Positions 1 to 64,000 of a stretch of DNA of 64,000 nucleotides are shown piece after piece. The stretch's first letter is position 1; each line of letters begins with the position of its first letter. Made by a program: the position numbers and the translations under genes. The stretch spans positions 16,956,156-17,020,155 of the forward strand of contig NC_092025.1 of assembly GCF_042242105.1 (NCBI RefSeq), written 5' to 3'. Below the pieces are notes generated by a model. It made no database searches and had not been told where the DNA came from. It was given only the letters and a program-made list of their open reading frames with translations. The stretch is from Pempheris klunzingeri. Lineage: Eukaryota; Chordata; Actinopteri; Acropomatiformes; Pempheridae.

Positions 1-2349
1 AGTTTTAAGTTGTCTGTCTAAGTTACTAGTGGTCATTTACCGCAAGATTTTTCTCTCTCTTGCTTAGAGTAACAAAACACAATCAACTGATTCACATATG
101 GATTTCCATCAATGTTGAGCGCCAACTTTCATAGTGCAGTACCAGAGTTGATTAACTGGTTGGTTTGTCTTTGTTTTGTTGGCAACACTGACCTTTGTGT
201 ATGCGTGGCAGGTATGTAGTATCGACTTGATGACAAAACCTTGGAAAGGCAGACAGGTCATCAGGGAGAGAAGCCTATATTCACTCTGTCATTAGAGTCC
301 ACCGTAAAACCTAAACCTATCATTATCTTGCAGGGGCTGGTTTCTGCCCTGAAGATGATTTTCTGGATAGCTGATGATAACAGCAGGTTATTGTAGGGAT
401 TTTATCCCTACAAGTTATTCAGTTCTGTGTACTTTTACAGTGAATGAGGAAACCTATGAAAAATGTATGAGGTATTTGAAGAAACCAACCATGAACTGAA
501 GTCAGGATTTAAGATAATTGCTTTCTCGTCATCAAAAGATTTATCCCAGTCAAAACAAACGGTATGAGTCCAGCATTTAATTTATCAGGTGGTATTTGTA
601 AGTATTTTTTTTGGGTTGATTTTGCTTTACTGTGTCACAGTTGGAAATTAATTGGTTTCATAGTAAAGGGCAATCAGCTTTATCTGCGGAATGCTACTGT
701 TTAATGGCCTGTAAAGACTTCCTGATAATGGTCTTAATCGTAGTGCTTGTGCAGTTAAGTGAAAGTTTAATCTTGCACAAGCTGTAAATTTTAGACAGCT
801 ATTGACAAGAAATAGAAAAAGCAAATGCGTTAATGTCCCAACAGGAATAAGGAGACGTCTTTACGGGTCGCCGTGCTGTATAACAAGGCATTATACACCT
901 GTCACATGACTAATCCTTTCAGATTTCTATAGTTCCACATGGAATTCCTGACATTGTTTCATGTGTGTGCTGCAACGTGCACCGCCAACCTCAAGGCCCT
1001 TAATTAGAGACCTCGTTGATGCAAAATGCCAGACAGACTCCTTCAGCAGGTGGTTAACTGCTCTGACCTACAAAACCAAGCTACTGATTTATGTGAGCTG
1101 TAAAACATTAAAATGAGTTAAAACTGAATGTCTTGTTCACAAAATTGACTTACAGAATTGACTTTATAGTGAAAGAGGAGGTGACAAGATGTCATTAGTG
1201 CCATTAACTCAGCCAGAAGAAGTTATATACCTACATACCTACATTGCTATCAGGGTTTAAACTACAGCTGCATTAGTTGCAGTTTATTAGTTGACAGAAA
1301 GTTAGGGTGCAACTATTTTGATAATTGTTTGAGTGCAAAACATTTTCTGGTTTCAGCTTCGTCTTCTTCTGTGAGCATTTGCTGCTTTTCTCTGTTATAT
1401 ATCACAGAAAATTAGATGTTTTGGGGTTTTGGACTGTTGGACAAACAAAACAAGAAATGTTATGATTTTACTATTTTCTGACATTTTGCAAACCAAACAA
1501 TTAATCAAGAAAATAATCATCAGATGACAATAATGACATTAATTGTTAGTTGCAGCCCTAATTTTGAATTGATCAATACCAAGAAGAAGAAGAGGAATAT
1601 AAACATTGTACACTCCCTTTCAGAATAGAGCCACAAAGCGCTTTACAAGGGAATTCATACAGAGGAAAAATCCATTTGGAGTCATATGTAGGCCAGTTAA
1701 AGGATTTCCTCCCTGTGCTGCAATGTGCCGGCACCCCTACTCCACTGTGTAGGCATAAACAGTTCTCTACTAGAAAAAAGAGAGACGAACATTTTTTTTC
1801 AGTCAAGAGGTATATGAGCAAAAATTCTTACTACAGGAATTTGACCTAGAAGTGCCCGTCAAAGATTTATGAGTGGTGACTTACTGTTTTCTGGCATCTT
1901 GATAGTGTTTTCAGTAAAAAGCACTCTGCAAAAACAACATTTTTCTTTTCCACAGACATTTTCTTGAACACATAGTTGATGGAGATTTTTCTTCCATACA
2001 CTTAGCCTCAATGGAGAATGACGGTGTTTCTCTTTGAGGTGGGGGCGTGAGCTGTGTGTGTTATTAACCTAATGGACATGCCAAGTTGACAGTATGACAC
2101 AAATATGTGTGTTTGTGTTCAGCAGTCGAAACAGGATGTTTGTGAAGACTTCACAAAGCCTCTTAAGACAATATATTAACAATCGTTTAGTCACTGTACG
2201 TTTTTTGACTGCTGTTTGAACGTACATTTTATCTAACCATTTCACTCTTAAGCAGTTATTTGCCACAGATGTTTGACTGGAGCATGAGTCTTAAGTCAAG
2301 ATTTTAGGCTGATAACCAGTCTGTGCTGTGTTTATGTTTTCTCCCACAG
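1..2349. other. Upstream/intron region of shroom1, no coding exon seen
   Basis: I find no PDZ-type or other recognisable coding exon here on either strand. A strong acceptor (pyrimidines followed by CAG, ending at 2349) precedes the first coding exon of shroom1, so one or more 5' UTR exons probably lie upstream, but I cannot place them. The only recognisable element is the MITE-like repeat at 1304-1561. The short open frames in this stretch have no family resemblance. Confidence 0.6.
1304..1561. repeat. MITE-like interspersed repeat, degraded
   Basis: The left end reads GGGTGCAACTATTTTGATAA and the right end, reverse-complemented, reads TTAGGGCTGCAACTAACAAT, so the ends are roughly inverted. 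The interior (the 'tttctggtttcagctt' and 'tattttctgacattttgca' stretches) matches my memory of a very common teleost non-autonomous DNA element. Related fragments occur at 45196-45330 and 55886-56043. Confidence 0.6.
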
Positions 2350-2570
2350 GATCCACCGGGCAGTCTGAATCAAAAGGCTCTGAATAAACAAAAAGGAGGC
2401 AGGAAAATGACCTAATTAGCAACAAGTGTGACGGACAACATGGCGTAAATGTGTTGGCGGTAATTTCCCCCAGTTTCACCCACAAAAAAGACACATGCAT
2501 CAGCGCAAATACACGTACGACAGATTTACAAACCCTGCCCTTCCCTTCCTGCCATCCGCCCCAGTCCTCC

Positions 2571-5293
2571 ATGGATTCCTACAACTTCCACTTTGAGAGA
2601 ATGAGCAACGTGGACCTGCATCCTCTGAGCCTGCCTGTCAGCCGGCTCTCCCCAGCCAAGTCCAACAGCAGCATCGCCGACCAACTTGCCCATCACCAAC
2701 ACGGCAAAGGAGACTCTGCCTACAGCTCCTTCTCTGGTGGGTCCACTGCCCCAGACTACCCCTCTCCGTTTCTCCCAGACGACCTACAGTCCAGCTCCTT
2801 CAGCCACTATGCTGATCTTAAGTATGTAAAGTCCATTTACCACCCGACCCAGGTTCTGCAATCTGACTCAAAGACAATGGACCAGCTGTATCGCTCTGTG
2901 GAAGCTATCTCACAGCAGTTTCGCAACAATACAAGCACTAATGTAAACCACCACAGCCACAATGGCAATGACAGTTACCATACAAACAATAAAGCACTCT
3001 CTAAACAAGAGGTGCCCCTTGGGGCTCCATCCGGTGCTCATCCTCTTGTCCGTCCTCCTCCAGTCCCAGCTCGTCTGGATAGTTTCATAGCCACAAAAAA
3101 CTTGGAGAATAGCAGGGTTCAAAACCACGGTACTGAGTTCCAACCCCAGCAGCCACCGCCTCAACAGCAGCCCAGACCACAAAGTCGACTCCATTCACGG
3201 CCCCACGGTTTGAGAGACCATGAGACGGCTAACTCCGATACAACCAGGTCAAGCTTCAATTCTGACCCAGTGTACTCCGTCTGGAGGGGCTCTCAACAGC
3301 AACAGCCACAGGCCCAGCAGCCCCCAAGCTACCGTCCCCACCTCCAGCCCCATGAGCAGACCAGAGTGCCGTTGAATCCAGAATACCTTTTCATAACTGA
3401 TAACAAAGCTGCCTCTGAGCAGCAGAAGTCAACAAACATTCTAAGCCAGTCACCTCCCCGAGGCACAAGCCAGCCTGATCACCTGAAACCCAGACAGTCC
3501 TCGAATGCTGCATGCAATGGAGACTGTCACAACAAGCCCAGTGTTACCAGTAGCCATTTTGAGAGTCATCGCAAAAGGGCACACTCGGCTCATGATTGGC
3601 TTGGTTCAGAGCCAACCCGAGCTGCCAGCCCCTGGAACCCTGGTCAGAGTTTTATCAACAGCAGCATCCAGCATAAGGGTCAATTCTACTTTGTAACAGG
3701 AGTGTGTCAGCTGTCTGAATCTGGTGTGAGGACACACTCTGCATCTGTGTGCGGATCTGAGGCTGGGAGTGAGACCTCCACTGTGATAGAGACGCACCGG
3801 CTGAGAGAAAAAGAAAGATGCCACAGCACAATGGATAATTTGTTTAGCCCTCTACAAGAGACCTCCCGCACTTCCAGTGGTATGATTTCAGATGAGAGAG
3901 AGGCCTTCACCTCTGTGTCCCATGACAAGGATCTGTCCCCCAGGAATCAGGACCAGGAGAATCGCAGACTGTCCCTCATCTCAATGCAGTCCTCTCGAAG
4001 CTTTGACGCCTTAGAAGGAATCGACATGATGCAGAGTCGAGAGATTGGCCGCCACACTGCTGACAACCCCATATTCTACTGTGGACCTGACAGAAACTGC
4101 CCACCACATTCAACCACGCAAACGAAGGAGGTCACTTCACTGATAAGCAATGACCTGCCCAATCACCACAAGCGAGAGGAGCAGACAAAGAGAGGGAAAC
4201 GGCAGCCCTTGGGGGATGTAGCCAGCGAGAGGATAAACAAAGAAACGACCCCACTTCTGTACCACCTCACTGGAGCCAGCAGGGCAGCGTTGCAGCCAAA
4301 AAAGGATGCTGATCTCGGTATAAAAGGCAAGGAAACAGTCCTAAACAAAACAGATTACAGAGACTTGGGTATAAACGATAATGAGAGACCTCCAAAAAGC
4401 GTCACAAGCAAGAGTGATAGAGGTGAAGTTATCTCTGCCTGTAACACCTTGGATGACTCGTTTAAAAAGTACTATAAAGAGAAGCTGAAAGATGCCCAGT
4501 CTAAAGTCTTAAGGGAGACTTCATTTAAAAGGAAGGACCTGCAGTTGTCATGGCCACACCGTATTAGGCAAAAGCCTGAGATGAGGCCCACAGTGATTCA
4601 CACCTTCTCTTCATCGCAGGACTCTGAGACTTCCACAGACACACTCACTCCCTCTGTGACCTCTGAGGAGACAGAGAAGGGAAGCATAAAAGAAGAAGTC
4701 AGGGAGAATCAGAAGGAGATGGACAAAGAGACCGAAAAGGAAAACGGGAGACCAGCAAATGTGGCCCAGCCCCAGGTAGCACGCATCGGAGGCAGGAAGC
4801 GGTTGACTTCAGTGCAGAAGAAGATGTGCTACTCAGAGCCAGAGAAACTCAACCAGATAGGTGGTGCCCCCGTCCACTCTGCGTGCCGCTCCTTTGGCAA
4901 CGAAAATGACAGCCTGTTTGCAGTTGAATGCGAAGGAGAGGAACGTGTGCAGCAAGGGGAGCAGGGACTGGTGGCAGCACGGAGGAAGATGTTTGAGACA
5001 AGAGGTCGAGCCCTTTCAGCCACCAGTGCTTCAAAGACGAACTTAAAACATCTGCAACACAAGGCCCTGGTGGAGTATATGGAACGTAAGACGGGCCAGA
5101 AAGTGGCCGAGCCACAGCAACCAGCGCCTCAGTTACCACCTCCATCCAGACAGAGGCATTCTCTGGGGGAAAAACCATTTGACTGGGGTCCCAGGCCCCT
5201 ATCAGCAAATAATGAAGGCAAAAATACCAAGAAGAAAATCCACAGACCCCACTCTGCTGGCCGCATCCTTGATTCCTCCACCAGCTCCATCAG
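2571..5293 (+). CDS. shroom1: shroom1 coding exon 1 (large)
   Basis: This exon encodes residues 1 to about 908 and ends in phase 2 at the donor AG|GTACAG. It is rich in Ser, Gln, Pro and His, with Gln/Pro runs near residues 190-205 and 245-260, which suggests disorder. The landmark motifs around residues 557, 650, 755 and 838 lie here. Acceptor CAG at 2347-2349 implies that 2350-2570 is 5' UTR in the same exon. Confidence 0.88.
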
Positions 5294-8200
5294 GTACAGA
5301 AGGGAAGCAGAGCCAGAGAGAAAGAAAATGCCTTTGATGCTTTTTTTGGTTGTATGAATCCAGTCAAACATTTCAACTGTTCTATTTTGATCTTCACAAA
5401 ACAGGTATGCCCAGTTCTTCTCAGCTCAGTCTTGTTCAGGCCAATATGGTGGCCAGGCCAATCAGCCCAGATGGAGGGAGAGCCAAGGTCCATCTCAGGG
5501 GAAGTCTGCCTCAGTGGAGAGTCTCTTGGACCAGCCAGAACCACGTAGTTTCTTCAGGAACAGATCCACATCCACGCCACATGCATTACAGGTAAGTCTG
5601 ATCAAATTGGGATACTTAAAAATGTAACGCATATGTCTGACAGTATGGCATTGTTTGACGATCTAGTTGTCATCTATTAATGAGAGGATGTATTGGTAGA
5701 TGTATTAATTAATGTATTAATGCTGCAGTTCTGGGGTTTATACTGTTGTCTGTTAAGTTGTCTATCACATGCATATGAAATTAACTTTCTTGTAGAAGAA
5801 GAAAATAGAAAATCAGTCAAAGAAAACAAGATATTAATTACCCCACATCGTCTGTTACTGTCGTATTTTACTCATTTGATGTACTTTGCTATTGGTGTGC
5901 AGGCTCTTGACTATGAGAAGGATCCATCACCAGTGAATGCAATGGAAACCTGGAGGTATGTACCAGCAACGCAGGCAAATTGGGACAGTTTTATTGTTTT
6001 TAGGTCAGGAGAGTATTAGGTCAGTGATGTGTGCACTGTGGCGCAGACTATAAATCTCCACTTGATTCATTTGTGGCGCTGGAAAGTCAACACCCACCTG
6101 CTCCAGCAAACCAACATTTCCCTTAAAAGATTCATACATGGGCTATTAAAGAGGAATCATTGACTGGACCATTTTCGAGGAGTTGGCCTATTTCTCTATT
6201 GTGATTTGTAGGAATATGAAATTTTTGTTGCATTTCTTGAAATAAGATTTTCCTGAGCCTTTGTATGATGCATTTATGTTTGAATTTTAAAGAAATTGCT
6301 TTTGAAAAGTTTTGATTTAATAGTTTTTTCTATTCTAAAGTATTCATAGTTTGTATGAATCGGTGGCTTGTTTTACACATTTAAACACTGAATGTCATTA
6401 TCAGTCCCCAGGAGAATGCCACTGAGGACCCCATAATAAAACCAGTCCCAGAAGTCCAGCAGCGTGTCCGCGTGGTTGCTCAGAGGGGGAAGTCCATGGA
6501 AGAGCTCGGGGCGTCAAAGTTAACTAGACTGTCTGCCCTGAGTAAAAGTTCTGAGCAGCTGGATCAAATGTGGAGGCGTTCGAGTGGATCAGGAGGACTG
6601 GACAGAGACAAGAGGAGTGTTTCATTCTTTGCTGAAGTCAGAGAAGCCCAGGGACAGGAGAGCAGGAGGAAGAAACAATATGTAACAGGGCAAGTGGGAC
6701 AAGAAGCAGAGATTGCTGGTCAGAAGAACACTCAGGGACAGACACAAAACCAAACCCAGAAAAAGTCTTTGTTGAAGCAGAACTCAGAACCAGGAGAGGA
6801 TGCTGCATTAGGAACAAGGAACCCAAGCAGATCCACCTCCCCTGCCCCCTCTTCCTCCTCCCGGGTTAGGGTTCACTCCGGATCTCCTGGGTCTCACGAC
6901 CCTGTCACAGTTGAGTTCAGGTCCAGTAGACCGCCCAGTGAGACTTCATCTAACCCACCTTCCCCCAGAGGTCTGGAGACCAGTGAGAGGGAGATCAGTT
7001 CCACCTCGTCCACCCCCACTCAGACAAAGCTTCCTTGTGAAAACCGGCCCAGCTCCAGGTAAGATCAGCCTCGATAGCAATTCTGCATTTGTTTCCTCTG
7101 TGAAATGATTTGACTAAGTGAATGTGCCACACTCCGTCCTTCCACACTACTGTAACCATTAAATATGTCACCCCTTAAACACCTAGCTAGACTAAAACAC
7201 ACGCCGAAAGTGTGTGTAATTCTGCAAGTATGGTTTTTTGGCTGGTGTGATTCTTAACCATAATTCTTTAAACTTCTAGTAGAGTCAGGACTTCTCCTTC
7301 TGTGACTGGATCAGAGAGAGAGCAATCGGTGGACGAGCCAAGCAATGACGTCCCACCACCTGATTCAACCCACGAAGTGTCTCTCAGCTGCGGCGTCACC
7401 ACAGATCCATCGCTGTGGATTCTCCCCCCAGAGGTAGAGATCAAAGAGGAAGTCCAGACTTCACCGCTGACAGACAACGTCTTTGAGGAGGAGTCCACCA
7501 GCTCGGCCCCTCCAACGCTGACAAGTGAAACCTCCATGTCTCCCTGCACCTCCGTCTCCGACACAGACGTCAGTCAGCAGGTGGAAGAGGAGGAGAATCC
7601 AGAAATGGACGATGAGAAATCGGGAGAAAACCAGGACATGGAGGAGAGGGGAACACCAGAGGGAGAGACGGAGAGCCTGGAGAGGCCCGCGGAGAGACCT
7701 CAGTGGGAGGAGCTTGTGGAACCAGTGGTCGAAGCTGACCAATCACTGGCCAGAGTGTTGTACCCGCTGACCAATCGTAAGACGGCACTGATGCTGATGG
7801 AGCAGCTGCTGTCAGAGGACACGCTGCTGATGGAGGAGCACTACAAGAAGAAGCAGGAGCAGAAAGGAGCTGCAGAAAGGTAAATGTTAATGTCCTGGAA
7901 CAAAACGCTTAAACCCAACTCCGGTAGTCATAAATAAACGCTCGCTACTTTCCGTGTACCAAAAATGGAAATTTTACTGGCCCCATTAAGAGCATTTTAC
8001 TGGCTGAGTTAGAGAACACACCCTCCTGAAAAAACTTGCATTTAAATAATAAATACGTCCTCTTCACAGTACAACTGTAGAATATTAGAAATTGGCAAAG
8101 AAATAGAAGATAACTTTCCATCTATTGAGGACTGACTGCACGTCCCTGTACCTTGTATGTAAGCAGCTGTGGAAATGGAAAGAATAATCCATCTCACTCA

Positions 8201-11200
8201 CATCTTGAAAACTATTTGAGAGTTGGCTTGCTGTTTCGAGGGCAGACAAAACCAAGTTAATTAGTATTCCTGGTTTAATGTTTCTCCAGGGAACTCGATA
8301 CTGGTTTTTAGTGGCCAAAGGACTGAGCTCCACCAGTGCTGTGTTACCTGTTGTTGCATCACATGCACAGACACACCTGGCTATCTGCTTACTGCTGTAC
8401 ATGCACTCACATTTCTGCTAGTGTAAGCACACTTCAGATACATAGAGAATGTGCAGTTGCATTTCACTGTTTCTCTGTAACACATTAATACCAGCGGGCC
8501 TTGCTTGGAGTATATATATAATATATTACATTTGAGCAAGACTGACAGGAATCATAGGTTGCATCAACAGGGTACAAGAAAGCTAGCTTGACCTCAAACA
8601 CGTTTCTTTTTCCAGTGCTGAAACAGTGGAAGGGGCTGAACCATCTCCCGGTGCCTCTGGCCCTGAGAGCCTTAAACCTCAGCATACAGACCTGCAGAGC
8701 AAAGCTGACATCACCGAGAAGAAGGTAATTATTAATTTATGCAAAAGCGTGGATAGTTTTTGTCATAAGCACAAGTAATGTGCAATGTTGTTTTAAACAG
8801 TGGAATCTTTTAGTAAATCCTCACAACAGAGGTGACCTTTCACAGTGAAAACAAGTCATTGTAAAGATGCCACGACACAACACAGTGAGGCCAGTGTGAG
8901 GCCAAAATGATAACTGATAACAACAAGAACAAACAGGACTTTTAACGACACAATTTGAACTGTCCCATTCTGTTTTTTTCTTTTTAACACAGAAATTCTG
9001 TGGTCATTTCATATTAATTCCATCTTGTTGCTATTTGGCCTGAAGTGCACTCAGTTCAGCCTGAGATAGCACTCTCTTACCACATAATGGGCTGTCTTAT
9101 CAGCGTCTCCAACTTTCCTAATGTTTGGCTTAGCAAATAGCCTCCCCTTCTTCCTGACTGCCCTCCACATTCACTCTTGATACAGTATGCCTTTGTCCGT
9201 GATCCTGTTGCAACAATTGTTAAATAAATATTTGAATTGGTTCACCTGTAATCTGAAATTATGTGGTCAGGTTAACAGTCACATTTTTTCCTTTTGGCTC
9301 TGTTTCACCAAGATTGTCTTTTCTATGGCATCATTGCCTAAAATCTCTCACACATTACCGCATCTGCTTGAATGAACAGCGTCTGTTAGTGTCCTACATT
9401 GAGGCGCGTCTGCGCTCGCTGGAAGAGACGCGCGGTGCCCTCCAGACAGAGATTCAGGAGAACGTGGCCCACGGGGAGGCCCTGGAGATGCTGATCCGTG
9501 AGCGATGTCTGCCCGTGGAGCTGGAGAGGTACAACCTGTTCATAGGAGACCTGGAGAGGGTGGTCAGCCTGCTGCTGTGCCTCTCTGCCCGCCTGGCCAG
9601 GGTACAGAACGCCCTGAGCACCGTGGACCAACACACAGATGCTGAGGAGAAGGTGAGAAACCAAAACCTTTGTTTTTCAGTCTTTGGAGATCAGTGGGCT
9701 CATAAATTGATTTGAGGGCATGTCCTTTCAGGAGTCCTTTTATCTTCACACTCTTATTTTTTGTTATATCTCTCTGACATAAAACAGCTTGCAAAAACTT
9801 GAAAGTTGCTCCTGATGCGTAATTCATTACAGTTAAGGATGCTGCTGTATGTTTGTTGCGTAATTGTCTGATGGTAATGCACCTAATCTTTTTCACAACA
9901 TCAATGTTTGCCTTTGGATTTTCTCTCATTATGGTTTCTGAGATAATTCACATCTCACTTCGCACAAGTAATTAAAAGCCTGCAGCCAAATCACCAAACT
10001 ATGAATTTCTGTACAAAATTTGTATGAATCTAATCTAAATGCTCTGCGTTTGTTTTTCTCAGTAGAGAGCACTAATATTGTGAATGAATCTAAAGCATGA
10101 CTGACTTCTGGGTTCAAAGGTCAACTGAATCAGTCAAAGAAGATGCGATAAAAATCTACTGACGTCCTATAATGCCCCATCACATGCTCCGTGTGTTGCC
10201 GTCCCCTTTACGCCTCTGCCTTTTTCCCCCCCTGAACGCGTTTACAGACATACATGCGAGTAAACTGTCAGCGAGGGCCCCCGGAGGAATATTATGTCAT
10301 AAAACCTTACGGGCGTCATGATTCACTGCAGCTCATTTAGAGCTTCTGGCGAAAAAGACGACCAAGAGTGTTGGAAGTGTGTGGCTGCTCCCATGCCCTC
10401 AGCTACACTCTCGTCCTGTTTACTTTAGAACAGCAAACATGCCACTTGGGAAAAGTTGAAGGGCGACTTTAATGGAGTCAAGGTTTCTCACTGTGCGGAA
10501 TTCAAAAAATGTCGTTGGGCTTATCTGTGTTTAATGGCCAATTTTTTTTAGCTTATCTGTGTTTGAGCTGAATGATTTATCAGACATTTGAAGATTATTT
10601 TTGATATACTGCAGTTTGATACGGCAGCACTTTTTGGTGTGATATATCGAGAAGTAATTACTTGAATGTCATGATGCTGCCTCAGAGGTGGCTGCCGTGC
10701 GGACAACCACTCCTTTAGGTCTTTATAATTTAATTACCTTCATTCTGAATTATCGTCTTAAATGTTCTCACGAGTGGTGTCACAGGATCTGACTTGAGCT
10801 CTGTGCTTTGTGTTTTATTCCCTCCGCTCTGTATATCCTGTTTCATTATGCGGCCCAGTGTTTCCAGCATCAATTTATGTTTGCATGGATGCATTCGATT
10901 TCTAGATTTATTCCTGAAAGGCCTCCTTGTTGGTCTGTCCATCTGCAAAAGCCTGGCTGAATGTGCTGCATACTGAGGGCTTGTTAGAGGCTCATTTGTT
11001 TTCTTGCTGTTATCAGCAACACTGGTATTTACACTGACTCACCGAAACTCCAGCCCGGTTTCGGTGACATTTGTATCTACCCTGCCCTCTGTTGACATAA
11101 GGAAACACTGCACCTCCTGTCCTGTGGCTGTTCGAAACATGATCGCAGCTCTCGATTACATCAAGCTGTATTACCTTTCAATTAAAACATTTTGGTGAGG

Positions 11201-11667
11201 AAATAAAGCTTTTTGATGTAATTCATTTGCAGTCCTCTGAAATGAGTCTAACGCTCTCCAGGGCATGAATTCAGATCTAGAATATTGTTAAAATTTCGAT
11301 AACTATCATATTTCCCAGCAATATCACGTTAGACGGAGAGGATATGCAGCTTTTTAACTCTATCGTGGTACAATTAATCCTCTTAACCCTCTCTGTCTCT
11401 GTCTGAACGCAGCAATCTCTGGACAGTCGCCACCGTCTGCTGTGCAAACAGAGGGAGGACGCCAAAGATCTGAAGGATAACCTGGACCGCAGAGAGAACC
11501 TGGTCTCCACCTTCCTGTCGCGTCAGCTGTCTGCCGAGCAGCTGCAGGACTACCGGCGATTCGTCCAGACCAAGGCCTCGTTGCTCATCCGGCAGAAGGA
11601 CCTGGAGGAGAAGCAGAGGCTGGGAGAGGAGCAGCTGGAGGCCCTTTCCAACAGTCTGAAAGTGTGA
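2571..11667 (+). CDS. shroom1: Shroom1 (Apx-like) actin/Rho-kinase scaffold
   Basis: Shroom proteins recruit Rho kinase to apical or cortical actin and drive actomyosin contraction. Coding exons: 2571-5293, 5405-5591, 5903-5955, 6405-7058, 7280-7879, 8616-8724, 9380-9652, 11413-11667. They join in frame to about 1,617 residues. The start is the first in-frame ATG (good Kozak context, G at +4); the frame is open further 5' without another ATG. Shroom1-type landmarks: [10 protein letters not shown] near residue 50, [15 protein letters not shown] near 557, [14 protein letters not shown] near 650, [12 protein letters not shown] near 755, and YMERKTGQK near 838, which I place in or next to the ASD1 region. 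The C-terminal 260 residues form the coiled-coil ASD2 (Rho-kinase binding), ending at TGA 11665. No PDZ domain is visible, as expected for Shroom1. Human SHROOM1 is about 850 residues; Xenopus Apx is about 1,400, closer to this. Shroom2/3/4 are less likely given these motifs and the neighbours. Confidence 0.9.
5405..5591 (+). CDS. shroom1: shroom1 coding exon 2
   Basis: Acceptor AAAACAG|G and donor ACAG|GTAAGT flank it. It opens by completing an Arg codon and encodes 62 further residues, including [18 protein letters not shown]. It enters in phase 2 and leaves in phase 0. Confidence 0.85.
5903..5955 (+). CDS. shroom1: shroom1 coding exon 3 (micro-exon, 53 nt)
   Basis: Acceptor TGTGCAG|G and donor GGAG|GTATGT. 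It encodes [17 protein letters not shown] plus two bases of the next codon (phase 0 in, phase 2 out). The phases fit both neighbours. Confidence 0.78.
6405..7058 (+). CDS. shroom1: shroom1 coding exon 4
   Basis: Acceptor TTATCAG|T and donor CCAG|GTAAGA, phase 2 at both ends. It encodes about 218 residues, Ser/Pro-rich and low in predicted order, including [20 protein letters not shown] near its start. It is probably the linker between the ASD1 region and ASD2. Confidence 0.87.
7280..7879 (+). CDS. shroom1: shroom1 coding exon 5, start of ASD2
   Basis: Phase 2 at both ends (acceptor TTCTAG|T, donor AAAG|GTAAAT). An acidic stretch ([20 protein letters not shown]) is followed by the first ASD2 helix, [21 protein letters not shown] second TAG acceptor lies 3 bases downstream (see findings). 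Confidence 0.88.
8616..8724 (+). CDS. shroom1: shroom1 coding exon 6
   Basis: Acceptor TTTTTCCAG|T and donor AAG|GTAATT. It encodes about 37 residues, Pro/Ser/Glu-rich, between ASD2 helices. Phase 2 in and phase 0 out. Confidence 0.8.
9380..9652 (+). CDS. shroom1: shroom1 coding exon 7, ASD2 core
   Basis: 91 residues, phase 0 at both ends. It contains the typical ASD2 segment: LISYIE-like start ([15 protein letters not shown]), [20 protein letters not shown] and [16 protein letters not shown]. Human SHROOM1 has an equivalent ELERFSRFMADLERVLGLLL stretch as I remember it. Confidence 0.92.
11413..11667 (+). CDS. shroom1: shroom1 last coding exon, ASD2 end
   Basis: Acceptor GAACGCAG|C. It encodes 84 residues of coiled coil ([20 protein letters not shown] near the start, [20 protein letters not shown] in the middle) and then TGA at 11665-11667. 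This is the usual C-terminal end of Shroom proteins. Confidence 0.92.
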
Positions 11668-13235
11668 AGGGAGGAGCAACCACAGCACCCATTCCTCTCT
11701 TCTTCCTCGACTCGCCTCGAAGGAGGATGTTCGAAAAAGACACGCAGAGAATTTTGGCTGTACTCTTCTGGCTCAGTTCGCCACAAAGACACACAAGGAG
11801 TTGATTATAAGTGGTCCAGCTGGTATTTTCAACCCTTTGCACACTGTCATGACTTTCTTTTGTCCGTTAAAAGAGTTTGGCAGGGCTACAGGGGGAACCC
11901 ATCACGCCATCTGCTCTCCTCTCATAACCTAAGGCCGCACATGAGATGAGCAATAAGAGACTGAAGCCCCCATCGCCCTTCTGTCACTACTGAGCACTCT
12001 CTGCCCATCGTCCCTCACAGTCTGCAGCGTGCATCTGAAGACTTTCCCCGTTATGTTGTACATGTTTCCGTCGAATCTAAACAGAGGACTGAGCTGTTTT
12101 TCTGTGTGCCTTGACGTTGGTGTTGCCGTGGAACGTTTTCCATTACAGCTGCCGGGTGGAAACTTTGCGTCCCCTTTTTTTTTTTTTTTTAGAAATTCAG
12201 CAACTGTCCTTGACTTTTCATTGAGATGTTAGTGCTCCAGCCCCGTATCTGCACCTGTGGAAACCTATTATAAGCTTTAAGATTGTATTTTGAGCAGTGA
12301 GGCTTCGGTGAAAGAGAGTAGCCTGAGAGGGGGCGCTGTACTGTATCATGTGAGTAAAATGTACAATAGATGTAGTAGATTTAATCTTTTTTTTTTTTTA
12401 ATGCTCTTATTTTTAAATGTTTCAAATTAAGGCACTAAAAACCAAAAAGGGTGAATGAAAAAAAAAAAAGCACTTTGTAATGATACATAAATGCACATTT
12501 CTTCAAATCAGATATACTTTCAAAATAATTTCAGGTGAAAGCCTTACTCCATCCACTTAAACAGTATCTCTATTTTACTCTCTTTTCTTTGTTGTGTCAT
12601 TAATTTTGAATAGGAATGTTGAAATAATGTTTTTAAAAGGTACACGAGCACAACCAGGAACATTAAGGATTGTGTACAAATACTTTTCCAGCTAATTTAA
12701 TACTTAACGTTATTAAGTCTTGATTGATTTCATGCTGGAACGGGTCCTCATGCGGAGGTGCTAAATCTCTTTAAAGCAGATTAGAAGTAAGCAACAATTA
12801 TATCACCGAGCATTTTCTCCCAATGTCCCTTTTGTCACAGAAGTGACACGTGATACTTGAAACATTTTTTTGAAGAGTAAAGTCCACAATCTTCACTTCA
12901 GGTGTCTTAAACTAACTTTCTCTTCTCTACCTCCACAGCGTAGCACCTTTTTAGACACATGCAACCTTTCAGTCCGTTTAGATTCACACAGCTTTAGTTC
13001 TTAAAGTTTAAAAAGCTCTACTGGATAGCCCTGAATAATAATAATAAAAAAAAAAAACACAACACACACACACTTGAATCAAAATTTTAAAGAACCTGAC
13101 ATTTACAGAACAGCACCTGTGTTTCTACATTAATATGTGTCATTAGTTTTTATAGCTGTATTCATTTCTTGTTACTGAATCTTCAACCAGACGTGGGAGA
13201 GCCGTTTTAAGAGCTCAAATTTAGAACATGTGCAG

Positions 13236-13237
<2 letters not shown>

Positions 13238-13273
<36 letters not shown>
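13238..13273. repeat. (TG)n microsatellite
   Basis: An uninterrupted TG run of 18 units in the probable shroom1 3' UTR. Confidence 0.95.
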
Positions 13274-13277
<4 letters not shown>

Positions 13278-14275
13278 TATGCTTGAAATCATGAATGTCT
13301 TAATTCTGTATGTGTGGAGGTTAGCTGTTGAGCAGAAAGACAGAACTCCTCTCGGTGTTTGCTTTGTACGCTTTCAACAAAACTCCTACGAAGTCATGAA
13401 GTGATCAAAACGTCATCGCCCCTCAGGAAACGATCCCCGTTGGCCGCACTGAAGAGGCCGATCCAGTGTATGGGCTGACTGTCGTGTATGTTATATTTAT
13501 GTAATAATGACCACAAAGAGGCAGAGGATCAGTAGCAGCCTCCACACAAACACACAAACATGTATTTACTAACTCAAAATGTCAGACAAAGTAGACTATA
13601 AACAGGCATTTCCCACACTGTAAGATATTTTCATGTTTTTCGCTAAACAGTTTCACCACCTCCGCCACCACCCCCTGAAACATTTCTCTGGAGATTTCCG
13701 ACTCTGCCCGTTTCAGTTTGCTAAACAAATGTATGTTTGTTTTGGCCTTTGTGCTGACGCGGGGCTGAAGGGTTAGAAAGACTCTCATGTTGTTTCCTGC
13801 TGCCCGCTGGAATTCCTAAAGTATGCAAAAGACCGGCGTTTAGGAGAAAGAAACACCGGGGCAGAGTGAGGAAAACGCACATGGTTAAATCCTCATTTTA
13901 ATTCTCGCTGCGAGTGCACACTAACAAACATTTGACAGCTTCCTGAGTCATTTCTCGGTTGTTGTCATTCAAAGCAGTGTTTTGTGGAGGTCACAGGAGA
14001 GAGAGGTCTGTTTCTGGAGTAGGATTATATTTCTTTGTCGGGGACCTTGTTTTGAAATGCCGAAGGTGTGAGACATCTGTACGAACAGAATCGGTGTGAA
14101 AGCCAAGTAGGAAAGACATATTTCAGTGAGTCCCAGCTTGTGGTATGAGAGCAGAGACATTTCTAAATTCACTCTTTCTTCTATATTTCACACCTACTTT
14201 CTTCAGAGAGTTTAGGTTGTTGTTTTTTTTGTGCCTGTTTGGAGTTGTAAATTCCACGATGTTTGTAATATTGTG

Positions 14276-14281
14276 AATAAA
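14276..14281 (+). terminator. shroom1: Candidate poly(A) signal of shroom1
   Basis: Canonical AATAAA with downstream pyrimidine-rich and GT-containing sequence. It is a candidate only, since transcript ends cannot be read from sequence alone. Confidence 0.45.
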
Positions 14282-15224
14282 TTAAACTCTCCCTCTCCCT
14301 CTGGTGTACCGCATTTCTCCTTTTTTTTATTCCCCACAATGAGCACTAACTGCAACTATTGATAGAGCAGCATCACATCAAGTTCAGGACACAACATACA
14401 TAATACTACAAGTATGAGCCGCATGAAGCACATCTGGAAAGAGTGATTTATGATTTGCAGTTTTTCAAACTGTAACGGTGGATATTTTCTCACAAACTTA
14501 TTTAATCTTTTCTTTTCTTTTTCTTTACTAATGGTGCAGTTTCTTCAGTAGTTGAGGTTTTCCAGGATTGTTTGTTCCTCTCAGAGCTCAACCCTGCCCT
14601 CTGCAGGCACATCGACACACTGCTTTGCTTCTCAGAGTCCAGTCATTTACCTCCACTGAGCTGGGAACAAAAATGCAAAAAATCCACATTTTTTCTGTAG
14701 GGAGAGGAGAATTGTTCAGAAGTATATTTTACAGAAAGCGGCTGATGGAGACAATCTGCCTGCAAATTTAAGAAAAACACATTTTGTGGAACTTTCTGAT
14801 GCTTTTTTTTTTTGCTCTCTAGCTGGTTTGAGCTTCACACATGAATGTCACCAATGCTGCCTCTACAGCAGTCCAATAAAGTGTGTGTGTGGGGGGGTTC
14901 TGTCTTAATTGAATGCAGAACTGCATCATGTCAGTGTTCTCTCCAATACCGACGTGTTTCATCACAGAAGAGATGCTGGGTGCAAAGTCGACTTGCCTCT
15001 CATGTGTAAGCGGACCGTTGGTGTCTTGAAGCACGACAAGATAATTAAAGAAAATCCCACCACGTGGCTCGTATGTGTCAGTGGTTTTAAAGGAAAGGGG
15101 GGAAAAAAAACACTTCTTTGATTTCTTTCCCAGAGTTACATGAGAAGATAGCTGCTATTGTCTTATTGTACTGTGAAAATAAAGCTACAGCCAGCAGGGC
15201 TTATTCACTGTCTTTGCAGAGATC

Positions 15225-15766
15225 ATAGCAGTTAGCTTAGCATAGCATGAAGAGTGGAAACAGAGGGAAACCGCTAGCCTGGATCTGTCTAAAGGTAACG
15301 AGGTCTGTCATATCGAAATCTGTCTAACACTTCACAGCTTGTTCTTCGATCTGTGCAAACAGTGAAAGCTACAGTTGTGGTTTTATGATGGATTATTAAG
15401 AGTATTTTTTGGAGGCTTAGTCGGTCGCCTAGCAACGTGACCTTAACGACGGGACTCCGGGAAGTCAAGTCACTGCTCCCCGCCAAGAAATAGCTTGGCA
15501 CATAACACCGCAACTTTTTATGCTTTGTTTTTTTACAAATCAATCAAACGTGATATAAAATGTTAATTAGAGGTGCTGGACTTTGTTACCTTTGGACCAA
15601 CTTTGGCTAATTGTCCCCCCCGCTTCCATTCTTTATGCTAAGCTAACCTGCTGCTGCCTGTCGCTTCATGTTTAACATACAGGCCTGCGAGTGGGAGCGA
15701 CCTGCTCGTTTAACTTAACAAGCAAATAAGTGCATTTCCCAAAATGTGCATCTATTCGTTTAAGAA
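15225..15766. repeat. Percomorph interspersed repeat, near full length
   Basis: It begins with GTTAGCTTAGCATAGCATGA, continues with the 'ccgctagcctggatctgtct' segment, and ends with 'tatgctaagctaacctgctg' and 'catttcccaaaatgtgcatc'. The two ends carry inverted versions of the same TTAGCTTAGCATAAAG word. I recognise this as a common repeat of spiny-rayed fish; I cannot name its superfamily with certainty. Confidence 0.6.
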
Positions 15767-17049
15767 AAACATCACATTTTGGGGCTCAGAACGGGACTGA
15801 ATTATGTATGGAGGGTGGTGGGGGGAGTGTATATTTCCCAGCAGCCTGTTCTTTCTCCTCTCTTGTCTCTTTCATGCCTCTCTACCCTCATTTGTTCAGC
15901 CTCTCAGTGGAATGCCGTCCAGTTTGTTTGTCAGCAAAAACAAATGCTTATTAAAAAAGACAGAACGGACCGAGAAAAGAAAAAAAAGACATGTTTTCAC
16001 GTTGGCAAGTGGCAGAGGAAACCCCGGGAGGACAGTGAGCGACACCAGAGAGCACTTAGTTGTACTTCACAAAGTAAAAACACTTTTAATCAGATTCTCA
16101 CTTGAAGGCAGCGCAGACATAAAACACAACTCAGGAAATTCTAAACAAGTGAGATCTCTGTCAGACGCTAATTGCACGGTAATTAGGTTTGGTGTCATTG
16201 CAAAGACGGAGCAAGTGATGGAGCATTTGGTGGCCTGAAACACCGCGGCAGCACTTCTGTCACAGTGCTGCCTAATGAGGAGCTTTGCTGCTGATCATCA
16301 CCGACTGTGACAACAGTCACAAAGAAACAAACCTAGACCACATACAGGCACACAGTGTGACTGCTTCTGCTTAATACCTGTTCAATTAAAAGTGATATAC
16401 AGCGTCTGCCGGCTCAGCCAGGTGCTCAGATTAGTGGCTTGGAAGCTCACTTTTCAACCTGAACTTTGAACTCTCCGCCCGCAGGAATGCCAGCACACCT
16501 TCGGCCTCCTCCTCTAACCTCAGCCGGTCATTACACAACTCAGCTACGAAGACTAACAAAGCCTCGCTGTCAAGTCACGTCCGCGATCGTAAAGCTGTGC
16601 TGGTTTTTACGGTTTCATACGGTGATTTATCACCTCCTGGTTTCAGTCAGTGTTGCTGTTGGCGCTCCGCTGTAATTTAGTTTTAACTTGAGGCCTGTTC
16701 ATAACGCCGTGTGACACACACACACACACACATGTGGGATAGTAGCTTACAGTGAAAATGCTCGCCAGACACCGCTCATTATATTTCTCTGCCGCCTCCA
16801 GTTTCATGACAGGTGGGACCTCATCCCGAGGAGTCATAAAAGTAATAATTAAATTCAAATTTGTGTAAAGCCGCGTTCATGTGAACCAAAATATGGCCTA
16901 ATTTATATTGTGAGACATGACTGGTTTACACTGGATTGTGTCCAGCGCTGGAGTACGAGGAAAAGACAAGTTAAATCAAATCCTGCTCGAGATCAGCAGA
17001 TGTTTTTACAGAAATATCGAATCGCTGGCAAACACTTTTATTGGGTTTC

Positions 17050-17145
17050 TTTTCTGTAGAGTTAGATGACAAGATCAGTACCGCTCTCATGTTTGTAGGA
17101 TAAATCTGAAGCAGGTTAGCTTAGCATAAAGACTGACAAAACAGA
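17050..17145. repeat. End fragment of the same repeat family
   Basis: It contains 'gagttagatgacaagatcag' followed by GGTTAGCTTAGCATAAAGAC, matching the inverted end of the copy at 15225-15766. Only an end is left. Confidence 0.5.
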
Positions 17146-17906
17146 GACCTATCTACATAGATGCAGCATGTGTGCTGTGGCCCATGGTACTTTTTTTTTT
17201 TTTTAAATACTTCTTGTATTGCTATACAAAAATAAATCGAATTGAAATACATCCTAACCTTGAAAATAGAAATGACTCATTGAAATTGATCGACAATTAT
17301 TAACTCTAAAGTGCTTTTTAATCACAGCTCCCCGTTTACTTGCATGCATTTATAGGCCGGTCCACTTTACACATTATTGCACATACAGTTTTCTTTAATA
17401 ACGTAATTCAACATTAAGGCATTGCTGCATATTTTCTCTGAAGGATTTTCCACCACTCTTGATCCCGTCTCTGGCCTTGTGCTGGCATTTCTCCTCACAG
17501 CAGCAGCAGCAGCAGCAGAAAAGAACATTTGCCCGAGGCTCGGAGATGAAACATCATTGTGACATAAAGACAATGCACGCTGCTGGGAAGTGACATCACG
17601 AGACGCAAAAGAAACAGGCGGACGACTCCAGGCGGGGACGAGATGAGCAGTCGGAAAATGACCACAGGAAGGGCATCATTTCCAAACGCTGCTTCGTCGT
17701 CACCCGTGATTGTGTTTGCTCTCTAAAAAGCTGCAACTCACCACCCTGAAACATTCAAAAGCTTCACTTTTCTCATTCTTTTATCGACAGCAACCTGAAG
17801 ACACAAGCATCTGTGGAAGAAAACCAGCCGGAACAGACGAGGCAGCGAAGTCGGTTCTTCTGCTGCTGCTCGTCTTCATGTAGCTGCTGCGGCCTGTGAT
17901 GCCATT

Positions 17907-17908
<2 letters not shown>

Positions 17909-17941
<33 letters not shown>
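17909..17941. repeat. (CA)n microsatellite
   Basis: A pure CA run of about 16 units in the gap between shroom1 and sowaha. Confidence 0.95.
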
Positions 17942-17943
<2 letters not shown>

Positions 17944-18299
17944 CTTCAGCCACACACACTCATCCCCAGTCAGCTGCTCATCTGGCTGAATCACAGCTGT
18001 CTCAACAAGCCAGGAGAGGAATCAGAGCCACGTTTCAGAGAGGTTTTTGGCACGTAGACAGAGAAGACAGAGCACCTGCACAACCCTTTACGAATGACAC
18101 GCCCTTCACAGTAAAATACATTCAAATGGAACAGTAAAATATATTGAAATTCAGTCAAATCCAGTGTTTGTTTTCTTCCAGGGCGTTTCAGTGGGATGTT
18201 TGCTTCTCCTAAATACTTCAGTGTTTAATAATTAATATGTTGCAAAGTGAAGGAATAAAGAGGCAAGTACTCTAAATTCTCCACAGAGGCACAAAACGC

Positions 18300-18971
18300 T
18301 TCTCAAATTTTTATTTTCCATTTCATTCATTTATTTTGTTACTTCTACAGGTTTGTCTTCCCGTAAGTCGGCACATCCTCAGTTTCTAGCTGGGGCACGT
18401 CTGCCTGTGAAAATCGAGCGGATGACCAACTTCATGTCTTCGTCAGAGTTGATAACGGAGAGGGAAACAAGTCCAGTCTCGATCCGTCTGTTAAATCAGT
18501 CAGGGCGTTGCTTTATCATGGATTGATTTCCTGCCGGCACGGAGTCATTTTCATGAAAAGCAGATTAAGAGAGGACATTTCTGAAAAGAGCAGACAATTA
18601 AACTTCAGTCGTGACGACCACAGACCACTGAATCACTGAAATCTCTGCTGAATCATGTTTAACTCACACCTGTAAATGTGACCTTGAGACACAACTCATG
18701 CAGGCGACGCCTCAAACTAAGACTCTGCGTCTCAGAATCGATCAGCCGGCAGCAGGCGTCCCCTGAGGCCATAATCAGTTTAAGTATTGATTGATTATCG
18801 ATTTTACCACACAACCAAACTCTGCGTGTCACATAAGAAATGATCGGCGTCAGAAAATGCAATTAAAACATAAAAAAAAACAGGAAGGAGGACAGAAGGT
18901 CTGGAAATCAGAGGGATGTCAGTCAAATTCTCATATGGTTGTATGGTCCTCAATGTAAATGAGCTCAGAGT
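18300..18971 (-). other. sowaha: Probable sowaha 3' UTR
   Basis: No coding signal follows the sowaha stop on the minus strand. Two TTTATT words on the plus strand (about 18308-18313 and 18330-18335) are AATAAA on the sowaha strand and are candidate poly(A) signals, giving a 3' UTR of roughly 650 bases. Confidence 0.45.
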
Positions 18972-20405
18972 TCACATGAAAACATCCGACAGGACTCTGT
19001 GCCTGAAGCTGCCGTCCACTCGCTCCTCGCTGGGGTCGTCGCTCAGGGAGAGAAGCCCCGGCCTCTGCTTGTGCTTCTTCTTGTGGCCCATCACGTGCGG
19101 CTGGAAGAGACGGCTTATCGAGTGCAGCCCCTTGGGCAGATCCGGGAACAGATCCGGGTCTTCTTTCTCGTACGAGGCCCTTTCCTGAGCCTGCTGGACT
19201 TTGGGTTCGCCCAGCATCTCTCTCACCGTGGCAGAGACGCCTTTGTGGAGATAGTGGTAGGCCCTCTTCCCGCAGTTGTCCCGGACGCTTGGGTCGGCGC
19301 TGTACTCTCCCACCAGCATGGCGATGATGTACTCCTGGTCGTGCAAGGCGGCGATGTGCAAGGGAGTGTATCCGCCGTGCGTTTTTGCATTAATGTCAAT
19401 GTCAGCTCCTCCTTGCTTGGATAGGTCGATGATCTTCACAAGCATTTCACTGTTCCCACATTTGGCGGCCCAGTGCAGGGCGGTGAACCCCGACATGAAG
19501 TCCCTCTTCTCTGCCAGCTGGCTGTCTCTCAGCAGCAGGCCGTACACTTGGCTCCAGTGGCCGGCGGCGCACTTGACCAGCCATTCGTGCTCGGACTGCT
19601 CCAGGGGAACCAGAGTGGGCACCCTGGTGTCTCTGGGCTCCTCCGTCGCCTTGGTGCTCTTCAGCGGCCTCCTCAGCTGGGGTGAGCCGACGCTGCTGCC
19701 CGTCTCCACCGACGGGGGCCTTCTCTTGCTCCTGGAGGCGTCTAGCTTTGGGCTTTTGGGGGCTTTGTCCGCGTCCGATTTCAGCTTGCGGATCTCCACT
19801 CTGGTGGCGCCTGGTGGCACCCTGAGGGGCAAAGCGAAGGGTTTGCTCTGGACGCCGGCGGGCTCATTTGCTGCGCCTCCTCTCGAGCGGTTATCTCCGT
19901 TGACATCCTGCCTCTGGATCTCAAAATTCAACATCCTTTTCACCCTAATGTCTGTACATTTGCTTCTTTGCAAAGCCAGCTGAATGGGAGAAAGTGATTC
20001 TGTAGGATGTTCACCGCTTTCACTTCCCTGTTCCGGCTCAGGTTCAGTCACTGCTGATCTCTCCCCTCCTGCCTCACCACTGCAGTCAGTCTTCTCACCC
20101 CGCACAGGTGGGCGCTGCTGCTCACCTGTCAGCCGGATCTCTTTATCTTCAGTCTTCTCCGCTGCCTGGACCCCGTTCAACAAATGCTGGTACATTTTCT
20201 TGACCACAACGTACCGGACGCCGTCGATTTCTCTGACGACGGCGACGTTGTTGACAAAAGTCTTGAAAAGCTCCCTGTTCCGCTCTTTCTCCGCAGGATC
20301 GTCGCAGTCTATGGAGCCTGTGAACTTCCCCACCAAGTCGGATTTCTTCACCTTGCCCCCCTCCGCTATGAGCAGAAACAGGACGGATTCTTGCGTCAAA
20401 ACCAT
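18972..20405 (-). CDS. sowaha: Sosondowah ankyrin-repeat protein A
   Basis: An uninterrupted 477-residue frame on the minus strand starting at ATG 20405. A single coding exon is normal for this family. Residues 1-80 form the N-terminal SOWAH domain (start MVLTQESVLFLLIAEGGKVK; then LFKTFVNNVAVVREIDGVRY). The middle (about 80-265) is Ser/Lys/Arg-rich and likely disordered. Residues about 268-395 carry ankyrin repeats with clear TALHWAAKCG and TPLHIAALHD cores, followed by KRAYHYL. The tail has a Lys/His-rich stretch (GHKKKHKQR). Human SOWAHA is about 550 residues, so this is slightly shorter. The molecular role of the family is poorly known; ankyrin repeats suggest protein binding. Sowahb/c/d share the architecture. 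I choose A because the neighbours are shroom1, septin8 and ccni2. It diverges from septin8 across a 1.8-kb gap. Confidence 0.9.
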   Translation of the reverse strand: MVLTQESVLFLLIAEGGKVKKSDLVGKFTGSIDCDDPAEKERNRELFKTFVNNVAVVREIDGVRYVVVKKMYQHLLNGVQAAEKTEDKEIRLTGEQQRPPVRGEKTDCSGEAGGERSAVTEPEPEQGSESGEHPTESLSPIQLALQRSKCTDIRVKRMLNFEIQRQDVNGDNRSRGGAANEPAGVQSKPFALPLRVPPGATRVEIRKLKSDADKAPKSPKLDASRSKRRPPSVETGSSVGSPQLRRPLKSTKATEEPRDTRVPTLVPLEQSEHEWLVKCAAGHWSQVYGLLLRDSQLAEKRDFMSGFTALHWAAKCGNSEMLVKIIDLSKQGGADIDINAKTHGGYTPLHIAALHDQEYIIAMLVGEYSADPSVRDNCGKRAYHYLHKGVSATVREMLGEPKVQQAQERASYEKEDPDLFPDLPKGLHSISRLFQPHVMGHKKKHKQRPGLLSLSDDPSEERVDGSFRHRVLSDVFM

Positions 20406-22238
20406 GATGATGAAAACTGCAGCTTACTTTACGGATTAAAGCTCCAAGTGTGTGGCTCCACCACCAGCCGCCGGGTCCTGGAGCACCTTTGTGTCAGTAC
20501 AGTAGCCCTCACCTGCCTGCTCACCGCCTCTCCTCCCCACCTGGGGGAGTCTCTTTCCGGGGGAGAGAGCAGACGTGGATGTCATTTGAATAATATATGT
20601 ACATGTTAAGCTCCAGGCGGTTCAGTAAGACTGATGAAGCATCATCCTGTGGAGGACTACGGTTGATCTCCTGCCACAATAAAAGTGGAGACTTTGGTGA
20701 ATCAGTAGTTTCTCTCTCTTTTTACCTTTAAAAGACATAATTAGAATTAGACAGGAAAAGTATATTCTAGCTGCCTCAATGCTCCAAAAGGCCTCATAGA
20801 AACTGTTGTTCTCATTTAAAGGCCACCCACCAAGCACATGGACATCTGAAATAACTTGAAAGAATGTGTATATTGTGCTCATTTACATATAAATGGTTAT
20901 AGTTGTTTTTTTTAAATTTAGGTTCATAGAAAGAGTCATGGCCATAACTTAATATTTATAATATAAAATATATGGTCAAATACTAATACACAATATTAAT
21001 AGGCCACACACACATAGATGAGAGGTGGATTTAGCCAAATTTATATTAATATGTGTGGACTAAATCTGTTTAATAAATATCCACATTTAAGGGTTATCAA
21101 TCGTCTCTTGGGCAAATCATTACCAGGTTTTTTTTTTCAAACTTATAAATTTCATGTAAATCCAGTATTGGTTTGGACCTAGAAACACACATACACAAAG
21201 TTTATAAATGTTTAATGTTGGATTCATGCCAGCATAAAAATGCAAAAAGTACACATCCCCAGGGCAACAGTACAATACATGCAACAAGGGAACACTTGTT
21301 CTCTAATTGGAGTAATTCACACACAGCATTGCAATAATCAAATGGCTTGCTCTAATTGGCTGAGTCACATTCTAGTAAAAATCAATCAGTGACCTCATTA
21401 ACGCATTTAAATATCAATGTCCCCATCAGGACCACAAAACACGTCCACAGCCAAAGTGATGATCAGGTATTTTATGATCTCCACCGCTGACACACATATT
21501 TGTGCTTCTCCCCCTGTCGCTCCGCGGTGCTGCTCGCTCCTGTCCTGGCTTGCAGCGTGAGCAGCGTGACATTCCTGCACTGAATGGGAGTGCCTGAGAG
21601 GCCGCCATATTGGAAGGTATCTGTCCCGCTCAAAGATGTAACCTTAACGTCAAGATAGTTCACTCCCTACTTTAGCGTAAGTCTAAACGTTGACCGTTAA
21701 ACCGCCTGGAAACACTTAAATGTGACTTTAAACAGCTCTAGATTAAGCATATATTAAGTTTTATTTGACGAGCACTCTTCATAGCGAATGAAAACAGAAG
21801 CTAATGTAAACAATTGCGAGTATTTATTAAGTGTATGGCATCCGCATTAGTGCGCATGCGTAATAGAGGAGTGTCTCCCAAACTGCAATCCATCTCTGTC
21901 CGCCGACTTCTTCTTCTACTACCTCGAGCTATACACGGTTTAACTAAACAAAGCACGCCTGTTTGCACTTGAATCGACTCCCAGCCGAAGTCGAAACGAA
22001 GAAAAGACACCTTTAACCCCGACTGAGCGAAACAGGAGCGAAGTGAGGGTGAATGCTCTTGCCCGGTAGTGGGCAGCCTCCCCGCCTGGTTGCTAGCTCC
22101 TCTCCGTCTGGTGTCCCTCTCTTCGCCTCTCTGTCAGCTCGCCTCACTTCTTTAGCAGGCTAGCACGGAGAGACGAGGGCTGCTCCCTTTCGCCTCTGCT
22201 CAGTCTGCCCAGCACACCAACACCATACATTCCTCACC
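20406..22238. promoter_or_regulatory. Divergent promoter interval, sowaha (-) and septin8 (+)
   Basis: The two genes are transcribed away from each other. The sowaha side (20406-20600) is GC-moderate 5' UTR or promoter. The middle (20890-21480) is A/T-rich without coding signal. From about 21850 to 22240 the sequence turns richer in GC and CpG, as expected for a septin8 CpG-type promoter and 5' UTR. No TATA box is obvious at a plausible distance. Transcription starts cannot be fixed by eye. Confidence 0.5.
21851..21861. promoter_or_regulatory. NRF1-like site upstream of septin8
   Basis: TGCGCATGCGT matches the palindromic NRF1 consensus (TGCGCATGCGC) at 10 of 11 positions and lies about 390 bases 5' of the septin8 start codon, at the edge of its CpG-rich promoter. 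NRF1 sites are common in such promoters. Confidence 0.5.
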
Positions 22239-22268
22239 ATGGCTGCCACGGACGTTGACGTATTTTCG
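22239..22268 (+). CDS. septin8: septin8 coding exon 1
   Basis: ATG in a strong Kozak context, ten codons ([10 protein letters not shown]), donor TCG|GTAAGT, phase 0. A 10-codon first exon ahead of a very long intron is usual for septin-8. Confidence 0.88.
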
Positions 22269-25200
22269 GTAAGTAAAAAAAAAAAGAAAAAACACAGACA
22301 CACGCCGTTTCTCGTTTCTTTCCCCCTCCTCTTGTCTCCTCTTTTGGGAAACGGTGCAAGTGCAGCCACGGGGGTTCCTGGTTGGTGGTTTGAAGTGTTA
22401 GCCGTTGTTTGTGGACATGTAGCTAAGCCTCCCCCGCTCCTGGAGCCTGTGATGAGACGGTGGAAGTGATTTCTGTGGTCGTGACTGGGGTTCTTTCACT
22501 TAAGACAAATTAGAAATGACGCTGCTGTATTTGGCTTGTTACGTTTATTTTTCTTAAAACGCGTCTCTACGCGTCTGTGGGTGTAACGCATGCAACCATT
22601 TAACCACTGCACACTGTTGACGTTATTAGATGAACAAACGCAATGGCTAGCTTGCAGATAAAATACTATAAAGTATGACTCCCTGTTGTGCACCACAGAC
22701 ACACTTGAAGTCCCTGTAATGTGTTTTACTTCCAGTTTTCGGTGTGTAGAGCTGCTGCTACACCCGTGGTGAACTGAGTGCTACTAATGCGTTGACACTT
22801 TAACTTCCTGAGCAGGGGTCCAAAATTAAACTTGGGCTTCACTTTCTTGACTCATGATGTGACATTTCACAGGAAAGGCCATACCAGATGGTAACTCGCT
22901 CTGGCTACAATGCTGATGGCCTGTGTGTTGCATGGTTAGGGCTCACTATGAAGTGAGATGGAAGAGTATCCTGTAGTATTTTTTTGTAGTGACAAGCCCT
23001 GTCAGGTGTGACCCTGCAGGTACAGTATGCTGATGCAATACTGGTTTAAGAAAGGAGCAGGTACACACAGTAAGATATTCAGCTCTGTTCAGGCTCACAA
23101 CAAAGCATGTGTGCTATGCACAACCAATATTATAGTGACAAGGCGAATGCACAGCAGGGGATTTGAAAAGGGTGATTAACTTTTTGGCAGATGCTTAAAG
23201 AGATCCTTGCAGTGGTGAATTGGACAGTAAGCAGCACTGAGTTGCAGGGATAAAGAGATTAAGAACACACTCTGGGCCACTCCTACCACTTATTGGTGCA
23301 ACGCATGTCCTCGAAGAAGGGGAAAAGATCCAAAAAGAGGGTGCGGAGGATACCGCACACTTTGCATTTCTCAAATTAGGAAAGTGTCCAAGAAGTCTCT
23401 CTTGGAATACAAAAGCAGGGGATTGATTAATGAGAAAAATGCTGGGATTGCAGTGAAACAGGCTCGTGGAATGACGTGTTAGCAGCAGCACAGTGGCCTG
23501 ACTGCCTGACTTCCTGTCTAACTTTCTGAACTAAGTGAGACCATATTGAGCAAACTGTCACGCTCGCCTGGCAGTTTGTGTAAAGGGCACGCTGTTAATT
23601 ATGTGCCGCTATTGATAGGGATGTGTGGTTGGTTGCGTTGCTGGCTCACGTCAATCCCATCCAGTGGACGTTGTAGCTTTGGAATAACTTTCTAGGCCAG
23701 AGCCACATGCGGCGATCAATGGAAGCCAACTACTCATCTATTGTTTTCACTCATTGATTGCGTTAGAGTGTGTAGCATATGTAAAAGGATGCTGTTCATT
23801 TAAATGCTTATGTAATGAAATGCCCAGTAACATATTTAGCATGTTCTGTGCTTACTGACCCTCAAGATGATTGTCTCTCCCGTGAGGCCTGCATGCATAA
23901 AATGAAATTAGCTTCATAAAGTGCTTAAAGGCAGAGACGAGGAATGAGGAATTACAGGGCCAAGTTGCCTGCACTTTAAAATTGAAGCTTTGCTTGTGCA
24001 GAGGGTGATGTTAACTGGTGAATTCATAATCTACATGCATGCTCTTTTTACAGAGTTATTTAGTGAAATCAGCCCACAATTCTTTATTTTAAACACATCC
24101 TAGGACTTAAAACGCCTTTCTTCAAACCTTTTTTCCACATTGGTCTTCTGTACGTTGCTCAGGTCAGACTGCAGTCAGTATACAGACAGTTGTGTGTCAT
24201 CAGTGATTTTTAGCCATATATAGAACATACAGGCCAGAGCTGCCTCCAGGCGAGCTTGTCAAATCCAGTGTTGTAGATGATTAATGACAGCCAAGCAGCA
24301 GCTCCTGTGTTGATGAGTCAATATCCATCTATAGAATAGGTCAGATTTTCTCAAAGACCAGTTCGTAGCCCTAATTGTGGTGCTCAAAGATGAAAATAGC
24401 TCGTCTACGTAATGTTGGCAAAGGCTGAATGAACATTTTGAAGCAGTTGTGTTTGTTTGATCTCGTCATAACATCTGCGTTCTTTCTGTTTGAATGTAAG
24501 AAGGAAAGTTCAACTTAAAGTGTAGTCGACATTGAACAGGATGGCGTGAACTTAAGAGACCGTTCCATATCCTCCACAAGTTTGGTCCTTATGGCACCCA
24601 GTGAATCCGTCAGATGTCATGTGTCTTGTTAAGAGTTTTGTGCTCTAGTTTGCTTTACTTCTTTTTTTATTTTTTTTTATTTTGCATGGAGTGAATTTTT
24701 TTCTTTTTTTTTTTATTTTGCATGGAGTGAATTTTTTTCATTTCTGATTTGGAGTCCGTGCCATGCAACCTGCTCGAGGCATGTAATGTGAATGCTCAAA
24801 TTAAGGCTCATTCACCCAAAGCTGACTTTGCTGAGACGGCTCTGGCAACAGAGGGACAGTTTATACTTTATACTAATTCAGTCGCATTGTGATGCCCGTA
24901 AAAGAAAGCCAGGAAATAAGAGAGGTCCATTAATTTACTGTTTTCTCATGTGAAAACCACTAGTCTCTCCTGTTATCTTCTCAGATTCATCAATCCTATC
25001 ACTACAAAATGGAAACAGGGTTTACTGCATCCAAAAAAGCCACAAAATGATAAGTTTAATAAAAAGATTGTACAGATCAGAGGTCGGTTAATATCCGTCA
25101 AACCATAGGTGCCTCATATCAACATTTTTTATGACTTAACTTAAAGTGCCGTCTCCCGGGATCACATTTTTAAGAGTGTACAGTCTGTGATTAAATCAAG

Positions 25201-28200
25201 TTTGCTTCCTTGATGTCGTCTTCACCAACAGCACTCAGTAGCAAGTATAACTCGTCCAGATCTTGAAACAAGAATGCCTTTTTTATCTTACTTAGCATGT
25301 GTTAATGCTTCTACATGCGTGTGTGTTAGAGAGAGAGAGAGAGGCTCACCACATCCAGACAAGTTTTACCTCTAATTCATAAAGAAAACATGAAGAGTTT
25401 GGTTTGTGGTACCTATGATAACTGACATAACAATAAAACTATTTCTTTTCATCAGCGATAGTAAGGAAACTATGCATTTTTGAAAAGCCCAGTAAAGATG
25501 ACTGAGCTGTACATCTGTCTCGTAAAATGGTTCCTGTCTCCTCTCTCGTCCGTCTCACTCATTTTTCGTCTTTCCTGCTGGGCATAGATGAGCGATGAGG
25601 CCGAGCAGTAATGTGGTCACACAGTTGTTGTGCAGAAGTGTGATACTAGAGCAGAGAGGGGGGGGAGGGGGGGGGGGGGGGGAGAAAGCATTTGATATTA
25701 TAATAACACAAGTCTCTATAATCGTGCTTGTTGATTCTTGATAACACACACATCATCCAAATCTCAACCGTCAACATTTTTGCTGTTACAACACCACCGC
25801 TAGCACAAGTAGCGGCAGGAGGACGGCTCTAGCGATAGACACGGACGAAATCGGAGGGTTGGGAGGAGCTGACAACATTGCGAAAACATCTTCTCCAACT
25901 ATAGTAACTGCTTGATGGCAGAGGATGGAATGTGACCCTTTCAGATCTTGATGTAACACATGTCAGCACATGATTACAATTTAAAAGACATCAGCCACTC
26001 GTAAATAGTCGTGATAGTCATTGGACAGGAAGCACCAGCCACCTCATCTGAGTACTAAATATGTGTGATGGTTTGTCTGAGGTGATCATGTGGTCTCCTC
26101 CCCTCACACATGCTAAGCTGAATTAAGCCCCATAGTGTCTCCGGAAGCCCCCAAACATCCGTCCTCAACACCAAATAAAGATGGTGTTGCTTGCAGAGAG
26201 TCCACTTCAACAGCTAAACATAAGGCGCTTTCACAACCACAGCTCGGTCGCTCTGGTCCCGATCAGTTGAGGAGTTTGTAAACTTGGAGCGTGTTCCCCT
26301 TGGCTCCTGTTCTTTTCACGCAGAGAAAAATCCAAGAGAACCAAAGTGCGTCACTGCAAACCATGTGAGAACGTTCACTCATCATATTGGTCATTCGTCA
26401 CATCACTTTGCAAAGGAGACGTGCTGCCTTCAGATGACTGAGGTAATGCCGAGCATGTTCAGTGACATGCTAATGATCAACATGTTAATCTGGCTACAGG
26501 GGGCTGTTTAGCTCAAATTTGTGGGGTACACCTGTTAGTTGGGTCGGGTTTAAATTGGATCTCATTCCCACCACAAACTAACCGTTCCGAGGTTTGCTGT
26601 GGACTGGACTGAGGCCGTGTCCTCTAAAGGGTCTTCGTGTGATTGTTTTGGTTCACACCCGAGTGTGATTATTACTGAGTTCACACCTGCCCAAGGGGGA
26701 AAATAAAACCAGAGTCCATTTTTAAGCGGACAAAAAAGCACAGGTGTGAAAACTCCCTCGAGCTTTTGTTAACCAACCACAACAAGATGAGTCACTCTCG
26801 GAAACCGTAGTATTTTCTTCACACAAGTAATTTTTAGTCTAAAAATAGATGCCAGTAGGCTCATATGATGTTTTGGTGGGGTAGATTATTCATATTTTGG
26901 ACTCCAGCAAAGATACTCACAGTTGCATACACACATGCACATGTTTGATTAAACTATGACTATAAGAAAGATTTATGATAAAAGCTCCGGCCCTTTTAGT
27001 TCCCAGCCTTGCTTTGAGAAGCTGGACAGTCTCAAATCCAGGCCATCTTATTGAAGCCCCCACTCTCCTCTAGCCTGTAAAATTTTCACACAAAGCGATC
27101 ACAATATGTCTACATTTTTTTATTTTGAATTATTTAGGTTCCCAGCTCAATAAGTTTAGTGTATATAATGTATGTCCCAAGAATAAAGAATATAAATAAT
27201 ACATATAGGAAGTGGAAAAGTGGAAAGGAAAAGAAAATACCATTGTGAAAATAAGGAATACCAACCAGACTGACCGCTTCAAAATTTAATGTGAAAACAC
27301 AACATTTAAGGGAAACCAGTTTTATACAAAGAGCACCTTAAGTTATTGTAAATATTTGAAGCCTTTTCGGAGGCCTTCCCTTGGCGTGTTTCTCCACACA
27401 CAAGCATCATGCTGCAGCAGTGTGTGTCTTAGCCTGTCAGGTTGCTGCTGTCTGTCAGGCGGCGGCTCACCGAAGCAGACACAGAACTGAGAACACAAGT
27501 CAGACACAAGTCAGGTGGGAATGGAGGCCAGAGGGCGAGAGAAACTGAAGAGGGGATAGAGAGACAGCAGGAGGGGAGAGGAGAGAATGACTGACTGAAA
27601 CACTGAGAGTCTGTGGTCGTATCAGGACTGCTGCTCGCTGAAAACGTGTCTGTAGAGTGACGGGCGCTTAAAGATCTTGGGTCTGCCTCCAGTTTGTGTC
27701 AGGTTAGATCTGCATCACAAATTTATGTAACCTTTCAAAAAGTTTGTCACCGCTAGTGATGTGACGATGACTGCCTTACCACAATACCACAGTCATGTGA
27801 TGCCCACCGTCCATACAGTGTGTTTCTCTGGTTTATGATGACCCGCCAAACCGCAAGGACATGTTGCTTTACTCTTAGTGAAAATCCATACTGTTACATC
27901 TGCTACATCAAGTGCTTTGTGAGTTTACTTACGTGCTGCCAGGGTCTTCACTCGTTTCTGTGATGCGAGGCAAAGATACTACACGAGACGAAAGTGACAG
28001 GTACATGCTGGTGTTCTGAAAACAACAGGAACTTAGTTGTTGCTGTTCAGCTTGCCGATGTGGTCCGCTCATCAACACGGTCAGCATTTGGAGCTGCAGC
28101 AGTACTGCGGCATGGCACGCTGCTCAATCAAGGCACCTAAGCTACTTTTTCTTGGAGCTAGAACTCAGTCGATTGTGGACACACAAACATGGTGCATATG

Positions 28201-31200
28201 TTTCTAGATTTAATGTGACATATATATAGATCTATATATATATCATGTCTTTGATGTCCAGCATGAATAAACATCCATACATTTTCTCAAGAATCAAAGT
28301 CATGAAAGATTATATCCATGGGTAAACTGCAGACATTGCTTTTAATGGTGCTGGTTTACCAAAGTGTCAACAAATATAGGCCGAAAAAGGGGCTCAAGAT
28401 GTAGCTCACAGCCGAACTCCCTCAACCATGGCAACATTATGCTTCCTGGCTTTTGGAGTGTGCATTTGTCTCACTTGTGTCTGAGGGGTAATTAAGTAAA
28501 AAACGTGGGAATTTGCTCTGGGAAATTGTAGTAGCCATTTTTCATCATTTTATTGTCATTTCATAGACTAAACAATAATTTAATCAGAAACATAATGGAT
28601 ATAATTGAGTTATACAACAGTGAAAATATTTATTAAAATGTCTACAGTGATGACTGACACTGTCACAGTTGTTTAGTGGGTAGGAGTGGATATTCACTCT
28701 GTAGCTTAGCAGAAAGACCCACTGTGACCACATGGTGTGCTGGTTTGATTAATTCGTATCAGGTCATAGTGTTTGCTCTGAATAACTGGGTATGAGTTAG
28801 TAGCCCCAGTTGTTTTCATTGCTTCTGCGATAAGTCAAAAGGTCTTCTGTGAAAAGGGCCTATTGCTGACAGAAAAAAAGCGGTTCACATCAGCCGGCTA
28901 CAAACGCACAGCACTGTGAACTAGCTTATGCAGTTCATGCCTCATTTCACTGTGAGCCACCTGGGGCCCCTATGTGCAGCCATTTCCTGTTGGCCTGGTG
29001 ATACGGTGGCCTGGGAACAGTGTTGTTTCCTCACCGTAGGACAGTTAACCAGAAGATTTTCATTCCTGTCATACTTTACACTGCTGCTCTTATCTTCTCC
29101 GAATAAGCTTGGATGGGTAGACGCACAGATGCCTCACTGTTTCCCTAATAACTCTGGTGTACTTCTTTAGCTGATGGGCGTTGTTGTGCTTTGCTTATTA
29201 AATGTTTGAGGAACGTACACAATCTGGTTTATTTTTAGCTCTCTGATTTATTGTTCATGTAATAGATTTGGTCTGAGGAGAGCTTCATAAAATGGGAAAT
29301 CAATTTTTATAGTGAACTACATCATTCAACTACACTAAAAATGTTTTCACATGATAATAGTGATCGGCTGTAGCTCTCACTGTGCATACATGAGTGAGGA
29401 CTGGCATGCTAGCAAAGTCTTCTCAGTGTGTCACTTTCCTCCTATTCTATTCTGTACGCCTGCTGTATAACATTTCAAATCATGTGCCTTTTACTATACC
29501 ATATATTTGATAACTTTTTGACAGTTTCTAGCTATTGCAGATTTTTCATACAAAACACATGATCTGCTTATTTAACTCAATGCATTGTTCAGTGCACAAA
29601 ATCGGTTTCTTATCAAATCATGTAATTTAATTCTTTAATTGAGTCCTTAAGTCTTACTTTTGTTAAAAAAAGGTGAAAGTTTCTGCTTGTGCTGCCAAAA
29701 TATTTCAACCTTTGTCAGTGCAAATCAACTTGTTTCAAGTAGGGATGTGCATTTCAAGCAAAGATGCTCTAAATAAATATTCTAAAATCCTGACCCATTT
29801 TTTCAAGTGTTTTCTCAAAACATTGAATTTTTCATGAGCATAAATGCAGCAATTTGATTACTGATTACATTGTTGTGTTACTACTTTTACTTCAGTAAAG
29901 GATCTTAGTACTTCTTTTTACCACTGAATCCAGTGCACGCTCATACATTCAGTCAGTGAAATCACAGCTTTGTGAGTTTATGTCCACGTCTGCAGTTCTA
30001 TTCTTTCTGATCCTTAAAGATAACACTGTTGGTCAGGTCTGCATGCTCTTTTTGTAGCCCTCAGTCACAGACCCATCTGCCTCTTATGATTCACTCACTC
30101 TCGCACAAAGATTATGTACCACTGACAGCTCGGTCTGGTTCAGTGTAGGAGGTCAACCTAGAATTATCTCATGAGTCAGGATCTTTGTTATTTTTCTGAA
30201 TCGCAGAGTTTCACCATTGTGGTTTGGTAAGTTTGGAGCAATTTCCACTGAAACAAGGTTTACAACATTAAAGAACTCCTTAAGAGTGAGAGTGACATAA
30301 ACTTGTTGATAATGCTTCTCTGAATTCCCAGATATGTGTGCATGTAGGTGTACGGTGCGTTTCCAGAAGTCAGCCTGTGACCTGAAGGGTTAAATTTCCA
30401 GACATGCAGCATAAGACCAAAAAAATTCCCCACTTGCACAAAAATGTTGTCAAGGTGCCCTCGAGCAGGACGCCTAATCACCAACTGTGTGCAGTGAGGC
30501 AGCTGCCACACATGAAACTGGATCACTGGGGTGTTGAAGGAAGGGGCCCGTATTTATGCTACTTTGCATAAATAAAGTCTAATATGAATTGTCGACTTCT
30601 CCCATTTTAAACACAACTCAGGAATCCAGAGAATCATTGCGCTGGGTTCCCTCCAGGTCCAGTACTGGAGATCACACCCTCCCCCTCCAGCAGTCTATCC
30701 AAGTATCTCCACAAGCTTCTTTCGCCAAGATGAATACCACAGGGAAGCATTAAGTGTTGTTTGTTAATCACTGTATACCCAAAGCTTGTCAAACAAAAAA
30801 ATAGCCACTGCATCTTCCTCTTTCCTGTGAGCCTGCTACTGAGTATGACTAACAAGACTTTCCTGTTATTGGCAGATGCTTTTGCTCAAAGTGACTTACA
30901 ATTATCACAATAATCAAAAGGCACACAAGCTTTGCCATCAAAAATCAGACGAGCAACCAAATAAATGGCTAAAAGTGTGTGTGTGTGTGTGTGTGAGACC
31001 TACTATGCACGGCACTGAAACCCTTTGAAATGCTTTTGTCCCTCATTTTAGCATCTTCATTAATGTTGTCTGTCATGCACTCAACCTCAAGTTCAATAGT
31101 CAGGTGCCCATTTAAACACTGATAGAGATTTTTCTGGCTGTCGTTGTCCCTCCTGCTCATATTGGCCATCCCCTCCTAACATACTTCCAGTGTAAGTGAA

Positions 31201-31788
31201 TCCACAGGCCTCCACAGTAAGAATACATTCCACAGTTAATACGAGGCTTTAGCAGTTTGACTTTGTCAAATCAAAAAAGTGGATATCTTCAAAAGTTACA
31301 GCCTTTTTAGTACGAAATTCCCCCTTTGTGTTTCTGTGGACTGTTTTCTCTTTCTGGGCTGCAAGGAGGGATAGTGACGGAGTGATTTTTATACAGTACC
31401 AGTCATTCATATGGGCACATGACTATTGTTTTATGTCCAGACTTAATCAATGTAGTATTGCCCCTCCTTATATCTATGAACACGTTGCACAAAGAAACCA
31501 CAGCAGTTAAGAATGTGAGTTTGTAACTGTGGCTATGCTTCTACCTAACTTGCCATGAAACCCATTTTCTTGGCTTGGCTGGATGTTTCACAACCAGCAT
31601 CGCTTTTAAATCATATTTACAGCTTATATAGATTTTTTATTTTTTTTCTTCCATTGAACACGGGTTTTAATGTAGTAAACTCACAGGACGCTGCTGCTTG
31701 ACTCAGTATTGCCGAGCTCAGCTCACGTCGGATTACTCCAGTGGTGTTACCTGACACATTAAGCCCTGTTTCTCTCTATTCCTTCATA

Positions 31789-31861
<73 letters not shown>

Positions 31862-34800
31862 GCAACTCACTGCTCATCCTTTTATTGTGCATTCAGTCAG
31901 GTTTATAAGTCATCTACTGTGTATGCAGAGCCTGCCTCCACCTCTCAGTTCAGTAGAGTGGAGTTGCGTTCAGCTGAGCTCTGCTCTGCTCTCAGGCTGC
32001 CTGTGTTTGGTGACATCAGCCCTCAAGTATGCAGTCCTTCGTGGCTGAGCCAGACGAGCTCGGGTGGCCTCATTCATCTCAAGGTGCTGTCTATTCCCCT
32101 CCTCTACAGCTTTAACACGCTCTCTCCCTTGACTGCCTGTCTCTCCTTCAGACGAGATGGGTCAGATAAGGGAGATCAAAGGTGAAAATGCTTACAACCC
32201 AATAGTTTTGTCTGTCTGTCTTTTGGTTTGTTGTACATCGGTAATCGTTGCGGTTTTAGTTCCGGGATGCTCTCTCCTAAAAGCAGATTGATTACAGAGT
32301 GGTTATGCATCCGCAACAATTTACTGTAGCAGTGGTGATCAGAGTTCATTTTTGGTTTTGTATGCAGGTTGGGTGATGCTGCTTGTTGCACTTTATTTGA
32401 AGATAAGCATTTTAAAATCATATATTCACATTGCTTGTACAATGTGGCCATGATGACCCATCAGTAATAAAGTAATAGAAAGGAGTAGCTTCAAAATGGT
32501 TGTGTTGTTGTAATTATTCAAAAGAACTGCTAAAGTTACACCCTGCTACTTTGAAAGCGAGTTTTATTCCCAAAGGAGGATATTCTCATTTAGAGATTTA
32601 ATACAGAGTATTAAATCGAGAAATGAGTTCATTTCTCTGGCTGCTTCCTATAAAGTGCATGTTTTCTCTGTGTGGAAATGTCTTTAGTTCCTCGTGCTTG
32701 TGAAGGATTACGCTTGAAGCTCATCCTCACTGCAGGCCCTGATTACCTAATTCATAATGTTAGGCGATGGATTTTGCATCTGCAGAGCGCACAGAGAGTC
32801 TTTGATGTTCATTTGCATAGGAATGTGAAGGCTTCAGCGACCAGCTCTTCCTACCTCTGACTAATGTCTTCCCCATGTGTGTTTTCCTCACATTAAACAA
32901 GGCCTTTAATGCTTCGTTTTGCTCTGTTTGTGCCCCGCAGAACGAAGAGAAGCGCAACCTGAGCTTGGGCGGACATGTTGGATTTGACAGCCTCCCTGAC
33001 CAACTGGTCAGTAAATCGGTCACACAGGGATTTTGTTTTAACATTCTCTGCGTAGGTGAGTACTAAACGACAGCGTGTGTGTGATGTGCGTGACAGACTG
33101 TGTTACATATTGTATACAAGTAGCCACTCAAGGAAATGCCACGCCGTAACTGCTGGACATTTGTCTTTATCCTTACTTGATTTGTTTTTCTCCAGACAAC
33201 ATGCAACAAAACAGCGTTCAGATTTTTTTTCCTGACTTGAAAGAAATGCACAGGCCTCCCACTTGTGTTGCGGCAACAAAAACCTCATGTCTGAAAGCTG
33301 ATGAATTGCTCCCCCGTTACTGAGTATTAACTCTCTCTCTCTTCCATTTCTCTCCACTTCCTGCCGTCTACAGGGGAGACTGGTATCGGCAAGTCAACGT
33401 TAATGAACACGCTCTTCAACACCATGTTTGAGAACGAAGAGGCGAGCCATTATCAGAATGGCGTGTATCTGCGGCCGCGAACGTACGACCTGCAAGAAAG
33501 CAATGTCCACCTCAAACTGACAATTGTTGACACTGTTGGCTTCGGTGATCAGATCAACAAAGAGGACAGGTGAGGGTGGAAATGATAATCAATGACATTG
33601 ATTATTGACACTGATGTGCAGGTCAAAGCATGCCGAGATCTTTAGGTTCACACTGGTCTCCACCAGACCATTACAAATATATAAAAAATACAAGTACAAG
33701 TCCTCTATTCAAAATTATGCTGAGTATAGACGTATTATCAGCAAATAATGCTCAAAGCAGCTACATGGAACTTTTATTTTGCATTGTTTTTGATGGTGCC
33801 TGTAGACAAAAGCAGAAGCATTTCCAGGAATAAAGACTACATTTGAGCACCTCCAAAATGAAGTGTTGTGGTTTGGATTAAGAGCATTGGACAGTGAGAA
33901 GATCACTGCCTGCGGCATCTCGCAGCCATTTAGCCAGACTAGCTGGACCAAGTGCCGCAGCGGGCGGTGCAATGGCCTGAGGAGGAGAGAAAAGAGTTTG
34001 GGATAAGAGCTAACCTAACCCAGCTTGGACCCAAGGCTCTTCCTGGCTAACGTCCAGCCAGACCATCTGGACTAAGCAGCGCAGCAGGTGGTACGACCAC
34101 AAGAACAGGACAGGGAAGAGAGCGAGCATAAGTCTGAGTAAATTGTTCCACAGGGAATCGGACTTGGTGGCACGCATTTAGAAATACAAAACAGAAACAT
34201 CCATTATAGCCAGTCTTCTCACTGATGGTCTTGTTTGCTTATGTGGATCACACAGGCATCAGTGTTAAATTGAGACTGTTTCATAACCAGTTAAAAACTC
34301 CTCATAGCAGGTTTGAAGTATCTGAAAGTACCTCTGTGGAAAAGAGGCCCCTCTGAACTATATATCATTTTGCTATATATGGCACTATTAGGTTGTTAAA
34401 ACTAGTTCTGCTTAAACACTGATGAAACTGCTTTAAGTACAGTTAAATTATTCCATTTCTCTAAGTGGTCACAAAATGAATAAGAGGGATCATGACATGG
34501 TTAACGTTAGAGGGGAAGTCCTACTACACTAATTTGTACTCATGACATTTTTCTTTATCAGCTTAAAACAACAATCTAAATGAAACCATATAGGAAGTTA
34601 GGAGGGAAAATGTCTCTTTGGTGGACCTGCTAACAATTCGTAGACCTCTGAAACATGACAAGGGGGCTCAACTACACTGCTTTTCTTGTAAAGGCTGACA
34701 AGCCAAAAAGGTTGGGAACAACTGATTTGACGTTGTGATGCATTTTATATGCTTGTCATATTTCTTATGTACGACCCTTATTTGAACATTAAGAGGTAAC

Positions 34801-37800
34801 TACAGTTGGCAGATAACTGTAGTGGAGTGAAAGTAAAGTAAAGTTTCACTTTAAATGAAGTAGAGCAGTATGAAGTAACATAAAATGGAAATACTCAAGT
34901 TAACTACATTTAAGTTGTTGTATGATGCTTAGTTATATTCTGTGATACTCAAATGTTTCTTGACCTACTTATCACCATACAGTACGTGGTTTAAATCAAC
35001 CCTTAGCAGGATATAGATGACACGGTATAAAACAAACCATGGTAAATCTGACCAATAGTTCTATTCACTACATCAGGACCTTTTTGATATATTCTGATAA
35101 ACTGTTCTCATTGAGTTGCATTGTATTCTCCTGTGAGTCAAATTCCATTCATCTGGTACCCGGAGCATATGCGTGAAGCACATGCTTCAGTGTGTTTTCC
35201 ATCTGACTCCTGACTGTTTTCCTGTCAGTCCTTATCCAAACCCTCATTTCTGCTTGCAAGATGACGACGCCATAGTTTTGCCCAAATAAGGTCAATGTTG
35301 CCTAGGGATACAAATGCGAGAAACAGACACAAAGTAATATCAGTCCAGGTTTCTGTACATTTTGGTTTTCTCTGTTGGATGGAAATAAGACGAGGTGGGA
35401 CAGCAAGAAAGAGGAAATGGTTTTAGATTTTTTTTTTTTTAACATTCAGCTGTGTAATGGAGTGTTCCTCTTGTGACCAAGCCAGCAAGCTGCACTCTCA
35501 CGCCCTTTGATAGCAGCCTTCTCTGAAGGCCGTATAAACCAACATGCTGAAGGACAGACCCTGTATAGGCACACTGAGGGAGCTTCGAAAGGTCAGAGTT
35601 GGTGCATTCCACAGAGAAGATTGAAGATGCATGTGAAGGGAGCGGACAGATGACTGTAAACATGGTGCTAGCTGAGGATATAGAATAGATTTTATTCATG
35701 CGATGTATTGTTCCGAGCAGCTAAGCAGAATGTAGGATGACTTGCTGGGATTTGATTAGATTACCAGTAAAACCTGCTGTTAATTTAAAAGTAATTAGCA
35801 GGGATTATGATGGCAAACAATGGGACATTACTTAACATTTTACCAGTGAGTTTTGGTATCTGATTAAAGCCAACAACTTCAGTTAAATGTAATGAACTCT
35901 GGACTGTACACACTCACACAAAGAAACAGCTGGCCATCACATGTCTCCTTTATAACCCTGAATCTGTACATTTGTTTCTTATTGATGGGCCAGAGTATCT
36001 TCTCACTTCTAAAGGCAAAGTTCAGAAAAGGTGCTTCTACTGTAGTGGGCACTTTTTGTAGACCTGATCATGTGGGTTTAACTTCACTTACATTGAAGCA
36101 TTCGGATGGGGCGGGGGGGTTTAAATGATGTAATGTTGATTCAGGATAGCCGAGCAGAGATATTTTGTCTGTCATGAGCTCTAACTAGGACTGTGAGACT
36201 TATTTCTATGGTGACCAATAAACCACAGCCTCAGATGGCTGCGATGGACGTCATTAAACGTGCGTCCGACTTCTGATGGCCAACCAAATGAATTAAAGCT
36301 GCAGACTCAAATAAAGTGCTCCATATGATGTTGCTTTTAATGTGGCATAATTGATCTTCAAGCTGTCTCGTGACTTAACGTTATCAGGCTGGTGACTGTT
36401 TTGGAGTTTAAATGCATTAAAAACGGCACATGGAGACAAGTCAACATAACAAACAAAAGGTAACATTTAAAGAAAAAAAGAACATTTAATATTCCTTGAC
36501 ATTTATTTTAATCATCACTGGAGTGAGAAAATAATGCAGAATCAGAAGCAATCGAGCACTTGACACATCTTTAGTTATATGTCCTGGTTTGACTCCTCTT
36601 TGCTACTTGAAGTATGTAAAAACTATATAAACATAAAAATATTCCCCATGAAAAACAATGTTTTGGCAATGTATTAATGTTATGTTTGGAAATTTTTCAT
36701 TCATCTAATTTATACTGATGGATATTGTTTACCAATGCAGCATGTCCTTGCAAGGAGAATTGTGATGGACTTTTGAAATAGGTTCGGGAGAGGTAGACAA
36801 ATCTGATTCACAAAAAGCAGCTCTATTGTCTAAAAAAAGTAACTCCTGTTTTCGTACTGCGTATTTATACTTTGTGATTTACTGGTGACACCATTAGCTA
36901 CAATGGCCATCACATTACTGTGAGAGAGAAGAGGATGTTTTTCAGCCTCTTTGATTTGCTTCAATCAGACTCCCATAATCCGAGCACAAAATTCATGCAG
37001 CACCAAACTGTACAGCTCTAAGCTGAGATCTTGGCATAGAATCAGATCAGGCAGTTACTGAAAACATAACTATCTCGGGTCATTTCCCCAATGACAAATC
37101 CATATTTTCTTTTATATTCATTACCAATGCATAAGAAAGCAAATATTTATGGTTTTCACCCATAGACAGGTATCCTTACAGTTCCTCCTTTGCTGTCCCC
37201 ACAGTTACAAGCCCATCGTCGACTACATCGACACTCAGTTTGAAAACTATCTCCAGGAAGAGCTGAAGATCAAACGCTCGCTGTTTAACTACCACGACAC
37301 CAGGATCCACATCTGCCTTTATTTCATCGCCCCGACAGGACACTCCCTCAAGTCCCTGGACCTCGTCACTATGAAAAAACTGGACAGCAAGGTACACACA
37401 ACGGACACACAAACACACATTCATATAGAGCATGCTGTGGTTTTTCCCCCTTGGCAAAAAGCACACACTCCGGGTCATTTCCCATTGTTTGTGAAGAACT
37501 ATCAGTGTTGCTGAAATCCGACCTCCCTTTCACTGTGGCTGGTGTGTATTTCACTGGGACGTGGAGATCACAGATCTTTTTGTTGAGGTGTGGACTCCCT
37601 CTGTGTCCCAAAAGAATGAAGGTAAAAGAAGACTGTTGCAGTGAATGTGCACACTTCCATTTCATTGTATAGGATTTCACAAGAAGTTCACATGGCATTC
37701 ATTGGAGTGGAGTTATTTGGCTGGTGGTGTGGAAAAGGTTTAATGTTTAGACTTCAACAGCCCAGATTTTTTTGGGATGACCTGCTCTATACAAGCAGTT

Positions 37801-40800
37801 TACTTAAAAGCAAGCACAGCATGTTTTTTTGCAAGTGAAGATGTTTGATTCGCTGTGTTACAGTCCATCCTTTTGAATTTCCAGCTACAATCTAAAAATG
37901 TATGAAGAAGAAACAAATTAATGATTTGGGCCTTGAGAGGCAGTAAAGTACATCCTGACTGTGTTTATCGTACTGATTCTGAGTTCTAGTGTGACACATT
38001 TTCAGTTTACAGCTCAGCCGTACCGGTCAATAGTCACATTCAGAACCTCATTGATTCGTGGCTTTTTCATTGCTCTTGTGTGAATATTACCATGACAGAT
38101 TATTGGATCTGTGTTCACATCCGGTGACTGCGGCCCAGTGGAGACACAATCACTGGCTTGGCCTCAATTAGACAACTGGTGGAAAAAAAAATCTCATCGC
38201 AACAGCACTTGGAGCATGAAAGAAGGGGAGGGGCGACAGAGTGAGTTTTAGAGGGGAAGGACGGAGTCAGAAAGAGCAATTCAGTGAATCGTTTAGGTTT
38301 AAGTTGGATCTATATTGTGCTTGTTTTTGAATTTTTCCCTTGACAGTTGGCTTTATGTAGCTTGCTTTGTCGCTGTGGCTGTTGCTGCTTTAGCTATAGT
38401 TACTTCCTGATGTAGATGTTTTCTCTCTGCTTGAGAACACACTCGCATACTTTCAACCTGTTGACATTTTGATGAAATAAAAAAAAAACCAAAAAAACAT
38501 TTAAGCCCACTCCGTGCTTTTTGCTCCTAAATCTTGGTTTCAAAGTGTGGGCAGTGGGAACGGACAACATCCTCAAAACATTTCAAAATGTCACAAAGCC
38601 CAGAGAAGAAGGAACAACAGAGAAAAAGGAAGTTAAAATGTAAAAAGCGAAGACTTGTTTGTCTTCAACTCTGAATGTAGTTGTTTGACCTAGTGGCAAG
38701 AAGGATTATATTGAGATCTTGGATATTCACAAGCACTTAAACTGAGAAAGCTGCATGTACGTAAGTGACAAAATGCCATTAATAATTTGAATGATTTTTA
38801 GGGATGTGCACATACTTGTATACATCCTTAACCTTAAGTTTCACAGCTGACATTTTGTTGTTTTGTATACATATAGCTGCTGATAGCACTACCATAGGAT
38901 TGACAAAGTGGCAGGTTTGGCCCTGCTTGTGTCTGGTGATGCAATGATAATAAATCCACAACAAAGCAGATGGTCAAGTTTGTGACCGAAACCTGCTGGC
39001 TTACCTCTGCCAACTATCAGTCGTGCATCTCTGCCAAATGTCCCCTGATACTACGCAGAACAATGAGCGGATATTTAAGCCAACTGTCTCTCTCAAGGGG
39101 CCTTTAGTAGTTTTATGAAGACTTCAGAAAAAAAATCTATTTGTCATTGTAAGTCATTACACAGTGGATCTTAACAAGGATTTGTAAGACGTGTTGATGT
39201 TTAAGTATTTAAATGTTGATTTAATATTTCATTTTATTGAAAAAAGCATTGTAATTGTTTATGATTTTTTTATACTTTGTAATTTATTTCAATTTATCCC
39301 ATCCTTTCTACTTATGACACTCAAGTTTTCTCTTGTTGACCAACTGTCTTTCTAAGGCCAAAGCCTTGGTCAAGAGGAATACCATTATTTCTATGAGAAA
39401 ACCAGAATACTTTGTTCTGACCCCAGAGGAACCCCGCACAAATAACAGAGAGGACTTGACATAGAAAGGGCCAAGATCCAGATCCAGCACTCCTCTCGCT
39501 GTGAGGTGACAGCGCTGACTGCGGAGCCCCTGTCCTGCCTTTACCAGCCAACAGAGTGATCAAAACCTGGCACCCTGCGTGTGCCAACTGTCTCCTGATA
39601 CCATCCAAACCACCGCAGCATACACAGCCAACTCTCTGTACCCCCTGCTTTGAAGCAAGGCTTTAGACCTGAGCCAAATATATTATCTTTGTCCCACTAT
39701 ATGAACCACAGCAAAGCAGTTAACATAAATGTGTTTGCTTTCATATAGCAACTTGCCTGGTGTGCTCTCCCCTAAAATTAGTGAAAACAAAGCAGCTTAC
39801 GTCTCTTCACGAACTTGAGAACATCCAGTATGACTGTATGGGACATTTTGGTTCCATTTTTCAGTAGCAAAGTGTCACATATAGGAAAATAACAGTGCTT
39901 TTATTCAAAATAGTTCACAGCATTGTGAGTGCAGCAGTGGGGTCAGTTTTGGCTCAGAGTGGGTGGCCACGGTGAACACCACTGTGACCTCAGTGACTGC
40001 GTCCCAGAAATCTTTCCACTATATGAAATATGAAGGCTGTTTTATCTGAAAGCAAGCCAGCATTGTGTGACCACAGCATGCATGTAACACTGTTTTGTTT
40101 TAGAGGCTTGTTTGAGTTGTTTATGCAGTGGTATCTCTCTCTATTTATATGTAAGATATTTGCAGCAGCTACTCAGCACATAACTATCAGCCCTTGTACA
40201 TTTTGCAGTTGTATTTTTATCATTTCGAAGCTCTAGATGGCTGTAAGTTGACCACCTAAAAATGTATCTGCTCTGCCTCCACAAGCCTAGACAAAAGCAC
40301 GACCAGGTCACAAATAGATAAGGACTTCAACCAATGATTATTTTCATTGCTGATTTGTCATACTGATTCTTTTTTTAGTGAAGTGACTTACTTTGCCCTT
40401 CATATGTTTCCAGACCCCAAAGTGACAGCTTCAAGTCTGTGTTTTGTCCAACCAACAGTTCAAAACCTGACAGTATGTAATTATAAAATTGCAAATCGAA
40501 TTGATCAGCAAATCTTCAAAAGCTGGAACAGGCGGTTGTTTGGCATTTGATGCTTATTCATTTCAATTAATTGACCAATTGTAACAGCACTAAAATAAAT
40601 GATACTAGTGATGATTCAATTCCAAACACTGTTACATTCTGGTTACCATAAATACAATTCATTGCCATGAGAGGCGTTTCAAAAGTGCCTCCATCTTCAT
40701 CAGACTAGAATTAGGTTCCACATTCATATTTTTATTTCTGTGCTGAGTTACATTCATGTCAAGGGGAGCATTGCTGTGTGAATATTAACGTTTATCTGGA

Positions 40801-43800
40801 AACTAAAGATAAAAGAGCTGAGCTAAGCTGTCTGTCAGATAGCCCTGTCACAGGAAAAACCATGGAAATGGAAGCAGACCAGAAACAACTTTTCCCTCAG
40901 TGAGTAGAGTGTGCTGTCAGGGTTAGACAATGGTGTTTTTCTTGTAAATGGGGTACGAATCACCCCTCCCTACAGAGGATGGTTGAAGGCCCACCAGAGT
41001 GAGGGTGGTTTGTGGTGGATGAAGGCAGGAAGAGAGATAAGAGCCCGAAAGAGGTGCCCTTTTGTTTTAAATGTTAGATTTTTTTTCTTGAATAGGAGGA
41101 AATCATAAGCAGTTAATTATCTCTAGGATGTAGACGATTCAGTTTGTAGAGGTCATTGATTGATATTTCCCACTAACCTTTTAAAATGTCTCATACTTTA
41201 CTCTATAATCTGTCAAACGTATATGGTTTTTCATTTCCAGCATATCAGCACTACTTCTCTGAGTCATAAATCAGTCAAATCTGAACACACAGACATTATG
41301 CACATATTTTTAGATTCAGTGTGTTTTACACTTTCTGAGGATATCTTAATACCTAATGTCCATAATCTCACTTAGAAATAATGGACACTCCTTATAACAC
41401 CAGAGGTAGCCTGAAAATCATCAGATTTATATATTATAATCCCCTCAAAGTTGTGAAGTTATCGGAACATTAATTTAAAAAAAGTAAAACCGAGCAATTG
41501 ATTATCCCCCAAATTCAATTAAGGTAAAAAATAACAATAGGATCCATTTATATTAACTTATCAGTGGTTTTTTTTACATTACTAAGACTCAGAATGTATC
41601 ATTATGGTTCTTATGTCCTTTGAACACTGCCACCCCTCTGTTGCTTCATATACAGACATTTGACCTCTATAAGATTGAAACAAAAATGCCAGAAATATCA
41701 GGCTATGTGAGAACATGTAAACATATGAGCTGCACCAGAGCCCTGTTTTAAAGTTTAACATGCAAACTGTTCTGATGTGGTCACAGCAATCCATCTGGTG
41801 CTCCCAACTGTTTAAAACAAACACTGACAACTATTTGGGAATACTCTTTGGCCAGCTGGGAAAACCCAGTTGTGGGAAGTGAACAAACATCACTGTCAGC
41901 TCCCTCCTCACTGACCATGACAAGGCCCTCCCATCTGCTTCAGTGGCCTCACAAGGCTGTCGACAGCACTGCACAGCGATTAGTGAGCTTGGTTTGTTAA
42001 ATAAGAGTAAAAACACGATACTGGCCGCCCTACTGTAAATTAATGATCCAATAAAGTGTGATTAGCCTGTAATTTGACTCCTAACAAGCCCCGGCTCTTG
42101 CTCTGAGGCACACTATGGAACTGATGAGCGAATCTGTGGGGATCCTCCTCATCTTCCCGGTTAGTGATTTGGGTAATGCAGCCGTACAGAGGAATGCAGA
42201 AAAACTGTGTTTATTTCTGCACATCTGCTGCTGATTGGAGATGGAGCCTAGTTTGTTTTCATAATCACTGTTTGTTTTATGTATCTGTCGGGGTTCTGAC
42301 TGAGTTCAGTCACTGTACAGTTTTGCTGCATATGGCCTTTTATGCTTTCCTTGCCATATTTAGCAACGTGCTTAGTTTGGTTTATGTTTTTAATTAGGTC
42401 TTCAATATGTTTAATTTAGCCGTGTACACAGAGTTTGTTCATGACCCGCTGACAGGGGGAAGTTAATTGCTCTAATCTGTAATTGACTGAAAATGTTGCG
42501 ATGATTCTCTTTGCTTTTTCTTTCATCATATTGAGGTTGACAGATACACTTTGTCTAGTCATGGGGATACATGTCAGACCAGCCTCAATCGAACCATTAA
42601 ATAATAAATCCCACTTACGCACAATAACACAGAGCAGCTTTCAATACATGCATATACATGGGCTGTGCAATGCTCTACATATTTAACAACTTGCTGCATA
42701 CACGTTCAATCCTCCTTCTCTTTTTCTCATCCTTTCCTCAGGTCAACATAATTCCCATCATTGCCAAAGCAGACACAATCTCCAAGAGCGAGCTCCATAA
42801 ATTCAAAATAAAGATTATGAGTGAGCTGGTGAGCAACGGGGTCCAGATATATCAGTTCCCAACAGACGATGAAGCCGTCAGTGAGATCAACGCCTCCATG
42901 AACGTAAGTCATGACGTGACACTGCAGTAATGACACTCTCATACACTCGGTCTGTGTTTTTACCCTCCCTTATTTTTTTAGCACCGTATGTGTGTAATGT
43001 AGATTGGAACAAATGCTCAAACCTCACCGATTGGGCTGAAGACAAGAAAATTCCAGATGTGTTTTTTATATACACGCTTGGATGTGTTGAATGAAAAACG
43101 ATACCATTGCACTTGAGCCTTTCGGGGCTTCTCTCAACATTGTTGGATTAAAAAGGATTCTGTCTGTGTGCTTACTGACTTGTAACATCATGTCTTTAGC
43201 GCCTCATGTGTTAAACATCTGGCAAAGGCAGCATATGTTGACACCATTTTATTGCCTTAACACATGCTGAAAAGAAATGTTTCCTTTATCTAGCCACTTT
43301 GCAATCCCACAAATCTGCGTCTGTATACAGAGACAAGCTCTAAAAATATTTGCCAACACCAGCTGACCCCGGGGATGTGTTTGCACATAAGGTATATACA
43401 AACATTATACATAGTTTTGCACAAAATCGTATGGACTCCGTCCGGCCTCTGTTTGATTGAACAGTTTTCTGTTTTAAAAAGAATTCATGGCAGCACAAGT
43501 GTTCCTGCAACTGTCTTCATACCCATTTCTACATTCCCCATCATCATAATACACCAGTTATTTGGAAATACTGAAAAGAATATGCATCAAGTAGTATAAT
43601 TGAACATAGTGACTTTTGTTCATGCAACACCAATACATTTTTCTCTGAAAAATGAGCCCTTTCTACTTCCAATTTTATGATGGGGATGATGTATAATCAC
43701 ACTGTGCTCAGACACCCACACATGTACAAATGCACAAACGCTAAATTCTCTCATGGATAAATAAGACTGCGTTTGGTAGTTCCAGGCACAGTCGTTGTAC

Positions 43801-46800
43801 AGTATCCCCATCTATTCATAGTCGGTTTCGTCAGCGCCCACACTCACCAGCTTGTTCCTCTGAACAAGCTGGTTCAGAGGAACAAGCTAATTTTTGAGGT
43901 TGCGTATCAGGCATGTTTTCCCCCATGATGCCTCACTGTTGGTCCTAACGAGGCGTAGTAGCCCTGAGAGCAATAAGAAAGTGTATGTGTGTTTAATCAC
44001 TTCAACAAAATGGGCCTCTCAACCCCAACTGAGCCACATGTTAAACTTTAAAACAGGGCTCTGGTGCAGCTCATATGTTAACATGTTTACACTTCTCTCT
44101 GGTGTGGTCTGGTTGTGAAGGATAAGAGAGGCGACAGCCACACTGAAACACGTTTTATTTGAAATTAAGCACTGAAGTTTCATTTATCCTTTTTATAGTG
44201 TCATTCGCACATAACACGTCTGCGTCAAGTGAAATTGAACTTGGAAATGATGGCTGTACTGATAAGAATATTAGCATTGATGAAGTAGTAAAAAAGAAAG
44301 TGTAATCTAGAGAAAAGAGAGAGCTGGGACTCGGCCCCTGGTCATGGCTTCAGTTACACCTGTGACCTCTTGACCTTTTTGACACTAACCTTTTTTCCTG
44401 TGCAGGCCCATCTGCCGTTTGCTGTGGTTGGGAGCGTGGAAGAGGTCAAGGTGGGGAACAAAACAGTGAGGGCCAGACAGTACCCCTGGGGTGTCGTGCA
44501 AGGTGAGAACCATTCACAAGCAAGTTAATCAGGGTGTGTGTGTGTGTGTGTGTGTGTGGGTATTTGTGTTTCTCAAGCAAACACAACAGTGAGTGCATGA
44601 AGGGGTCAGTGGATGTCCTTTCTGCCACAGAATGAAGTTTTGACCAATAAGACAAAGGAAGTGCCGAAGGCACAAGTAACAAGGCTGAGGTGTATCATTG
44701 GTATCATTTCACAACTACATTAACATTTATCTTAAGTCAACAGGACGACTATGACGAAAAAACTTCTGTCTTTATTCCATAAAGTGCTGGTTATTGATGA
44801 CGAAATCACTTCCTGCTTGTTACTGCTGAGAATTTTACTTGTGATGAAATAGGGCTATATGATATGACAATATGCACTGTGCAACAATAGAAAAACTTTT
44901 GTACTTTGTGTACTTCTGCACTTCTTGTACCAATAAGAGGGGGACTTCTGTTGGATGGACTTGGTTTGGGTAAGAAAAGTCTGACATGGACCAGAAAACC
45001 GTACTTTGCAAGTTATGATGCAGACTGATTTTGTTACGATCAAATTAACTTTACAGAAAATGTGCTTTATCATTGGCGACCCTGACGGATAAACGGTATA
45101 GATAATGGATCTGTTTTAGTGTTTATGTGGAGGCTTCGCTGTGTTAATGGCCACCCCAAAGCACTAGGTGAAAAAATGGAAGTAGACAATACAACTAGAG
45201 CTGCAACAATTAGTTAATTGATTGATTGAAAGAAAATGTATCTGCAACTATTTTGATAATTCAATAATTTTTTTAACTTTTTTTTTTTAAGCAAAAATAT
45301 CAGCGTCTTTCTTACATTGCCCTTGCATTGTATTTTCACAGAGTAAAATTTAATCATATGATTCACCATCAAAAAGAGAAAAAACAAAACAGTGCTGGAT
45401 CTATTTTACACCACCTGCTGGTTGTGTTGAGGGTGTTTTGCTCTCATGAATAAAAGGCACATAGCATACATCAGCAGTGAAGCGAGCATTGGTGTTGATC
45501 AGTATCCATGGTGAAAGATGTTTCCTGCTCGTGGCAGAGAGGCGAGCGCCTCCCACAGTTTGCCTGTTTATTTATACCCTCCCTCTTAATGCGGAGTGCC
45601 CTCCGCAGATGCTTGTGTGACTTCATGCAGAGTGACACTGCGAAATGAAGGGCGAGTGGTTAGAGATTGTTTTGGGAAGTTGTCAGTGTGTGTCTGTGTG
45701 TGCTTATGATGTGTATGATGTCACATTTATTTCTTTGCATGCATGTAGCGTATGTTTCTCTGGCTTTGCATGCGTGCATGGCGTGCATATATGCCAGTAT
45801 GCCTGCCTGCATGCGTCACCCATAGAGACACCACCTAGTATGTCAGGGCTCCTGGAATCTTTGTTTCCCACAGCTTATTGCCCTGTGAGAAATTAGAGTA
45901 AACATTTTAATTTAATAAGTCCTCTCAGAGTTGCGCTGTGAGAATATTACGGCTCAGATGGGAGTTAGATTGTCAGAGAAGCCCTCTCTCACTCCCCCAT
46001 TTCCTCCAGCGCTCTCTCCCTCCCCTCTCCTCGGTTTAGTGCTCTTGTGTCCTCACCCTCTCTTCCCTTCCTCTCTGCATTATCCACTGACCACTCTCAT
46101 TCCCCAACCCTCAGAGGACATGCTATGGTTATTTATAAAGCCTGCTGCTCGTCTCCTGGGGACGGATTCCTTTGGATCCCATCAGTCACCATGAAGCTAT
46201 AGTCCAGTCCAGAAACAGGCAGCATAATGCTGTCTGCAAAAAAGTTCTCTCAACTTTACTGCCAGCTCATTTCTTTGGGATTTGTCTGCATCACAAAAGA
46301 TTTATTCCTTATTTTGTCATTCTTCAGCAGCAATTAACAGGCAGTAGATATTAATTGAAAACAGGCCTTTAGACTTTAGACTGTAGAGTACATGGGTGTT
46401 AAGATTCATAGAGGCTCAATATTGGATCCGTATGTAAACAAAGGCGTAGTTAAGCTTTGCAAAATGAATCACATCACACATTTTCTGTTTGTGATGATGT
46501 ACAACATTTGTTTACTGCAGTAAATCGGCCTAAATCTAAAATTCTGATAAGTTCATGAAATGCAAAATGTTGCGTTAAACGACCCTTATTGGGCCTTTAA
46601 TTCATGATCCGATGACTCTGGACAGAGAGGATTGTTGTCATATCCCATCATTGAGACTGTAAGAATTAATATCCTGTTGGATGACGCTGCTGTGTTTTCA
46701 TGAGCTTCTTCAGGTTTAACTTTTATTTCTAGAGGTTTTAGACAACTGCAGGAAAAGCAATTCTATTTACATGTTCATTATTCTTGTTATTGTCTGCTCT

Positions 46801-49800
46801 CCGTTATCTAATCAGCCTTGTCCATCTCTGCCGAACAACACAAATCTGGACTGATTGGATGCAATACAAGTCAGGCCAGCTTGCAAACGGATGGCTCACC
46901 ATTCATTCAACACAATTTGTCACAGTATCTGAGGACAGGGGCAGGAGAGGACAGAAGTCTCAGTGTCTTACTACTCTCAGTCAACTGAAAGGAGGGCCTG
47001 TGTCAATGGAAACAGTTTGTAGATGCCAGATGTCATATCGTTAGGTTATGGTAACCTCTCGAAGAGCCATGGGAAATTTCCATCGACTTGAGGGAAGACA
47101 GAGGAAGGACTGTCTACTGATGAGGGTAATTGAAGGGGGCTTGGTGTGTGTGTGTGCGTGTGCATGCTTTGGTGTTTATCTTTCCTCAGGATCTTGATGC
47201 TGTGTTATCTCTGAGCTCCAGACATCTGTGACATATAGCAGATCCCTGGTATTTCTTCTCCGCAAGCTACTGTGTGTTTGCTGCACACATATTGTGGTGG
47301 GTGTTTGTATGTGAACATGGGCTGGGCGACATGCTTAAAAGACTGGCACAAGATTAAAAACTTTTATCTAACAAATTATCTTCAAGTTGTATATTTGTTT
47401 GAAATTATTAATTTAGACAATCGAAATAACTTCTTGATACGATTTTACTGAAATCTGCTAAATGATGATTTTGAATTATCACTCAGTCTCAGTCAATTAG
47501 GTTGTTGATCAAGTAGGTTGTTACTTTGATAAGAATCCAAAATCATCTGTGTGTCCTCAGTGGCTTTTATGCATAAGTCAAAATTGGCCTTAGACTTTTG
47601 CCAGAGCCCACCCAGCACCCACACAGCCACACATTGATAGTACAATAGATAGTAGATAGATAGTAATACTTGACAATTGCCACTTGACATAAGGTATCGA
47701 AAGTCTTTGCTGTTGCTGTTTAAAAAAAGCATTCAGTTTTTAGCCATGGCTCTGTGGATTGCTGTGTTGGTTTGCCAGTTGGTTCAACACTTTGGAAGGA
47801 ACTGAACTTTGTCAACAACTATTTGATTCATTACTATGAAAGTAGAGATATAAGGGTCTCCAGAGGATGAATGGCAACTTTGGTGATCCCATGACTTTTG
47901 CTGTAGTTGACTTTTTTTGGTCTTGGTGACATGTTTTTACAACGATTGGCTGATTCCCATGCAATTTGCTGTTGATATCCATGGTGCCTGTCAAATGAAT
48001 CCCAATGACTTTGATGGTCCCCAGACTTTTCCTTTAGGGCCACCAGTGGGTCAAGTTTTTCACTTAAATGCTTCGGTTTACGACCAAATACCTGCAAAAC
48101 TAATGATATTCTCATCAGCCTCAGCTGATGCTACTAAATCACCAGGCATGGAAACATAATTCATCATATAAGTTTGTGTAAAATATGCAAAAGCCTTGCC
48201 AAAAACACAGGAGCTGACTATCAGCCTGGGACACATGGATCATATTTATCTTCAGTGAGATGTCTAAGGGTTCAGGCAGTCTGCAGCATGGTGTTTGCAT
48301 TTCTTTTCATTTTACACATTTGTCTATTTCCATTAATTTTTGATCACTGTAGATTTATTTCCAGCCATTCCTCTTTTCTCTCCACCGTTCTCTTACATTT
48401 TTATGGTCCTAGTGTGTGTCTACAGAGCCGTGCACTCTCATATCTTGAGGGCTCAGTGCTGCAGTCAGTCAGAAGACTGGCCCTCATTCAGCCCTCAGCG
48501 GGGGGCCAGTATAGAGAGACTATTAGATGCCAAATGAACATGCAATTTCAGTAGCCTGGATGCAGCCCCAGAGAACAGCTCGTTTCTGTTTTTAACTTGT
48601 ATAATCCCACTAATGATTTATGGTCAGCTAGCAAATTTGAAGTAAAGATAGAGGGAGTGATTCATGCAGCTGCATCACCGCTATATCACATCTTTTAGAA
48701 ATTTATTCTGGGTCCAAAAGTGTGAAAGTAAATGAGGGTTAGTTTGTGTTTTATTCTTGCTTTTTTGGCCTAGACTAATTAAGAAAAGTCTTATTTCTTT
48801 GGGTGAGGTGTTTCGGTTGTTCAGACACTATATTCGGTGCTCCTTTGTGGTTCACTATCATGCACTACTGGCTGCTTTTCCAGTATTTTCCTTTAGAGAA
48901 GCTACATTCCATGCTAATCAGGCTTTTTGATATCATTATTGTCCTTTTTACATCCTGGGAACTTGTATCTTAAACACAACATACATGCCACTCTCCACCA
49001 CTGCCACCCCAGGGTTTATGACATTCTCCGGCCCCTGACAGACCACGTGCCTTCGCTCACGTGTCTTCAGCCACCACACACACACACACCAGATATGAGA
49101 CAACTGAAAAGCTCATTATAGCATCGTTATAGCATCTGTGGAATGCTAACAGGTTGATCACATTAGCTTCCTAGAACCTTATTTTTCCTCCGACAACACA
49201 TGTCTGTTTTAAAGAGCCACTCTGGTTTTTCCAAGATTAGCCAGCTGATGTATCAGGTTATACACTGGAGTCTGGAGCACAGCTTCTCTAGGTTTTGCTC
49301 CAGGTTCACAGTCATTTGCAGAAATTTGGCAAGATTGGAGGAGATTGAGCATATCAAATAATCAGAGGTTTTCCAAGTTTCCACAAAGACTATGAAGGTA
49401 TTATCACATCTGTAAATGGAGGGGAAAAAAATAACGTCAAGGAGGGAAAACTCAATTTCCAGAGGGAGGAGGGATTTTCCTTGATGAGAACACTCTGCTC
49501 TTGAAGTCTTAAAAAGCATTGGATTCAGTTTTCCTAAAAAGGCCTTAGAAGGTATTAAAATAGATTTAATTTACAAAAGTAATATGAATATATTATTAAA
49601 TATTGTGTCTTGCCTGCAGTAGGCAGTAATGTTGGTTTTTGTATTGGATTTTGGGCTGTTGGGAGGAGTTCCAATCTAATTTGATCCAACTTTATTCATA
49701 AAGCACACATAGTTACACGTGTAAAGTGTGTGGAAGAGCCTTTCAATACTTTTTGTGGAGTTTCAGACCTGCAGTAAGCACCATCACTACTGCAAAAACT

Positions 49801-52800
49801 TAGCAAAAAAACTTCAAGCAATCAATAATTTCTCAGTAGGGAGTCTATCCAACACTAGGTTCATTTAATTATTTATATCATGTTTTATACTTCCTGGAAG
49901 TACTGAAAAAATGTGATTTAACAATGAAAAATTCTTCTCATTTGTTAACTTATCGTCTTTTCAATCATACTTTTATACTTTGAGCAGTATGAAACGGGTA
50001 TTAAATTGCACTCTATGTGGTATTACCAAGGTCTTACAGTCTCAAATTTAACTAACTATAAGCAGCATATGTATTGCCATGTTATTACCCACTTGTTTTG
50101 TCTAGACTACATTCTGAAAGCCCAGAGACTGATTCACAGTACAGGTGGATTTGGACCACATTCAGGCAGCCATGCCCACTTGGTCTTCCCACATTGACTT
50201 CTGTTCTGGCCTCCAACAGAATTAAAAAAAATCAACGTTTTAATTTCCTGAACAGCCCATTGTAATGGAGTAAATGAGGTAAAGGCTCCCCCCATCCCAT
50301 CCCATCCCGTTTCTGCTGTCAGGCAGGAAGTGCCTCCTGCCCTTTCCTCACCATGAATTCATTTAACTCACTTGTTTAATTCAATGGATGCCAAGTGTGA
50401 TTTATCCAGTGTAGTTTGTGCAGACTGCTTCACATTCCTGTAGAGATGTGGTATGATTTCCTGCTTTTGAAAGAGAAATGGAGAGGAAGGGAGGGTGACA
50501 GTTGTGGTGTTGAAATGAGTTGGAAGCAGTGAAAATGACTGTCAGGCTCAGAATGAAAGACTCACAACTTGAAAAAAGACAAGACTTTACATTTGTAGCT
50601 GTGACACTCACTCAGTAACAACTAAAAAAAAACAAAAACAAATGCTCACCTGAACTCCAACCACTGTCCTAATTCTGGTGTGTGCTTTTCCTTTAGTCGA
50701 GAACGAGAGTCACTGCGACTTTGTGAAACTCCGAGAGATGCTGATCAGGGTCAACATGGAGGATCTGAGGGAGCAGACCCACGCCCGCCACTATGAGCTG
50801 TACCGACGCTGTAAGCTGGAGGAGATGGGCTTCAAAGATACAGATCCTGACAGTCAGCCATTCAGGTAGAGCAGCAGCGTGTGAAAACACACACCCACTC
50901 GCCAGCACACAGAATCCAAAACCGCAGACATGCTTGAGTGTCAACAGCAGGGAGAGTCTCTGTTGTTTGGAGACAACACCTAATCTTTTTCCTGTCTATT
51001 TTCACCCTCTCCTCGGTCCTGTCTTTTCATCTCTCCAGTCTTCAAGAGACATATGAGGCCAAGAGGAAAGAGTTCTTGGGGGACCTGCAGCGTAAAGAGG
51101 AAGAAATGCGACAGATGTTTGTCAACAAAGTAAAAGAGACGGAAGCGGAGCTGAAAGAAAAGGAGAGAGAGGTCAGTCTCTAGTGAAGTTATGGTTATAG
51201 ATACAGTATATTGGATTTGAAATGGTTACTGATGTGTCCAATTATGAAACACTGCAACTTCAGGGACACCTTTTGTGATAATTCGGCATAATAGCAGAAC
51301 AATAAACTGCAATAAATAAACTTGTGCTATTTTGTGCATGCAGATACACAACCCATGTTAATGTAAAAAATATTGATCAGTGCAGCCATGAATGAAGGTC
51401 AGTAAGTTTCAGTTCTTCACTAAGTTCTCGTCTCTCCTCTGTCCTCCCCCCTGTCGCCTCATCCCATCCGTCCATCACCACCCTCGTCTCCTCCCGCTCA
51501 GCTGCACGATAAGTTCGAGCAGCTGAAGCGGATGCACCAGGAGGAGAAGAGGAAGGTGGAGGAGAAGCGGAGAGACCTGGAGGAGGAGATGAACGCCTTC
51601 AACAGGAAGAAGGTGGCAGCCGAGACGCTCTCCTTATCTCAGCCCCTCAAGAAAGACAAGGACAAGAAAAAGTAAGCCGGTCCTTCCTTTCTATCACTCA
51701 CTCGCCTCATTCCTCTTTGCTGCTTTTTCCAGCCTCGCTCCTTTCTTAAACTAATCCTGTTGTCTTTTCATCCTGTGCCTTTAAGTCTGAAATGATTTCC
51801 TTTTTTTTTTTTTGTGGACTAGCTCCTCCTGCCTCTCACCCCCTCCCTTTTTGCTCTCTAACCCCTGTTACAAGTCTTTAGGCAGGAGGCTGTCATTCTC
51901 AAGTCCTGTGGCAAAGTGTCACATCAATGAGCCTTTAACTGAATGTGCTGCACAATTGTCGACCCATCTCCAACACACAAGCGTTTCAGCTTGTGTAAAG
52001 CCCTGGCATGTGTTAAGGAAACTTCCTCTCCTTTTTGTCCTGCCCAGGCTTAACATTTCCTGTCCTTTCACTCCTTCCCTTTGCCTCGCTCTAATTATTC
52101 AGGATATTCAGGGAGGAGCTAGTGAACTCACTCGCTGAGGCAATTCAACGTTTGGCTTATAAATAGGTGATGCAGCTCACACAGGGCTAAGCAAATTTTT
52201 CAAAAGGGCTGTGTTGATACAGGCTTTTCACACACAGCCATTTCCAAGGAATAAGTTTCTCATATTTATTTTACCTTTCAGTTTGTTTCACTACAGTCGG
52301 ACAGTCCACATGCACACATGTAGACATGTTTTTATTGTGCTGTGATTCAGTTTACAGCAGGCATGGTTGAATCCTTCCTTATAGGTACTTTTATGGGAAC
52401 CTTCAGCTTCCTCTGGTTTTGATTTAGCAGCAGTGCATACTATGTGGCCATAAGTGTGTGGACAGACCTGTCTTTTGTGATACAGAGCTGCTGTTTCTGG
52501 TTTTGGCCTCGGCACCTTAGTTCCAATTAAGGGAAATCTTAATACTAGAGTACATAGTGATATTTTAAACAATATTGTTCCTCCAACTTGTGGCAGCAAA
52601 TTGTTTTCTTGTTCCCACACATGGCAATGCCCTCTGCACAAAGTGAACCCCATAAATAATCCTATCCAACACTTTTTAGTTAAATTAGAAAGCTGCTGGC
52701 CAAGCCTTGTCACCCAGTTGTCAACACTAATGTTGTTGTGGCTGAATGAGAGCAAATCCCTGCAGCCAGACTGTAGACAGTCATTTAAGTGTCTGATGTT

Positions 52801-53544
52801 CAGGTGACTGCTGTGAGGCTGATATGAGCAGAATTTTTCTGCAGCCATCTCTTATATCTTGGATGTTGGGGGTCCCTTCATGTCACCAGCAAGGAGGACT
52901 CTACCAAACTCCTAGAAAAGAGGAGATGACTGTAAATGTATAAATATACACCAAAAGCACATATTCACTAGTCTCCCCTTTTCAAAGCAGGACAGTTAAT
53001 GTAGTCCCAGTCAAACTCCCTGAGGCCTGGAATCTGAGAATTAATGTGAAGACATGTGGCTCCATCTTGTGGCGGCTCACACACTCTGCTGTCAGCGCCG
53101 CTGCAGCAGACTGATCTTCCATTTTGAGGTTTTGCGAAGGTGATTCCACAGAATCTCGGTCTGCTTTTTATGCGTTTAATTTACTCTCCCGTCTAAAGTT
53201 CTCTTACACTTGAGGAAACTTGTTGATGTAAAAACTTATTTCAGATACAATGTCAGAGGCTACATTCAAGTGCGATGCTTGTAAAGGAAAACGTAGCGCC
53301 CCTTCCCCCCCTGCTGACAGATTAACTACATCATTTTGAATGCGTTTGTAATGCTTCACACTTTTCTATTGTACTCTATTCACTAACACAACCTCAGGTA
53401 TTTAGTTTGACTGCAGCAACTCTTTGCTTTAACGCTACTTTATTAGTCAAAATCTTTATTCATCATTTATTAGTTCCATGAAGCGGTTGTTCATTTATTC
53501 AATTTATTTTATTTATTGTTTGTCTTCCATTGTTTTCCAGTTAA
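22239..53544 (+). CDS. septin8: Septin-8, short isoform
   Basis: It shares the nine exons from 22239 to 51671 and then splices to an acceptor (TGTTTTCCAG) ending at 53540. The last exon completes an Asn codon (AA|T) and meets TAA at 53542-53544, so the protein ends KDKDKKN after 420 residues. As I remember, a human SEPTIN8 isoform ends the same way. The form keeps the GTPase domain and coiled coil but lacks the Cys-rich tail. Two AATAAA words at 54319-54324 and 54400-54405 are suitable poly(A) signals. Coding beyond 51671 in this isoform is only one base plus the stop. Confidence 0.75.
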
Positions 53545-56500
53545 TTTATGGGCGCTGTATACCCTCGCACACACGACCATGGATCTGTCCTCCATCACCA
53601 TAGCAACGACAACACCTGTTCATTTTGTTTGTTTGTTTGTTTTCTTTTTGTTTTGACATTCCATCTTGACATTGTGCACATGGACCAAAGACACTGAGGA
53701 TGATGATGATGATGATCATGATGAAGCCACAGGGGAGAAAAGAGTGAAAGATGGTGAGAGATAATGAGGAAACGTGTTCACTTGCCAACAGTGGCCATCT
53801 CATTTATTCAGGATCTTTCATTCTATGTTTTCTTTTGGACACTTTTATATATACATATATATATGTATATATTATATATATATATTATATATATATCTAT
53901 ATGTATGCATTTTGTTTTTCTATGTTGTGATTTAAAAAAAAAAAAAATTCTGTTTTTTTGTTTTTTTTGTGTTATACCATCAACTATTCACACAAAAACG
54001 AGAGGTTTCGAGCCCTTCAAACCTTTTGGTACTACAGTGTAACACAGTGGGCAAGCCATTTGAAACAGTTCAATTAGAATACAAAAAAAAAACATTAGGA
54101 TATGGTTGATTGACATTTAAATTACTAACTGAAGATATCAGTGAAATCAAACATTTCCTAAAGGTTTTTAAATACCTGAACTGTTTTGAAATGTTGTCCA
54201 GGTGCAGTGTGTCTGTTAACCTTTTTGTAACCACGGGAATTTATATTAATTTCACAGTAGAATAAACCCCTGTATCAAATAAGCCCAGATAATACATTTA
54301 CATAGCATTATGTCGAGCAATAAAACTGAGTACCTGTATACTGTTTATATCGCTGCATATACATAGGTACTGACAACCTAAAACTTATTCTTAAGTCTGA
54401 ATAAAAACGTATGCAATATTTTGGTGCTGTTTCATATTAACTGTATGTGAATATTTTTTAGAGCTTACCCAGCTTAATATGCAAAATGTACTAGTTTTTG
54501 AATATGATATTATTGTAAGAAGCACATACGACGGTGTACATTGTCCATAAGTGATGTAACTTTATTGTAAACTATGAGTGATCGCCTCGATGTGAGTGTT
54601 GTGACAGTGGACACAAACATGAAGCCAGTATATATACACACTCACACACTCACACAGGGTTCAGGAAAACATGCAAGCCTCAGCTCGCTGTAGAAGAGTT
54701 TACACTCAGAGATGGCGAAAAGAGCAGCTGTAATCACCGTCTGTCGTTGGAAATAAATGCAACCCCCCCCCCTCATCCGACTTTGATGTGTGTCTCTGCC
54801 GTGGTTTGTTTGACGGTGTTCACTCAGATGAAAGTGAAACACATGCAGGTGAAGACGCCTAATTCCTACCACACACACACACACACACACACAGGCAACA
54901 GACAGAGGCTGTCTGCTTCAAATGTAACCCAAACAGCTGTGAGCTTTAGACGCAGCGTTTCCTGTTTAGTGATCTCTGACAGAAAAGCTGAGTGATGTTT
55001 GCACAGTCTGCACACAATCCTCCCTGCTTTCAACCCTGTGCTGCTGACCTCAGCTGGGTGTGTGTGTGTGTGTTCAAGAAAGCACGTTTACAGTGTGTTT
55101 GCCAATGGTGGAAAGGAAGGTGTGGGTGTGATGATGCGTGTGAGTGGCTTGTGCATGTACAGTGTGCGTGTTTGACACAAACTGGCAGCTGGCAGTGTGA
55201 TGGCTGGATTTCAACACTCAATAACTGCTTCCTTGCGCCATCTCCCTCTCAGCTTCTCCTCATCCAAATGTGAAAACACAGATGTAATAGTTAGCAGTAT
55301 TGATTGGATAATATAGGTAATGTAGAGATGGACGGGATAATGCATGTACATTTGATTCATTTATACATTAGGAATTAGTGGAGATCAATAAATAATAGCA
55401 AGATTTAGATAGTTGTGTATTTTTACATTCATATGTAATATGCTAAATTGACCCGTCCCCTCCCCCAAAAAAACAAACTATAATAAGGTGAAAATATGCA
55501 GGAAATGTCTTCAGTTTTGGTCTTTGTCAATTTTGTCCACATAACATGCATGTGTTTATTGAAACTGGGATGTATGCATGACAGAGAGCCAACTTCCTTC
55601 ACCAAGTGTTTTGTTTGTATTATAATACCAAGTCTGAACTTATTGAATCCTGTCTTTGACAATTACCCTCCATAATGCTGAAACTAATAAAAACTAAACT
55701 AAAACTAAACTGAAACAAATTAAAAAAATCAAACCGAAACACTCTGGAAACTAACTGAAACTAAACTAAACTGAAAAGGAAAATTAAAAATGCAATGAGG
55801 ATAAATCTAATGAGAAATGCAAAGCTATTAGAACACTGACTGGGTCAGTATTATTGACTTAGTCAATAACCAACCAACCAACAGTTGTTTTTATTATATC
55901 AATTAATCTGTCAGTTATTTTCTCAATTAACTGATTAATTGCTTGGCTGGTAAAACGTTAGAAAACAGTGAAAAACACCCATCAGTTTCGTAGGGCTCTA
56001 GGCGTCTGAAAAAATCCCCAAAACATTCCAAAACAACTGAACAACCATGATAACGTTTCTTTATTTCTTATCATTTCCTGTATTGTTGAACGACAGACTG
56101 CGTGTACGATTCACTGAAAACAGACAGGAAGTCAGGACTCAGTATTGAGATCTCTCCATAGTAAATGGTTTTCTGTTTACTGTGAGGGCTCTGCCAGCAC
56201 TATTATTATTCTGTCCACCACCTGCAGGGCTCACTGGATCTCATCCAGCGGCACAATCTGTTCAGGGCTCTCTGTTCTCTCCATCCTTTAGTGCAGCAAC
56301 ACACTCCGCTAACAAAGCTCCATGATAATGACTCCCTGACAGTCTGTTCTACATACAGGACAGCATGGTGGCTCACAGAGACTGTTGTCCACATCTTATG
56401 GGCTTGACTTGTAATGCTGTAGTCAGACCGGGTTTTCATGAGGAATTAGGAAATTACATGAGTAAGGCTGAGATGTTGTTGAAAGTTTAAGTCGTTAACC

Positions 56501-58209
56501 ATGTACAAGTGTACTGAAGTCATATGGGTCAAACCTAACTCTGCTGACTAGATAGACATGAAATACTGGGATTTATGGAAGCCCAAGCAAAAGAAGTGGG
56601 ATAAAATGTTAATAATGAAAACAAACTCACAGCAAGTCAAAACTATAAATCCTAAATTAGAAAATTGTACTGTATAATAATTTCAAATTAGCATATTACA
56701 TTAATTTATAAACTTCCATTTAGGACAACAAACTGATCGACATGGCACAGAAATAGTAAATCAAACTAATTTAATTTACCAATTCTGCATTGTACTTCTT
56801 TAACAAGTGGGATTCCTGATGGACAGTTAGAGGATCGTTATCAATGCAACAGAAACAGATCACTTTGGCTGATTAGACCTGTGTCTGAAATCACTCCATG
56901 TACTATAAGGCTCATTATATATACTGTCCAACATTTTATTTTAGGATCCAAATTCTATAGGGTGTAAATTTATCCACGACATACAGCCCTTAAAAACACA
57001 AAGGGATAGAAAAGTAGTGTGCATGGCATGTATTTAAATCATTAAGGTATAACTACCTTTTTATAGGAACAACACACAAAGCAAAATATGGACATCAGTA
57101 TGTTGCTCAAGTTTGGACGTGTGTTTGAATTTTTTCGTGTGTTTTTTTTCTCCATCTGATGGAGGACTAAACGTGACAACTCTCCAAATGACTCCTGTTG
57201 AAACGGACAAACCAGAAAATTACACTTGAGACTTTCAAAGTCATAGCTTTATTTCTGTGGTTGACCAGACAATAAGCTATAGCTGCCTCAGTAAATGAAG
57301 GAATATGAAAAAAAAAAATAAAACCTTTACACTGGTGTAGCATCCAGCTTGACTTCTCGAATCGAAGCCGACTTTACAGTTGAGAAAACGGACAGTAACC
57401 ATTTCACATTAAAGAGAACATTGCTGGCTCCGCTCAGAACAAAGTCAACAGTTTGAGCAGCTGTGAGTTAAAGAAAGTATGAAGATCAAAGTCTGTTCAG
57501 TGTCTATAAGCTTCAGCTGTTTGGCAGTCAAGTCCCTCTGGACACACTGTGTGCTCAAGTATCAGCAAACATTAAATACTAATATTTGTCACCATTTCAT
57601 TTTACACGCCAGTATTGTGATGAAACTGACATGACTGAGGTATTTACAAAATAAAAAACAGGATACTTTTACCCCAGTACTTCAATTTGGGATTTGATTA
57701 TTTGTGCTTTCATACCTTATGTAATAAGAAAATATGTAAAATACAACAAGTGATGCTGGATCATAATCAGGTAACCTCATGATCTCAAAAACAACAATTT
57801 ATAATCATTCCTGCTCTAATGTAGAATCGATGTCCCGAAGTTGCTCTTGTTTGATATGTAACAGTTGCATGAAGCAAAACTCAACACAGGCGGAAGCAAT
57901 AATGAAATAAAAGTATTTGCAGCATTTAGTCGTGAAATTAAAGCTGATTTGTAAAATGTAGCTTCTGCAAATAACTGTTAAACACTTAGCACAAAAGTTT
58001 AGTACATGTAAGTAAGATTAAAATAAAAAAAAGGTGAAAAAATATAGTTATTTGCATTTTTTTTTTTTTTTTTTTTAAAAAAAGCTTAATCTCAAAAGTG
58101 CTATGTGGCTCGGCAGGGGAACCTGAGCACCAAAATACCTCACAACAAACAAAATCAGGATAGACTCTCAAACATTAAAAAGAAAAAGATCTTGGCCTGA
58201 ACCACACTC

Positions 58210-58241
<32 letters not shown>

Positions 58242-59801
58242 ACACCACTGCCTACGTCTTATCCTTTACCTCCGACTTGTCAAATATAAATAAAGGTCAG
58301 GAAGGTTAAAAAGTAGAAACAAACATGGCGTTAATAAGTCTGGAACTTAAATGGACCTCTTTTCTCTTCAAGGAGAAACATTAAAATCTTAATTCAGTCA
58401 CGCTCCACGATTCGCCACATTTTCTCCTAAACTGCCCGGCTGTCGACACAGAGAGAACAAGTTATGGCATCAGAATCAGAGGTCAACTCGAACACTGATC
58501 CATACACACATTTGGCCGTGGACAAGTGCACAGCAGAGAACGAGTCTGTGCCTTCTCTTAAACCCTGTAAATCATCTCCGTAATGTTATGTCAGGTGAGG
58601 ACCATCTGGACTTCAGTCAGTTACTCCAGTTGCACGGTCACACTTTCTAATTTAGGTGCTAAAATGTGCTGAATTACAGCATGTTGGACTTTCTCGCTGT
58701 GGAATGGAAGCACTGTGCACTTGTAAGAGGTGGGCGTTGTCAATAAATGTCAGACTAGTTGACAGCGGGGTGCAGTGGCGGGCAGGGCGAGACACGTTTC
58801 TGCTGGGAGTCAAATAAACCTCCGGCATCCTTCCCCTCCGCCGCGGGAGTCTCCTCGTTATACAAACACCTAAAACCGTCGTAATACTCGTCAGTGTCCT
58901 TCTCCTCCCTGCCGCCCCTCCCCCTTCCGGCCTGCCTGAGGCTCTGCGTGGGGCTCCAGGCTCGCTCCTCGTCCTGGATCTGAGTGCCGTCGAAGATGTA
59001 GACGGCGTTGGCCGGCAGGGAGAACTCCAGGCTGTGTAGGTACTCGTCCACCATCTCTTTGCAGTGGATAAACTCGGCACTGTCGACCTGGGAGAGCAAC
59101 AGACATCGTAACGTTTGTTAGCGTGTCAAATGGGAGCAAGCTGGAAGCAGATTCGACCAGTTTAAAGAACGATCTGAGATGATCAACTGATCAGCTCAGG
59201 GGATTTTCAGTTTCAGCGTAGTGGCCTGATGCTGTTAAACTATATTTGAGTGACCACAGCCCTCACCGATGTTAAGACAAAAGATCACTAAAAGATCCTT
59301 TTCTCAGTGTGACAGTGGTGGATGTGTAGAAGCAGCTGATGTTTTAACCAAAGATGTGCTGGTTTTTGGCAGTACAGAACATCACATATCACTTAATATA
59401 GGCCTTTAATGTGGTGCCTTCATTCAAAGTAAGTCAATTCTAAACTGCAAAAGGTGCGACGTACAATGAAATGAAAAATACTTGCGAGACATCTAAAAAA
59501 GATAAATACAAGGTATGCTAGCTTACAAAACGAAAAGGCAATCAACCAACATATGGATTCCAATATGTCTAATCACAGAGAAAGAGCCTTCCTAGTGGGC
59601 CTGTGCATTTCTCTTACTTGTGCTTTCTTCAGCAGATTGGTGAAGACGGAGAACCAGTCAGGCGTGAGCGCCTCCAGCTCCAAAGTGATGATGGCCAAGG
59701 CCAACGTGGAGCCCTTGAACTGCCAAAGCTGGTGGCAGGCCATACAGTGCTGCACCTGCCTGGTCCACAACGCCGCCTGGAGGCCCGCAGGCCTCTTCTG
59801 A
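22239..59801 (+). CDS. septin8: Septin-8, long isoform with Cys-rich tail
   Basis: Septins are GTP-binding proteins that polymerise into filaments at membranes and the cytokinetic furrow. Septin-8 belongs to the SEPT6 group (6/8/10/11). Coding exons: 22239-22268, 32941-33055, 33374-33569, 37205-37391, 42742-42903, 44406-44502, 50697-50865, 51039-51171, 51502-51671, then 59633-59801. All phases join, giving 475 residues (human long form about 483). The start [10 protein letters not shown] in a CACCATGG context is typical of septin-8. GTPase motifs: P-loop GETGIGKST at 49-57, DTVG at 101-104, AKAD at 184-187. A coiled coil spans about 320-410. The alternative ending adds residues 420-475 with WW and clustered Cys (450, 459, 460, 462), probably palmitoylated. 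That last exon is antisense to ccni2. Septin11 is excluded by the N-terminus and by this tail. Which teleost copy (8a or 8b) is not decidable here. Confidence 0.88.
24671..24739. repeat. Two-copy tandem duplication, period 36
   Basis: The word TTTTGCATGGAGTGAATTTT occurs twice, with the GCATGG cores starting at 24684 and 24720, separated by T-rich sequence. The copies are virtually identical, so the event is probably recent slippage. Confidence 0.8.
25658..25682. repeat. Homopolymeric G run
   Basis: 24 of 25 bases are G, with a single A at 25666. It is a strong G-quadruplex candidate on the plus (non-template) strand of septin8 intron 1. Length may be affected by sequencing or assembly. Confidence 0.9.
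26222..26765. mobile_element. Non-autonomous DNA-transposon-like repeat
   Basis: It begins AAGGCGCTTTCACAACCACA and ends with 'agcacaggtgtgaaaactcc'. The interior has the 'gagcgtgttccccttggctc' and 'gagttcacacctgcccaag' words that I recall from a widespread fish repeat. No transposase frame is present. The open frame at 26284-26511 is part of the repeat, not a gene. Confidence 0.5.
29865..29927. repeat. Fragment of a common fish repeat
   Basis: 'acttttacttcagtaaagga' followed by 'tcttagtacttctttttacc' matches the end of a common teleost repeat; the fragment at 34790-34915 appears to belong to the same family. Confidence 0.45.
30860..30905. repeat. SINE-tail-like fragment
   Basis: GGCAGATGCTTTTGCTCAAA followed by GTGACTTACAATTA resembles the widespread fish word GGCAGACGCTTTTATCCAAA-GCGACTTACA, which I associate with SINE/LINE tails. 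Only this short part is recognisable. Confidence 0.4.
30975..30995. repeat. (GT)n microsatellite
   Basis: A pure GT run of about 10 units in septin8 intron 1. Confidence 0.9.
31795..31861. repeat. Long (CA)n microsatellite
   Basis: A CA run of about 33 units, the longest in the window, in septin8 intron 1. It is likely polymorphic. Confidence 0.95.
32941..33055 (+). CDS. septin8: septin8 coding exon 2
   Basis: Acceptor CCCCGCAG|A and donor TAG|GTGAGT. It encodes [20 protein letters not shown] and continues to FCFNILCV, leaving in phase 1 just before the P-loop. SEPT6-group septins share this start. Confidence 0.93.
33374..33569 (+). CDS. septin8: septin8 coding exon 3, P-loop and switch regions
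   Basis: It completes GETGIGKST (G1, binds the GTP phosphates) and carries DTVGFGDQ (G3) near its end. Phase 1 in, phase 2 out (donor ACAG|GTGAGG). Confidence 0.95.
33932..33972. repeat. Imperfect 41-base direct repeat, copy 1
   Basis: AGCCAGACTAGCTGGACCAA continues with a CGCAGCGGGCGGTG core. The copy at 34056-34096 is the same length and identical at roughly three quarters of its positions. Confidence 0.55.
34056..34096. repeat. Imperfect 41-base direct repeat, copy 2
   Basis: AGCCAGACCATCTGGACTAA continues with a CGCAGCAGGTGGTA core. It pairs with 33932-33972; the spacing between starts is 124 bases. Confidence 0.55.
34790..34915. repeat. Fish interspersed repeat fragment
   Basis: 'gcagtatgaagtaacataaa' and 'atggaaatactcaagttaac' match my memory of a very common teleost element whose other end resembles 29865-29927. 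Confidence 0.5.
37205..37391 (+). CDS. septin8: septin8 coding exon 4
   Basis: Acceptor TCCCCACAG|T and donor AAG|GTACAC. It encodes 62 residues including [20 protein letters not shown] and [17 protein letters not shown], highly conserved in SEPT6-group septins. Phase 2 in, phase 0 out. Confidence 0.95.
37392..42741 (+). other. septin8: septin8 intron 4
   Basis: No supported exon on either strand. It contains one arm (41712-41762) of an inverted repeat pair whose other arm is in intron 5. Otherwise only simple A/T-rich stretches are seen. Confidence 0.65.
41712..41762 (-). repeat. 51-base inverted repeat, arm 1
   Basis: It is the reverse complement of 44037-44087 with one mismatch; the shared core reads AAACAGGGCTCTGGTGCAGC on the minus strand here. 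It is probably an interspersed repeat present in opposite orientations. Confidence 0.8.
42742..42903 (+). CDS. septin8: septin8 coding exon 5, G4 motif
   Basis: 54 residues, phase 0 at both ends. It starts [20 protein letters not shown], with AKAD being the base-specificity G4 motif, and contains [19 protein letters not shown]. Acceptor TTTCCTCAG|G, donor AAC|GTAAGT. Confidence 0.95.
43849..43888. repeat. Perfect 17-bp inverted repeat with 6-base loop
   Basis: Left arm AGCTTGTTCCTCTGAAC (43849-43865), loop AAGCTG, right arm GTTCAGAGGAACAAGCT (43872-43888), with no mismatch. It lies in septin8 intron 5. Confidence 0.95.
44037..44087 (+). repeat. 51-base inverted repeat, arm 2
   Basis: It pairs with 41712-41762 at 50 of 51 positions. 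Similarity does not clearly extend further. It lies in septin8 intron 5. Confidence 0.8.
44406..44502 (+). CDS. septin8: septin8 coding exon 6
   Basis: Acceptor TTCCTGTGCAG|G, donor AAG|GTGAGA. It encodes [20 protein letters not shown] and [11 protein letters not shown], the end of the GTPase core. Phase 0 in, phase 1 out. Confidence 0.95.
44534..44558. repeat. (GT)n microsatellite
   Basis: A pure GT run of about 12 units just inside septin8 intron 6. Confidence 0.9.
45196..45330. repeat. MITE-like fragment
   Basis: 'agagctgcaacaattagtta' and 'ctgcaactattttgataatt' are the hallmark words of the GCTGCAACTA repeat group also seen at 1304-1561. Confidence 0.55.
47740..48135. repeat. Percomorph interspersed repeat
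   Basis: It contains 'aactttggtgatcccatgac', 'gacttttcctttagggccac' and 'ctgcaaaactaatgatattc', the order I remember for a frequent unclassified fish repeat with internal sub-repeats. Open frames here (47834-48159, both strands) are repeat-derived. Confidence 0.6.
50697..50865 (+). CDS. septin8: septin8 coding exon 7
   Basis: Acceptor TTCCTTTAG|T, donor TTCAG|GTAGAG. It encodes [20 protein letters not shown] and [16 protein letters not shown], the septin unique element before the coiled coil. Phase 1 in, phase 2 out. Confidence 0.95.
51039..51171 (+). CDS. septin8: septin8 coding exon 8, coiled coil
   Basis: Acceptor CTCTCCAG|T, donor GAG|GTCAGT. It encodes [20 protein letters not shown] and [17 protein letters not shown], the first half of the C-terminal coiled coil. 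Phase 2 in, phase 0 out. Confidence 0.95.
51502..51671 (+). CDS. septin8: septin8 coding exon 9, end of coiled coil
   Basis: Acceptor CCCGCTCAG|C. It encodes [20 protein letters not shown] and ends in a Lys/Asp run, KKDKDKK, leaving in phase 2 at AA|GTAAGC. The donor overlaps an in-frame TAA at 51673-51675, so unspliced RNA would end the protein at KDKDKKK. Confidence 0.92.
53541..54420 (+). other. septin8: septin8 proximal last exon (stop and 3' UTR)
   Basis: Acceptor TTTTCCAG at 53533-53540. The first base completes Asn and TAA follows at once; the rest is 3' UTR. It includes a GAT run near 53698-53714 and an AT-rich repeat at 53845-53899. Candidate poly(A) signals stand at 54319-54324 and 54400-54405. 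The exon end is inferred. Confidence 0.65.
53845..53899. repeat. (AT)n-type low-complexity repeat
   Basis: Alternating TA dinucleotides with occasional C or G interruptions, in the proximal septin8 3' UTR. Confidence 0.85.
54870..54893. repeat. (CA)n microsatellite
   Basis: A pure CA run of about 12 units. Confidence 0.9.
55678..55785. repeat. Degenerate AAACTAAA-type satellite-like stretch
   Basis: The words AAACTAAA, AACTGAAA and close variants recur with T and G strongly depleted on the plus strand. It looks like a degenerate short-unit repeat. Confidence 0.6.
55886..56043. repeat. MITE-like fragment
   Basis: 'tcaattaatctgtcagttat' and 'aactgattaattgcttggct' followed by 'aaaacgttagaaaacagtga' match the interior of the GCTGCAACTA repeat group; the ends are worn. 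Confidence 0.55.
58057..58083. repeat. T20A7 homopolymer pair
   Basis: A run of T is followed directly by a run of A, inside the inferred ccni2 3' UTR. Confidence 0.85.
58213..58240. repeat. Poly(A) homopolymer, 28 bases
   Basis: An uninterrupted A run on the plus strand. No retro-element body is recognisable on either side, so it is listed only as simple sequence. Confidence 0.85.
58755..59087 (-). CDS. ccni2: ccni2 last coding exon
   Basis: Acceptor TGCTCTCCCAG|G on the minus strand. It encodes [20 protein letters not shown], a linker rich in Arg/Gly, then [16 protein letters not shown] and [11 protein letters not shown] before the stop. Human cyclin I ends with a matching DDFYDG-RLYNED and SPCPPL pattern. 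Confidence 0.9.
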   Translation of the reverse strand, partial: VDSAEFIHCKEMVDEYLHSLEFSLPANAVYIFDGTQIQDEERAWSPTQSLRQAGRGRGGREEKDTDEYYDGFRCLYNEETPAAEGKDAGGLFDSQQKRVSPCPPLHPAVN

Positions 59802-62800
59802 TGCCGCGGCTCGGCCGGAAACAAACCGGGGTCTGTTGCCGGGTCCCAGCCGACGCCGCAGCCGAGCCCGATGGACGGAACGAGGTGAGGGTGGCCGGAG
59901 ACGAGCAGGGCGTGGAACTAGACCGGAGGGGAGCAGGGGAAAGAAGAGGAACGAGACCAAAACATTAAACATAATGATGTCATTGTTGTCCCATAGTCCA
60001 TCCATCCCTTACCCCTACTACTTCGTAATTCATACACATCAAAATATATCAGTGCAATTAACATCCAACCAAGTCACCACATCATTCATCCCAGGACACC
60101 GTCACTTTGCAGTCCGTGATTCTCTACCCTTCTCAAATGTTCACTGCTGCATTAAAAGCCACAGTAAAACGCTCTGTGCAGGACACTTTGAGCAACAGGT
60201 AGAGAATCCCGTCATCAGGTTTTACTAATGAGGATCCTCCCCGTTTGCCTGAGGAATCATAGTAATCTTGTTCGTATTGTATCGTACGTGCAGTGCTTTT
60301 CTGTGTTCCCATTTGTAGGCAGGAACTGTAAAACGACAACCAGAGTGGGGTCTCAAGAGGAAAAACCAGACTAGATTCTGAAATATCCGTCGCATTCTTT
60401 CATGTTTGTTACATTCAAATGTCTTTGTGTTTCATTCATGTTGTGTTGAGCTCATTTTCTTCAGTTTGTCTCTCAGTAGCAGAAATAAGCCATGGGAATT
60501 TACAGGGAGGTAGTCTGAAACTAATCCCTGGAACAGTTGCTCTGGACCTCTTCAAATTTAAAAGTCTTTTCCTCCTTAAATCCGTTTTTGGAAATGTCAG
60601 GGTGACGAAGCCAAAAAAAAAAAAAATTAATTTGTGTGTTCTGGAGGTGAAAGACTTGAGCATCACACAGCTGATTCTGCCTTTCAAAATAGTTGTATTT
60701 GGATGTTGAAGCATACTGAGAGGTAATGACAAGGCATCTCTGTAAATCCTCTTATTTATTCATATCAAAGTGTCATGGTGGAGAGTCTGTGACAAATTAT
60801 TGATAGATTTTATTGCTGTTTTATAGACAACAGAGAAAAACACACTATGTAAGAGGTAATTCTTCTGGGCAGGGGTGATGTAAATGGGGGATACAGTATA
60901 GGTACAAAAAAGTATTTATTTGAATAGTATAAAGAGAAAATGTCTTTATTTTATTATAGTTTTTATTAATACGTTATGTCTTTTTATTTTAAAAAAGGGA
61001 TTTTTGTAATACCTAAAGTGAAGTGCTAGGACAATAATAGATTCACTACAATTACTCCACACACTGTAAACCTATAAGCCACCAATAATCAGTCAGATCC
61101 ACAAACCGTAATAGTAGGGGGGAAAAGTGCCATTTTCAGTTTTGCAGAAGACACTGAATCAGTCCAAATGTGCCAAATTGCTTTTTGGTGACGGCTTGTG
61201 ATTAATGAAATTGATGGAGGACAAACACGTTCTTCGTAAATCCATGAACAAATCTAATGCTGTTATTTGTTGAGGGAATGTAGGCTGGCCGTTGGTTGGG
61301 GATAACTACTGACTCAGAGTGCATGACAAGACTTGACAAGTAATTAAATATCTTCTACTAAAAAAAAGAACAAATAATATTCCTGTCAGATTTATTTAGA
61401 ACAGCTGTGCGCATCAGGACTGGTGGTATCCCTAAAACTGAATCGTCTCAATGGAAATCCTTTGGATAGTGTGGATCAAGTCAATGTATTAACTATTTCT
61501 GTTAAAAAAAAAAACATTACGGGCCGTGTTCATAAAAGCATCCAGCTGCTGGCCTACAGATCGTTTATCCTCATAGTTTTCTATGGCTTACAGCATAGCA
61601 GCATATAGCATTAATCCACGATTAAATCATATCTAGCTGCAATCTGGATGAGATGCATTTTCAATACAAGGTGTAAAGGGAGTTTAAACATGCCGTTACA
61701 GCCAATTATATGAAAACGTACTGTAAAGTTACTGATCTTTAAGGATTACATCCTGGATGATCACCTTATGAATACAGTCCTGGGCCCGACAGCATGACGA
61801 GACCTGAATGGTGTTTGTGTGCGTCTGTCAGCGGTTAAGGCTTTAGGGGATGATTTGCGATGGTTTAACAATTAAATACTTCTGTGAACAGGTCCAAACT
61901 ATGAGACGATGATGTGCCATAAAGTAAAGCTTTGGATTTTTAAAACAACAAAACCTCACTTTGACATTAGAAACAGTCTCAACAATTCACAGCATATTAT
62001 AGATCAGCCAATGACCCAGATCGTGTCTGTTTCTGGAGGGTTTGGGTCTCTGCTGTAGGGCTGTAGGTAAGAGTAAGTCAGAAGTGCCTTGGCCTGACAT
62101 GCAACACGCCTGTTACTTTGCTGGCAGCTTGCAAATGCAGTCTTGTGTGGTCCGAGGAATCTCATACAGCGCTGTTTAGACCTCATGCCAAAATGCGACT
62201 TTGTTGCTTTGTGTCCACACACACACTCAACTCTGGTGAGTGGCCTGGGTTACACTGTAACTTAGGTTTGTCCAAAACATGGTTTTCAAGTCCGGTATTG
62301 TCACTTTTGCACTGAAGCTGCAGACAGCTGACGATGAAGTTCTTTAGAGTGGAAACCTTCACTCAGCATTTAAATGATGTGGCACTAAAGCAGTCATTTG
62401 TTGGGTTTGCAGTTATTTAAAAAGGTGACTTATTCCATGGGTTAGGTTACAACTGAGTGACTTGTGCAAGGATAATAAAATGTCTTCAGGTTCAGGGGAC
62501 TATTATCATAGCTGAGGTCTGGTAACATTATATCATTCTATTAGTATACAAATCAATATTTAACCATATTCTAGTCAGTTTGTCCTGATGTAATGGAAAA
62601 GCAAATGTTAATCATATAACATGTCCTATAATTATTTTGATTTTATTACTTGCATCAGGGAGAGGTATGATTTCATTTTCCCTTCTTGGCCGCAGTGATT
62701 ATTAAAAAAAAAGGGGGAAGGACAAACAGAACTGAATGGAGTTTATAATAATGGGCACAATGAGTCAAATCAAATGAATGCACAATCTCTACCAGGACCA

Positions 62801-63960
62801 ATTCTTTACTATGGGGGCAGAGGGTTGCGAGGTGGTTTGGGAGCACCATCTTGAGGTGAGCATGATGGTTTAATGTTTGCTTTTGTACCGCTGTGTTTTT
62901 AAGGCAAGACCAGGACCTCAATTCACAAAGCATTTCCAAGTGCAGCCAGCTCACTGCGAGATGCTCCGACTGCTTGGGTCTGGTCCAAGAAAAGAAAACA
63001 AAACAAAAAAAAAGAAAAAAAGAAAAAGAAAAACCAACAAAAAAAACGTAATTGTTCGCCTGTCTATCTGCTAAATTCTGACTTACTATGTGAATGAAGT
63101 CGACTGGTGTTGCCGTGTACAAGTCCCAGTGCAGCTTGTCTAGAATGATCCTCTCCATGCGAAGAATCTCCGCTGTTGAAAAGTTGCATCCGCTCTGCAC
63201 AACCAGGTCTCTAACAGAGCCTATTACCTGTTTAAACAGACACCAACAAAGGGAAGTGAATAAACGTATTGTTTTCAAGTAGCCTTGATGTGGGCGTCTT
63301 TTTTTCAACAGCTGATATTTTGGTTGACATTGTTTTTTTGTATTATTACATTTAAAAAAGGAGGATCTTACCTCATCTTCCTCGTTGATTTTGGCAGCCA
63401 GGACCAATGAGGTAAAAGCAATGCATTTCAGGTATTTTGAATGGGCCTGGAAAAGAAAAAGAGTTCATTTAGTTAGAAAGATCTATGAATGTGAAAAAAC
63501 AAACATCAGACAGCAGCTGCTTTTCCACAGCTTTAACTTAAGCAGTGAGTGAACTTGGGGAAGGAGCACATTTAGGGTGACATCTCTCAGCAGTGATCAG
63601 TTCTAATGATGATGAGGTGTACAAGTTCCTTAATATGACAATTACACTCAAGAGTTCATCAAGTCACGCTGGACAGATCTGAGTCACTTTCATCCCTTTC
63701 TCCCTGCAGCTTAGCGGACAAACCGGTCCATTCAATTCTCCATTATTTCCATTTATTCGGAAAGAGCACATTTTAGATCGTGGACCAACGGTGGACACGC
63801 GTCATCATATGTTGTAGCCGTCTACCTTGACGGTGGACAGCAGCCGGTTGAGGACACAGACGCCCAGTGCAAAGGTCTCTGGACAGAACTGGAACAGCCT
63901 GCTCATCTCTCCGAGCCACACGATCATTTCCTGGTGTTGGGATGAAGAGATGTCAGCACC
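58755..63960 (-). CDS. ccni2: Cyclin I2 (cyclin-I-like), 5' end outside window
   Basis: Atypical cyclin; human CCNI2 has been linked to CDK5, which I state from memory. Minus-strand coding exons visible: 63960-63826, 63446-63372, 63227-63087, 59917-59618, 59087-58755, all joining in phase 0, for 327 residues. The first coding exon lies beyond base 64000. Cyclin-box marks: [32 protein letters not shown] (the LAAK-type helix end) and [20 protein letters not shown]. Then come [20 protein letters not shown] and LLKKAQ. The C-terminus keeps the cyclin-I signatures [12 protein letters not shown] and [11 protein letters not shown]. Compared with cyclin I there is a longer Gly/Pro-rich insert ([20 protein letters not shown] onward) before QHCMACHQ. 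Cyclin I itself is the alternative; position next to septin8 favours ccni2. Exon 59618-59917 contains the septin8 tail exon on its other strand. Confidence 0.88.
59611..59635. promoter_or_regulatory. Two-strand splice site: ccni2 donor and septin8 acceptor
   Basis: On the minus strand CACAA|GTAAGAG is the ccni2 donor (GT at 59617-59616). On the plus strand TTGTGCTTTCTTCAG, with AG at 59631-59632 and a second CAG ending at 59635, is the septin8 acceptor. The two signals are separated by only 15 bases and share sequence. Confidence 0.8.
59618..59917 (-). CDS. ccni2: ccni2 exon overlapping septin8 on the other strand
   Basis: 100 codons, phase 0 at both ends: acceptor CCGGTCTAG|T on the minus strand (59920-59918) and donor CACAA|GTAAGAG (exon end 59618). 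It encodes [20 protein letters not shown], a Gly/Pro-rich insert, [20 protein letters not shown] and NLLKKAQ. The exon is GC-rich. Its lower 185 bases include the septin8 acceptor and the whole septin8 tail on the plus strand. Confidence 0.9.
59633..59801 (+). CDS. septin8: septin8 distal last exon, antisense to ccni2 exon
   Basis: Acceptor TTTCTTCAG ends at 59632. With exon 9 (phase 2, AA|) the first base makes Asn, and 55 codons follow to TGA at 59799-59801. The tail includes [37 protein letters not shown] and WRPAGLF. The human SEPTIN8 long isoform, as I recall it, reads SSSKVMM, VEPLNC, WWPAIQCCSCL at the same spacing, and the segment from Asn to SSSK has the same length. The Cys cluster is a likely palmitoylation site. 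The coding part is wholly inside ccni2 exon 59618-59917. Confidence 0.87.
59918..63086 (-). other. ccni2: ccni2 intron (3.2 kb)
   Basis: No exon is visible on either strand. The septin8 long transcript must end in or beyond this stretch on the plus strand. An AATAAA near 62473 and ATTAAA words near 59963 and 60152 are possible signals, but none is compelling. Simple A- and T-rich stretches only. Confidence 0.6.
63087..63227 (-). CDS. ccni2: ccni2 coding exon, second cyclin-box half
   Basis: 47 codons, phase 0 at both ends (acceptor GTTTAAACAG|G, donor CACATA|GTAAGT). It encodes [20 protein letters not shown] and [20 protein letters not shown], then PVDFIHI, the cyclin I/I2 signature region. 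Confidence 0.93.
63372..63446 (-). CDS. ccni2: ccni2 coding exon, LAAK helix
   Basis: 25 codons, phase 0 at both ends: [20 protein letters not shown] and then NEEDE. It matches the cyclin I stretch around AAKTVEEDE. Acceptor TTTTCCAG|G, donor GATGAG|GTAAGA. Confidence 0.92.
63826..63960 (-). CDS. ccni2: ccni2 coding exon, first cyclin-box helices
   Basis: 45 codons, phase 0 at both ends: [20 protein letters not shown] and [20 protein letters not shown], then LSTVK. Acceptor CCACGCAG|G at 63961-63962, donor GTCAAG|GTAGAC. It is the first ccni2 exon in the window; the remaining upstream coding exon is beyond 64000. Confidence 0.92.
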
Positions 63961-64000
63961 CTGCGTGGTAAAAAAGGAGACAGCCATCGGTTAATGGATT

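Follow-up and report, generated by a model that had tools for sequence, protein, structure and literature searches.

A septin-8 tail exon probably encoded on the back of a cyclin I2 exon in bony vertebrates

Results

Structure of the septin8/ccni2 locus

The window analysed was a stretch of 64,000 nt from Pempheris klunzingeri, to which all coordinates refer. It holds septin8 on the forward strand and ccni2 on the reverse strand (Table 1). A sequence-only reading had placed the coding sequence of the distal septin8 exon inside a ccni2 coding exon, and this was borne out by the reading frames and splice context. The septin8 coding part lies entirely within the ccni2 internal exon, so that 169 bp (septin stop counted) belong to coding exons of both genes, one on each strand. 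In the two frames, third codon positions stand opposite one another, and the splice boundaries of the two genes are 15 bases apart. AG/GT borders and in-frame joins were found for both genes, in agreement with the good splice sites and correct phases claimed earlier. On the sequence, it is very probable that these base pairs are translated on both strands and that the arrangement is older than the divergence of ray-finned from lobe-finned fishes.

Table 1. Coordinates of septin8 and ccni2 features in the window
Feature	Position	Strand	Basis
septin8, seven upstream exons	32941-33055, 33374-33569, 37205-37391, 42742-42903, 44406-44502, 50697-50865, 51039-51171	+	in-frame join, Pfam Septin
septin8, exon before the switch; donor AAAAA/GTAAGC	51502-51671	+	sequence, splice phase
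septin8, pyrimidine tract and AG acceptor; antisense to ccni2 codons LKKAQ	59618-59632	+	sequence
septin8, distal (alternative) last exon, coding part	59633-59801	+	splice context, frame, homologues, joint encoding
Possible poly(A) signal, first ATTAAA past the distal septin8 stop	59964-59969	+	consensus match only
ccni2, upstream exons within the window	63960-63826, 63446-63372, 63227-63087	-	AG/GT borders, lengths
ccni2, internal coding exon, 100 codons, phase 0 at both ends	59618-59917	-	frame, splice sites, homologues
ccni2, last coding exon with stop	59087-58755	-	starts at AG, open to its stop

Eight septin8 exons (32941-51671) were joined in frame to the distal exon, with AG/GT at each junction, to give a protein of 465 aa that excludes the first coding exon. 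The joined protein matched Pfam Septin (E=1.6e-98), and named septin-8 homologues carry the same tail. The exon before the switch leaves two bases of a codon, the third being supplied from 59633. Read unspliced, it continues AAG TAA, which places the stop of the short isoform (51673-51675) within the 5' splice site. The spliced tail has 56 residues, including a CC pair, and ends at a TGA (59799-59801). By sequence the distal exon is an alternative last exon, with a stop in the donor at 51672 and its own stop downstream.

ccni2 was modelled inside the window, further upstream exons lying beyond its edge. The first four exons in the window have AG/GT borders, and the length of each is a multiple of three. 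A P. klunzingeri protein (P0020) was 100% identical over the searched part of ccni2 and contained Cyclin_N (3.4e-19); the gene was assigned to CCNI2 by this cyclin N domain and by its relation to named cyclin I2 proteins. Short-read contigs with near-complete spliced reading frames of ccni2 (e.g. P0030, 377 aa on 1294 bases) suggest spliced transcripts in other fish.

Homologues and joint encoding

Protein searches returned septin-8 tails for one strand and cyclins for the other, as expected from the earlier claim that both translations resemble known proteins. Nineteen candidates from the tail search yielded 17 proteins (14 with a septin domain and three tail-only contig proteins), and the tail was present in 12 usable septin-8 sequences, those of teleosts, a caecilian, birds and a gerbil. 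Tails were collected by similarity to that of the window, which biases the collection towards conserved ones. The CC pair was present in 12/12 usable tails. Three contig proteins lacked the septin stop and had Trp in its place. A sister case at SEPTIN11 and CCNI, which we take to be adjacent genes, was also sought; no named septin besides septin-8 was found among the 17 tail matches. The opposite-strand search gave 250 proteins at E<=0.001, and among the best 120 all named ones were cyclins, the others being unnamed or hypothetical. With a probe derived from the septin tail of the gerbil, mammalian cyclin I2 was found at 78-93% identity.

It could be argued that the teleost tail exon is an artefact of gene models, unspliced here and in other teleosts, and that tetrapods alone use the tail. 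The teleost junction comes from gene models, and the short-read contig proteins P0004 and P0005 (unspliced) and P0019 (beginning inside the exon) read the exon without a junction. Against this, donor and acceptor are good and in the right phase, tail-bearing septin-8 models are spliced in Pelmatolapia, Alosa and Sinocyclocheilus (database models that may themselves be predictions), and wobble-decided sites of teleost tails are conserved (see below). We regard the artefact as extremely unlikely.

Joint encoding was assessed at the protein level over 108 residues in 12 database pairs, each of a septin-8 tail and a cyclin I2 from the same or a near species (related rather than identical in most pairs). 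One DNA could encode both proteins perfectly in 6/12 pairs and with 1-5 misses of 108 in the other six, five misses being found in Prochilodus/Electrophorus and likewise in Psammomys/Ictidomys. Shifted, other-phase and shuffled controls reached at most 72 of 108. A human SEPTIN8 tail and the gibbon (Nomascus) cyclin I2 were jointly encodable at 108/108. The core NCxSWWxAIQCCxC was exactly encodable opposite 215/239 cyclins; the core test alone tells the paralogue apart weakly, since a human CCNI stretch scored 12/14. Lineage-specific replacements in one protein were mirrored in the other, again at the protein level.

These data support, on the sequence evidence, conservation of both proteins and of the antisense register in teleosts, a caecilian, birds and rodents. 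The residue-by-residue fit to human proteins put forward in the sequence-only reading is supported as regards the register; the agreement of residues is largely automatic once the cyclin is conserved, because wobble positions face one another, and a null of synonymous codons was therefore required.

A main function in regulation (convergent transcription, dsRNA or splice control) might instead conserve the DNA, with both frames as passengers. At least 169 bases of the convergent mRNAs would be complementary, and the splice boundaries of the two genes lie close together. Since the changes obey protein logic on both strands, as in the mirrored replacements, and the joint fit holds at residue level, we give this account hardly any credence.

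Selection on the septin frame

Random synonymous cyclin codons were drawn 4000 times at each of three GC3 settings, a null that takes synonymous sites as saturated. Identity in the septin core was 0.807, compared with 0.57 (sd 0.017-0.018) under random codons, and 21 columns were invariant, compared with at most 12; both values exceeded all 4000 draws at all three settings. At wobble-decided sites, fish and tetrapods were identical at 12-17 of 16-18, with 7.3-7.9 expected (z 2.4 to 4.6 in eight fish-tetrapod comparisons, which are non-independent). The results support a septin tail core conserved beyond what the cyclin alone forces, as judged from sequence.

The alternative is that selection acts on ccni2 only, and that the tail is incidental and its frame seems conserved through the coinciding third positions. 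The register is indeed the antisense frame that the authors of PhyloCSF excluded, setting aside 234,336 regions in their annotation work (PMC6886504). Random synonymous codons alone produced tails with 61-75% mean identity to those observed, and the chance of an open septin frame under the cyclin was 7-39% per lineage, so that an open frame is not improbable by itself. The core identity, invariant columns and wobble-decided sites were nonetheless beyond this null, and the mouse tail is reported to be palmitoylated and active (PMC6092797) though CCNI2 is reported absent there (PMC5256034). Selection on ccni2 alone was rejected as a full account and is very unlikely.

Stronger conservation of ccni2 within the overlap was considered as proof and dropped, as the cyclin fold could account for it. 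Entropy was 0.58 bits in the overlap; it was 1.48 in that part of the exon which precedes the septin stop, and 1.25 over the opening 30 residues of the exon that follows (207/239 sequences). This contrast falls short of proof because the variable part is a linker of low model confidence, and the overlap part was modelled as helices, also at low confidence (mean pLDDT 56.7).

Discussion

Under the preferred reading of two translated strands, the switch would operate at exon 51502-51671. Without splicing, the transcript would end directly at the stop codon that the sequence shows inside the 5' splice site; joined to 59633, it would acquire the 56-residue tail, whose CC pair is reported as palmitoylated and filopodia-inducing in mouse (PMC6092797) and may act likewise in fish. 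The opposite strand would supply a predicted helical part of the C-terminal half of cyclin I2, and its LKKAQ codons at the exon end would double as the pyrimidine tract and acceptor of septin8. Since the third codon positions are opposed, every septin residue would depend on the first two bases of a single cyclin codon, and a replacement in either protein would force a matching one in the other, as the mirrored changes suggest. The shared third bases alone would be free, and these appear to be held where they decide a septin Cys, Trp or stop.

The septin exon was most likely born by exonisation of the strand opposite an older cyclin exon. An age of more than 400 million years, as first proposed, is likely from its presence in ray-finned and lobe-finned lineages, as the same two-way reading fits fish, caecilian, bird and rodent proteins. 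We think it somewhat probable that this is the oldest known vertebrate antisense exon for two proteins: a palmitoylated septin-8 tail overprinted on a cyclin exon before the bony fishes diverged, co-evolving residue for residue since, with the cyclin dead and the tail alive in mouse-like rodents as a natural release experiment.

The tail of mouse Sept8 exon 10b, which belongs to the same gene and is the same distal tail, is reported as NOVA-promoted and palmitoylated with a filopodia-inducing motif (mouse, COS-1 cells and neurons), and the isoform switch to it was shown in mouse (PMC6092797). That paper makes no mention of cyclin, CCNI2 or antisense. The spacing of mouse C469-C470, R475 and R480 matches the gerbil tail with an offset of one residue (PMC6092797); the first of the two basic positions is His in teleost and Lys in caecilian and bird tails, and the second is Arg or Lys. 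NOVA control of the fish switch is unsupported, as between 51400 and 59900 no YCAY cluster exceeded the 99th percentile of the window.

The same cyclin has been reported in human, chicken (high in neural tissue) and zebrafish and as absent from mouse and rat; it is a CDK5 activator, with binding and activation shown for human and chicken (PMC5256034). Its N- and C-termini vary between species, and no neighbour or overlap is described in the part of that report available.

Antisense coding overlaps are rare in vertebrates, as had been stated: in one survey, the opposite-strand pairs whose coding regions overlap number 51 in human and 28 in mouse (PMC2335118). That catalogue demands one-to-one human-mouse orthologues, and a pair with a mouse-absent cyclin would drop out. 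Literature searches by titles and abstracts found no description of a coding overlap between SEPTIN8 and CCNI2. The closest precedent, much younger, is the mammalian overlap of TRalpha2 (THRA) and Rev-erbalpha (NR1D1), with 67 codons of bidirectional coding (PMC3047299, PMC4569393). There too, an alternative last exon codes on the back of a convergent neighbour's coding exon and its tail alters isoform function. TRalpha2, however, overlaps the terminal Rev-erbalpha exon and 3'UTR, whereas the septin8 coding exon lies inside an internal exon; and the former overlap is found in eutherians, broken in opossums and absent from platypus, whereas septin8/ccni2 is common to teleosts and tetrapods.

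An overlap across bony vertebrates with the function of one product known would be a test bed for mutual constraint between two proteins, for the birth of an exon on the back of another and for its fate after loss of the partner. If the human genes overlap alike, one variant in the shared exon can alter both proteins.

Gene layout and splice sites

septin8 and ccni2 form a convergent gene pair in the window, with AG/GT at the septin8 junctions, and the spliced septin8 protein was identified as a septin by Pfam (E=1.6e-98). As the sequence-only reading had claimed, the 169-bp septin8 coding exon lies entirely within a ccni2 exon. Its claim of fitting splice sites and phase was also borne out: at the septin8 join two bases plus one make an Asn codon, and the tail comprises 56 residues. 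Codons LKKAQ of ccni2 lie directly opposite the septin8 pyrimidine tract and AG. Read through unspliced, the exon before the switch gives AAG TAA, so the stop of the short septin8 isoform lies inside the 5' splice site and splicing itself takes it away. At the distal exon the acceptor consists of two CAGs in tandem (CAGCAG), so an alternative tail with Lys replacing Asn-Arg is possible.

Coordinates of septin8 and ccni2 features (slash, splice junction)
Feature	Position	Strand	Detail
septin8 exons	32941 to 51671, and distal exon at 59633	+	from sequence
septin8 exon before switch	51502-51671	+	3' end AAAAA/GTAAGC
Short-isoform TAA in GTAAGC	51670-51677	+	
septin8 tandem acceptor	59630-59635	+	CAGCAG
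septin8 distal acceptor	59633	+	TTGTGCTTTCTTCAG/CAG
septin8 stop	59799-59801	+	TGA
ccni2 exons	63960 down to 58755	-	from sequence
ccni2 internal exon	59917-59618	-	acceptor CCGGTCTAG, donor GTAAGA, 100 open codons

From the coordinates, septin8 codon positions 1, 2 and 3 lie over ccni2 positions 2, 1 and 3. Because third positions are opposite each other, what determines a septin residue is positions 1 and 2 of a cyclin codon together with the shared wobble base; conservation of one frame is thus partly automatic. The PhyloCSF authors leave out this antisense frame (PMC6886504).

Homologues of both proteins

The tail search yielded 17 proteins among 19 candidates. Twelve were usable spliced septin-8 tails, from teleosts (Pelmatolapia, two Sinocyclocheilus, Alosa, Prochilodus, Coryphaenoides) and tetrapods (the caecilian Geotrypetes, four birds, the gerbil Psammomys), and two were further Geotrypetes isoforms with a tail identical to the first. 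The remaining three (P0004, P0005 and P0019; P-numbers denote database proteins matched in the searches) were contig proteins of fish-like origin. P0004 and P0005 read unspliced into the tail exon and P0019 begins within it; all three have Trp at the septin stop, which a cyclin-silent third-base change could explain, and the tail frame continues for >100 residues.

Two ccni2 searches returned 250 and 311 proteins. The best 120 of each were listed and 239 distinct cyclins were used, spanning teleosts, sturgeon, bichirs, coelacanth, amphibians, reptiles, birds and mammals. The second probe was the Psammomys septin tail converted through the register. It matched mammalian cyclin I2 at 78-93% identity over the probe (best 120 of 311); one protein was thus predicted from the other, although some of the ambiguous residues were of our own choosing. 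In UniRef the name Cyclin-G1 is attached to several of the mammalian cyclin I2 proteins (P0140, P0142, P0146, P0150, P0171, P0179). A further cyclin I2-like protein of Saguinus oedipus, P0183, is diverged and comes from a different contig than P0160, and in camel cyclin I2 (P0247) the overlap looks degraded.

Joint encoding and mirrored replacements

For each pair, the maximum number of residues of both proteins encodable by one DNA sequence in register was scored. As controls, every pair was also scored in 24 shifted registers, at three offsets in each of two other antisense phases, and after 200 shuffles; none of these scores was above 72 (56 for the 44-codon pair). The window with Pempheris scored 110/110, trivially, the sequence being identical. 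Most pairs combine related rather than identical species, which may account for misses.

Joint encoding of the septin-8 tail of the first species and cyclin I2 of the second
Pair	Residues encoded
Pelmatolapia/Oreochromis	110/110
Alosa/Sardina	108/108
Coryphaenoides/Gadus	88/88
Geotrypetes/Microcaecilia	108/108
Two Corvus species	108/108
Oenanthe/Motacilla	108/108
Sinocyclocheilus rhinocerous/S. grahami	107/108
S. grahami with itself	106/108
Prochilodus/Electrophorus	103/108
Pardalotus/Motacilla	106/108
Leiothrix/Motacilla	107/108
Psammomys/Ictidomys	103/108

When the pairs were compared at protein level, lineage differences mostly coincided in septin and cyclin. In the clupeid pair N/F became H/C (septin/cyclin), and in the rodent pair Q/C became P/G. 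Caecilian and bird show T/V in place of A/A, the rodent pair being an exception with A/V; at another site fish have Q/W, caecilian and bird T/V, and the rodent pair S/L. The septin core NCxSWWxAIQCCxC was exactly encodable by 215/239 cyclins, and 20 of the remaining 24 fell one residue short. Seventeen of these 20 (squamates, salamanders, two moles) carry an L to V change that converts a septin S to T, two are clupeiforms with the same change as the Alosa tail, and the last is Sinocyclocheilus grahami P0132. P0135 was two short, and P0183, P0184 and P0247 three.

Tests for selection on the septin frame

A null was generated from random synonymous cyclin codons for a 32-residue core in seven lineages (three GC3 settings, 4000 draws per setting). 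Mean pairwise identity of the core was 0.807 versus 0.57 in the null (sd 0.017-0.018, maximum 0.65 over GC3 settings), with tails collected by similarity, hence biased toward conserved ones, and synonymous sites treated as saturated. Invariant septin columns numbered 21 versus at most 12 in null draws; an open septin frame alone was not unusual under the null (7-39% per lineage). Where fish and tetrapod share the cyclin residue, 12-17 of 16-18 wobble-decided septin residues were identical between them versus 7.3-7.9 expected (z 2.4 to 4.6, eight non-independent pairs).

ccni2 ACHQ in the window uses CAC for His and TGC for Cys, because CAT or TGT would create TGA in septin; in HCM, Cys is TGT, preserving septin Ile. 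At the Gln opposite the septin stop the major residue reached a frequency of 1.00 (rounded), compared with 0.44 and 0.51 at the adjoining positions (207/239 cyclins). It was found by pattern in 226/239 cyclins, and the preceding residue has a T-ending codon in 226/226, as septin TGA requires. Eight of the other 13 (P0090, P0095, P0096, P0099, P0101, P0106, P0109, P0120) look like gene models without the GC-rich linker adjoining the septin stop, probably through false introns. The others were P0046 (Gln present, pattern missed), P0113, P0252 (begins later), P0184 (His) and P0247 (looks degraded).

The Pempheris cyclin was modelled from 43 sequences (mean pLDDT 56.7). The overlap (cyclin residues 195-250) was modelled mostly as three helices (199-220, 223-239 and 241-253), preceded by a linker with pLDDT below 50; such helices would give the cyclin its own reasons for conserving the stretch.

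Age, precedents and tail function

Among the papers found for SEPTIN8 and CCNI2, judged by title and opening of the abstract, none deals with this overlap. The human genes are presumably displayed as overlapping in genome browsers. The age of the overlap would follow from the split between ray-finned and lobe-finned fish, ~430 million years ago.

Papers on Sept8-204 are cited in PMC11427461. In the nearest described case, TRalpha2/Rev-erbalpha, the coding overlap was eliminated in opossums and platypus is without TRalpha2 elements (PMC3047299, PMC4569393). The mouse gene Sept8 can end in either of two alternative last exons, NOVA promotes exon 10b, and the exon 10b isoform is palmitoylated at C469 and C470 and promotes dendritic arborisation (PMC6092797); CCNI2 is reported absent from mouse and rat (PMC5256034). 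On these accounts the tail works in a species reported to lack the cyclin (PMC6092797, PMC5256034).

No mouse-like rodent was named among the best 120 of 311 proteins in the Psammomys-probe cyclin search; from this and from mouse and rat, we infer that Psammomys is without CCNI2. Its tail was compared with proteins P0140-P0183, 44 in all, which by name or likeness are mammalian apart from the lizard P0182. Mismatches common to at least 20/44 were confined to the first 20 residues scored, and beyond these at most 5/44 mismatched at any site, a pattern that agrees with a tail that would work after cyclin loss.
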